This document shows, piece after piece, positions 1-64,000 of a stretch of DNA of 64,000 bases (position 1 is the first letter of the stretch; each line of letters starts with the position of its first letter). Source of the DNA: Lineus longissimus (Eukaryota > Nemertea > Pilidiophora > Heteronemertea > Lineidae). The position numbers and the translations under genes are program-made. The notes under the pieces were generated by a model. It saw nothing but the letters and a program-made list of their open reading frames with translations. It ran no database searches and had not been told where the DNA came from. The stretch covers positions 15,688,001 through 15,752,000 of the forward strand of contig NC_088319.1 in assembly GCF_910592395.1 (NCBI RefSeq). The letters run 5' to 3'.

Positions 1-206
1 CTTGGTCAGACCTTCCTGCACTCTCAGACTGGTTCAGACATGGATTGTCTCTCCGTGATTAAATGATCATGCAGACGCAGACTGGTCATCTCTCCGCTGA
101 TTAACCGATTGTTGGATGCCGCCTCATGGTCTCCGCTGGCCTGGTGTGGGCTATAGGCCATTTTCCAGATACGCCGATGCTACCTAGGGTCGGACCAACA
201 AACCAT

Positions 207-283
207 CATTACAATAGATCTTCACGGTAATGCCTTTCGAGCCCATTGTCTGGCGCCGTTTACCGTGAAGATCTATTGTAATG
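207..283. repeat. Perfect 24-bp inverted repeat (hairpin)
   Basis: Arms 207-230 and 260-283 are exact reverse complements (first arm begins cattacaatagatcttcacg) around a 29-base loop. No transposase frame or clear target-site duplication is visible. It is probably the remnant of a short inverted-repeat element. Confidence 0.7.
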
Positions 284-477
284 TTCACGAGTGTCTGACA
301 ATGCAGTAATCAGTAGGCGTTCGCCTCGTGCTCCTTGCCTCGTGCTTGAGACATGTCTCTTGTAGGCCCGATAGGCCGGCCAAAGCTGGATAATGGAACA
401 CCTCAAACGTGGTCTGTACTTCAGGTAGTGCCGAGTGAACGTGTGTGTACTTGCTTTTAGAAGACATTTGAAGGATT

Positions 478-765
478 TCAATAGTCAGTCCCGGTCCCCG
501 GAGTTTGCAAGATCAAGTAGACACCCAAGAAGTCTTGTATCCCGGTCTTGTAGGCCAGCTCAAAGGTAGTTCTATACCACCCGGGTCCCGGGTTCATACC
601 CCGGCAGGGCCTTGGTGTTTTCCCCTGTTGCACAAGTATGGGAGTGATACTTTCAGAGTTGTCAGCCAGATAGATCGCTGGCCCCACATTTTCGTAAGGG
701 GTGTCCACGTCCATATCTGATGTCTTCTCGACAACACGGCAGATTGATGAGAAATAGAACGACAC
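478..765 (-). CDS. Possible terminal exon of a receptor-like protein (unidentified)
   Basis: The minus-strand frame is open for about 95 codons and ends in TGA at 478. It is hydrophilic, has no membrane segment, and contains a tyrosine in the context PYENV, which fits the pYxN type of SH2-binding site seen in receptor tails. The stretch from KTSDMDVDTPYENV to the stop is protein-like in composition. A possible splice acceptor lies just upstream of the KTSD stretch. No partner exons were recognised upstream (positions above 765), and the opposite strand is also open across 505-720, so chance cannot be excluded. The receptor-tail idea is inference. Confidence 0.25.
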   Translation of the reverse strand: MSFYFSSICRVVEKTSDMDVDTPYENVGPAIYLADNSESITPILVQQGKTPRPCRGMNPGPGWYRTTFELAYKTGIQDFLGVYLILQTPGTGTDY

Positions 766-2861
766 ACAAGAATTTACATGAATATTTCTTTTAATTATTT
801 CTTTACAGTATCACTCTCATCTATACATGCTTGTCAACAGAGATAAAAACCTGTCCCTATATTATAGAAACACCCCTATATCAAGCCTAATCTAAACATG
901 AATATACAATGTGACGTTCATCCAGACTTCCTACACGCAAGTAGTTGCCAAAATGGCGCCGCGAACCACAAACTGTCGGCAAAGCTACTCTCGTCGATAA
1001 GTAGGCCATCTTAACCAGAACGAGGCTTTCCTAACTAAAGTTTGCACTAAAAGTCTTCCGAGATCAGCGCAAAGGATTCAATATACCATGTACGTTTTGT
1101 AGAGAAAGCCAAAGACAGGAAACCTGAACAAATTTAAGAGGAAAACAGCAGATTTTTTATGAATATTTCGTGCTTTAATAGTAATCCATCCATTGGGATT
1201 TTGAATCTATGGACCGCAGATAAAATCGGCAAGGTGCCAACACGACTTTATAGACTACATTATAGTTACTAGCAAAGGACCTAATTCGTACCTTGAGTCG
1301 TGAAGGCCCACTGCCGAGTTTACAGTACAAGTACAGCCAAGAGTGAATAACAATGAAGAACCGTCAGTCGGCAGCAGAAATAGATTGATTCGTCGGACTA
1401 CTTGCAGGCGAGAAGTCTTTCTACGACTCATCTAGAAATAAATACAGTCAAACGTCAGAAAGAAAGAGAAAATGATAAAACATGTAATGAGTTACATAGC
1501 AAGGCTAAGTGCGAGTTGGAGTGACAAGAAAACACAATTTTACGAAGGTACCACATCCATATCACACACAAGGCACAGCCGCCAAGGTTGCACTAGAATA
1601 GCGACTGAGAAAGTGCAGCCAATTATGAAGTCGTGACGTCTCCTTCACGAAATCACAGTAACGGACACCACATTTTGTAACCGCTACAGTAAAGATGCGA
1701 GCCTTGGCATTGTCACAAGAATGAACAATAAAAGGGGACATGCATGGAAAGGAGGCCGCTTTGACCAACTCCGAATCGTTCCAATCGCGTTTTTGCTCCC
1801 ATTTTCGTTTCTTTCTAAGTTCTCTTGGTCACCTCTGCATAACCCTTGTCGCGGATGACACCGTTATGCGAGTCCACCGTTGTGAGAGCAGTCCAAAACT
1901 GATGATGTAGTTGCATGGTAATGACGATGAGAGACGTATGAAATGCTTGGCGAATGGCAAATGGTAGGTATATTCATGTAATGACGATACAGTGATACAC
2001 ATGAAACATGTATTATGTCCATAACCACATTTCACAAAGCGGGGCCTTCGGCTTTCTTCAAATGCTTACGCCGTATACCTATGCCTATGTAAAGTGAATT
2101 TGAGATTGTTCAAGACACGCTGAATACAAATTTCAATATTGAATGAATGTGGCTTGCAACGGTACGGAATGAAGGTAATGCGCCGAGTGGTAAGAGGAAG
2201 GGGACATGTTTGGAAAAGGATGAGAATATTCCGTCTGTTTGATTTGGTAGTTGTTTCCATGAAAATGACACAGGCCACAGCCGTAACGGCACCACAGCAG
2301 TCTGCCTTCTGGCATTGAGGTACTATCGTTAGCAACTTAAACTGCGTGGCATGGATTAACGTGACCGTACTTCGAAAATGATTCTCGGAGCGATATGCAC
2401 ATGATGAATGATGATGATGATTATGCCAATGCAGATGATGTTGATTATGCTGATGAAGTTGGTTGCAATCGTTACTGATGAGATATATATAATGTCAGTA
2501 TCATTTTCGTCACATTTATGAGATGAAATGATCCTGAGCGATATACATAAAATCAATGTTAGAATGGAAACTATGCAGATTTCGATATTTGGCATACACG
2601 CTGTACATCGGTACTCCTCGAGATGCAATCCTCCTCACGCTGTAGCTCAAATATCATAGACAGTATGAAAACAAGAGATATTCTACTGACCAAAAGCAAC
2701 CCTCGAAAGTTGCCAGAATGTCAATTCTAACACTATATGCATTTCTGATGTTCATTCGTCTTTATGTTATCCTTGATGATAATGAGAAACGGACGTGAAT
2801 AAATGGTAGTATATGACGATGTCTCTGCCTAGTGATGAATTTGGTGATTGCTTATGCCCAT
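766..2861. other. Non-coding stretch, no recognised gene
   Basis: Only short frames without recognisable protein motifs are present on either strand. A short degenerate GAT-rich tract occurs near 2398-2460, the forerunner of the larger tract downstream. Confidence 0.5.
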
Positions 2862-3170
2862 GACTTATGATGATGATGGTAAGTATGATGATGACAATGA
2901 TGACGATAGGATGGCGATAACTATGATAATGATGACGATAGCGATAGCGATGATGAAGATTGCGATGGCGTTGGCGATGGCGATGGCGATGGCGATGGCG
3001 ATGGCGATGACTATGATGACGATGATGAAGATGACGACGATGACGATTACGTGATGATGACGATGATGACGATGATGACGATGATGAAAATAAAGATGGC
3101 GATGATGACATGATGATGACGATGATGATGATGATGTTGTTGTTGATAATGATGATGATGATGATGATCC
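2862..3170. repeat. GAT-rich simple repeat with a GGCGAT hexamer block
   Basis: Degenerate (GAT)n/(GAC)n runs cover most of this stretch. Near 2961-3009 the unit becomes a hexamer, ggcgat, repeated without interruption. The long low-complexity frames on both strands (poly-His/Arg and poly-Ile/Ser on the minus strand, Met/Asp/Ala on the plus strand) are translations of the repeat and not genes. Confidence 0.9.
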
Positions 3171-5156
3171 AATGACGACGAGCTATGAATAAGAGACTTG
3201 TATGACAATATAACAAGACATTTTCTGTATGATAATGCATTAATGTAACAGTCGCAGGGGTCAAGGTGCCGTTATACACTCCGGACGAATTGACATTGTC
3301 CCCATGCCTCCCCTGGAAGATATACACTATGACGAATGGGGCTTTCTCGGGAGACCATTATAGTCGGAAGGAAGGGGCAACGAGTTTTAAAGCCTTGCAT
3401 GTCGTTATGGAGCTCTTCCTTTTCTATAATCGAATTTTAGGTTCTGCAATTATGCAAAAACACATATCAATATTAACTTTCAACATTGTTGTGGTTAACA
3501 CCGATATAGTGAAAATCTATTGTCTGATCACGTTGACATGTCAGCTGGTTACTGTGCAGCGGCAATCTTTATTTCGTTTTTTTCTGGCCCATACAGAAGA
3601 ATTTGCGCGAACGGCGTACAATGTACTCTTTCACTGGTTCAAACAAGTAGAAATCAACCCACGGCGTCGATACATTTGTGCAACATGAACAACGATATAC
3701 AGCAACAGAAAGGAAGCTTACATTATCAGCAAGCACTTATAAACTATACTTTGTACAATGTCATGGTCATGTTAAAGAAATGAATAACGATATTTACACG
3801 AAGACTGAATGGACAGACAATTCAAACCTACAAATGTATTCCTAAACATCCGCCAGGATTCATTCTGAACCAACGGAAGTACTCTGTCCCTAACCTCCCA
3901 TCGTTGGTGTAACGGAGTCCGGCGGATATTTTAGAAAATATTTAATTGCTTCTAAATTGCATTGCACACGAGCGACTAAACCCGAAGGCGACCTCAGAAA
4001 ATTGCCCATGCTGTTTGATACAAGACCTTTTGTCGTTCGGACGGACGCCCTCGCTTTACTCACCCTTGCTCGCTATACTTTAGACGACAGATTGGTAGAC
4101 CAGCAGAGATTATTATAAGCAGCAGAGTTGGACAATGATAGGCACTTTGCATTGCTTTTGATATTGACATCTTAACCACATCTCCTACGAACGCACTGTC
4201 TTTGCAGTGTCGGTCTCCGGTCCCAACGGGTCCTGCTCAGAGTAACAACTACTGAAGGACTGATTCCGGGTGCGGGTTGTCACTTGACACGTACAGCTAC
4301 ATCATACAGTTTGTTTATGTAATACATGCATACTCTCGCTTGCCTTTTACAGGAGTTGTGTTTAACTAAATGGTAATTGGAAAATAAAAGGTAACATGAA
4401 GCATGGCTTTGCAAACCAACATGATTAAAATATGGTGCTTTTTCCAACTTGAAAATGAAAAAATTGCATCAAGAATAGACGACAACTTATAATGAGAATC
4501 ATAAAAAGATCACAGTTTATCTGTAACACCTCTCGTCCAGTCTTGTCCCGATCCTCGGCAGCGAAAATAAGGAACTACTGTGGACGTGGATTCAATTTTA
4601 ACACTCACATATCTTAATTCTTACAACAGCATAGAAATATAACTATTTTTCACTAAAAATGTAAACTACAATGTACTTCGACCGCTACACAGTGACCAAT
4701 TGGTAACTTTAAACGATATGTTGCCAATGTCACCCTAATACCTTGCCATTGGTAACATTAAACTAAAGCCACCATGATAAAATTCCCATGGTAACATGGA
4801 ACGATACGTTGCCGTGGTCATTATGATTACATCCCCTTGGTAACATGTCACACCAAAGAAATGGTCACCATCTGACAAAATAACAAACTTGTCATTATCC
4901 CTATCATTGCATAATGCGATATCATTTGAGTATTTACATATGTATATACATGTTGGATGTGCGAGATGACTTGACGTTAATCACAGAAGTGAATCAGGAG
5001 ATAAGCGTGCTGCTTACAGGTACGAATCTAATCTTACTGAAGATAGTTTAAATTCTTTAGAAAATGATAAACTCCATTTGGCTTAATTTTCAAACGATTT
5101 CTGGTCTTTCACCCTGATGCGACATGTCTGAGCCAGTCTGATCAAAACATGTTCAG
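3171..5156. other. Non-coding stretch containing a degenerate local repeat
   Basis: No gene was recognised. A 140-codon plus-strand frame at 3266-3688 has no motif and is probably accidental. At 4697-4880 four diverged units each begin with a form of ttggtaaca and recur roughly every 40-50 bases. Confidence 0.4.
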
Positions 5157-5384
5157 TCACTGACTCATTCTCCAAGCAGATTGAAAGATACATGTCTGTC
5201 CTGAGAACGACTTTTGGTAAATGCCATATGCGTTTCGTGAGGCAATATTTCTGCACAGAAATTTGGGAGGTTTTGATTCATCTCGCTGGTGTCTCGGTTG
5301 ATTTAAAATGCCATCTGCTGGCATGGATTTCAATCTGTCTCTATCTCCTGAATACACTTTTGAAATAACATCAGCATCATATAC
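5157..5384 (-). CDS. Possible terminal exon, unidentified protein
   Basis: A good splice acceptor on the minus strand (gtgtttttccag, ending at 5385) is followed directly by an open frame of 75 codons plus stop, starting VYDADVISKVYSGDRDRL. The composition is protein-like and hydrophilic, without membrane segments. It lies about 0.9 kb beyond the stop codon of the DEG/ENaC gene on the same strand. It could be an alternative 3' exon of that gene, the last exon of another gene, or chance. No family was recognised. Confidence 0.3.
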   Translation of the reverse strand, partial: VYDADVISKVYSGDRDRLKSMPADGILNQPRHQRDESKPPKFLCRNIASRNAYGIYQKSFSGQTCIFQSAWRMSQ

Positions 5385-6242
5385 CTGGAAAAACACCTGC
5401 CAAAATTGACCTGAACAAGAACCGTATCAAGTGTGGATGTCCCATTGCCTTGCTGTACCTACTGAACGTCTTATGAACATTGTAATGCATGACTGATAAT
5501 TTCATTAATGATATATTTTTCCAAATTTGTTTCCTTGCCTACGCTAGTCTTCACAGTTCAGGAATAAAAAACTTCCGCTCGATGTCAAATTCGACGACTC
5601 GTATTTACTCGATCATCTTCAAACTGTGTACGTGTAGTTAAAGTTCTAGTTACATAACTTCACCACCAGACATTTCTGGAGCAATGAAATCCTCTCAAGG
5701 TAAAACTTGCAGTAATATTTGCAATGTATGACGTGCATCTAAAACAATCCTGAGCAAACTATACGCGGCAAGTGCGACAAGTGCGTGCATGGACACAGAC
5801 GTACAAGTTTAGGGAGATATCGACGGAGACCTACTGTAAACGGTGTAACATCGGTGGTAGTTCCCCATATTTCAGTGTTTCTGAACATGGACAATAAGAG
5901 AGACCATGATTTTTCAAGGTGAAACACAGAAAATACTAAGTAACGTGTCAATCTAACTCTCAGCGTTCGCAAACAATGAGGAAACGCTCAAAAATAGACA
6001 CACCCAAAAAACGTTACACCGGGGCGTGGCCCGGTCCATCAGATACACCTAATGCTTAGATGAACAACTGGAAGGGGACATGTTTGGAAGAGGACATGCG
6101 TCAGCAAAACATGAAGGCGTTGTGTTACAACAGTCTCTGCAAATATACGAAGTCGTACGTAGTGTTATAACAGCGTCTCCTCGCAAGAGGATTCTGGAGG
6201 TACAGCAGTAGTCTTCTCGGCAACAGGGACATCCGTTATTTG

Positions 6243-9200
6243 CTATCTGTTCAGGTTTTTCTTCTTCTTGGATTCTTTTTTGGGCGCTGCCTTTTTGCAC
6301 AAGTGGTAGGCAAAGACATCGATCACTTCAAACACTGTCAGGGCACTAGCTCCAACAAACAGGCCCATGGAGCCCCCGATATCACCTGTAGATGGATGGA
6401 AAGGTGGAGTATCAATTCAACATATTCATCAGCTACACCATCTTTGAGGCCAGTGATCACCTCCGTGAAAATGATGGATAGTTTGCAATGGAAAATGTGA
6501 CTGAGTTAGGCAACGGTTAACCCATACGTCAAATGGAAAAGCCATTTGTTCAACTACAGCAAATTCGTAGTAATAGAACGATATGCACGTAGCCTACTTC
6601 AGGTTTCAATGAGAATACGACCTAGGAGACCACCGGGTGTGTTTTGTACTTACATAATAAGGCAAAAATATCATACGCCTTCTGCTGCTCGACTAGCTCA
6701 TAACTAAGCTTCCGGTAGAAAACGTCCATCTGTAAAAAGTTTTCTCTGCAAGAGAAACAAAGCGAAAGCATAATATCCGAGCATCTCTCAGCAATTCACA
6801 GGCGGAATAGCAGTGCGGTAGCTATTTGTTTCAGTGTGGTGAAAAGAGGTTTTGATGAGGCCTGGATTTCCGAAGAGGTACGTTCTTGTATCCGCCAAAC
6901 TGACGACCTGGCTTTTTACAACGTTTTGTACTAGAAAAAAAGATGCTTCATCTGGGCTCAAGCTTAGATGCCAGTATGATAGCAATGCCAGTAGCTTTTA
7001 AGGTTCATAGGGCGATTATTTTTGACTTTTCAGCAAATATCTCAGCTCATTGATCCTCTTAACTCTTTACTCACTGAAAGTGAAGTCTATTTTTCACACG
7101 TTCAATTTGACCAACTGAACATGGTAGCGAAGATCATGAAAGAAAAGAATAGTGCCAAGAATAGAGCATAACAGTCCAGTTTACAAGTCAGTAAGCTCCC
7201 TACATCACTCAAGTTGATATGCTATTTCCTTCCCTAGTCGTCACTGTGAGCAGGACCGATAATAAACACATTAAAATAATACGCAACCGATATGTTGACA
7301 AAAAAGGATTGCCCAAATGCAACAATTAGTCGTTACTTTGTGGTGAAGTATAAAAAGGTGAAATTTAAAGTGAAAATGAAGGATAATATAACAACTGACA
7401 TATAATAAGGGAAAGTTTAAGAGAAAACGGGCCACATTTCGAGCACAAAAAGAAGAGAATGCACACGAGAAAGCATTCCGAAATTCTGCCAGAGAAAAAA
7501 TGATGAAAAGTTTCGTGTAGATGTTGTATTTCTGAGGAGTGTCTGCAAAAGTTAGCAAGAGCTGAATTTATTTATAGAAACAATTGCAAAGTATTCAAAA
7601 ACGCGTTTGATGAGTTCAATTGATTTATCACTTTCCGAAAGCAAACAAGACAGGATGCGGTACCGGTGCTTCCTCAAAGGACACCTTGTGATTGGCTCAT
7701 TTGAAATTGCCAGGCCGGTGATGCAGGATATAAAACTTCTGATTGGATGTCATATCCGCGAATGGGGTTTAACTGATCTGAGAAAGAAAACCCTCAACTT
7801 ACTTATAAAAATTCGTGTCCAATTTGTTGGCACTGATGTATTCCTGGAAATCATCTGACATCTTCTCGAAGGCTCTGAAGAAGCTGTTGTCCCTGTTCCC
7901 CATCACAGTGCGCAAGTCATAATGATCTCGCACGTGCTCGTAGAGTTTCGTTGTCTCATTTGTGACATTTGTGTAGCTGAGGACCCCCCACGACGTGTTG
8001 GCGTACTCGTAATAGGGTTTCGAGTCCACGTCATCTAAAATTGTCTTCCAAATTCTGAATGTCGCATGTTTGAATTTACTCCAATTGTCGTAAAGCGTCT
8101 GACTTCGCGTTCTTACTTCATTAAAGAATAAATCTAATTGCGTTATATGATTTTTGACGTCAGTATTAATAAGCACCTTTGCAATTGGCGTTTTGCCAGT
8201 TGTTTGGTTGTTAAGGTAATCACGCGCTTGCTTCAAAGCAGATGAATATTTTGGCCACACAGTGTCCCGGATGTCACGGCATTTATTGACTAAGCTCTCT
8301 AGGTTCAACTTCATATCAAAATATATTTTGTTAAAATCTTCTGTCAACTTCCGGAAATGCTCGATTCGCTCTTGCATCTGCTCCACAGGAAATTCGATCA
8401 CTTCCGCTAACGTATTACTCCGCGAGCCGAAGAACATCTTCGAGAGAAGTGTGAAATTCGCCGCCAGCTCCATAAATAATCCGCCATTGAATCTGTTTTC
8501 TAAATATGCATCTTCTAGAATGGAGGAGAGGTTATGATAAATATAAATGAGCGATTGTAAATCCGTGAAGGTCCGGTTCAGGTAATATAAAGAATATGAA
8601 TTTTCGCGAGACACAGCGGTATGCAGTAAAACTTTAGGCACGATAATTCTGCCCTCTTCCTTTTCTTTTTGTACCCCTTCAACGACGAACTGGTACTCAA
8701 AAATGGGAACGCCATTTGCGTAAGCGTCCTTGGCGTCCGTGATGTTTTGTAAAGCATTTTGAGTGAGTAGCCGACGGGCGTCAATGTCTATTTTCAGCAG
8801 ACTGTAAATCATGTTTCTCGTTGCAGTGTCATTCGTCTTCAACAATGTGCGCACCTGGTGCTCGCATTTGAAAATGAAATCAAAATAGTTGAGTGAGACC
8901 TGCGAGAATGTCCGTTCGTCCATGGCCATAACGCCTCGGAGGAAATTCTTCCGGACAACGAATTCCTGGAAGGCATACATGGTGGCTTTCCTTTTACAAA
9001 TGTAATCCATACTGTCTAAGATGTCTTTCAATGCCGCCACGTTACCGTCTAACAAGCTCTTAAACTCAACATACAACATCTTCTCAATGTCGTCTGCCGT
9101 TGTCGCTGCTGCGTTGATTATAGTAGAGTCAACTTCAAAATAGCGATCCTCAACTTTGTGTGCCGTATCTCTTGCGTTTATGTAACGTTCTAACAGTGCA

Positions 9201-12200
9201 TCTGTATCCACGATTTTCAGCATTGTGTCGACATCGAAATTCGACGTCGCGCTATAGCTAAAGTTTGGTTCATAAATGGTTGTACTGCACGGGAGCGGGC
9301 ATTTACATATATCCTTACCCGGGTGATTAAACTCCTCTGAAACGATACCAGCACCGAAATCAGTCCCATCTTCATTAATTATGTAATTAAATTTGACCTT
9401 GAATTCGTCTGAAATGAGACCAAAACCGGGAAATGCCCCATCAGCTACATGCGGTTAAAAGAGCACATGCATACGAGTTGAAATGCATCAGGATGCACGG
9501 ATTCCCATGTCTGTGTGTTTCATATAATTCGGAGGACCGTCTTCTGAGTAGGCCTAAATGCCATGTTATCTGATATTTCCTTTTTTATTGTTTTCGATCT
9601 TGACATTCTTGGTCAGATTTTTTGGACTGATCTGTAATGGACTACGTTCAATGACGTCACCACTTATGAACCAACCAGGTTGCAGTGACTGCTAGTTGCA
9701 ATAGTGTTTAGTTTCGGTATGGCATCGCCTTGTTGGGTAAATAGGCTAAGTCTCATTTCTCAGGAATTCTGTTATGACGCAGATAAAGAATGGCAGTATT
9801 GGTCAAACATTAGTGATTAATGGAAAAATTGGTCGATGGTGTTTAACTCACTTTTTAATGCTTTCTTCATGTCAGATTTTCTCTGATGATCAGGAGATGC
9901 TGACCTTCCAGATGATAATCAACATTTCCCCAATGGAGTTAGTTTGATAGACCAAAGGGGAAAATAACTGTTATTAGTTGGAATGACAGTCGCAGGGCTA
10001 TATTATGGGTGAGCCTAACGACATCTCCAAATGATGGATCATCTGGTCGTTAGTTTACAATCAAGACGGCTATTACTTGCCGGATATAAACCTCAGGAAG
10101 TGTAAAGATCCTTATCTGCCTTTTCAGAGATGCCGAGGTTTCTCAGCAACACAATGCGCTACGGTCACGTGGTAAAAGGTCAAATAACATCCATGGATTG
10201 ACCAATAATGCACAAACTCATCTGTCACATATTGGACACTAAAACATAAAGACCAGAAAGCAACGTCATGCATAAGTTAGACTCACTTAACCAAAGCTTT
10301 TTCACTTCACAAAAGGTTTGAGAGACTACCTACCCAATGCAATTTAAAGCGTTAACTGGAAGTGCTGACTTGAGTAAACACGAAGATATGCAACGCTCCG
10401 AGCAGGTTGTTTTAGTTTTCCATTTCACTCCTAGGTGGAAGAATCTGCTTCGTACACTCCTGCCACCTAGGAGGCAACTCATGAACAAAAATTGTTTCAT
10501 CTGCGAAGAGAAGCTGATATTTTCTGGTTACTAAAATCAATATATCTGGTTAAAAAGTGACTATTTTTGCGGGAAGTTTTGTTTTATGTGAAGTAAGCAC
10601 CTTATTACTTATCACAGAAGGAGCATTTTTACTCCGCCTGCAAGGTTTTTGTAACAAATTCAAAAACTAAGACCCTTATTTGACTTAAGCTCAGGCAGGG
10701 CCAAGTCAGTCATATCTTATCCAAACAGCAAAGCCCTTGAATTTAACAAAAACACTCTGGGTTGGTTTTGTGCGTTTTGTGGTGGTCTCAGGAAAGGAAT
10801 GGAAATGTTAAAAGTCAAACGCAATCCAATGAAAATCTAACTGAATCTATATAATCAACAATTAAACATGCTAATTTTGGACTACTTAGAAGACGGTCAT
10901 TTGAAATCTAAAATCAAATGGAAAACTGAGGTTACTTAACTTCGTGATTTCTATGGGAACGCGACCCTGAAAAGAGCGACAGTCGGTCCCTCAAAGCTCT
11001 TACAAGCAGCGAAGGGCTGGCTATGTGCTATCGAATATTTTCTTTTCCTTTGAAAAGGTAAGCTTTGCTGGGTAATTCTTTAAAAGGAATGATCATCTTA
11101 CAGGATTAAATTCGATTTTAATTTATAATTATGATGAAACTTGGTAGCCTATTTTACAAGTATTGTAGTCTATCAAGTTTTGGTAATCTTTCGTCTTCAT
11201 AAATGTTCCAGGAGATTTGGTTATTGAGTGAAGTCCCGTATATTCGCCTTGCTTCGGGCGAGTTTTCTACCACCAGTAGGAAAAGCACCGAAAAATAGCA
11301 AGTACTTTAAGGAATTTGTTTAAATTAATGTGAAAAACGAATTACACAGTTGCCGCTAGCCTTTAACATGTTTATTATGTTTTGAAAAGTCGTGCGTTTG
11401 CGATTTCTGGGCGGGGATCGGTGGGTGTGTGTTGGGTGAGCGTACATCGTGCGTGTTGTAGGCTAATCAGACATGGTGATGACCAAGGACGACATCAAGG
11501 AGGAGAGCGGTTGAGGGTCACACCGGATTTTTCATTCACATTATGCATGCAACGTTCACTGCATGGCATCTCATTTCAGAGCAACAGGCGTATTTTACGT
11601 TCTACCATATCCGCTTATGTTCATGTTCGACTCTGTTCACAGGCGGTTATGGATCGAAGATCAAAACATTGACTTTCATTGTGTAGGCTTTCAATGTTGT
11701 AAGGCACCTCATTTTCATTCATGTTTCTCACTTTTGATAGAGACGAAATCAATTGCCTACACAGTAAAATACCCAATACACTGTCAGGAGTAAAATGCAG
11801 TACTCAATTACTCCGGAATGACGCACTCCCGCGCTCCTCTTTGGGACGAGGCGTGGGCGGGGACTGTCTTTGAGTGTGGGGCATCTGAAAGAAAGGTTCA
11901 ACCTCGAGTTACGGCAAGGGACCTAAATCTGCAAAGGCAAGATGGTTTGTGACGCATTCTTCCACTACCACATATTCTATCATTCAATGATTTGACATCC
12001 AGAATTATCATACACGACCCTTACCAATGCCTAACATGCCTTCCGACACTTTCTTGTTTCATTTATCATCAACACCAGCACATTAACAAATGCCATAGCA
12101 GAAAAGGTCAATGAAACTAGCTAAGACTCAAATACTCTCCTCTCACTTTTATAACAACAGTGACAAATGTAATACGAGTTACATGTAAGGCTCTAGTTCA

Positions 12201-15200
12201 AATGCAGGATTTGAAGACTTTCGATTCGGGTGTCTCAGAAAGTAACTGAAGTAGCAGAAACAACGGGTAACTTCAAGTTTAGCAAAAACGAACTCATTTT
12301 CGATTTAAGAGAATACTTCGCCATGAGTGGATGATTGCATAACAAATTTTCAGACTCGAACAATTTTAGGGTAACACATTCATATTTGCAAAAAGAATAA
12401 TGTAAATTTTCATGCGTCGTATGAAACGTACCAAGAATGGTTTTCGATAAATGCATGGCACACATGTATGCATGAAAGGTAAGCATGCTTTGAGGAGATA
12501 CCGGCTCTCGTGCAGGTCTGAATTGTTCAAGGTACGTGTAGTATATTTCTATAGCTATACTCACTCTCAATTTCTGGTTTTTATTTGATGTATTACAACG
12601 AAAGAACGAATGAATTATGAGCTTTGCTAGTTTATCGTTGACCAGGTTGAACATGCCTCAATACGATGTTACACCATCACCAATAGCAGTTATTTAGATA
12701 ACTATTTACTCAAGCAGAGCTTTATTGTGTAAATACATTGTATACATTAGTTCCAAAATTCACGATTTCCAATCTTCGAAACAGTTTTAGTTGTTATTTG
12801 AGGTACCATCCTGACTCGGCACACACTCTGGACGCAGAGGATCGGGCGCCTCGTCTCTTCCCTAATATAGGAAGACCATGATCATCAGGATTACTCGGGA
12901 TAGAATGATATTGGACTTGTGCATCGTTAACTTTCTTTATGGTTGTAGAATGTAAAACGGAAACATCTGTCGTAATGATTTCAAAATCATCATATTGACT
13001 TCAGAGTCGTCATTCTTCTGAAGATTGCCTTGCTGATTTGTAGCATAACCAAGAACCATTGCATGTTTACGGACAGACAAAAAGAAAGAAATGTACGCAC
13101 CTTTGGCATTGAGGACGCAAGAGAAGTACTGGCCCAGGTTACACACAGGGGGAACGCCTGGAAGAAAATACAGATTTATTAAGAAGACGAATTCAAGAAT
13201 AGCCTACGTGACTTTTTAAATTTCGTTCAAGGTCCGCTTCCAACTGAAAAAAAAATCGCCTTTCGGGACCAATAAACTTCCACGTTGCGTGACCAGGGGT
13301 GACGTCAGACACGTCACGGTCGAGGTAGCCGAAATTGCAAATCCTGTATTCCCTATATCATTATAACCAAAAGTGATGCCTTCAGAGGACGATTGCCATT
13401 GGCGATCATAACGGCATGATTGAGGACTCACTCTTGTCGACATTTATACACGGGAATGACAATCCCATTTGCTTCATGCTGATTACATACCCTTGCAAAA
13501 TTACACAACTTTTAACATTTGCTTAAAGTTGTGAAGGAAAAGAAGGAGAAGAAGACAAAGAAGACAAAGCTGTACGTACCATCTTTCTGTGGCATATAGA
13601 ACATGCGACAGCCGCACCGCTTCTCATAGAAATCCTTCATACATTCTAGTTTGCATCCAGTTTCTGAATAGACGGGGAAATGCTCCAGGACGTTACTCCC
13701 TGAGCAGTTACCATGGGGACCAGGAAGATATTTCATCTAAAAAACAATAAGGAGACAATGTATGCTGAGTCTTAGCAATTACGTTTTTAAAGGGGGTCCA
13801 TAGGAAGGAACCATTATGCATTGATCGCACACACTCGGCCTCGTGTGACTTGTGAAAAAATGAACAGCATGCACTGTAAGATAACAGGGACACCTATCCG
13901 TGATTTCTTGTAACTTAATCTGGCCCATTCGGCTCCTAAACCTATTCTTTCCTTATAAACATGCATTAATGAAGTCCACCTTGAAGTGGAAGCACCCTAC
14001 CAGAGAGGATGTCTTCAAAGCAAGACAAATTTGAATGCAACACCACAACATTTAAGAACCTGTGGTACCTACCACAAGCACCTTGACTCCTATAAAAGTA
14101 TGTGTTCCCGTGGCTACAGCTTGGCCCAGCTCATAGACCAGAGGCACCTCGTCCGTGTCGTAGAGCAGGACCTTCAGGCCCGCCGAGTCGTGCGGGCCAT
14201 GCATGTACTCGTATTGTTCTACATTTACTGTGAGACGGAGACCATGTTCCGTACCTGAAAACAAGATTGACCGAGTGGACCTTAGAGTAACCAGCCTATA
14301 GGTGCAACAGTACGTAGCCTCATGGCAAAGACCCTCGCCTCAGAAACCAACCAATGATAACAGAGTGTAACTTTCAAACTGGCCAATAAAACTGTGCGTG
14401 TATGTGCTCTCTCCGTTCTACATTCATGAAGGCCAACCGAGAGGCGGAAATTCATTTTGGTCATATTTTGAAAGTATTTATCACTTTTAAGGGTGATTGT
14501 ATTAGAGTGGTAAATGATAACTAAGAATACTGTCTATCAAATACAAATGTAGTTATGAGCTCAAATGCACCGAGGAAAGAGATTTTTTAAGTAAAAGTTA
14601 CGATGTGTTCATCAAGCAACCGAAATTCATATTTTCACCATTCAACAAAAGCCCACCGATGTACCCTAGTATCAGTCACGACTTGACATTTAGCAGCGCC
14701 ATTTGGGGTTAAGGAACCAGCCTGAGTTGAGTCACGATGTCATCATCAGATCACGCCAGTGGCCAAATCAATCCATGACCTTGGCTGAGACGCTAGGTGA
14801 TAGCTGATATTATTTGATGTATGGCCCAATTACCAGCGTCTGATATTTCATTGTAATAATACAGGCGGCATTCGCGCGCACGGCAATGAGAGGTGGCGCC
14901 AAGATTGCTCGGCTGGGGCTCCCTAAAGTCTGCTTAAAGGTTTGCTTTGGCCCAAAAACCCGACCTCCCTGCGGAATACATGTATAGTTACCTGTGTCTG
15001 ATATGTACAAAGGATGTGCCTGGTCTCCGTTGAAGGCGTAACAAACACCGTGATCTGTCAAAATCATGGTGAAATTTTCATGAGAGCAAGGAGAGCCATC
15101 CCAAAAACATCTGCAACGAGAAATGGAGTGTAAATGTAATGTTTTGGGAAGAACTCTGATAAACCGCGGGGACTCCAGACTTTTCACCGACAAACAGTGG

Positions 15201-17824
15201 AAATATCAGCGGATGCGCACTTTATTAAGAGTTCAGTGGTTGAGAGTGTGTAATGGTCTCACAGAGTTTCAATAGTCAATAGCCAATAGACGATGTGTAT
15301 TTGACTTCTTGACCCTTTGGGTCTTTGCCCCGTTTCCCACATTGCTTGTCCTCACTCTCAGGTCACGGATTCTCACCGAGTCAATGTTGTTTCCTAATCG
15401 CAGAACACTTTAAGACAGGGAACGCTGAATCAAAATTTGACATGACATCCATTGGGGGTTTGTAATCAATATCCACACTCATGTCATTCTGCCAACAACT
15501 TGTAATCGCTCAAAGAGCCTTTGCCGAAAGCTTTCCTTTCGTCATTTCATATGACCACCTCATCCGGTCTGGATCAGATAGACCTGAGATAAGTCGCGCA
15601 ACATGGCCACCGTATTTTCAAACACAATCATATCGAGTAAGTCATCAATTCCATAAGTGTCCGTACTACAAAGAGTAGTTGATAACGCAGATAGCGCCTG
15701 GGACTTGGCGGTGCGGTCATTGAATGACGAAGGAAGGCGTCGGGGAGGAAATAATATCAGAAAGAACTCCCTAATAAGGTGTATTCAGGCCACCAATATA
15801 TCACTAAGGAGAGGAGCGTATTATTTGGCCTTTTGGCTCACGTGTCCCCAATTCCAATCCCTTCACTTACCTGACTATCATATCCTCCTTTAGATGCGCG
15901 GTAGGGAGATAAAGATCTTCGAAATTCACCTGAGAATAGTTATTTCTTGTCAAGTTATCTAACTTTTCTTGTTTGTCTGGTTTCTCATTGTATATCTCTT
16001 CTAGAAGATTTAAATAACCTAACCTGGCAGCCTCGGTTATCCTGAAAATATAAAACGTAAACATACATGACGTGGTAAGGTAAGGTTTATTAGTGAGGTT
16101 TCGCAACGACCCGTTTAGGCCCTACGACGACGTTTATCTATTGTGTGAGTTTACCTGAACAATAGATAAACGTCGTCGAAGGGCCTAACCGGGCGGTTGC
16201 GAAACCTCACAATTATCTAATTTTGCCCCTTACTTTGCAGTAAACGAAATCTTCACAAGCCCAATACACGGTCTATTGTCATTATACAAAGCCCGCTCGC
16301 ACCTAGGCATTAAGTCCTATTGTTCTTTTGTCTGATCAAAGGGTTGTCAGGGCAAATCTTGATAACATAGACCCCACAAACAGCTTTCATGGGGGTCAAT
16401 ACGACTAAAGCTTCAAGGCCTGATAAATGTTATGTTACATTGGAGACTTCTGGCAAATGTTCAAGACTTAAGCCCGCAGCACACTAGCCGCCAACTTTGG
16501 CGACAAGAAGTGTTCAACTGACGCCTCTCGACGCCGAAGTTGGCGGCCAGTGGATCCCGGTCAGAGCACACCTGCCCAGAATCGGCGTCCAGTAGCGTCT
16601 TTTCCGCCACTTTAGGCTGCCATTTTGAAATCATGTGACATCAAAACGCATACTGATTGGCCAGAGCCTCGCCGCCGACGCCAATTCAGGCGGCAATCCG
16701 TAGCACACCTGGCTTCTTCTTGCGTTCAAACGCGGCGACACGCGTCAAAAATCAAACATGTTAGATATTTGGCGTTTAAATGCGGTAAGTGGCGGCAAGT
16801 CGTGTTCGCCGAGGCCGTTCGTAGCAGACTAGGGATTTTTCAGGCGTTCAGGACTCTTGCGGCAAAAAACGCCTGTGAACGCCGACGTTGGCGGCTAGTG
16901 TGCTACGGGCTTTAGAAGTGCAAAGAATATGGCCAAATGCCCACTTGGTGATAATTGAGTCTTAGTAACATTTGACAACAATCATGACCATATAATAAAC
17001 AACCCGATCTTTGCCATCGACCGACATTAGCCCAGTGAACTTAAAGACAATTTATCACCAGGCTAATGCAGGAATGGATATCATCTCCAGTCTTTGCCAT
17101 GAAAGTAACCTCTCTCTCACTGGGATTGCTCAATTATCAATAACTCGTATCTACATGATCCACTTTTCCAATTAGGTTATTGTATGTCAAAGCCATTGTA
17201 TCTATAATTCATTCTTCAGCAACGGAAAAATCATTCACCATGATAACCATGACATGTTTTATACCTTTTTTCACATTTAGAAGTTTAATGGCTGATCGGG
17301 GAGCTGTAGCCGGTTGTTGATATTGCAACCGCTAAGGCCACAGAAGTATGGTTCTACTCCGTAGTCTTGGTTGATATGAAAGCACGAATCAGTAATGCGT
17401 CTGCTGAGTCTGTAGTCAAACGCGGCATGTACTGCAGCGGAATGTCTTTTAATATGATTGTTGTCAGTAGTGTGTCGTTTTGATCTTCATCTGCCTGCGG
17501 CGGAACTGCGTCGAACAAGCATGTAAGGCGCCGTCTGATTGGCCATTACCAGATTTAAGGTAGAAAAATCTCTGAAGAAAGTGGCGAAGGCCGTTAATCA
17601 AGTGTAACAGGTCGCTATCATTTCGACAGCTACTCCCCCGATGTGACGTTACTTACCTGAAAGCGTTCTGATTGCAAATGGCGACTGCAGGGAAGCGGAT
17701 GGTTTTGTTGAAGTTTATCTCGACGTTGACCGTCACGGGGAATCGGCAGTAAAAAATGATTCGATCAACGATTTGGAAGACCATGATACCAGAGCAGGTG
17801 CAGATAAGAAGAAGCCACAGCAGT
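6243..17824 (-). CDS. DEG/ENaC-family sodium channel with a giant ectodomain insert (nine exons, 5' end missing)
   Basis: Exons on the minus strand: 17657-17824, 15871-16041, 14992-15110, 14073-14254, 13580-13736, 13101-13157, 7803-9336, 6654-6745 and 6243-6385. All introns are GT..AG, and the joined frame is uninterrupted for 873 residues. Seen in order: TM1 (residues 1-22, LLWLLLICTCSGIMVFQIVD); the post-TM1 motif FPAVAICNQNAFR (41-53); finger/thumb motifs CFWDG and CYAFNG; HGLRLTVNVEQYEYMHGPHD; GTHTFIGVKV; CGCRMFYMP; the thumb cysteines CKCPLPCSTTIYEP (295-308); then an extra domain up to about residue 790; the pre-TM2 motif ENFLQMDVFYRKLSYELVEQ (from 797); and TM2 with GASALTVFEV (838-847). 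GAS is the family selectivity-filter motif. The tail is short and lysine-rich and stops at 6243. Members are trimeric, usually amiloride-sensitive Na+ channels of 500-650 residues; this one would exceed 900. Its ligand or gating mode cannot be read from sequence. The N-terminal exon with the HG gating motif was not located. Confidence 0.93.
7803..9336 (-). other. Insert exon of the DEG/ENaC channel: about 440 extra extracellular residues
   Basis: This single 1534-base exon starts in normal family sequence (the CPLPC thumb motif, then YEPNFSYSATS). It then runs about 480 residues before the next exon resumes normal family sequence at ENFLQMDVF. In ASIC-type channels the same interval is about 50 residues and forms the knuckle helix and strands leading to TM2. 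The extra part looks largely alpha-helical, has no membrane segment and few cysteines (CKRK, KCEH, NKCR), and carries nine N-glycosylation sequons (NDT, NIT, NRT, NLS, NFT, NQT, NTS, NVT, NET), as expected of an extracellular domain. Codons run without a stop or frameshift, so it appears functional. I do not recognise the fold. Confidence 0.88.
9337..13100 (-). other. Large intron of the DEG/ENaC gene
   Basis: This 3.8-kb intron separates the VCNLGQYFSCVLNAK exon from the insert exon. The donor is at 13099-13100 (G|GTGCGT) and the acceptor is tttcag next to 9337. A 139-codon minus-strand frame at 12235-12654 has no motif or family resemblance and is treated as accidental. A GA-rich run at about 13530-13570 lies in the neighbouring intron. 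Confidence 0.7.
16093..16210. repeat. Fold-back element with about 51-bp inverted arms
   Basis: Arms 16093-16143 and 16160-16210 are near-perfect reverse complements (outer ends gtgaggtttcgcaac and gttgcgaaacctcac) around a 16-base loop. It lies in the first recognised intron of the DEG/ENaC gene, right beside the acceptor of the exon 15871-16041. It is a short non-autonomous fold-back element with no coding capacity. Confidence 0.8.
16471..16911. mobile_element. 441-bp MITE, PIF/Harbinger-like, copy 1
   Basis: Terminal inverted repeats begin agcccgcagcacactagccg and end with the near-complement cggctagtgtgctacgggct. The element is flanked by a 3-bp direct duplication TTA (16468-16470 and 16912-16914). 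A 3-bp TWA duplication is the hallmark of PIF/Harbinger elements. The interior is built from variations of ggcggc and gtagcacacctgg and encodes nothing. A second copy of exactly the same length lies at 47633-48073. This copy sits in an intron of the DEG/ENaC gene. Confidence 0.88.
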
Positions 17825-19384
17825 CTGGAAAGAAAACGTGGGAAGTAGATGTCAGATTAGGCGATCAATTTGGCCGGAGACTTGGTCCAGCGTGTCTTTG
17901 GACTGGACCCGTTTGTCAGTTGTCTCTGCACGAAAACAGAGCAGCTACGGGTAGGTTTATGGGAACTGACTTTCTTCAAACCAGTGCGGGCTGCAAGGAA
18001 GTAAGATCAATTTAAAGTAGAAAAGTAGGTAACTGCCAAGCTGCCCATCCAAAGCAGGTCGATTCAGCTTTGATGGTAAAATGACAGTACACTGGCCTCA
18101 TGGCCGTCAACGAAGACAAGGTTATAAGGATCTTAGAGAGGAACAAGAGACTACTGCCATGTTTATTCGGGGCAGAGGCCTGTATATCATAGCCATTAAA
18201 GAAAATCGAACGCTAAAACGAAGCAGCACATTTTTATAATGAGTTCGGCCTCCGGAAAAAGGACTAAGATCACTTGCAAGAAAATCTGACGATGCTTCCC
18301 ATAACCTTAGAGAAATCAACCATACATGTAGCCAAATCCAATATCTTCAACCAATATCTTACTACACTACAAACATCTTTGCCTGTGCATGTTCCGGATG
18401 CGATTAGCTATCATTCCGTTTGAAGACCGTAGCTGACTTAATATCATATCGTAGTATATATACACTTGGCAAATCCTGTCGCATGGTGCTTAGAGATCGA
18501 TTCTAATCACAGACTTCCACACACGGATTTATCAGACCGTGTTCTAGTGAGTTAAAAAGATTTCGCCTCCTTCTGAACCAGAATGTTTATCAAAAGCTTG
18601 AATTGGAACCGATGCATGCGAGCGGAAGATTTTTTCTGATGTGTTTTTGCCTTGGGCCAATCTACACTGAAATTTTATTGCGACAATCAAGAACAAATAA
18701 AGCGAGCTCTTTTATTTCTGCGACACCCCATGCGATAGTGCTTCATTTTATGTCGCAGTACACCCAAACTACCTATAGATCGCATGCGCTTTGAATGCTA
18801 TGCGAAATCGTCTCCAATCGCACTCTAATGCAAATTGCGACAACGTATGCATGCCGTCACGCGTGCGTTTTGCTGCAACCGCTTTCATTTGAAACCATCC
18901 ATCGAGTAAACAAACCTTTCTGCGATGAACGCAAAGGGCGATATCTCGAACTATGATGAACCGTCCGTAGTTAATCGGAAACGCTCCCTCAGGGAAAGAC
19001 GAGGAATATATTTCAAATTTATATTGATTAAAAAAACATCCTTAGTCACACGGATCCAGTACATCCCGCTCGCAAGCTTCTTCATTTATGGTGTTGTCAA
19101 AATGTCATTATGTTGTATTCATAGATGTATCAAAACCAAGAAAGGACTATTAATGAACGCATATTTATCACTGCCAAAATATCGATAGTGGAATTCACTT
19201 TTAATTAACTCGGAGACTGAAGATAAGGTATCTGACTTCTTTCCATCGGCTGATTCAAAATCTCGACCTGTTGGTTTATCTCAAAATTTCTTTTGGTAAT
19301 CTCTTTAAGCGGATCGGCCATTAATCATCGAATGACAGTATTGGTAGCAGGATCTGCCACAGTGGCGGCGCTGCGGTAGGTAAA
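17825..19384. other. Stretch upstream of the recognised DEG/ENaC exons; N-terminal exon not found
   Basis: The channel must have at least one more exon upstream of 17824, ending with two bases of a codon (AG would restore the usual Arg before LLW). I read the minus strand here for the family's Ser-X-His-Gly motif. HG dipeptides occur near 18157, 18535 and 18730, but none lies in a frame with a fitting donor. No other gene was seen. Confidence 0.4.
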
Positions 19385-19424
19385 GGCAGCAGTATACATG
19401 TGCAGATATTTATGATTATAATAC

Positions 19425-19430
19425 TTTATT
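19425..19430 (-). promoter_or_regulatory. Polyadenylation signal AATAAA, GPCR copy A
   Basis: AATAAA on the minus strand lies 76-81 bases past the stop codon at 19506. The same signal occurs at the same offset in the other three copies. Confidence 0.6.
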
Positions 19431-19505
19431 AACGACAACATTAACAATTATTGTCATTTGAGGCGTGTTTGTAGTGTCCAAGGGCGTTCCCACTATAGTT
19501 CCCTC

Positions 19506-21910
19506 TTAGTTTCTGCATGCGCAGCATGAGAACATCTGTCGAAGTCTCTGCTTGACGTCATCTCGATACTTCTTTCCGCCCCCTATACAGTAAAGGTAAA
19601 AGTTGATGCCATAATTCAACTCCCAAAACTGGATAATAATAAAATGTTGGCAATAAAATCTCAAACTCCAATACTCTTCTTCCATTTTGTAGTGTACCCT
19701 GACCGGCGGGATCACACTTATGACGTCATACAACCTGAAAGGAATTGACGTCACGACGTATGCAATACTAACAAGAATCAGCATTCTCGTAAAGTAGGCT
19801 GTTTCCTTCTCACGGGTCTTTTGGCCATCTTTGTTCACACCCATCTTGCCCGTTTCTTTGGCAGCTTTACGTAACACATAGATGATCCAGAGATTACAGA
19901 AAACGATAATACAGAAAGGCGCGATGGTCCCGATTGCTAGTTGATAAGCGTTGCCAAGGACTTCGAAGTCGGGGTCATCTGGCACTTGTATTTTTACCAT
20001 TCTTGTACCTGAAAAGATGAAAACAGTTCAACCCAAGAGATACGGGGTAAATTGCTTCCATCTGGGTACATGTAGTCGCCTTCCTCTCATCTGAACGTAC
20101 AGAGTCAGTAGTGAAGTTTGCAGCTACACGTTTTCAGCTACGAAACGTTGTAGCATAAATCACAGAGTCCCCCTGGATTTTAACTTAAATTAGCAAAATC
20201 AATTCAATTTAAAAACCAGAAGAAACCATGATGGAAATTGGTACAGTAATTTCTTTCTTGTAAAAGTAGCTGAATAAATATATTGATGTGCCTGTCTAAT
20301 TGGATCTATTTCTTTTTCAGTTTCTACCGGTGGAATATTGCATCCCGAGAAAGACATACACGGAAGAGCTAACACAATTGATAAGACTTACTGCATATAG
20401 GGAGGTTAAGCAAGCGTACGAAAACGAAAACGAAGCCGAAAATGTCATTGAGCATAACATGTCAGCTTCTTTCTGCGTTTTCGTCTGCGTAATTCATCGA
20501 TAGTTTTTGAATTCAACACCATAAAGCTTAAATTCCATAGTCCGAGTCTGATCCCTGTTTGCATGTAGCCAATATGCATTCGAGACCGACGGCACCGACT
20601 TCAACCGTGACCGGGGCAAAATAACTTCACAAGAAACACGAGGCACTTGTGCTTCCAATTCGTGACGTCATGACAGGTCAAGGTCACTGATGAAGCTTCA
20701 AGTTGGCGGTAAAAACGTTTCTCCTACTAAGACATTTTTTGTGCAGTTAATGAAGGGAACTAAGAGCTCATATTTCATTAAGAACTTCACATATCATCAA
20801 ACGTTGATTGGAATGATGCCACGTCTTCCGTGGCGTTTGCCGATCTTGGTGAAATAGCCAGCTAAAGAAAGCACAAGACAGCGCGAGTGCCCCGTTGTCA
20901 TGATGCAACAAGGGGTGATCGGGTGCACTTCTACGCTCTGCTTCGCTCGGAATCAAAAGTTGGGTCCAAGATCGGCAGTCACCTCCAACTACAACCTAAT
21001 TGTAAGTGTCTTACCTCCCGTGTATTCACTCTCGACGATCTTAAACGTGAAGAACATGTAGACATTAATGCTGCAGAAGAATACAAAGATGGCGGCGATC
21101 GTAATACATGCACGGCGTGATGTACAGAGCCTGGGAGCGGACATGGGGAACCGCACGACGATCAGCCTATCTATGGTCATGGCGGCCAGATAGAAACCCG
21201 AAAGGATTGCCGAGGTGTACGCCAGGTACCATATCCCCCTGAAATAGAATCGTCGAGTCGGGGTAAATGATATTTTGAGAAGCGCAACATATTTGAAATT
21301 TCAGAATGTTTTAAAGTGGGACTATACGCAGATGCTAGCCTAAGGGTTAAAGTTGGTAGTCTTGAAGTGACTAGAAGACAATTGGGGGCCTGAGCTAGTA
21401 TTCCAAATAAAAGCGGTATGGCTAGATGCTAGATGACGGCGATAGTAACACTGCACTTCTGGTTGTCTGTCATCACGATCTCGAAACCCATATTCATGAA
21501 TGTTTCTATGACGGACATCTCGACGGAAACCTATCAAAATTTGCGTAAACCTTTACTCACTGCATGGCAAACTCAGAAGGTGCGTCCTCGACAGGGGCCC
21601 AGGAGATCCAGGCTAATGCCCATCCGTGCGTTATCGTTACATTGGAGTCAACAACAGCCAGAGCTGTCATGTAATTACAAGTAGAAATCTTCCGATTGTC
21701 TTTCTGCACAGTCACCAGAATTGACATGACGTTCCCGAAGAGAGCTAGAACCACCACCACAGCGAATACATATTGTGTGAAGATCTTGTAGAGGATACGA
21801 AGGGTTAGAACCGCGGGATCTACCTCCGTTGTAGCGGTCCAAAAAACGACGGTGGATTCGGCATTGTCAGCCATGTTGACGGCAGCAAGCTCCGTTTCCT
21901 TCTCCAGCAA
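19506..21910 (-). CDS. Class A (rhodopsin-like) GPCR, copy A
   Basis: Exons 21561-21910, 21015-21238 and 19506-20008 (minus strand) join with GT..AG introns into 358 codons plus stop. Visible landmarks: TM1 LFGNVMSILV; TM2 with the sodium-site Asp (ALAVVDSN); TM3 end AMTIDRLIVV (DRY replaced by DRL); TM5 proline in IGTIAPFCII; TM6 VTSIPFRLYD; TM7 NYGINFYLYC (NPxxY replaced by NFYLY); helix 8 KKYRDDVKQRL; and a C-terminus FSCCACRN whose cysteines may be palmitoylated. The conserved TM3 cysteine and its ECL2 partner are both absent. Copy-specific residues include GIWYLAYTS, TITHGWALAWIS, GTRM and AYFTRM. A TATA-like CATAAAAG lies at 21986-21993. The two candidate starts are MLEKETE and MADNAE; I used the upstream one. 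The ligand is unknown; the family resembles lophotrochozoan orphan peptide or chemosensory receptors, which is inference. Confidence 0.93.
20327..20502 (+). other. Intronic antisense frame preceded by an acceptor-like site
   Basis: On the plus strand, inside GPCR intron 2, tctatttctttttcag is followed by an open frame starting FLPVEYCIPRK. The corresponding frame recurs at about 23321, 26317 and 29314 in the other units. In copy A it is cut short by a stop (CVIHR then stop), whereas copies B-D continue to HQYFLNSTP. Amino-acid differences between copies are frequent for the length, unlike the GPCR exons, so it is probably not a maintained gene. It could be a captured exon fragment. Confidence 0.25.
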
Positions 21911-22418
21911 CTGACTTCAAAACCAAACTCTACTGACTTCACGAAAAAATGGCACTGCGCGCAAAAAACCGCTGGGAAATGTTGTCTTTTATGCTTCAAG
22001 GGGCTCGTTCTTGCTAATGCTTGGTAATGTTGGCTTGGTTTCTTTTTCTGGCCAAGTATGTATGTACTTTGGACTTGGCTTTTTCCGTCGCCAGGTATGT
22101 TACCAGAGAACTACGATGCAAAAGTATACGCAGCGCAGTACGAAACGAATCATTTGACGAGGCTTATCCGACGTACATCACCTGAACGGTGAGCTAGATG
22201 TAGAATGCATGAAATCAAATATGATATTACTGTTATATCAACTGGATATAAAACCCCCAGGGCGGGTCGGCGCAGGAGTTTTTATGACGACGAAGATGAG
22301 GACGCAATGATTGTAATTGGACTAGTTATGCAACAAAACAGCACGGACAATCGGCATACGAGATACAAAGATGTAATGGGCAGCAGTATACATGTACAGA
22401 TATTTATGATTATAATAC

Positions 22419-22424
22419 TTTATT
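22419..22424 (-). promoter_or_regulatory. Polyadenylation signal AATAAA, GPCR copy B
   Basis: AATAAA on the minus strand, 76-81 bases past the stop codon at 22500. Confidence 0.6.
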
Positions 22425-22499
22425 AAAGACAACATTACCAATTATTGTCATTTGAGGCGTGTTTGTAGTGTCCAAGGGCGTTCCCACTATAGTTCCCTC

Positions 22500-24906
22500 T
22501 TAGTTTCTGCATGCGCAGCATGAGAACATCTGTCGAAGTCTCTGCTTGACGTCATCTCGATACTTCTTTCCGCCCCCTATACAGTAAAGGTAAAAGTTGA
22601 TGCCATAATTCAACTCCCAAAACTGGATAATGATAAAATGTTGGCAATAAAATCTCAAACTCCAATACTCTTCTTCCATTTTGTAGTGTACCCTGACCGG
22701 CGGGATCACACTTATGACGTCATACAACCTAAAAGGAATTGACGTCACGACGTATGCAATACTAACAAGAATCAGCATTCTCGTCAAGTAGGCTGTTTCC
22801 TTCTCACGGGTCTTTTGGCCATCTTTGTTCACACCCATCTTGCCCGTTTCTTTGGCAGCTTTACGTAACACATAGATGATCCAGAGATTACAGAAAACGA
22901 TGATACAGAAAGGCGCGATCGTCCCGATTGCTAGTTGATAAGCGTTGCCAAGGACTTCGAAGTCGGGGTCATCTGGCACTTGTATTTTTACCATACTTGT
23001 ACCTGAAAAGATGAAAACAGTTCAACCCAAGAGATACGGGGTAAATTGCTTCCATCTGGGTACATGTAGTCGCCTTCCTCTCATCTGAACGTACAGAGTC
23101 AGTAGTGAAGTTTGCAGCTACACGTTTTCAGCTACGAAACGTTGTAGCATAAATCACAGAGTCCCTCTGGATTTTAACTTAAATTAGCAAAAATAATTCA
23201 ATTTAAAAACCAGCAGAAACCATGATGAAAATTGGTACAGTAATTTTTTTCTTGTTAAAGTAGCTGAATAAATATATTGATGTGCCTGTCTAATTGGATC
23301 TATTTCTTTTTTCAGTTTCTACCGGTGGAATATTGCATCCCGAGAAAGACAAACACGGTAGAGCTAACACAATTGAGAAGACTGGCTGCATATAGGGAGG
23401 TTAAGCAAGCGTACGAAAACGAAAACGAAGTCGAAAATATCATTGAGCATAACATGTCAGCTTCCTTTTGCGATTTCGTCCGCGTAATTCATCAGTACTT
23501 TTTGAATTCAACACCATAAAGCTTAAATTCCATAGTCCGAGTCTGATCCCTTTTTGCATGTAGCCAATATGCATTCGAGACCGACGGCACCGACTTTAAC
23601 CGTGACCGGGGCAAAATAACTTCACAAGAAACACGAGGCACTTGTGCTTCCAACTCGTGACGTCATGACAGGTCAAGGTCACTGATGAAGCTTCAAGTTG
23701 GCGGTAAAAACGTTTCTCCTACTAAGACATTTTTTTTGTGCGGTTAATGAAGGGAACTAAGAGCTCATATTTCATTAAGAACTTCACACATCATCAAACG
23801 TTGGTTGGAATGATGTCACGTCTTCCGTAGCGTTTGCCGATCTTGGTGAAATAGCCAGCTAAAGAAAGCAAGAGACAGCGCGAGTGCCCCATTGTCATGA
23901 TGCAACAAGGGGTGATCGGGTGCACTTCTACGCTCTGCTTCGCTAGGAATCAAAAGTTGGGTCCAAGATCGGCAGTCACCTCCAACTGCAACCTAATTGT
24001 AAGTGTCTTACCGCCCGTGTATTCACTCTCGACGATCTTAAACGTGAAGAACATGTAGACATTAATGCTGCAGAAGAATACAAAGATGGCGGCGATCGTA
24101 ATACATGCACGGCGTGATGTACAGAGCCTGGGAGCAGACATGGGGAACCGCACGACGATCAGCCTATCTATGGTCATGGCGGCCAGATAGAAACCCGAAA
24201 GGATTGCCGAGGTGTACGACATGTACCACATCCCCCTGAAATAGAATCGTCGAGTCGGGGTAAATGATATTTTGAGAAGCGCAACATATTTGAAATTTCA
24301 GAATGTTTTAAAGTGGGACTATACGCAGATGCTAGTGTAAGGGTTAAAGATGGAAGTCTTGAAGTGACTAGAAGGCAATTGGGGGCCTGAGCTAGTATTC
24401 CAAATAAAAGCGGTATGATGGCTAGATGCTAGATGACGGCGATAGTAACACTGCGCTTCTCGTTGTCTGTCATCACCCGCTCGCAGCCCTTATAAATGTT
24501 TCTATGACGGACATCTCGACGGAAACCTATCAACATTTGCGTAAACCTTTACTCACTGCATGGCCAACTCAGAAGGTGCATCCTCGGCAGGGGCCCAGAA
24601 GATCCAAGCTAATGCCCATCCTTGCGTTATCGTCACATTGGAGTCAACAACAGCCAGAGCTGTCATGTAATTACAAGTAGAAATCTTCCGATTGTCTTTC
24701 TGCACAGTCACCAGAATTGACATGACGTTCCCGAAGAGAGCTAGAACCACCACCACAGCGAATACATATTGTGTGAAGATCTTGTAGAGGATGCGAAGGG
24801 TTAGAACCGCGGGATCTACCTCCGTTGTAGCGGTCCAAAAAACGACGGTGTATTCGGCATTGTCAGCCATGTTGACGGCAGCAAGCTCCGTTTCCTTCTC
24901 CAGCAA
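22500..24906 (-). CDS. Class A GPCR, copy B
   Basis: Exons 24557-24906, 24012-24235 and 22500-23002 (minus strand) give 358 codons with the same splice sites and phases as copy A. Seven-helix landmarks are identical (GN in TM1, VVDSN in TM2, DRL, IAPF, SIPF, NFYLY, CCACRN). Copy-specific residues are NAEYTVVFW in the N-terminus, TITQGWALAWIF in the TM2/ECL1 rim and GMWYMSYTS at the start of TM3. The TATA-like CATAAAAG is at 24982-24989, 76 bases before the start codon, at the same spacing as in copy A. No stop or frameshift was seen, so it is likely functional. Confidence 0.93.
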
Positions 24907-25419
24907 CTGACTTCAAAACCAAACTCTACTGACTTCACGAAAAAATGGCACTGCGCGCAAAAAACCGCTGGGAAATGTTGTCTTTTATGCTTCAAGGGGC
25001 TCGTTCTTGCTAATGCTTGGTAATGTTGGCTTGGTTTCTTTTTCTGGCCAAGTATGTATGTACATTGGACTTGGCTTTTTCCGTCGCCAGGTGTGTTACC
25101 AGAGAACTACGATGCAAAAGTATACGCAGCGCATTACGAAACGAATCATTTGTAGAGGCTTATCCGACGTACATCACCTGAACGGTGAGCTAGATGTAGA
25201 ATGCATGAAATCAAATATGATATTACTGTTATATCAACTGGATATAAAACCCCCAAGGGCGGGCGGGTCGGCGCAGGAGTTTTTATGACGACGAAGATGA
25301 GGACGCAATGATTGTAATTGGACTAGTTATGCAACAAAACAGCACGGACAATCGGCATACGAGATACAAAGATGTAATGGGCAGCAGTATACATGTACAG
25401 ATATTTATGATCATAATAC

Positions 25420-25425
25420 TTTATT
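25420..25425 (-). promoter_or_regulatory. Polyadenylation signal AATAAA, GPCR copy C
   Basis: AATAAA on the minus strand, 76-81 bases past the stop codon at 25501. Confidence 0.6.
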
Positions 25426-25500
25426 AAAGACAACATTACCAATTATTGTCATTTAAGGCGTGTTTGTAGTGTCCAAGGGCGTTCCCACTATAGTTCCCTC

Positions 25501-27903
25501 TTAGTTTCTGCATGCGCAGCATGAGAACATCTGGCGAAGTCTCTGCTTGACGTCATCTCGATACTTCTTTCCGCCCCCTATACAGTAAAGGTAAAAGTTG
25601 ATGCCATAATTCAACTCCCAAAACTGGATAATGATAAAATGTTGGCAATAAAATCTCAAACTCCAATACTCTTCTTCCATTTTGTAGTGTACCCTGACCG
25701 GCGGGATCACACTTATGACGTCATACAACCTAAAAGGAATTGACGTCACGACGTATGCAATACTAACAAGAATCAGCATTCTCGTCAAGTAGGCTGTTTC
25801 CTTCTCACGGGTCTTTTGGCCATCTTTGTTCACACCCATCTTGCCCGTTTCTTTGGCAGCTTTACGTAACACATAGATGATCCAGAGATTACAGAAAACG
25901 ATAATACAGAAAGGCGCGATGGTCCCGATTGCTAGTTGATAAGCGTTGCCAAGGACTTCGAAGTCGGGGTCATCTGGCACTTGTATTTTTACCATACTTG
26001 TACCTGAAAAGATGAAAACAGTTCAACCCAAGAGATACGGGGTAAATTGCTTCCATCTGGGTACATGTAGTCGCCTTCCTCTCATCTGAACGTACAGAGT
26101 CAGTAGTGAAGTTTGCAGCTACACGTTTTCAGCTACGAAACGTTGTAGCATAAATCACAGAGTCCCTCTGGATTTTAACTTAAATTAGCAAAATCAATTC
26201 AATTTAAAAACCAGCAGAACCCATGATGAAAATTGGTACAGTAATTTCTTTCTTGTAAAAGTAGCTGAATAAATATATTGATGTGCCTGTCTAATTGGAT
26301 CTATTTCTTTTTCAGTTTCTACCGGTGGAATATTGCATCCCGAGAAAGACAAACACGGAAGAGCTAACTCAATTGAGAAGACTGACTGCATATAGGGAGG
26401 TTAAGCAAGCGTACGAAAACGAAAACGAAGTCGAAAATATCATTGAGCATAACATGTCAGCTTCCTTTTGCGATTTCGTCCGCGTAATTCATCAGTACTT
26501 TTTGAATTCAACACCATAAAGCTTAAATTCCATAGTCCGAGTCTGATCCCTTTTTTCATGTAGCCAATATGCATTCGAGACCGACGGCACCGACTTCAAC
26601 CGTGACCGGGGCAAAATAACTTCACAAGAAACACGAGGCACTTGTGCTTCCAACTCGTGACGTCATGACAGGTCAAGGTCACTGATGAAGCTTCAAGTTG
26701 GCGATAAAAACGTTTCTCCTACTAAGACATTTTTTGTGCAGTTAATGAAGGGAACTAAGAGCTCATATTTCATTAAGAACTTCACTATCATCAAATGTTG
26801 ATTGGAATGATGCCACGTCTTCCGTGGCGTTTGCCGATCTTGGTGAAATAGCCAGCTAAAGAAAGCAAGAGACAGCGCGAGTGCCCCGTTGTCATGATGC
26901 AACTAGGGGTGATCGGGTGCACTTCTACGCTCTGCTTCGCTATGAATCAAAAGTTGGGTCCAAGATCGGCAGTCACCTCCAACTGCAACCTAATTGTAAG
27001 TGTCTTACCGCCCGTGTATTCACTCTCGACGATCTTAAACGTGAAGAACATGTAGACATTAATGCTGCAGAAGAATACAAAGATGGCGGCGATCGTAATA
27101 CATGCACGGCGTGATGTACAGAGCCTGGGAGCAGACATGGGGAACCGCACGACGATCAGCCTATCTATGGTCATGGCGGCCAGATAGAAACCCGAAAGGA
27201 TTGCCGAGGTGTACGACAGGTACCACATCCCCCTGAAATAGAATCGTCGAGTCGGGGTAAATGATATTTTGAGAAGCGCAACATATTTGAAATTTCAGAA
27301 TGTTTTAAAGTGGGACTATACGCAGATGCTAGTCTAAGGGTTAAAGATGGAAGTCTTGAAGTGACTAGAAGACAATTGGGGGCCTGAGCTAGTATTACAA
27401 ATAAAAGCGGAATGATGGCTAGATGCTAGATGACGGCGATAGTAACACTGCGCTTCTCGTTGTCTGTCATCACCCGCTCGCAGCCCTTATAAATGTTTCT
27501 ATGACGGACATCTCGACGGAAACCTATCAAAATTTGCGTAAACCTTTACTCACTGCATGGCCAACTCAGAAGGTGCGTCCTCGGCAGGGGCCCAGAAGAT
27601 CCAAGCTAATGCCCATCCGTGCGCTATCGTCACATTGGAGTCAACAACAGCCAGAGCTGTCATGTAATTACAAGTAGAAATCTTCCGATTGTCTTTCTGC
27701 ACAGTCACCAGAATTGACATGACGTTCCCGAAGAGAGCTAGAACCACCACCACAGCGAATACATATTGTGTGAAGATCTTGTAGAGGATACGAAGGGTTA
27801 GAACCGCGGGATCTACCTCCGTTGTAGCGGTCCAAAAAACGGCGGTGGATACGGCATTGTCAGCCATGTTGACGGCAGCAAGCTCCGTTTCCTTCTCCAG
27901 CAA
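25501..27903 (-). CDS. Class A GPCR, copy C
   Basis: Exons 27554-27903, 27009-27232 and 25501-26003 (minus strand) give 358 codons. The third exon encodes a protein segment identical to that of copy B. Copy-specific residues are NAVSTAVFW in the N-terminus, TIAHGWALAWIF near ECL1 and GMWYLSYTS at the start of TM3. The TATA-like CATAAAAG is at 27979-27986. The frame is intact. As in all copies, the TM3/ECL2 disulfide cysteines are lacking. Confidence 0.93.
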
Positions 27904-28416
27904 CTGACTTCAAAACCAAACTCTACTGACTTCACGAAAAAATGGCACTGCGCGCAAAAAACCGCTGGGAAATGTTGTCTTTTATGCTTCAAGGGGCTCG
28001 TTCTTGCTAATGCTTGGTAATGTTGGCTTGGTTTCTTTTTCTGGCCAAGTATGTATGTACATTGGACTTGGCTTTTTCCGTCGCCAGGTGTGTTACCAGA
28101 GAACTACGATGCAAAAGTATACGCAGCGCATTACGAAACGGATCATTTGACGAGGCTTATCCGACGTACATCACCTGAACGGTGAGCTAGATGTAGAATG
28201 CATGAAATCAAATATGATATTACTGTTATATCAACTGGATATAAAACCCCCAAGGGCGGGCGGGTCGGCGCAGGAGTTTTTATGACGACGAAGATGAGGA
28301 CGCGATGATTGTAATTGGACTAGTTATGCAACAAAACAGCACGGACAATCGGCATACGAGATACAAAGATGTAATGGGCAGCAGTATACATGTACAGATA
28401 TTTATGATTATAATAC

Positions 28417-28422
28417 TTTATT
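28417..28422 (-). promoter_or_regulatory. Polyadenylation signal AATAAA, GPCR copy D
   Basis: AATAAA on the minus strand, 76-81 bases past the stop codon at 28498. Confidence 0.6.
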
Positions 28423-28497
28423 AAAGACAACATTACCAATTATTGTCATTTGAGGCGTGTTTGTAGTGTCCAAGGGCGTTCCCACTATAGTTCCCTC

Positions 28498-30903
28498 TTA
28501 GTTTCTGCATGCGCAGCATGAGAACATCTGTCGAAGTCTCTGCTTGACGTCATCTCGATACTTCTTTCCGCCCCCTATACAGTAAAGGTAAAAGTTGATG
28601 CCATAATTCAACTCCCAAAACTGGATAATAATAAAATGTTGGCAATAAAATCTCAAACTCCAATACTCTTCTTTCATTTTGTAGTGTACCCTGACCGGCG
28701 GGATCACACTTATGACGTCATACAACCTGAAAGGAATTGACGTCACGACGTATGCAATACTAACAAGAATCAGCATTCTCGTCAAGTAGGCTGTTTCCTT
28801 CTCACGGGTCTTTTGGCCATCTTTGTTCACACCCATCTTGCCCGTTTCTTTGGCAGCTTTACGTAACACATAGATGATCCAGAGATTACAGAAAACGATA
28901 ATACAGAAAGGTGCGATCGTTCCGATTGCTAGTTGATAAGCGTTGCCAAGGACTTCGAAGTCGGGGTCATCTGGCACTTGTATTTTTACCATACTTGTAC
29001 CTGAAAAGATGAAAACAGTTCAACCCAAGAGATACGGGGTAAATTGCTTCCATCTGGGTACATGTAGTCGCCTTCCTCTCATCTGAACGTACAGAGTCAG
29101 TAGTGAAGTTTGCAGCTACACGTTTTCAGCTACGAAACGTTGTAGCATAAATCACAGAGTCCCTCTGGATTTTAACTTAAATTAGCAAAAATAATTCAAT
29201 TTAAAAACCAGCAGAAACCATGATGAAAATTGGTACAGTAATTTCTTTCTTGTAAAAGTAGCTGAATAAATATATTGATGTCCCTGTCTCATTGGATCTA
29301 TTTCTTTTTCAGTTTCTACCGGTGGAATATTGCATCCCGAGAAAGACAAACACGGTAGAGCTAACACAATTGAGAATACTGACTGCATATAGGGAGGTTA
29401 AGCAAGCGTACGAAAACGAAAACGAAGTCGAAAATATCATTGAGCATAACATGTCAGCTTCCTTTTGCGATTTCGTCCGCGTAATTCATCAGTACTTTTT
29501 GAATTCAACACCATAAAGCTTAAATTCCATAGTCCGAGTCTGATCCCTTTTTGCATGTAGCCAATATGCATTCGAGACCGACGGCACCGACTTTAACCGT
29601 GACCGGGGCAAAATAACTTCACAAGAAACACGAGGCACTTGTGCTTCCAACTCGTGACGTCATGACAGGTCAAGGTCACTGATGAAGCTTCAAGTTGGCG
29701 GTAAAAACGTTTCTCCTACTAAGACATTTTTTTTGTGCGGTTAATGAAGGGAACTAAGAGCTCATATTTCATTAAGAACTTCACACATCATCAAACGTTG
29801 GTTGGAATGATGCCACGTCTTCCGTGGCGTTTGCCGATCTTGGTGAAATAGCCAGCTAAAGAAAGCACGAGACAGCGCGAGTGCCCCGTTGTCACGATGC
29901 AACAAGGGGTGATCGGATGCACTTCTACGCTCTGCTTCGCTATGAATCAAAAGTTGGGTCCAAGATCGGCAGTCACCTCCAACTACAACCTAATTGTAAG
30001 TGTCTTACCGCCCGTGTATTCACTCTCGACGATCTTAAACGTGAAGAACATGTAGACATTAATGCTGCAGAAGAATACAAAGATGGCGGCGATCGTAATA
30101 CATGCACGGCGTGATGTACAGAGCCTGGGAGCGGACATGGGGAACCGCACGACGATCAGCCTATCTATGGTCATGGCGGCCAGATAGAAACCCGAAAGGA
30201 TTGCCGAGGTGTACGACATGTACCACATCCCCCTGAAATAGAATCGTCGAGTCGGGGTAAATGATATTTTGAGAAGCGCAACATATTTGAAATTTCAGAA
30301 TGTTTTAAAGTGGGACTATACGCAGATGCTAGTCTAAGGGTTAAAGATGGAAGTCTTGAAGTGACTAGAAGGCAATTGGGGGCCTGAGCTAGTATTCTAA
30401 ATAAAAGCGGTATGATGGCTAGATGCTAGATGACGGCGATAGTAACACTGCGCTTCTCGTTGTCTGTCATCACCCGCTCGCAGCCCTTATAAATGTTTCT
30501 ATGACGGACATCTCGACGGAAACCTATCAAAATTTGCGTAAACCTTTACTCACTGCATGGCCAACTCAGAAGGTGCGTCCTCGGCAGGGGCCCAGAAGAT
30601 CCAGGCTAATGCCCATCCGTGCGCTATCGTCACATTGGAGTCAACAACAGCCAGAGCTGTCATGTAATTACAAGTAGAAATCTTCCGATTGTCTTTCTGC
30701 ACAGTCACCAGAATTGACATGACGTTCCCGAAGAGAGCTAGAACCACCACCACAGCGAATACATATTGTGTGAAGATCTTGTAGAGGATACGAAGGGTTA
30801 GAACCGCGGGATCTACCTCCGTTGTAGCGGTCCAAAAAACGACGGTGGATACGGCATTGTCAGCCATGTTGGCGGCAGCAAGCTCCGTTTCCTTCTCCAG
30901 CAA
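28498..30903 (-). CDS. Class A GPCR, copy D
   Basis: Exons 30554-30903, 30009-30232 and 28498-29000 (minus strand) give 358 codons. Copy-specific residues are LAAANMADNAV in the N-terminus, HYKMKEEYW in ECL3 (Glu to Lys against the other copies) and TIAHGWALAWIF near ECL1. The TATA-like CATAAAAG is at 30978-30985. This is the most 5' gene of the array on the minus strand; its upstream spacer has small private changes (for example gtgagagagatg for gtgagctagatg) just before the array ends at 31370. Confidence 0.93.
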
Positions 30904-31370
30904 CTGACTTCAAGACCAAACTCTACTGACTTCACGAAAAATGGCACTGCGCGCAAAAAACCGCTGGGTTATGTTGTCTTTTATGCTTCAAGGGGCTCGT
31001 TCTTGCTAATGCTTGGTAATGTTGGCTTGGTTTCTTTTTCTGGCCAAGTAAGTATGTACTTTGGACTTGGCTTTTTCCGTCGCCAGGTATGTTACCAGAG
31101 AACTACGATGCAAAAGTATACGCAGCGCATTACGAAACGGATCATTTGACGAGGCTTATCCGACGTACATCACCTGAACGGTGAGAGAGATGCAGAATGT
31201 ATGAAATCAAATATGATATTACTGTTATATCAACTGGATATAAAACCCCCAAGGGCGGGTCCGCGCAGGAGTTTTTATGACGACGAAGATGAGGACGCGA
31301 TGATTGTAATTGGACTAGTTATACAACAAAACAGCACGGACAATCGGCATACGAGATACAAAAATGTAAT

Positions 31371-34300
31371 CAGACGCGAGCGACCACCTCAACCTGACAC
31401 CGGGTTTCCTCCCGTGTTTAGTCATTATTTTTTAGTCAATTTTTTAAAGTTTTCCTCATGAAATAGGTTTATGTGTTGTTTAAAACGTACATTAGTCCAT
31501 CACATGATATCTGAATCAATAGAACAACAGCGCCGATTGATCTGCCGCACTAATCCCAAACCACACCCTTTACATAAAGAGTGAAACGTATATTATTGTT
31601 CTCGTTGTGTGTGTCGGTTAATTTGGGGCTGAGCAATCACAGTGATTTTGGCATCTTCTAGCACATGTGATCTACTCCGTGAATCGTGCACCAGCGGATC
31701 CAAGACGGCGGCCCGTGACGACGGATTACGCGACGACGCTGAAGTCTATAAATCAACTACACAAATATTGACCATCAATAAGACTTGACCTTTCGTCCCA
31801 GCCAATCAACAGAAGCCTGGATCCTCCAATATCGGTTATTGAGAATTGGACACAGGGATAGTCTGATCGGGCAGATCAAATAATATTGGAGTAAGGGCTT
31901 GTCGTATTTCGATAAAATTGATCTTTTGTAATGAAATCGTGGTTAGTGAGATGGCCAATACATGTGCTGCATTCCTTTTCGTATTTGTCGATGAAGACAC
32001 ATACATGTAATTTGATATACCAATATACCGCTACCAGTAGGTCTGAGGCGTAGCCAAAAAAGGGGACAGGCTGCGACAACCTCTCTATTCCCAATAATCA
32101 CATTCCCGGCAGGGAATGACAATTGTTCACTTCTATTAAGAACTTTTTATTGAAACCAACTCGAGCAACGAGTGGGTTAACTTCCTATATCGAAATGTAT
32201 CAACACAATATACAATTTCATCATATGTAACTCTATTCTCGAATACCACGGATGATTTTATAGACTCCGCTCTCGATGTATCAATTTTCTTTTATGTTAC
32301 TGTGTATAAGACCCAGGAAAGTAAAAACCCTGAATCTCAGGATGGTCTTTCCAAATTCAAATCCCAGCCTCCAGAAATGTACAAATTCGATCCTTGCCCT
32401 CCTGGGTAATATGTTATACTCACACAAAACTTTTATACATATTGAAGTTGTAATTTCCGTGACAACTAACGACGAGTTTGATGTTAGTTGTCATGGTTAC
32501 CGCGTCATAAACGATGCTATGGCAACGTTGCTAACCTTTGACAAATCAATCACCGCCAACTCCGGAAGGGTCTCAAGCAGCTTTAATAAGATGGATGAAG
32601 ATGATTGCAAACGATATAAACCAACTTCCAAGAAAAGGTTTTTTACTTTGGCAGCAGATATGCAATCATGCAGGGTCACAGAGATGGCGGTGTTCACTTG
32701 GTTGGTTCTTCTACTAGGCAAACAATATGGCGGGCGGCCGGTGGATCCGATCGCTACATAAATTTATCTTGCATGGTGTAGTGATATTGAAGAGACTATG
32801 GAACAATGCTATCATTGGCTTTTTCATTACCACGGCTTTTAAATTCGAAATCCTCTGCAAATATTTACAAAGTTTTCCTCCTGCTCGGCCAGTCGACCGA
32901 GAAAGAATCCAGTGAGCCAGTGACAATGTCCTTCCGAGAACCCAGAGTACCTATTACAATATCCGTGACTCCTTTCACTCTGTGACTGCAATCCACTCAA
33001 TCATATCGAAGTTGGAAATAACGAGCCTTTGCAACAAAACGGGGATTACGAGTTTTCCATTTTCGAATCACGTGATCAACATGTGGCAGCCCAATACGTG
33101 ATAATGAGCGCAATATGATGTATCACTATTTGTTTTGATAATCCCGGGGGATTTGGGTGAATGTCTAAAGTTTTGATTTCGAGACAATACGTGACGCTTA
33201 TCATTAGGCTCAAAATAAGACACAAGGATGCACGTGATTGCTGATGTTCGCTACAATCATCGATTGGCTGGAACTATCACGAGTTTGCCCGAACCACATC
33301 AACGACCATCGATTGGCGGAAAATATATCTCCTGACCGCCCGATTCTAAAACTGGGTCAGTGCGTTGCCAAATGGAAATATCGATGATGGGCAATGTGGA
33401 CACTGTACAGGCCGCGCCGGTGGGCTCCTGGTGATAAATACTGGTGAAAAGTGCTTGAAAATAGACATTACGTGAAAGCTGGTTTGAGTGAGTTCATCTC
33501 CTATCTGCGCCTAGTACGAAATCTTCAAACTTAATACACAAAATGACAAATAGTTGCTTTGAGCAAGCGCAGTTATGTTTCAAATCGACAAAGATTGCTT
33601 TAAATGCGGCATTTTCCCACCTAGTAAATCATCGGCAGTGTATCGGAATAATGGGCTTCATCATCCTAATGAACAGACAAATGGGGCTTGAACAATGAAA
33701 TCTTTTCACATAAAAAGGAAGACAGTTGAGCAACAAGCTATTTGCCTAGCTATTTGCGTCTTCCTTATGGATTGAAAAAAAGAAATTAATTTGATTAAAA
33801 ATCCGGTAAAATGTATGTAGGGTTTACGTGTATGCGTTGCCGTGTTTGTTATAGGGTTTGGACGCGATGCCACTTAGCAATCTCGCTCGTTTCTGAGTTG
33901 CTGAAGCAGTAAGCTGAGCGCTTTAATGGGCACATTTCTCTCATCCATTCGAACTTTGTCCTCATACGACCAATTTGGGATGAATGGAAACTAAGAGAAA
34001 TTTCTATAAGAATATTATTGGAAACCACCCTCAGTGGTTCACTTTGGTTTATCAACCCTGCCATCAGCCCCGGAGAAATGTTGCGGATCCTAATTTCACT
34101 TCAACCCATATACTCTCATTCTTTACCTTGTGATACAAACAATATTTATCAAGATTAGTCCACTTCCAGGTCTATCCCAACAGCAAAATCAGCTGCCATC
34201 AGTCTACTTCAGGGTATCGTAATGAAGAAACCCACATCGGAACAGAGATAAAGGATCTCCACCTACGTCTCTGATCGACAATTCCTTTAAATGCCAATTC

Positions 34301-34560
34301 AAATTCTTTATTCCTCGCCAAAGACAGAAGATAGAAATTCGGTTAGTGTAGCGGAAAATTAAACAGTAGTCAGTTTGCCTTGGGGACTATTTGCCGCGGC
34401 GCTCATGTTTCTCATTTGGCATGTTTGGTGGGGTATTTTGCTTGCCCTGGATAGACACCAGATACAAGGAAACTTTAGTTTTATGTCTCATTCGAAGAAC
34501 TGTGAAGAGCCAGAAATTTCATTTCTTTAAAAGCCACTCAGCTTCATCGAGCTAAATCCT
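31371..34560. other. Unique sequence beyond the GPCR array, no recognised gene
   Basis: The repeat homology ends at 31370 and unique sequence follows. A 161-codon plus-strand frame (32276-32761) and an overlapping minus-strand frame (32497-32721, with a leucine-rich LLKLLETLPELAVIDLSKV) are present. Neither has a recognisable start context, splice sites or clear family, so I do not call a gene. Confidence 0.4.
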
Positions 34561-34634
34561 GGGTTCTCCCCGGGATCGAACCCCGTCCGTCTAGGTAGTC
34601 GCCAGCAGTGTTAACCACCAGGTCTTGAGCTCCC
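34561..34634 (-). repeat. tRNA-like relic (possible SINE head or pseudo-tRNA)
   Basis: On the minus strand a canonical B box (ggttcgatccc) sits about 40 bases after an A-box-like tggtggttaacac. The ends GGGAGCTC and GAGAACCC pair at six of eight positions. The base before the putative anticodon is not the invariant U33, and the acceptor stem has mismatches, so a working tRNA is unlikely. No internal poly-A or SINE body was identified. Confidence 0.4.
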
Positions 34635-36427
34635 TTGCGATAGCCAAAACGATGACCCATTATCTTTGTGTGACCTTTGCCAGGACACCTATTACTCGAG
34701 CTGCATCCAACCCACAGCCAACCGGCCTCGTGGCCTTGGGCATCATCAGCTCCTAGGAGGAACTCACTCGAGTAGAAATCTAATCTAATAGAACTTTCTC
34801 ACAGTCTCTCAACTCAGATCAAAAAGGTGAAGTCGATCATAATGATGGATCTGATTTGGCAGTTTTTTCAAGGGTTCTACATCTTAGCGCACCGTTGCCT
34901 GGCAACACGTCGATGATTTGATTGGGTTTGACAGCAAACGGCAGCGAGGATCTCGGTGCGCGGCTGCTGCCAACTCTCGCGAGAAAGCTTCTCCTTGCTT
35001 CGTGAGACTTCGTGTTGACAGTTTAGGTCACGTCGACGTTGATTCCTTCAACACCGATAAAAAGATACGCACTGAAGGATGTATTTACTGAAGACTTTCT
35101 TTGTTTATTTTTGTCAGTAACTAGATGATCCATTTGAGTCTCCAGGGGTGTTGAAGCGACAAGGCGATATAGAAGACCTGAGAAAAGAATGACAGCCCCA
35201 ATCCATTTATCGTCGCTGACCTTTTTCTGCGACACGTGACATGAATACCTCCTTGCGACCAGTTCTAGAAGCGACAACTGCGACACGTTGTTGTGGTAAA
35301 GCATCAAGCGAACTCCCCAAGATGTACCCTTTTCTTTTAAAAGCGAATGCAACATCAAACGGTGAATAGGCCTGAACTGGTTGGAAAATTCATATCATGT
35401 CTTCAAGGAAAATAAATCACTTCTGGTAGACCCTACCCCTGTCTTACGCAATTGACCCTAGTCGCAGGCCAATCCTCTAGCATTGAAAATTCCATCTTTA
35501 AATCTAGCCTCGAATCTACCATCCGATTTATCTATCGGTCAAAACCAACATCAAGGAAATGAAACGAGTTTGCACTAACATTTGCATTCATGAAATACAG
35601 TAGCTTGATTTACAAGCAAAAGCTTCTCGCATTGATGTTTGGTTGGTGAACTAAGTTCACGTTCACAATCTATCATCTCGCCAAGCTCCAGAAACTATGT
35701 TATTGTAAGTTAGTTCTGGCCTGGAATTTCCCTCTGGTCCTGCCACTGCAATATATCATTGTATGACCAGTTCTACTATTTATTAGAATCACGCTCTATG
35801 CAATCTTTTACATAGCACTGAGGAGGTTGCTCTATCAGACTTGTGGTACAGGAGACGCCCAACAAACCAGTCGATGGACGCTTTGCCTTTACGGACCTTT
35901 GGTTGGTGCGTGCGGCCCTGCGACGAAGTAGTAAATCCGAGTGCAGCAAGTCAGGGAAACACTCGGAAAGAACATTCCCGACTGCAACATAAACCTCAAT
36001 TCACCCTTCCCCTTCCCCTCTATCAGGTACCACAATTGACCACAAACGAGCACATGACGCTTAGTGAGCCCATACATGTTTTCTCCTCGACACTGATATC
36101 TCTTATCGGATTCGACAACCCTTAATGTTTCATTAAACAAAACTAACCGCGTGCTGTTTGTGCTTTTTCAGCCAATGTTAGCACGAAGTAGCGCGTTTAT
36201 TGGATCCAGTAGAAGGCTAATCAAGCAAACAATTTGCTATCATAGCCCAGAATTTGTTGCATGCAGATGGGTGGAAAAACACTAGCGGTATCTTATCATC
36301 TGGATTTGTCAAAAAGACGACAAGTTTTCGGTGCAGCTTTCATCGCGGGGATGTTCTGTGAAAATCGAAAGCGCTATGGGACTCGTCAAGTTGTTTCTGA
36401 CTCAAAGAGATCTTCTAAGCAATACCG
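34635..36427. other. No recognised gene
   Basis: Short overlapping frames occur on both strands at 35023-35358 and 35841-36140, without motifs or splice context. I see nothing supportable here. Confidence 0.4.
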
Positions 36428-37045
36428 TTAACAAAATAATAATGCGGTCGCCTGTCAGACAATGGTTGTTTCCAGAAGATTAGACCAATCCACCTTTTGC
36501 CCTGAAGCTAAATGACATACATGACAATAGCAGATAATTTGGTACAGAGTGAACATGACGAATGCTATATTGAGAGATGATAATCTATATCACCTCCTGA
36601 TACCAGACGATTATATCCAATAAACGAACACTTCAAACGATTACATGTTCTTTTCCCGGGGACTGTAAAGAGGCAAAAGGTCTTCTCGTCGCTTCCCTTG
36701 AACCACACAGATGTCATTGCGTCTGGTCGCGTGTCAGCAAGAGGATATTATTGGTCCACCAACGGGAGTTCTTGACTGAAAGGTGACCTTGCAAGTGATC
36801 ATATTAACAAAATCCTAATGCGAACGCCTGTCAGACAATGGTTGTAACAAGAAGGTCAGCCCAAGCTACATTTAGCTATGAAGCTAAAGGCTAATAACAT
36901 TATGACAATAACAAACACTTTGCACAAAGCTATATTGGGAAATATCTACATCACCTTCTGGAACAAAACGTCCAATACACGGCAAGGTCAAACAATTACA
37001 TGTTCTTCTCCAGAGGAGTGTAGATTAAAAGGACCTTTACCTTTC
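36428..37045. repeat. Degenerate direct duplication (~245-257 bp units)
   Basis: Units 36428-36684 and 36804-37045 align throughout. Both begin ttaacaaaat, share cgcctgtcagacaatggttgt, then tgaagctaaa, ctatattg, atcacct and ttacatgttctt. They are diverged by many substitutions and indels. They lie 376 bases apart and have no coding potential. Confidence 0.75.
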
Positions 37046-40000
37046 TCTCTCTCGCTAGCTTTTTCGATGTAACGCTTGCAATGTTCGCAATATTAGTGAT
37101 AAGGTGGGCTTAATTTGTATAGTCGATGCCAGAAACACCAAATGCATACTCATACCTCCACTCTAATGAGATTTGTGGCTGTACATCAACAACAGTTATG
37201 ACCCTTTTAATCATCGGCACAAGATAATGAGGCAATAGATCAAGTTTATTTGCCCCAAGTTGGTCATGGTAGCGCTAATATGATGGCGGTCTTTCATTTC
37301 TTGGCAAAAGGAAAGTTGTGTAACCACTTTTTGCTTGAGTCTTCATGTCTTTTTGATATTATTATTGGTAGATATTTTACTAACTTCAGTGGTATTTTCA
37401 GTAGTGAGAAAATTATATTCTCTGCCTTGTCAGTAGGCTCGCAAAGCAAATGATTGCCGACTTGAAATCTAGACGAGAGCATTGACAATATTATAATTCA
37501 TACTCTACCTGAACTAATCTGACTTTGGAGACCATGTGACTTACCTAAACAATAAAAAAAGAGAAGAACAAATCAGAACAGAGAAACGAAACCTTTTGTG
37601 TGGTTGCCACTTTGATGGAGGGGCTATGCCAGCAATATATTATTGACCTATTTTCTTCTTCCGCTGCCGGTCTTCCGGTCTTCTTGAACATGAGTAGCCT
37701 TTGCCCCATCAACAAAGGTCTGATTGATCAGGAATAATCAATGAAGTTGTATCGTTTGGGATTCTGACGACGGAAAGTTGATACAGGCTATCAATCCAAA
37801 GCTTCTTAAAGGAGTGTGAAAGAACTCTATCGCCTTATCCTTTGTTTTATCAGGTGGCGAATAAACCTTTCTGAACTGTTTGCTTGAAACAAAGTGTGCT
37901 TATTTTTGGTCATACCGAGTACGACCTTGCAATCCCCGAGGGAAAGGATATCAAGTTGATCCCAGACTCTCCTTCCAAACGAGGACCGTTGAATCGCAGA
38001 CAATTTAAGACGGTAACTAGATACGGACGTGACACTAAAACAAATTTGTTTTGACTACATCACTGCTGTTAGGGCCCAACATGAAATTATTCTGGCGCAC
38101 AGAAGATAACTGCAGGTCGTCCATTTCGATTAACGCTGCGAGAAAAAAAAACTGGCCAAAGAAAGAAAGTCAGCCGAGTTCGTAGCTAACGTATAATCCG
38201 GTTGACTGGCTTTACCACTTGGCCAAAGGAATGCGATGTCTGAAGCTGGTGATATTTCTTTAGACCTTCCTGCTGTATCACATGCAGCTAAAAGTGTTGA
38301 AGGTGATGACCGAATAGTTCAATTAGCGTACAGTTTCACCATCATAGGTGTGTCTAACAACGGTAAGGAAAGCATTCTGAGGCACCTGTCGTAGACTGAA
38401 ATACAGGGAGCAATTCTCATAACAGCCAGCGTGAATAGTGAATTCATTTGACATTTCCATCTAGGTATTAAGGGTCTTTCTTGACCTTTGCGATATTTGA
38501 ACAGAGGCTAGGCTTTAGCCGGCTCTGCCAATGATACTCTACTCATCGTGTATACAGCCAGATTCAACGTCTTCAAGTAGAAAATGTGATTTTACATTCA
38601 CAGAACACTTTTCATTACTTTTGATGACGAACTTAAATTTAAGACAACGATTACGAGGATCTACATTTCTTTGAAATAGGTTTTAGACAGATGAAATGTT
38701 TATCTTGGAGTAGGAGTTTCAAACAAATTTAAATTGCATCACGTTTACAATGGACGTTTCAGACTGTTTGATGTCATAAGGAGAGGCATTTGTGAACTAC
38801 TGCAGGTGGATAAGAGCTTCGTCTAGGAAATAACAAAAGCACTACCATTTCGAGCGGCCGGGAATTAAATAATCTGCTGTTCTTTGTTTCTTTAAAAGTC
38901 ATGGTCTCTCTAGCTGTCTGTGTATTGAATCACTGCCGTGAAATATTGGAAACAACCATTTGAAACATTACAGGGGTTTCACCATTCTGCCCTGGTTCCC
39001 TGTAACTCACCGGGGTAACTATTATTAGCCGGGTGAGCTGCTTGTAGAGAAGAGAAATGTTTCGAAAGCAATAGTGACATCAACTGAAACCATGTATAGT
39101 CCATTCTTCTGAATCTGATCTTCGCAGCATATATACATGTAATTCACGGTTAAGGTAACTGTAGTATTGGCCAATCACACCTTGAGTTTAAAAGATCAAC
39201 ATTTCCCCGGAGCGAGGGTCCACATTGGTTAATTTCACTATCGAACTCGAGGCACTGAAACATAGCACACTAAATAAACCACCAGAAATAAAGTCTAATC
39301 AACTCAGTCCAATCAGAGTCTTTCAAATAAAGTCTCTGGTCCAATCCTGTAATTCTTTGTGGAGCGTACGGATGGTTCATTAAAACAAACAGCTGAGTAA
39401 ATTGCGCAGGATTGCACCGAGATCTCGTATCATTTGTCCAATTGTTTTGGTTTGCTCAGTGAGACAGGTGAACAGTTTGAACGAACTGGATCTTTAGCAT
39501 TCTGAACTATCAGACATACTCCGTCCGTGGCTTCCCCTAGTGCCTCTGAAAATACATGCCATTTATCTGTACATCGCGCGCCACTGTTTACAGTGCACCT
39601 CACCCAAACAAAGTGCTTGACGCCAGATTCCATGAAATATTTAGAGTGGCGCCTCTTAACTATGTGAAGTTTTCGTACAATTTGAGCGTACCGTGTTTTT
39701 ACAATGGGTCAAACGTTTTAATGACATTTTTACTCAACGATGAGAATATCGACAGGTGCCGATTAATCGTCATTCGACCTGAGCCTTCAGTGTAATTTTT
39801 ATTAATTTGTTGAGACGAGAATGAATGGTGCTGTTTTCGGGACAGAGTTGGTGATATCAGTATGACCTCTGTCATCATGACAACTTTCAAGGACAGCGAA
39901 TGTCAACTACAATGTTCCTCTGAAGTACCAATTAATCCCGAGTTATATTACTCGTGAAGTCAATGTCAAGGTCAGGTTTGTAATTTGATATCCCATTGCT

Positions 40001-40269
40001 CACAAACCACCCAAATCCCAGTATCAATGTTCTACTGTAGAATGGATCAATTCCATCATCAGCCGTATTACATGTTATACGGCTTAACCGTACCACTTTA
40101 TCTGAATACGATTTCCCCAAGAGCGAAGATTGCAAGCAACATTTCAATCGACACAGTGCATGATCCAAGCTAACCACAATGGTACTAAGAAGATTAAGGG
40201 TTTCCGACAAAATCAATTTGAAATGTCACCGAAGACCTTTGTGTTACATGTAAATGTCAAACTTTTGAC
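37046..40269. other. No recognised gene
   Basis: Only short frames. One at 39430-39633 (minus, cysteine-containing, HFVWVRCTVNSGARCTDKW) is protein-like, but has no splice support and no recognised family. Confidence 0.35.
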
Positions 40270-40790
40270 TTTCTCCAAGACCAAATAATTCTATTGTATT
40301 ATGCATTGTAATTGTGTATTGTATTTCAGTTGAGTACTTGGCCAAGAAGGCATGTATGCCATTGTATTTTTCTATTGTTGTGTCAGTTGAGTAACTACGT
40401 CAAATCGGCGTGTATGTCATTGTTATTGTTACGTGTGTCCAATTGGCCTGTGCTGTTGACCGAATTAGGCAGACGAGTATAGGAAACGAAGGCGTTCAGC
40501 TGTGCATGTATATCTTCGCTCGCTCGCGACCTAGTATGCATGTACAGAACGCTACAGTTTCCAAATAGTTTAGATGTCTATGTGCTCCCCTCTCTCGAAG
40601 CTGGTCAATTCCAAATTGGCTCGCTTTCGTGTGAGGGCACGTATGTAGTATATCTTGACTCTTTCTTGGACAAACTTTTTCTATGTATAATATGCTTTGT
40701 AATTGTGTGTCGTATTTTAGTTGTCAATGAGTAGTCAATGTATGCCCAATCGGGCTGTGTTGTTTACTGAATAAAGCAGACAGTTATAAA
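40270..40790. repeat. Diverged local duplication
   Basis: Segments at about 40290-40500 and 40690-40790 share an ordered series of short matches: tgtaattgtgt, gtattt.agttg, gtgtatg, ctgtg.tgtt.accgaat and aggcagac/aagcagac. The second copy contains aataaagcagac. They may be remnants of a transposable-element terminus. Confidence 0.4.
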
Positions 40791-43700
40791 CAAACCGAGT
40801 TCAGATGTTGTTCTTTGTGTTTCACTCTCACGAACCCAATTTCCAAACCACACCTTTCGATAGTGTGTAGTGCCAAAACTTAAAAATTCTTCTCCGACAT
40901 CGAGGGGTGGACGACACTGAACATGGATCACACAGATCTACATGTACATCCCCTCTTGCCACTCGTTACCCTTTTTGGTATTGCTACAGCAGTTTAGAAG
41001 AGGGGTTCAAAGAGAAAGTGTTCTTCAGGCGATCTATCCAAATAATCATTGTCTCAGGTAATATAAATGATGGTATCCAATAATTGGTTCTCCAATGTAC
41101 GGTGATTCAGACTAAATGAAAAGATCCACCACGGCTTGATGTCGGCGGGTTAATCTCAATAAAGACGATCGAAGGTTCCTTGGGCTCCCCTAACAAATTC
41201 CCTTAACACCCTTGCGGAAATGAGTATCGCGTGGCAATATTGGCAATATCTTCATGCTGAGAACGACTGTCTCTGAATCGGTCAGCGGAGACTGACAATT
41301 CATATAACATCTGATTGGCTGTTTCCCCTAGCTGCAGTTGCATTGAATCAAGACGTCTTCGAAGCAAGTAGGATTAGCGTTATTTGGATATGTTTAAAGG
41401 TCGTGTTATGATTGGTTGTGACCGGCATTGTATATCAGTGAATCACTGAAAATTGGTGCAGCTCTTTATTGCAGGGTTTTTCCACGCATTGCAGGAGCAG
41501 TATGACATTGGCGCAGTCCTTTAGTGCGATTGGAAGGTTTTACTCCGTAATGCAAGAGACGAATAGCAACATGTATTGGTGAAACCTTTATTAAGGCCCG
41601 TCATCGGCGTCAGTTTTTTACTTTGCGAATTAAACCGAGGTAACAGTGACTGCATATAGGCATTTTGATGCATTGTTGCCAGTTATAAGATGTGATATTC
41701 ATGCATATTTTGCTGTGCATTGGTTTACTTTTAATTCTATTGTTAAGGGAGGTAATATTACAAAAAGTTTGCTAGCCGTGCTGAAACCATTCTAAATCTA
41801 AACCATCCAAACGCATTTGAAGCCAAGAGCAAACAACACAGCGCTTAAGGGGATAAGAATATTTGTCCAATATTGTTTCAATTACGGGGATGTCATCTTT
41901 TATAAGTTGAAATCTGAAATCAGTGGACAACCTGATTGCTGGTATAACTCCAGCGGTCAATGGATTGAGTCTTCAAAACTTTCTGAAATTTAGTTTCTTA
42001 CATTTCTTTAAACGTTTAAACTTATTCGCTATGGGGCTTAACCTGGGGTTGATTGCTTTCCAATGTGATTGGAGGGACAAATTGAAAAGCGGCGGGGACA
42101 TGATGGATTGCAGGGAAGGGGCTGCCGGGTGTTAGTTCAGCGTTTGTTCGATGTTTCAAACGCTTCAATCACACGATAGGCTGTGATTGATCTGTGTGAA
42201 TCGGTTGGAGATATATCGACTTATCAAAAACAAAGTGCCTGACGACCTTGGGCACTCATGTCACAAATGAGAAGTTACGGATACAAAGTCCGTTGATACG
42301 TTAAACCTTGGAATAACCTCTTCCCAAAGCATCTTTATATGCAGCTAAGTTCTTGATCAATAATCTTTGAGTGCGACCATCAGCAAAGATAACAACAAAA
42401 GTAGCAACAACAATGCCAAGAGACAAAGAAGGCATGGTGCGGTACACACTCAGAAATATAAAGGTTTTGTTTATTTTTTTCCAATTTTACCAAACAAACT
42501 CCAAAGGAGTATATATTTGTGCTGGTCCGCGAAAGACCCTTAAGGTTGAAATTTTCAAAAACTTTGAAATTTTCAAAACAATTTTATTTCTAAGTGTGTA
42601 ACTTTGATTCCTCTCAACAAGTTTCATGGACGGCCGCGCAATGTGGAAGACGCCAATTACATTGTATCCCGACTTGTAATGCTTTGTGATTGATGAGCTA
42701 GCAGGCATTGAACTGACCGATAAGGCGCCAAGATTTACCAGAACCACCAATGCTTCGTGAGCACGCAGTGGAATCTATTTATTCTTCCACTTGAGGGAAT
42801 TCGATGATTCACACGATACTGCCAAGATAGAAATCCAGAGATGATATTATTTATGACAGAAATGTCATCCCAGACGAGATAATAAAGCCAGCATGATATC
42901 AGTTAGCCCCGTTGATAATATCACCAGATTCATACGAGCTGATGAAATAAGATATCAATACCGTAATTATTTTGTTGATGCCTGTTTTGACACAAAAAGT
43001 ATTTCAAATTACAAAACGGCTCCATTTTGGAATCTTTCTCTCGTATAAATGACACACACTGTATTAGTTAAACCAGTTAAGGAATTGCAACCGAATTGGC
43101 GGTACTTCGCTGTCAACAAGACCGATCGGGTAAAACGAACCCAAACCCGGTAAGCCAGCCAAATGGATTTGGACGTAATTGGAGATCCACCCGAGCGGTC
43201 TTGATTTAACAACCAAGGACCTCCAGCGATGTCTTCATTTCTATTCTAAAGACTAAAAGGGCTCAATATGACAGTCGTCATGGAATCATAGAGCTTCATG
43301 TAATCTGCTGGCAAAGGTTTCCGTCATAGTGAAATTGAATGTATAATTTCGACAGATCAGGTCAAATACGCAGTACTGATCAAATGTACAGACGGGTTGA
43401 GCCTTGATGAGCATCCTGCTTTGGAAAAACCCTATTGCAGTCGAATTTGCTGGTAGCCTGACTTCAGTAATTGAAACGGACATATTAGACTGATAGAAGC
43501 TCTTGATCATAAAGCAAGTCAGACTCTTCCTTCTTATTTGAATTCAGAATCTGTTCAGTTATAAGGTTGGAAAGTGGCCGGGTTAATTCCCGTCGTCTTT
43601 GATTAAGATTCAACGCAGACGATTAATTTCTTAGATGAAAAGGTCGCAGACGTAATTAAACGAAAACATGGTGAACAGCCATCCTTTAACCTTTATGGTG

Positions 43701-46700
43701 ATACTTTACCCGGGTTATGGGTATAAACATGACAAATAAAGTCTTGTTCTAATGACAAAGGATGCCTTGGTTTTCACCTCTTGGCGTTTTGTTTGTATTT
43801 GAACCATGCACAATAATCTCCGAGCCAAATGTTTTTAGCCTTGGGACAGCTCCACTTCGTATCCCGGTGTAACATTTTCGTTCACCCCTATTTCAGTGTT
43901 TCCATACAAAAGGCAGCTAGAGGGACCATGACTTATCAATGGAGGAAACAGAGAAATTATGTCAATCAGTCTTCCAACATTCCCTAAACAAAGAGGGGAA
44001 ACACTCAGAAAAGAAAACACTCAAAAACTTTCCACTGGTACGACAAAGTGCACATGGATGGTACAGTACATCAAGGTATGGCTTTCAGGGACAGTGCTCC
44101 GTGATAAGGGTTACATGAACCAAGTTATGTCCGAGATGTGAACCACGTCATGTCCAACAAGATCTAGAGACAGCTCGGGGACATCACCTAATGCACCCTC
44201 TCGCATGTCAAAGCCCGCGGAAGACAGTGCCTTCCGCTTCGGTAGCAAATAGTTATTGATATGGCTGTCAAGGTCAGTGATGATGACCTTTATTAGTGGG
44301 GATAATTTGGTTATTCTTACATGGGAGCACATCAATAATACTAATGAGAGATTGCCAAGTAGCACTGAGAGTATATAATCAGGGCTCTCCTTGGAATACT
44401 TTTTCCAAGCAGTATGTACTTATATTAGCGGGTCACCTGGCTCTGCTGCCCTTGTTCCCCGAGTTCGAGGTTCCCATGGTCCTATGTTTCCTGTGATTAT
44501 GAATGGACATGGCCAAAATGCCCAATGTTACAGAGTTCGTGATATAATTACTTGGTAAGGTCACCACGGGAATTATGCTTTTTGCGCTTGAGAAAATAGA
44601 ATTTCAGATTTGATGAGATAGGTTTCTGCTCATGTGATTACATCTCCACGATATAAAAGATGGAGGTCATACAATAATTGGATGTTGCTGTTAGAATACT
44701 ATTATGGACTCATGGTTTACTCCTTCGTCAATACCAAACGATACATGTACTAAAGGTATACAATGGATCAAACGACCACTTTTGGAGAGAAACAGATATT
44801 TGACCCAGACAAATTGATAAGATCTCAAACATGACCATAGACACGAAATCCTCTACACGACCTATACACCTTTCCTGAAATGGGGCGCTGAGTGTCCGAA
44901 ATAGCTATGTCATAAGGGGAAACTAGGCCTTATGGTGGAGGGACAAAGGAGATAGTCATGGTTGACCAACACACTTGAATGCCTTTAATGACGTACAAGG
45001 GGGAAAAAGTTAGTTCCAATGCAAGCCACCAATTTCGGGAAACATGAATAGGCAGGAGCCAGGAACAGACTGCAAAGGGTTCGCCAAGGGACCAATAGGT
45101 GTTTTTACGCTCTCGCAGGTAGTCAGAACTCTTTTATGTTCGTACGAGCAGTCGTCCTAAACTCTCAGCTGTCAAAGTAGACCTTCCTTTTTGCGTGTAT
45201 TGTTCATCTGATACCACCAATTGGATCCCCTTAGCTCCTGTCTGTAGTCCCCCCACTAAACCATCACAGCATTGATCCTTTAATGGTGTGTTGGCCAATC
45301 CAGTGATCAAGAACAGTAATCCCGCTAATCAGGGCTGCTGTGAGAACGTCTTGGGGACATGCCACAAATTTATACCGCATTTCCCGTACTTGAGAAAGAT
45401 CCGGGGAACGATCAGGCGCAGCTTCGCCTGGTCTCATGTGATACAAGCAACATGAAAGGTGTCAACGGCACACACGGCTGATAATCAGGTTGGTTTGTGT
45501 ACTCATTGGGGTTCGGTGGCCTTTGATGATACTACAGGAGACCGGCATGTTTGCGTTGGATAATTTCAAGTTAATAACGCACGCTCTGCCTTCGCTGATA
45601 AAGCAACCATGCAAGACTTGCTAAAGTAACTTTTTTAACCAGGGCTAGCTGAAGCCGAACTATGCAAACTGAAGTGCACAATGACTCCAGCGTTCGAGGC
45701 GGACACTCCGTAAGACGGTTCGAATCGGCGCATGGAGATCAAGGCTAGAGTTTCTTGAGAGCGGCGCAGGCAATAGCAATTTCTTGACGTTTTAACCTGT
45801 CATCCAGGTGCAATCAATTCGGAGCCTTTACGAAGACCAGCTAAAAAGCCTGATGTTACGGGAGGACGAGAACTTGAAACTTAATTGAACCATCCTTCAT
45901 GATGTGAAGTTATTGCCTACGATCCATTCCACTGACATGTCAGGTTGAGATTGCAGCAGGCTGTGAGAATATTAGTGCAATGTACTCGACATTGAAAGAT
46001 GCATCCGAGTCGTCTATCAAACCGAATTTGCTCTAGGAGTTCGAGTAGGTACAAGAGGTGGCCATTGACTGTGTTCCCTCCCGAAAGAAACGGTATCCAA
46101 ACATTCTCTGAATGTTTGATAAACCCGGATTTAGTGCGAATATACTTGAAATGGTGAACGTCTATCACAACAAAGAGATTTGATGAAAAAACAAACTTAA
46201 AAAGGACGTTGGTGCCATGATCAACATGACCTTTGCAAATATTGTAAAAACCTTCACTATGACAATTATCGATCCAATTTACGATGTAAGCTACTCATTT
46301 TAGAACATAAAACCTACGCAGTTTCTTGTGTTACCAGTTCTTAAGATCATGTAAAACCGTTAAGGTAGGGAAGCATTTGAAAATACCGGTGAAGGTTAAA
46401 AGTCAAGCGAACCTCACACATGCTACACGAACTGACAGTTCTGCCTTCACTTTAAAAAACTCTTACTCTCTAGAAACACCAGGCAAAGCAATGATAGCCA
46501 TGTCAATAATGAATTAATGCTCTTTCAATCTAAGCCGGAACGATGTTGTGCAGATGTCCTCAACTCTTTTCCTCTTTTCAACTGCATGATTCACGACAAA
46601 AATCCATCTCAATTAGTCGTCGCTAAATTGGCAATCTGTAACGTTACGAGGTATAAATCAAACAGCGAAACATCTTTAGAGATCATTAAAAATGGTAGAA

Positions 46701-47632
46701 ATTTCGTTTTGGTGCCGTAACCATTGAAAAAATAGCCGTTGCAATTAAATTTTTTTAGTCTTGTTTTGCAGTTTGAAAATTTGTTTGCTACGGTTTTGAT
46801 AGTGACGCTGTGTTCCGTATTGGGAAAGATGAATAACGCACCTTATGCAGTCTCCTACCTCATTTACTCTCCCATTATTCACGGCTATAGCGGTGTCTAT
46901 TCTCGTGGTCTACCTCACGCGTCACAAACAACACTGACGCCCGGATTGATTACATTCTGCAGGGGATCCACGTCCGCTTCTCAAAGCATCTCTCAACGCC
47001 TTCGCGGCTCATCTAACAGGATCTGACGCCAGAGTCGAGAGCCTTTGATGATGATTTTCTCCATGACTTGTTTGGATAATGCCTGATACGGTATATATAT
47101 TTATCCTTGGGGTTGGATTGACCTGCCAATCCACTTCGGGCTAAATGGTCTGGTAATCAACAAAGATGCGGCTTAGGGCCTACGGTAAACCGTGCTAAGG
47201 ATGGAAAGCAATAGCAAGAAAATGTAGACTTTTGGTGGTAGGAATTGGCATTCCATACCAGTCCTCCAAGGTTGAAACTGCGCTCCAAATAAGACAGGGA
47301 ATGACACGGCTCGTTAAAGATGCTGCTATGTTTAGCGTGGAAGCGTGCCTCTGGTACAAAGTACATAGTTAAGGATTGCAAAGGTCTCAAGTCAGTATCT
47401 TGTCAGTTAAGACCTGTTCTTTGGGTCTTAAAAGGCTTCTCGTGTCTCATTGTCATTGTCATTAACTTCTGCTCCGGTTGATCCCCTAAATAATGTGGTA
47501 TTCAGTTTGTCACTATCGCGATCAGATTGTCTTAGTACTTTAGGAGGGCAATGGCAGCGACCGGTTCATGTAGGTTGAGAGACTTACATGCTGAAGTAAA
47601 ATAAAGTTTGTTTTGACTTTCCATATTGGTAA
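40791..47632. other. Long stretch without a recognised gene
   Basis: Frames of 60-88 codons are scattered on both strands (for example 41772-41960, 43286-43510 and 44111-44365 on the minus strand). None carries a recognisable domain, a convincing splice site pair or a start context. Around 41440-41640 a diverged tandem of a unit containing attgcagg/ttagtgcg/taatgcaag is visible. Confidence 0.35.
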
Positions 47633-48073
47633 AGCCCGCAGCACACTAGCCGCCAACTTTGGCGACAAGAAGCGTTCAGCTGCCGCCTCTCGACGCCGAA
47701 GTTGGCGGCCAGTGGATCCCGGTCAGAGCACACTTGCCCAGAATCGGCGTCCAGTAGCGTCTTTTCCGCCACTTTAGGCTGCCATTTTGAAATCATGTGA
47801 CATCAAGGCGCATACTGATTGGCCATAGCCTCGCCGCCGACGCCAATTCAGGCGGCAATCCGTAGCACACCTGGCTTCTTCTTGCGTTCAAACGCGGTGA
47901 CACGCGTCAAAAATCAAACATGTTAGATATTTGGCGTTTAGTTGCGGCAAGTGGCGGCAAGTCGTGTTCGCCGACGCCGTTCGTAGCAGACTAGGGATTT
48001 TTCAGGCGTTCAGGACTCTTGCGGCAAAAAACGCTTGTGAACGCCGAAGTTGGCGGCTAGTGTGCTACGGGCT
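47633..48073. mobile_element. 441-bp MITE, PIF/Harbinger-like, copy 2
   Basis: Same orientation and the same 441-bp length as the copy at 16471-16911. The terminal repeats are agcccgcagcacactagccg and cggctagtgtgctacgggct. The flanking duplication is TAA (47630-47632 and 48074-48076). The two copies differ by only a small number of substitutions, so the family moved fairly recently. No coding capacity; mobilised, if at all, by a transposase elsewhere. Confidence 0.88.
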
Positions 48074-51000
48074 TAAGGATTAAAGTATTGGGGAGTGTTT
48101 AACCACTGTATTCTGTCGCACATGTACAGGCGCATACCAAAAAGGGATAAGGCTCGCTTATTTCTGGTGATACATTTAGTAATACCTACATGTACTTGCT
48201 TAATACATGATATCTATAGTATTTTGTAATTTGTTTGCGACTATCACGACTATCCTTTGTTAAGCATCCTTATTTGAGCTAATTCAGTTCAACACCCACT
48301 GAATGAAAATGAACTCAACCAAAGAAAATAGCCTCAAGTCTTGATAACCCTTATTACCATTCTCTCATATATATCCATTCTAATCCAGCCAATGATCCAC
48401 TGAGCATTTTGAGAGCGTGGTGCAGTAAGTGGCAATCTTCTTTGCCAGGTTCGTCAGAGAATATGATATCGCGCATCCAAGTAAAAACTATAAGCTGCGA
48501 GCGCGCTGGTTTTTTGGGAATGTTTGCTGTATCGAGAGCCCGATGAGAACATTCAGTTTCTTAGTTACCATATATCGAGTCATGAATGAAAAACTTCAGA
48601 ATAGTTGCGTTCCAGTTTACGCCCTAGACTTTCTTTCAACATTTCTCAAATTGAGAAATCTTTAAAAATCGAGGCAGACGTGTTGTTTTGCCTTCTTATG
48701 ATTATTATGTTACGATTCGTATGGAAATGCACAAACACAATAGCGACCCGAGTACACCTCATAAATTTGAAAGATGTGTCAAACATCGAAATGGTGAAAT
48801 CATTTAATAACTGATGCAGCAAGCACCAAATGGTCGTCTATGGTCTATAGGAATAGATTTCATCGAAATGAATTGAATTGCTTTTTGAATGCTATGAATT
48901 TCCTCTATTACATGTAATCGAAAAGCGATACGGATGACAGGTTATTATGGAATTGTAGTGAACCTTTAAATGCCGCTGCGTGTCTTTTTGTGATATTAAA
49001 GTGTGCAAATTATAATCTGACGTTTATGTGATGGGGATATGATATCATACAATAAAGAAATGATAAGAGATCGTTGAAAACACCGCAGCACACTGCGGTA
49101 CAAATGTTTGTTCCGAGGTTGAAATCTGATATTCATCTTGCGTGTGGTCACAAGTAGGGCGCCATACTCTTAGGCTATAAATCCCCACACTCCAAGCCAA
49201 CTGTCACATCTCGTCAAATACAAATTGCCTTCGAGAGCAATTAAAAGTCCCAACGACCCAAAAGACACTAATCAACAAACCCCCGAAGTAATTTGTGGCT
49301 GGTAATTAAAACTGATAGATTTGGCTTTGGGTACAAATGACGAAACGGGGTGAAAGTATTTTTCATCATTAAATGCAAAGATATGCGTGGGCGTATAATA
49401 GTGGTGTAATCAATTATGGTAAATTAATGGTGTGATATGATAAATGGATACGGTGCATTACGTTATCAGATACAAGTAGCGATTCTGCACGGACTGCACC
49501 TTGGACTGACGGTACTCATTGGTGGGTTAGGTTGTTCATCTCAGTAGACCCGCTCTTGATTGGTGGCAAGAGCAAATACGTTGGACTGCAGCATTCTTAT
49601 TACTTTTGAATCAATGAAGTCTCTGAAGAACGAACAAATACTTGTTACTATTGATAGTTCATGGATGTACTTGAAGTGGTAAGGTTCGCCAAGAGACGAG
49701 GTCATTCTAAACTACGGCGGGAAGTGCTATTCTGATGAGTAGCATATATACAAGCGGTTTGCTTGGAGGGATGGTATCAAAACCAAGTGAGATGACGGCT
49801 GACCATTCACAGCCATGATGGCAACGGCAAGATGTCTCTTCAAGTGGGGCTGTGGCTCAAGTGGGGCCTATGGTAAGGGTGTAAGCCCACTGTGACCAAT
49901 AGACCTACCTCTACCAATATGAAAGCGTGACAGCGGACCTTTACTGAACTGACTATAGACTGTAGGTCGATCCTGAGATCCTCTTTCTTTTCTCTCAATG
50001 ATGTCTGGAGGAAAAAAGCAAATATGCGAAAACGGCACATTGCTCTTATGATGAAAGGAATGACAACATTCGTTTGTCAGTGTGCTTTGTATTGTCAACA
50101 GGAGTATGCGTCACAGAGGTTGAGGTGAGGGTGCCCACTCACCGTGAAAGTTTCTAACCAAAGCAAAACCAATATTAAAGTGCTGCTCTGCGGAAGTCAT
50201 TCCGTACGAAGCTACTTTGAAAACATGTGTCAAAGTAAAAAAGGTCTCCTCAGGCAAAGAGCTCTGCTCTCCTTTCTAATGACAGATAAGATATAGTTAT
50301 ATCACGAGTCATGCCTGAGTCTAAGATGCCACACTGCTGACCAACTCTATCATGATCAACTACAGACCAGAACTATACATGGCCTTTTTCATTTGGAGTC
50401 CTATGACATTTGCTCGTGTGGTCCGAAGGAAGGATGACAAACTGGCCAGCGGCCTCGTGTGACAGATCGATAGACAATCACATCAACTCTCTCTCTCTAA
50501 AAGGAGCGTACCCCGAAGCAACAATTAGCCTCTGCTGTTTCGCCATTATCCAAATGATGATTGCGGACAGACATCTGCCAAGTACAGCATCCTGATTAAT
50601 TCGATACCAATATATAAAGGTTATCAAATTTCAAGGACACAAACAGTCCCAGCCAACGATTGTCTACATGAAAGTAGTATCTGATATCAAGGCGAACACC
50701 CCCTTTGATGATATCTGCACTCATAGACACGCGCAGAAGTACTCCACAAGAGGTTCTCTGGGCCGAGTTGTTCAAAGAGACGTTCTCGTATTTATTGCGG
50801 GACAAAGGAAAGAGTATGCACCATAGAAAAAACAAAGTCGTCTTTCGGTATCATGCCCTCTGTAACATAGATTCACGGTTAAAGTCTTATTTTCATTGAG
50901 AGGCACGACACCACGCTTCGGTGACGTTCCCTATGGATCATCCTCGGGAGTACGACAGCCATAACAGTAGACTTGGCGGTCTCCATTGTATGAACGTCTA

Positions 51001-51853
51001 CATTTTACCTTCTACCAAACCGCGATTTATCATTCCCTTTGTTGAAGCAGTGCAACGTCTCTCAGGATGGAGACCTCTCGGGCCATTTGTGACATTCTTT
51101 AGAATCATCGCGAACAGGATAATAAAGGCAAACAGCTAGCACAGCATCACAGCATCAATGTTGAGAGAGATTGTTCTTTAGACTAATTTTACAGAGAACT
51201 AGCTTGGTTTTCTTCTTCGTCTGTTATACGTCTTTTGCTCTCCAGACAAAGCGAAAAACAACGAATCGTCGCTTTCTGCAGCATACAGGTACATCGCTTT
51301 CTACAAAATGCATTTAATATTTGATTTCCCACATGACGATGCTGATGGAACGCCGCTTTTGAACCGGTTCGTCCATGGTTTAGTGCACTTTGAAACGCCA
51401 TTTGCCGTCATAAGAAGACATGGTAGATGAAATCCCTCAAGGATTCAAAGTGATCTATCTTATTTGTCCCTGGAATATAACCCCCTGTCGCTGTCAGGTC
51501 GAATTCAGTTATGGATCGGAGGCCAACTAGTTATAGGATCATTGAGAAACTAAAAGGGTTCAAGACCTTTAGTGTTGCTATCATCAAAATGGAATTTTCG
51601 TTGTTAATGCAAAGTTGATAACCGTCAAGGTGATCGGGACTACGAATAAACGAGAGATAACAAAAAAGCTCTACGCCATTGCTTTAAGCATAACTGTTTT
51701 ATCCCCTTGGTAAAAGCAAAGAAAGCTCAACAAAGAAGCGAAAGGTAAATACGCTGTTCATGATATAATGCAAACAGTGCGTCAGAGAATATGTGTTTGT
51801 CACCAATGTTGTTTTTGGGATCTATGAGACCTGTACTTTGCCATGAACTTGAA
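48074..51853. other. No recognised gene
   Basis: Only short frames. A small hairpin (accgca/tgcggt) occurs near 49084-49101. Frames at 50410-51139 on both strands lack motifs. Confidence 0.35.
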
Positions 51854-52063
51854 TCAAGATTGGCCTTTAAAGAAGACGGAGGATGGCGGATGGACTTCCT
51901 CCATGTCCTCTTTAGTCGGAATCGCATTGTCAGCCAGAAAACCAGGTCCCCGTATGCTATCAACTTTTATTCCGGTAATTTTACATATTTTGGCTATATC
52001 ACAGTCTCTCTGTGCCTCAGAGCTAATTTGCTCGAAGGTCATTAACAGTAACTTTGGCGTTAC
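51854..52063 (-). CDS. Possible exon or gene fragment, unidentified
   Basis: A minus-strand frame preceded by an AG (gcagcgttag) reads protein-like sequence, including SSEAQRDCDIAKICKITGIK and ADNAIPTKEDMEEVHPP, and stops at 51854 after FFKGQS. The composition is hydrophilic and typical of a globular protein. No family was recognised, and no partner exon was seen. It may be a pseudogene fragment or chance. Confidence 0.22.
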   Translation of the reverse strand, partial: VTPKLLLMTFEQISSEAQRDCDIAKICKITGIKVDSIRGPGFLADNAIPTKEDMEEVHPPSSVFFKGQS

Positions 52064-55000
52064 GTCCTAACGCTGCCACTGAAAATGAAATCAATTGAAG
52101 GAATTAGTTGTGTTAACGCTGGTGTTCGTCTCTAAAGCTGATTGAGCACTTGGCAGAGATCCGGCCTCTGCTGTCAGAACTGCTAAAGATGCTGAAGCTG
52201 TTCTTTTGGGAAGTTATTCCAAGAAGTTATTCACAAATAGGCAGTCATCTTAATGACTTAATGACCATTGTGAGTTCAGATCTTGAGAATGTTGGCCATG
52301 GCTTATTTTATGGGTTTTATTGGCGTGCTGCATACGACCGATAATGTAAACTAAAGAACGCTTTAATGTCAGCGTTCTAATAACTATTCTGGGCCTCTTT
52401 TGCAGTCACCTCCAAACCAATCCCAGAAGCTGCGGGGAGGCAAATTGAAATAGTCCGGAAACATGTTTGGCATAAACTCATGCATTTAAAAGACAAGATC
52501 ACATTTAGTATATCTACTTTTAGGATGCTGTCGATTACCGATCTGCCAACTGCAGGCCAATGTTGTTCAATGTTGATTGTATATGCATGGAATATCATTC
52601 CGCGAAGATGACGTCAGTGCAGCTGCTGCCCTCTATTTCTCCATCGCTGAATTACAGGCAATGTCGGACAAACATGCAGTTTCGTAATGGATTCAGGCTT
52701 TCTAACTAGGGCAGTTAGATTCAATCTGACACATGTCCGAGTGTTGGAAATACTACATAATTGTTCTGAATATTTCTCTCTCTGACTCTATGGTATCATT
52801 CATGCTAAAAACAATGCAGGGTCAAAGATAATTGACTTTGAAATAAGCTCAAATGCGTAGAAATAAGTGTCGATGTCCGACTGTCACGTGACTAAAACGT
52901 CATCAATATCTTATGCAAATGACCTTGTGAGCTATAAATAGTAACTTCGCGGAATGCTATGAAGGTGTTCTTGTAAACTGACATACACTGGCACAACCTC
53001 CTTGGGTCAAATCATTCATTAGATTTGTGCTTGCCTGGCTGCATTGTTTCAAAGCCAAAAAAGTCTTCCCCTGTTAGTAAATCACACAGTTCTAATTTCG
53101 CTTTTGGAAGTTGTCCACAAACCACTGGCCTGCTACAATTAATAGTTTCTTCTGAGAGGCTGTTTTGAAAAATATGTCAGAAGTTGGACAGTATCCCTAT
53201 GGTCTGTTATAACATATTCTCCCAACTCGTTCAAGTTTTTACCGCTGTCTAGTTGATAATAGATGTGCCCTCGGGGCAGCACTAATGATGAAATAAGAAC
53301 TATATGTATGAGAAGACATGTCGCATAAGACACGATATTCGAGCTGTATCACACTTGTGTCGCAAATGTGTCATCGCTTATTGGTGTACAGAGACTTATT
53401 CTATAACTGCCTGTGGTCGATGCTTACGATATCAGCTACCATCACTGCACAGTGCCTTTGATGCGATCATATGATAAGTCTTGTCATTCTCATAGCCACG
53501 AACATGTTGTAATATAGTTGTTAAATGGCAAATGACGATTTCAAAGTTCACTGCTCTATGTATGTTGAATCGTAATTCCGACGACGGTATGAAAAGGTAT
53601 CAGGCTGCATCTGCGGATGTTTTAAATTTGTAATGCTTGCCTATGATGTCAGGAAACAAAATGTCTTCTGACATTTCAATAGTCATGCCTTATACTTTTA
53701 GAACGTGAATTATTTACTACAGGGGGTCTCCGGAACATTGCGTCAACTCCCAAGATTCGTTTCACTGTCACTACTTCTTCGTCAGATTAATATTTCAAAC
53801 GTTTAGAGAACTTTTTCTCATTTGGAGGAACCATTGAGATGTTAATACCGCAGTGCTCTCTCGAGATCTCTATTTGTTGCCGGTTCGTAGACATGGTGTG
53901 TTCGCAGCGCTTACGATGTCAACGGGTACAGTTTTTGTGTGACACATGCCAATGTTTTAAGCCACTTACATGCACCCAGTATACGAAGCGTCTTTTGCAG
54001 TCGATTACAATTGTCAAACTAAAGAGACGCTATCTTAGCAATAATATATCATCCGAAAGAACAGCGCGTGATCCATCTTGTTAATGGGTTTAATGGGCAT
54101 AATGTTAGCTGCCGGTAATGCCGGTGGTCATTTATGTCAAGAAGCAAGACCAAACATTTTTCTGGTGTCCTATACTTTATGACAGCCAGACCGTATGTGA
54201 GTTATGTTCATGTGGGGTGTAGGGATGGCAGATAGATGACAATAATCGCGCTGATAAATCACCAATATTACATCGATAATGGGTCATTGGTCATAAAGTG
54301 ATCATATGAGGTTTGCCTTGAATCCAGGCGTGTTATCTCTGCTATAGTGTCGCTAATGGTAGGAGCTTGGGTGAAGCACTGGAGTGAGGGGATTGGGGGG
54401 TTGGCCGTTCATGTGGCTGAGGATTGATCTTTTTAAAGTTATCCGGAAAGATTTAATTCATGGTAGATCTTGCAATATACCATATTAATCAGATTCAGGG
54501 TCAACATTTCTGTCTGTGGATGAGGACTCGGTGGTGGTTTGTTTCAGACTACAAGAACGAAAAAGATAATCTTACCAGTCCATTGGAGGCACCGAGAAAC
54601 CAATCGCAAGGATGTTGGATTTTTAAGGAAGATTGAATTCATTTAAATGATTTTTCAACAGTTTTGCGAAGCGGTTTGAAAATGGCTTGCAAATTTAAGG
54701 TGTGACTATGGTTACATTCCGTTCAAGTGCACTGTTTATGACAGCCTGATAAATTGTCAATGATCCTGTTTGGAGAGGTGACGGTCCAGCTGGAAACCAT
54801 TTTCGTATGGAAAACCAACATATCTCATGCCCAACATATCCCCTTATGAGATTTGTTGAGAAATGGCATGACAAGATGCATAAAGACCAGCGACGCATGT
54901 GCAACAATAAAACAAAAAAGATTGGGTCCCCCGAGCTAGCTAGCGTGGTGAAGCCATGTTATTCCGTCTTTGATCACATCCTCGTCCAGTTTACCCAGAG

Positions 55001-56014
55001 CAATTTTGGAAAAGGCGATAGTTTATTCTAGATTAGGATGGCCTGCAAACGGGAAATGGCGGTAATAAGATAGCGCTGTCGTATTTTTGCAGTGTTTTTG
55101 CCATTATCTATCATGTGGTATGGTCTTAATGGCCGGTTAGATTGCTTAGCCATATTGTCACTTGCACAAAATTGATAGAGGTGATATAATTTTCATTCAA
55201 GAAGGATCTCTGAGTAATTTCTCACTTCCATAAAAATAATGGCTGGAAATAAAGAGATGAGGATCTTTTTCGTATGTACCACAGCGTAGTCGATGATTGG
55301 ATGGCGACTAAGGAATGTTTTGTATAACAACAAGAAGCTATTATTACATGGTTCAGGCTATGGTTATTACCCTGTTGGTCTTTTTATAGTGTTCATCCAT
55401 CAACTTTCAGGATGAAGTACGAATACAATACCATATTGGGCCTTTCCAACCGCCCTTTGGGCCGCTGTGCGAAAACTACAGGGTCGATTTCTTCAAAGCT
55501 TTGCATTTCTTAAATCTAATTTAGTGATCCAAAGGATTTACCATTTCAGTATCTATGGTTACGAAATATATATTCTGTATGTATCCGTGTACATTGATGT
55601 AGTGCATTTGTTTTGACAATTTCTGATCTGTACCACTTATTTCTGAATGACTTTTGGTGAAATCATCGGGTTTTTGTTTTTTCATGAATCCCTTCAAATT
55701 TGCCAAGTTTCATTAAAGGCTGTCGTTAAGAAAAAATCCGGGCACCGGGCTGCGGTGAAGCAAATCTTTTTTTACTTGACTTGCAAATGTTTAACGTGAA
55801 AATTGCAACCTGAATCTGAGATACATTTTGACACCTTGGTGAATGTGAGCCAGCCAGAAGGATAGAACGCCCCACGAAAAGTAATGAAATATTAATCGCG
55901 GGTTTCGAGCAGTAAAATTGCTTCTCAAATAACCTTTCTATTGAGGTGCGAAGAACAAGGCAGAGACTTAATTGAATTCTAAGATAAAGAGAGTGGATCT
56001 GGACAACGATCGCC
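52064..56014. other. No recognised gene
   Basis: Scattered frames up to about 80 codons, none with recognisable domains or splice support. Confidence 0.35.
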
Positions 56015-56272
56015 TTAGAAGATAAGGTCACACAAAGCGGATGGAATAAGAAAATCCTCTTTGTTCCGCAACTCACAAAAGACATTTTCAGCAATTGCTA
56101 CAAAGGCCAGGGGACTACTATGATTCAATACTAAAAATGGCGGCCAAACCGAAATTCTCTTCCCCTCTCGAGTGCTTTTGGGACTTATCCAGTCGCCATT
56201 TTGTAAGAGGTAAGTAGGATGTAACTGCAACAACATCTCAGTGATAAGATCACGTTTTTCAAATCTTCTCAA
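56015..56272 (-). CDS. Open frame, unidentified, possible pseudogene piece
   Basis: An 85-codon minus-strand frame containing RRFEKRDLITEMLLQLHP and SSPLAFVAIAENVFCELRN. It has no ATG at its start and an upstream TGA close by. It lies about 300 bases downstream of the ankyrin-like fragment on the same strand, with an inverted-repeat element between them, so the two could be parts of one decayed gene. That is inference only. Confidence 0.2.
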   Translation of the reverse strand: MRRFEKRDLITEMLLQLHPTYLLQNGDWISPKSTREGKRISVWPPFLVLNHSSPLAFVAIAENVFCELRNKEDFLIPSALCDLIF

Positions 56273-56312
56273 GGTTCAAACTCTTGGAGTTCAACGACCG
56301 ATAGGGTACCAA

Positions 56313-56496
56313 AGAACACCACACTCCTCAAAAAAAGTGTTCGAGCTTTCGAACACATCCAGGATGTTTCAACTAGAGTAAATATGCTCCCCCTTAAGGC
56401 TTTCTGGGGTAAACGAAAGACCGCGTAGGCCGAAAACACCTTGAAAATTTTTTCAAAAGCTCAAAATCCTCTTTTCGGAGTGCACTGTGGTGTTCT
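56313..56496. mobile_element. Short element with imperfect terminal inverted repeats
   Basis: The left end agaacaccacactcc and the right end ggagtgcactgtggtgttct are imperfect reverse complements, and the similarity extends inward (gttcgagctttcg against aaaagctcaaaat). About 184 bp; no coding capacity and no clear target duplication. Probably an old MITE. Confidence 0.45.
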
Positions 56497-56583
56497 GTCA
56501 AACATGAAAATAACAGAACATCTGTCGTAGTTATCGGATATTAACATGATTAACGCAGGTCTCACAGCCTCCGGTAATCTTTC

Positions 56584-56817
56584 TTACATGCAGCGGCCGT
56601 TTTTGGTGTTTGCTAGTTTGGCGTTCTCTCCCGAGGCAGGATGCAACCATGTCTCAGATGATATATCAGACCAAAGGAAAAAGCTATGCTGGATGAATCG
56701 GAGAACTAGAACATTATGGCTTTGAGATGCCATCAAGAAGAAGTTTCTTCCATCAGGATCATTTTCATCAACATTGGCTCTGTTCTTCAACAGATGTAAA
56801 AGAAGCTGAGGCAGGTT
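56584..56817 (-). pseudogene. Ankyrin-repeat-like fragment
   Basis: The minus-strand frame follows a possible acceptor (cctgcctcag) and reads LLLHLLKNRANVDENDPDGR, then NFFLMASQSHNVLVLRFI. This resembles the end of one ankyrin repeat and the start of the next (consensus LL..GA.V...D.DGRTPL..A...GH..VV..L), with degenerate positions (FFL for TPL, SHN for GHN). The rest is unlike a repeat and soon stops. No further repeats were seen nearby. It may be a single isolated exon or a relic. Confidence 0.3.
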
Positions 56818-57344
56818 TCATGGAGGGTTCCGAACGACGAAATACGAAGTATGTGATGTACACTTTTTCTAGATTAAGGCTGCAGCACTGACCATCTCAT
56901 TCCCTTCCTTACATCTGCAATTTCAAATTTTAACTGACAATTTTTTTCACATTCAATAGATGGCAACTCAATCTTTTTCGCCACAAAATCAAATTAATCT
57001 GATGGATTGCCAATTTCCGCCCCTTTTATGGCCACATTTCAGTCGGAATCTTCTTAGTGTTTAAATCGTTCAGCAATGAGCCTGATGTCTGATCCAATTT
57101 ATTTCAAATTTGACAGCAAAACGCAAATTCAAATTCAATTGGATGGAAGAGATGATTGTCTGCCAGCATGATCTAAATAAAGCAGAGGCTCGCGATTCTT
57201 CACTCTGTCCTAAAATGGAATTGGAAGAAACCATGTTACATGTATGTGCCTGTGTCTCCAAGGCCAGCCATTGGTAACCGTTTTTGCAACCATTTCTTAG
57301 TGCTTGCACTCGTTATTTTAGGAACTAATGCTAAAGAATATGTG

Positions 57345-57516
57345 CCGGTGTAAAAGTAAAAAGTGTCCCCCCTAGAAAAAGTGTCCGGGCCTATTGTATT
57401 CTGACAGATTATGGCATATGGTTCTATAGAGGCAATGACCGTCAATAGCTCAGCGCATAATAGAATCCTTTGTTCCCGGACATTTTATCCTAGGACATTT
57501 TAAACTTCTACACCGG
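57345..57516. mobile_element. 172-bp element with ~43-bp imperfect terminal inverted repeats
   Basis: The left end ccggtgtaaaagtaaaaagt, continuing to gtgtccggg, matches the reverse complement of the right end (ccggtgtagaagtttaaaat to atgtccggg) at most positions. The interior is unique and non-coding. No obvious target duplication. It is classified as a MITE-like element of unknown superfamily. Confidence 0.65.
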
Positions 57517-58599
57517 TTCTCTAAGTTTCCTTTGACGAGACGTGTAACGGCTTATTTCGTCGTCAACATGGCTGTTAAGGACAACTTAAGATATGAGCTG
57601 TTACCAAAGCACTGCACCATCTCAGAAAATAAAAGTAGGTCTTCTAAAAACCTGTCAACGGAACACCTCTATTTTGAAGAGGACTGTTCCTCAAACCAAC
57701 CTCTGTTGACGTAACATTGCGCATCATCTGCCTTGATCTGCCGAATACAGTGAAATGTGTTTTGCATCAGTCAGCTCATGGATGGGATAATCATAATCAT
57801 GGTTTGTATTGTCGAATGCTGGTCTGGACGAGCCGTATCACCCACAATGGTTTAATCACATTCCCCAGGAAGCCAGCAGCCCTCCACATCAAAGATATAG
57901 ACTTAATTACCTGCTTTCGTTGCCCAAGGCAAGCAATTATCACATGAATCGGAACAAGTGAATGAGGAGCACTTGATTCATAATATAGAGCGTGGCAAGT
58001 ACCATAATAATTGGGCAATATTGGATGCACAATGCACTATAAGATTACACATAGCAAGGTTTCACAGCAAGTTCTGATAAATTTCTGTATTGGTATCAAC
58101 GTAGGTTTTCAATTTCCAATGAGCGTGGAAATCACCTTAACTGCTTTGACTTTCTTCCCTGGTTTGGGTTTAGAGTTGGGAATGACGTAACGAGACAACC
58201 TATTGTAAGTTGTTCTGTTCGTTCCGCTTCAGAGGAACACAGTGGGATTAGGCCAAACTCGCTTTGAGATCAATAGTAGGGTAATCAAACCACCACCTCA
58301 CTCCTTTCATGGGAATAAACAGCCCGATTCAACTTTGCTCGCTTGGTTAATCCCTTGTTCATATAAGGGCAAACGCCTGAAAGTGGCAAGTAAAACAAGT
58401 TTCCCCATGATCAAACCCAATACCAACATGCGTAAGGCTATCAGAAATTGGAAAACTATTGCCACCCGCAGAACTTCATCATCGGTAACGGATTTCAGTA
58501 GTGCGGGGCAAGCAACTGCGCCCATAGGTAAACCCTGATCCTCGGCAAGTACCGAACCTTAAAGTGTAATTACATGTATATATTAAGGGGCTGAACACT
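57517..58599. other. No recognised gene
   Basis: Overlapping frames on both strands at 57717-58538. One on the minus strand (58307-58525) has a hydrophobic stretch (VAIVFQFLIALRMLVLGLI) that could be a membrane helix, but no gene structure supports it. Confidence 0.3.
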
Positions 58600-59118
58600 T
58601 CACGTAACACATTTAGAGTAAGTTACAAACACCCGAAACTGACATCTCACAGTGTTTCCATCAATATAACCGATATGACCTTCGCAGGAATTAATCAGTA
58701 ATTGAGGCTTCGAAGACTCAACACTTTCAATTCCCGGAGACTTTATAACAAGATAGGCTCCATGAAGGCGAAGTGGGAACCAATCCAATCCGAATGTAAA
58801 TCAAATGGAACTGGAAGACAATACGAGTCCTCTGATCCAACTTGAATCATGTTTAAGAGAATTATCCATACAGGCACAACCGTTGGTCGACGCCACGACC
58901 AATCGAAGTGTTGTCACCCGTTCACCAAAGCATTCCAAAGGTTTGAAGTAAATGACCGAAGGGCTTTGAGTATCCCGATAACGTGATCTGGCACTTGAAC
59001 AAATTGCATTGATATAGCCATTGGATGACTTCACTACATGACCGCAGGACACAAATCTAACTGATCTGAGATATGAGAACCATCGCGTTCTTCTAATGAA
59101 ACGGCTCGAGTAGTCAAG
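58600..59118 (-). pseudogene. Possible decayed gene fragment: one frame, single internal stop
   Basis: A minus-strand frame runs about 170 codons with only one in-frame stop (TGA at 58801-58803). Before the stop it includes SCGHVVKSSNGYINAICSSA and VTTLRLVVASTNGCACMDN; after it, GAYLVIKSPGIESVESSKPQ and CEGHIGYIDGN. Cysteine-bearing, beta-like composition on both sides suggests a former extracellular domain. No family was recognised. An accidental frame remains possible. Confidence 0.22.
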
Positions 59119-60730
59119 GTCATTTCTTCAAAAATACTGCTTTGTGCAAAGGTAAGTAGTAGTTCGTGCCCCAACTCAAAACGTTTAGGACAAAGTATCA
59201 ATGATGGACCAAGCAGATTATTCTAAAGAGAATAGATAGACAATGATAAAGAATATTAGCGGTGGTGCTGCCAAAGAAAGCCGTCATCGCAAATGGTCCC
59301 CGCGGTAGCAGAGAAGTGGAGAACACACTCCTATTCAACGTTTTATCAATTTATTCATTATTTGCGAAACAAATCTCGGCTCGTTAAATGATAGCGTATC
59401 CTAACAGGCATTTTATTCATTTGCAAATTATATTGCAATAAGATCTTGAGTCCAGGCTCCACTGATTGCTAAAACACTTCTTTTGCTAATTGGCTTCGTC
59501 AGCTTGCAGCTCTCACACTAAAATGCAACTCGGGAAATAAAGCAGATATTGCGGCTGATGATGACTTTAAGCGATCAGAGCGGAATTTTGACAACGGAGA
59601 ATGGGAGCAACCGCAGCATGAAAACACTAGTCAACTGGAATCGGGCATTGCCTGAGAAATATAGGCCTATCACTGATCGTAAAGCAAGTTGACTGTTTGC
59701 CTGTGCTACAATTTGCACGGCAACACAGCAACACCCCACTGGGATTGCTTGGCACCAAGAAAATATCTAGTGCCTGATATCGACTCCCTGGATATGACTC
59801 GTGTTTGAACAGGATGATTGAAATAAATCAGAATTACAACCCATGGCTTTGTGGCTACTGCCCGCAGCCACCGCGACTCTGAAGCAGTGTTTGTATAATG
59901 GTTTGATTGTCTTATTATGTAAGAGCAGGTGTGTCATTGGAAAAGCCTTAGGGAATGCAGCTGCTTTTCAAGTATAATAGCATGACTGAGTGCACTGGGA
60001 CGTGCTTATCTGAGAGGAAAGAGTGGCGCCCGAGGCAAACTAAAGTACATTCCCAGCTCGCTCCAAGAATATCGTCCGGGCGTCACATCCAGCCTGGGAG
60101 ACCAAGTTCTTTGAGGCATGTAGCATACCGTGGTCGTCGCGGTCGTCGCCGGTTAACTTACTTCCACATTAACCGATAACAATAAGACTATGTTTGCTCA
60201 GAGTCTTTTAAATAAAGTTTTTTGAAAGACTCTGGTTTGATGGAATCAAATTAAGAACGAACAGCCTCATAATATCATCCAACCCAGCAAGTGGGCCGAT
60301 CTCCGTAAGCTTCAATCTCATCGGAAATTAGGCTTTTGGTCCAGTACCCTTGTTAGTCTGTCACAGCGGCCATCGGAAATAGCATCCACTGTACATACCG
60401 TCAACGCTGGGCTTGGTAATGCCGAGAAAGGTGCATCAGCTGGAATAGGATAATACGAAACATGGTCACAAAGGTGCAGTTCCCCATGTCCCCCGGTACA
60501 GTCTATGGTTATTGCTAATTATGAAAGGATTTATATGATGTTATTGTGATGATACGAAGCAATTGTCTGCAAGATGAAAATTTTCTCTTTTGATAGGTAT
60601 ATTAACAATTGCCGCGGAACATATTATTCTACTGCGTTTATATTGGATTTATTCATTGGAAACCCATAATTAGAGAGATCATGAGACAATGTTATACATA
60701 CTGTAATAGAATCAAATAAGGGGACGAGCT
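59119..60730. other. No recognised gene; one short hairpin
   Basis: A short hairpin (cagagtctttt / aaagactctg) lies at about 60199-60234. A related sequence, cagagtctttcaaataaag, occurs at about 39314. No coding region is supported. Confidence 0.35.
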
Positions 60731-61319
60731 TATGGCAAGCCGTTCGTCCAATAATTAAGAAAACCTTTTTTTTTTTAAAAAAACATGGTTTTCTTCTTAA
60801 AAAACATAGTTTTCTTCAAGAAAACCTAGTTTTCTTCCATGAAACTAGGTTTTCTTCGAAGAAGCATAGGTTGATTTAAAAAACCAAGTTATCTTGTTAA
60901 AAAAACAGGTTTTTTAAAAGAAAACTAGGTTTTTTTAAATCAACCTATGCTTCTTCGAAGAAAACCTAGTTTCGTGAAAGAAAACATGGTTTTCTTGAAG
61001 AAAACTATGTTTTTTACCAGGTTTTCTTCAATAAAACTAGGTTTTCTTAATTATTGGACGAACGGCTTGCCATAGGAACCTACACCTTATGCAAAAAGAA
61101 TAAGTTATTTTTCAAAAAACCTAGTTTCATGGAAGAAAACCTGGTTTTCTTCAATAAAACATAGTTTTCTTCAAGAAAACCATGTTTTCTTGTTAAAAAA
61201 CTTAGTTTCATTGAAAAAAACTAGGTTTTCTTGAAGAAAACTATGTTTTTTAAGAAGAAAACCATGTTTTTTTCAAAAAAACTAGGTTTTCTTAATTATT
61301 GGACGAACGGCTTGCCATA
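60731..61319. mobile_element. Palindrome-rich transposable element with 6-bp target duplication
   Basis: The left terminus tatggcaagccgttcgtcca (60731-60750, continuing into ataattaagaaaacc) recurs inverted at 61039-61074 and again at 61284-61319. Only the outermost pair is flanked by the direct repeat CGAGCT (60725-60730 and 61320-61325), so 60731-61319 is one insertion with an internal duplication of its right part. The interior consists of serial palindromes of about 18-20 bases of the type AAGAAAACCTAGTTTTCTT with varying centres (ctag, catg, tatg). It has no coding capacity. Confidence 0.8.
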
Positions 61320-61847
61320 CGAGCTAGCTGTTTATTGTAGTGACTGATATGGCATAATAGTCCAGGATGCCGCTTTCTGCGGGGCGTTCTCTTGTTGTCA
61401 TCTAACTCCGATAAGTCCTATCGCCATTTTTATAACAGGTCTTGAGCTCGACGCAAGGGCCCAACGCGCCGCGTAGCGGCAAAAAAGCGAAGCTGGCGAA
61501 ACATTTATAACGGGTCACCGTCACTTATTATTGGACTTATAGCGCATTTACGGGGTTGCAACTATTTTGCTTTATAGTGTCACCAGGAAAGAAAAGCATG
61601 CGACCTAACGCCGATCTATTTGTATAAAGTGATAATTGGAAGGTATATATTTGGAAATATCAATAAAATAATCATTCCATGTCGTCTTTTGAGGGCATTT
61701 TTGATTGTAAAAAATATATGTGTACGTCACCGTAGTCTCTGCAATGATAATTTTATCAGAGCAGTCTCGCGCAAGTAGAATTTCTTTACCTATTAGTTCT
61801 TCACTTATTAGTCTCAACGTCTGGCGCAAAGCCAGACGTTTTCCATT
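61320..61847. other. No recognised gene; small hairpin
   Basis: A perfect 8-bp hairpin (cgtctggc, loop gcaaa, gccagacg) lies at about 61818-61838. A 74-codon minus-strand frame at 61605-61829 is protein-like but unsupported. Confidence 0.35.
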
Positions 61848-61982
61848 ACGATTTCACTACGATGTTTGACAAGAAGGAGCAGTGCGCGAGATATGCTAAT
61901 GAGCAGACTTCCCTCGCTTGAGTTTCTGAAGAATGTTCCATATCGCGCTAAGCTCATCACTGCTGATTATGACAGGCGTGCA
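61848..61982. repeat. 135-bp direct repeat, copy 1
   Basis: Nearly identical to 63828-63962, exactly 1980 bases downstream (both begin acgatttcactacgatgttt and end gacaggcgtgca). The few differences include atatgc/ataggc, ttctga/ttcgga and ctcatc/ctgacc. The flanks differ. Confidence 0.9.
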
Positions 61983-62759
61983 ACGGTAGGTATCTGCTCC
62001 CCAACTTCCACCCTAATACGGTACAATAAGTTACCATTTGATGGGAATGGGACAATGCCCTCACTGTGTATGGAGTCATAGGGATAAGAAGACATTATTC
62101 ATTAGTGTTGGTACAAGTGATTTTGCCCAAAAAGCATGCGCATTCAAAAAACAAAATATGCAAGGTATCACGTACATGACCATGACGACGTGCAGAAAGT
62201 GCACTGGCCAGTGCATACCCTATGGCTATGTACTAGTAAACATGGTAGGCCTAAACATGAACAACATCATTATTCATCGGCAGTTCATTTTACTCCGAGC
62301 TTTTCCTGAAACATATAGCCATGATGATTACTGCAGATTAGGCCTACCATGTACCATGACCAATAACAGCACTAGATCATGTGGATGTCAACAAGTTCAC
62401 ATGAACCGTATAATCCCGCATAGCGCATGTGGGGCATGCATCTAAACCAAAGCCCCAAAATCACTTGTTTTGGTCTATTTCAGTTTCACTTGTGTTTCCC
62501 CCGTCTCCCAGTCCATAATACATTTACAGTTTACAATCCCCGATCATGGCCCAACAAAAGGTCATCGGTTGACTAAAGGAACACAACTGTTCAATGGATT
62601 TATAGTTGAATGCGATCAAACTACGTCTTTTCAATCGTGGATTGTAAATTTAACCCCATGGGCCTAGGGAAGGCCCTATAACAATACTTTCGACACAGTT
62701 ATTATCTCCGGTGCCTCCACCATGTTACACACAGTGCTCACTGCTGATTCTAAAATGCG
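61983..62759. other. No recognised gene; one 135-codon cysteine-rich frame and an inverted repeat
   Basis: The plus-strand frame 62038-62445 is cysteine-rich (CRKCTGQC, SCGCQQ, CGACI) but has no recognisable family or splice support. Inside it, catggtaggccta (62241-62253) and taggcctaccatg (62339-62351) form an inverted repeat, which argues for non-coding origin. Confidence 0.35.
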
Positions 62760-63600
62760 CCACCTAGTCAAAACAGGACATATGTTCTTCTAGGAATAGA
62801 TCTCTTTCCAATATTTCGTCATTCCACTATCGTCATCACCTCATCATACTTTCATTGACATTACAGGCACACATCCACAGAGCACTCTTCAAATCATCTA
62901 CACAGTGGTTATCCAACTAGGATTATAAAGGTAATTTCTTAGCCCCGCACAGTGGGTTTCAGTCTTGATAAAGGGGCACTATTGCTAGCAGCTAGGTAGG
63001 CAAGATAAAGTTAGACGAAGTAGCCGATAGGGGTCTCTCACCCCTCAAAGTCGGTCACAACTATTCAAGCTTGTAAGGAATACATGCAGCGCTGACTCTA
63101 ACAAGACCCAATGGGAATGTCGCACAGTCATCTGTCAAAAACAAGACCTATGTTGCAGTATGATCTCTTGCCAATATTTAATAATTGCACTATCGTCATC
63201 ACCTCATCATACTTCATTGACATTACAGGCACACATTGACATTGACCACTGTTGCAGTCAACGACACAGTCGCTATCCAAGTAGCATTATAGAGGTAATT
63301 ATCATTATCATACCTCATTAGCATGTGAACCAATCACGTCGCGTCCTTTGCGATCACGGCAAAGCCTCATGGAATAATGTCTTTCACCGTTGAATAATTT
63401 TTCATATTCCATGCCTACAAGTACAACTTCAATTTCTTCATATTCCATGGCTAGAAGTTCAATACTAATATAATATCCAAGATAAAGTTACAAGAAGTAG
63501 TCAATAGGGGTCTCTCACCTCTCACTGTATGTCCACACTATTCACGCTTGTACGAGGAATACATTCAATGCTGAATCTAACAACACCCAGTGCCCTTACT
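62760..63600. repeat. Two diverged tandem units (~390-475 bp)
   Basis: The units at about 62760-63155 and 63130-63600 share blocks in the same order: actatcgtcatcacctcatc, cattgacattacaggcacac, taggggtctctcacc, and ctattca.gcttgta followed by ggaatacat. The spacing differs through indels. The units are non-coding. Confidence 0.7.
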
Positions 63601-63827
63601 CTGTATATTAGTCACTGGAAGATGGCCCATTTCACTCCTTGCTTCTACTTCGCCTATAGTCTCATTGCAAACGCCTCAGTTCTATGATATCACATTCACT
63701 TTCAGCTGTCATGCAACGCAACAACTGTGCTATCTGCCATCGCACATCAACGAAGAAGTGCAGCCGCCCACATTCCACCTCACGTCTGTCCGACCAGCTG
63801 CAATCCTCGAGGACGCCCCACTGTACC

Positions 63828-63962
63828 ACGATTTCACTACGATGTTTGACAAGAAGGAGCAGTGCGCGAGATAGGCTAATGAGCAGACTTCCCTCGCTTG
63901 AGTTTCGGAAGAATGTTCCATATCGCGCTAAGCTGACCACTGCTGACCATGACAGGCGTGCA
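63828..63962. repeat. 135-bp direct repeat, copy 2
   Basis: Partner of 61848-61982. In the plus-strand frame that continues to the window end it reads SRLPSLEFRKNVPYRAKL and then HDRRALDWYRLELNIEY, still open at 64000. That frame could be part of a gene or transposon continuing beyond the window, but copy 1 does not stay open after the repeat. Confidence 0.85.
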
Positions 63963-64000
63963 TTGGACTGGTACAGGTTGGAACTTAACATTGAATATGC

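Follow-up and report, generated by a model that had tools for sequence, protein, structure and literature searches.

It is well supported that an old subfamily of DEG/ENaC channels in lophotrochozoans has exchanged about 20 residues of the knuckle for a domain of about 480 residues. DEG/ENaC channels keep one plan of palm, thumb, finger, knuckle, and β-ball. A subfamily spread over several phyla, with the extracellular part approximately doubled at the knuckle, provides a natural test case for the route by which signals from the channel's upper end arrive at the gate, and it supplies candidate receptor-channels for molluscs, annelids, brachiopods, and nemerteans. The member described here is encoded on the minus strand of a 64,000-nucleotide stretch of the Lineus longissimus genome (NC_088319.1, positions 15,688,001 to 15,752,000; hereafter the window, whose own numbering is used for all features within it).

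From TM1 to the stop codon, the channel is encoded by nine exons located between 17824 and 6243 (−). They match, exon by exon, residues 69–942 of the 942-residue NCBI model “uncharacterized protein LOC135497392 isoform X2 [Lineus longissimus]” (P0001) with 100% identity over the queried part. The first exon inside the window (17657..17824) carries TM1 and the strand following it, and is succeeded by the exons of the finger region (15871..16041), the end of the finger and the β-ball (14992..15110), and the palm and β-ball (14073..14254), the last of which ends at 14073 according to the NCBI model (VKVLVMKY). An alternative end of this exon at 14082 was rejected in favor of 14073, which is probably correct, as P0001 and P0002 carry three more residues. 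The thumb is encoded by an exon with its Cys motifs (13580..13736) and a short one (13101..13157). The seventh exon (7803..9336) contains the end of the thumb with the CPLPC motif (residues 366–370; 9287..9301), the post-thumb palm strand β10, and the entire insert domain. It is followed by an exon for the post-knuckle palm strands β11–β12 up to the start of TM2 (ENFLQMDVF; 6654..6745) and by the last exon with TM2, the GAS selectivity-filter motif, the basic C-terminal tail, and the stop codon (6243..6385). All nine exons lie on the minus strand, and, besides the palm exon defined by the NCBI model, each is in frame, has consensus splice sites, and matches P0001. The seventh exon comprises 1534 nt as a single open frame, while the remaining eight measure 57–182 nt. 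It joins in frame to 13157–13101 upstream and to 6745–6654 downstream, and both junctions are present in the NCBI model; the original prediction of intact flanking motifs and an exact frame thus holds, while its product of 873 residues has to be extended to 942, since residues 1–68 lie beyond the window. They match G000:C12:15802950-15803213 on the minus strand, which would make the first intron about 97 kb long, provided that no exon lies between.

The spacing from CPLPC to ENFLQMDVF amounts to 494–496 residues depending on the measure (495 by direct count, as originally stated), whereas the gap in ordinary channels from this genome is 64, 69, 70, 74, 75, 78, 81, and 96 residues long (n = 8). 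These eight controls, which match ASC over nearly its full length in a single frame, were the measurable ones among nine tried; L029 yielded no value. A spider channel (P0051) has 63 residues in the equivalent gap. Alignment and model place the insert at the knuckle of an otherwise normal DEG/ENaC channel, again as first proposed, where it takes the place of some 20 ASIC1 residues (~377–396 in 6ave) between β10 and β11. Chance origin of the insert is excluded, because homologues carry it. The short β10–β11 knuckle is consequently absent from P0001, a difference within the family and no ground for excluding the protein from DEG/ENaC.

Membership in the family is evident from the Pfam ASC match (PF00858; 307.7 bits against a cut-off of 23.6) and from the ASIC-like extracellular fold of the channel. 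The HG motif before TM1 is present in P0001 and, among 38 aligned rows with letters, H is found in 35 and G in 37. In the GAS filter of TM2, G is kept in all 45 rows and A and S in 44 each. Since pore motif, HG motif, and palm are all kept, P0001 is likely a sodium channel as judged from its sequence. We take V99 of P0001 to be the counterpart of ASIC His73, on the basis of the ASIC1 alignment and the ASIC numbering. This position is V, I, T, L, M, or Y and never His in the 43 of 46 rows that have a letter there. His73 is described as the proton-activation residue of ASIC in PMC9949801. Ordinary ASIC-type acid gating of the channel therefore appears unlikely.

For the insert itself, AlphaFold yields a confident all-helical domain (pLDDT 90.9, pTM 0.80). 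In the full-length model, which places the TM helices at 66–95 and 891–941, the insert keeps a pLDDT of at least 82 in ten-residue blocks; the overall pTM of 0.58 renders the seating of the domain on the channel uncertain. The domain spans residues 384–862 (7811..9247, −) and is predicted to be extracellular, almost entirely α-helical, and N-glycosylated. Its helix-rich character had been anticipated together with nine glycosylation sequons; the former agrees with the model, while the count between CPLPC and ENFLQMDVF is 11 N-X-S/T sequons, accompanied by three cysteines. The sequon NIT at residue 551 (8738..8746, −) is kept in 36 of 46 relatives. An 84-residue helix (417–500; 8897..9148, −) has a variable, stalk-like middle (431–475) and a conserved end, which holds the most conserved patch of the insert (476–498, FQEFVVRKNFLRGVMAMDERTFS; 8903..8971, −). 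A second long helix of 62 residues follows at 669–730 (8207..8392, −). Long helices with variable middles and conserved ends suggest that the domain is probably organized into a stalk set between a base and an outer part that are both conserved.

The insert is without a recognized relative among Pfam, NCBIfam, PDB sequences, PDB folds, and viral models. No family was common to more than one of ten inserts in Pfam (E ≤ 0.1; single best E 0.0015) or in NCBIfam (E ≤ 0.01; single best E 0.00056), and neither database gave a match up to the family cut-off for the first insert member. A sequence profile search of the PDB returned no convincing relative (best E 0.0044). The structure prediction and insert search that had been suggested at the outset thus led to a confident helical domain with no Foldseek match at E ≤ 0.001 among PDB and viral models. 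In VIA, the insert alone reached a best Z of 12.0, below the caution line, and the full model matched a designed bundle at Z 14.3 over residues 476–675. The Tweety (TTYH) ectodomain was considered as a tentative fold candidate for the insert.

A homologue search with the channel part alone recovered at least 47 proteins, query included. Because of the query-length limit, it covered proteins from about 720 residues upward, which favors long proteins but is indifferent to where the extra length sits. The additional residues are at the same place in 43 of the 47 (42 of 46 once the query is set aside), with a length of 490–534 residues there; the exceptions are P0024 (323), P0028 (434), P0036 (395, ending before TM2), and P0042 (340). 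P0020 has the insert, and its sequence stops before TM2. Named sources of the 47 proteins are Lineus, Tubulanus, many molluscs, Lingula, Capitella, and Owenia, which we assign to nemerteans, molluscs, brachiopods, and annelids, so that all named matches are presumably lophotrochozoan. As the layout is shared with molluscs, further ribbon worms, segmented worms, and a lamp shell, it appears to represent an old channel type rather than a one-off. P0006 (929 aa) stems from a contig of just 3474 bases, so its source is presumably a transcript free of introns.

Across 43 rows, 98% of the insert positions are filled in more than 90% of the rows. Mean identity to P0001 in these rows is 23% in the insert (18–30%), 46% from TM1 to the thumb, and 63% from the pre-TM2 region through TM2. 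Pairwise distances in the channel and insert parts correlate at r = 0.92 (1035 non-independent pairs from 46 proteins). This is as expected for a single ancient gain, and the simplest reading is that the insert was acquired once long ago and has since been passed on together with the channel. In quick trees, the seven nemertean proteins form one clade in both parts (support 99 and 98); annelids do not form one resolved clade, and long branches leave the deeper order unsure.

The domain has also multiplied within the Lineus genome. An insert query finds it in at least 12 places, namely this locus and 11 others, none with an internal stop; the search scores only the best candidates, making 12 a lower bound. 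By profile, the DEG/ENaC thumb is matched in all 12 loci (i-E ≤ 0.05; weakest L016, 0.023) and TM2 in 11. According to a simple pattern, 6 of the 12 have a GT donor whose codon and phase agree with those of the present locus. Among 12 further regions, three (L021, L023, and L024) give a profile match to the insert in the stretch from thumb to TM2; the match is weak for L023 and L024 (E 5e-5 and 4e-4, or 8e-7 and 7e-6 when a broader profile is used). L025, L026, L028, and L031 contain long open frames between thumb and TM2 that are matched by no profile, and L032 is a repeat of L017. In L022, L027, L029, and L030, the insert is ambiguous or absent. The genome consequently holds at least 15 insert-bearing loci (by position perhaps 19) among roughly 58 clusters of ASC matches, a rough count in 8-kb steps that splits some genes. 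The insert of L021, on contig C19, is split over six separate frames, indicating that it is interrupted there by introns. The closest paralogue pair, L013/L017, is 53% identical with pS 0.76 and pN 0.30 over 526 codons. Synonymous sites are thus saturated and protein change is restrained, and the codon comparison shows a pair evidently under purifying selection. The arrangement, originally taken to be singular, hence occurs in four phyla and at numerous loci of its own genome. The original prediction had further considered that the insert might be a common known domain at this position; common it is, across the four phyla, but Pfam, NCBIfam, PDB, and Foldseek identify it as no known domain.

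Several properties of the knuckle bear on what the domain may do. According to PMC9052164, the knuckle sits at the distal end of palm strand β10, β10 lies at the three-fold axis, and deletion of the ENaC α knuckle alters Na+ self-inhibition. The earlier placement of the insert “just before TM2” and “above the gate” is thus correct in the linear sequence but not in the fold. The knuckle helix of FaNaC1 touches the finger pocket of the adjacent subunit and forms part of that neighbor's peptide pocket (PMC11026163). The insert domain is attached at β10 and β11. We favor, with a probability of roughly 40%, that it serves as an integral sensor on the extracellular side and works via these palm strands. 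A soluble signal, either a peptide or another chemical, or a partner protein would bind the outer part or the side facing the neighboring finger. Movement of the domain would then pass through β10 and β11 to the lower palm and TM2 and open or close a sodium-selective pore. That the domain has been duplicated repeatedly and changes fast would be in keeping with receptor-channels whose members each respond to a signal of their own. More tentatively, the subfamily might constitute a new class of receptor-channels of Lophotrochozoa, in which a helical ectodomain derived from the knuckle serves as a ligand-binding antenna and has been multiplied to at least 15 loci in a ribbon worm, like chemoreceptor families. 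Against a sensor, the FaNaC1 knuckle helix is relatively static in gating (PMC11026163), so that a domain at the knuckle need not drive the gate. The lack of a fold match pointing to function was likewise counted against it. The position of β10 at the axis, the ENaC knuckle deletion, and the FaNaC1 pocket lead us to rank the sensor before a tether, an assembly module, and a brake, in this order.

The main rival, a mechanical tether, is doubtful yet closest to the sensor in rank: the domain would be a force-bearing arm to matrix, mucus, cilia, or a neighboring cell, conveying tension down the palm strands to the gate, and a tether or spacer would equally agree with a helical domain that changes fast. 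An improbable role is that of a module for assembly, trafficking, or subunit recognition that sorts subunits into the correct trimers or stabilizes the trimer while contributing little to gating. At least 15 diverged loci in one genome may require pairing rules, and the contact of the FaNaC1 knuckle helix with the neighboring finger pocket is in line with such a role (PMC11026163), but 480 residues are large for it and the short knuckle of ordinary channels already makes contacts. Still less probable is a gating brake, which would keep a leak channel shut or tune inhibition by Na+, H+, or Ca2+ as the normal ENaC knuckle does. The changed Na+ self-inhibition upon ENaC α knuckle deletion would agree with a brake, as would the residue at the His73 position, which makes an ordinary acid sensor improbable; the size of the insert and the conserved patch 476–498, however, suggest more than a brake. 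A retained intron, mis-assembly, or mis-splicing, which the single unusually long exon and the “isoform X2” of an uncharacterized protein in the NCBI record might bring to mind, has a negligible probability given an insert conserved in sequence and length across four phyla, a paralogue pair under purifying selection, and the six separate frames at L021.

Compared with known systems, the subfamily with the putative sensor domain stands apart in several respects. From ASIC1 and ASIC2 it differs by the ~480 residues of P0001 at the place of ASIC1 ~377–396 and by the absence of the His73 counterpart in 43 of 43 insert-subfamily rows with a letter. The FaNaC/WaNaC channels of molluscs and annelids, with modeled chains of 467–525 residues, and BASIC/ASIC5, with a chain of 505 residues, are too short for such an insert. 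FaNaC/WaNaC was also rejected as the closest family: among solved structures, ASIC1 matches P0001 better than FaNaC does (E 6e-56 versus 5e-20), a comparison of sequences only. Uncharacterized annelid and brachiopod channels are placed between TadNaC and BASIC in PMC10507113, the available part of which does not mention a large insert in these lophotrochozoan clades near BASIC. Among reports on lophotrochozoan channels, the word “insertion” is absent from the accessible main text of PMC9949801, PMC9234716, and PMC9822975, and appears once in that of PMC10507113. Within the open-access literature searched, as judged by title or start of the abstract, no description of the insert subfamily was found, and it is apparently undescribed as such. 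Members are already present in public databases under automatic-looking names such as “uncharacterized”, “del-10”, and “acid-sensing ion channel 4-B-like”. The mollusc and nemertean models that their sources name “degenerin-like protein del-10” belong to the insert subfamily; their link to C. elegans DEL-10 (Q10025) is taken from the name.

The first intron of the minus-strand DEG/ENaC channel gene LOC135497392, whose length amounts to ~97 kb if no exon lies in between, harbors a repeat array on the same strand. This array (19385-31370, minus strand) consists of four head-to-tail copies of a ~3.0 kb unit, which are 97-98% identical to each other. Frames of rhodopsin-family GPCRs lie inside the units, and two of the three frames tested match PF00001. 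Elsewhere in the window, a simple-repeat stretch at 2767-3182 keeps long open frames in several reading frames; these are rich in His, Arg, Ser, and Ile and do not look like genes.

In the L. longissimus genome, L023 and L024 (G000:C5:22278500-22299499) are adjacent loci whose channel copies are near-identical, while their inserts at the knuckle have strongly diverged; the nearby locus L025 carries a 514-residue frame of similar look. At G000:C10:18849913-18869496, three channel matches with equal scores follow one another at a spacing of ~9.4 kb, as would be expected if a DEG/ENaC gene had recently been triplicated in tandem. In most other paralogues of this genome the insert is encoded by a single exon, whereas in the paralogue L021 (G000:C19:607500-617400) it is spread across at least six frames, a split that reflects intron gain or loss within the domain. 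The protein P0043 comes from a contig equal in length to the one that holds L021.

Among the database relatives, the family members P0024, P0028, and P0042 (Mytilus, Mya) display a gap of 323-434 residues between the thumb and pre-TM2 motifs; either their domains are shortened or their gene models are faulty. Within the control panel of 14 genomes, the ASC profile (PF00858) matched Thermotoga maritima above the family cut-off, which is unexpected for an animal channel family.
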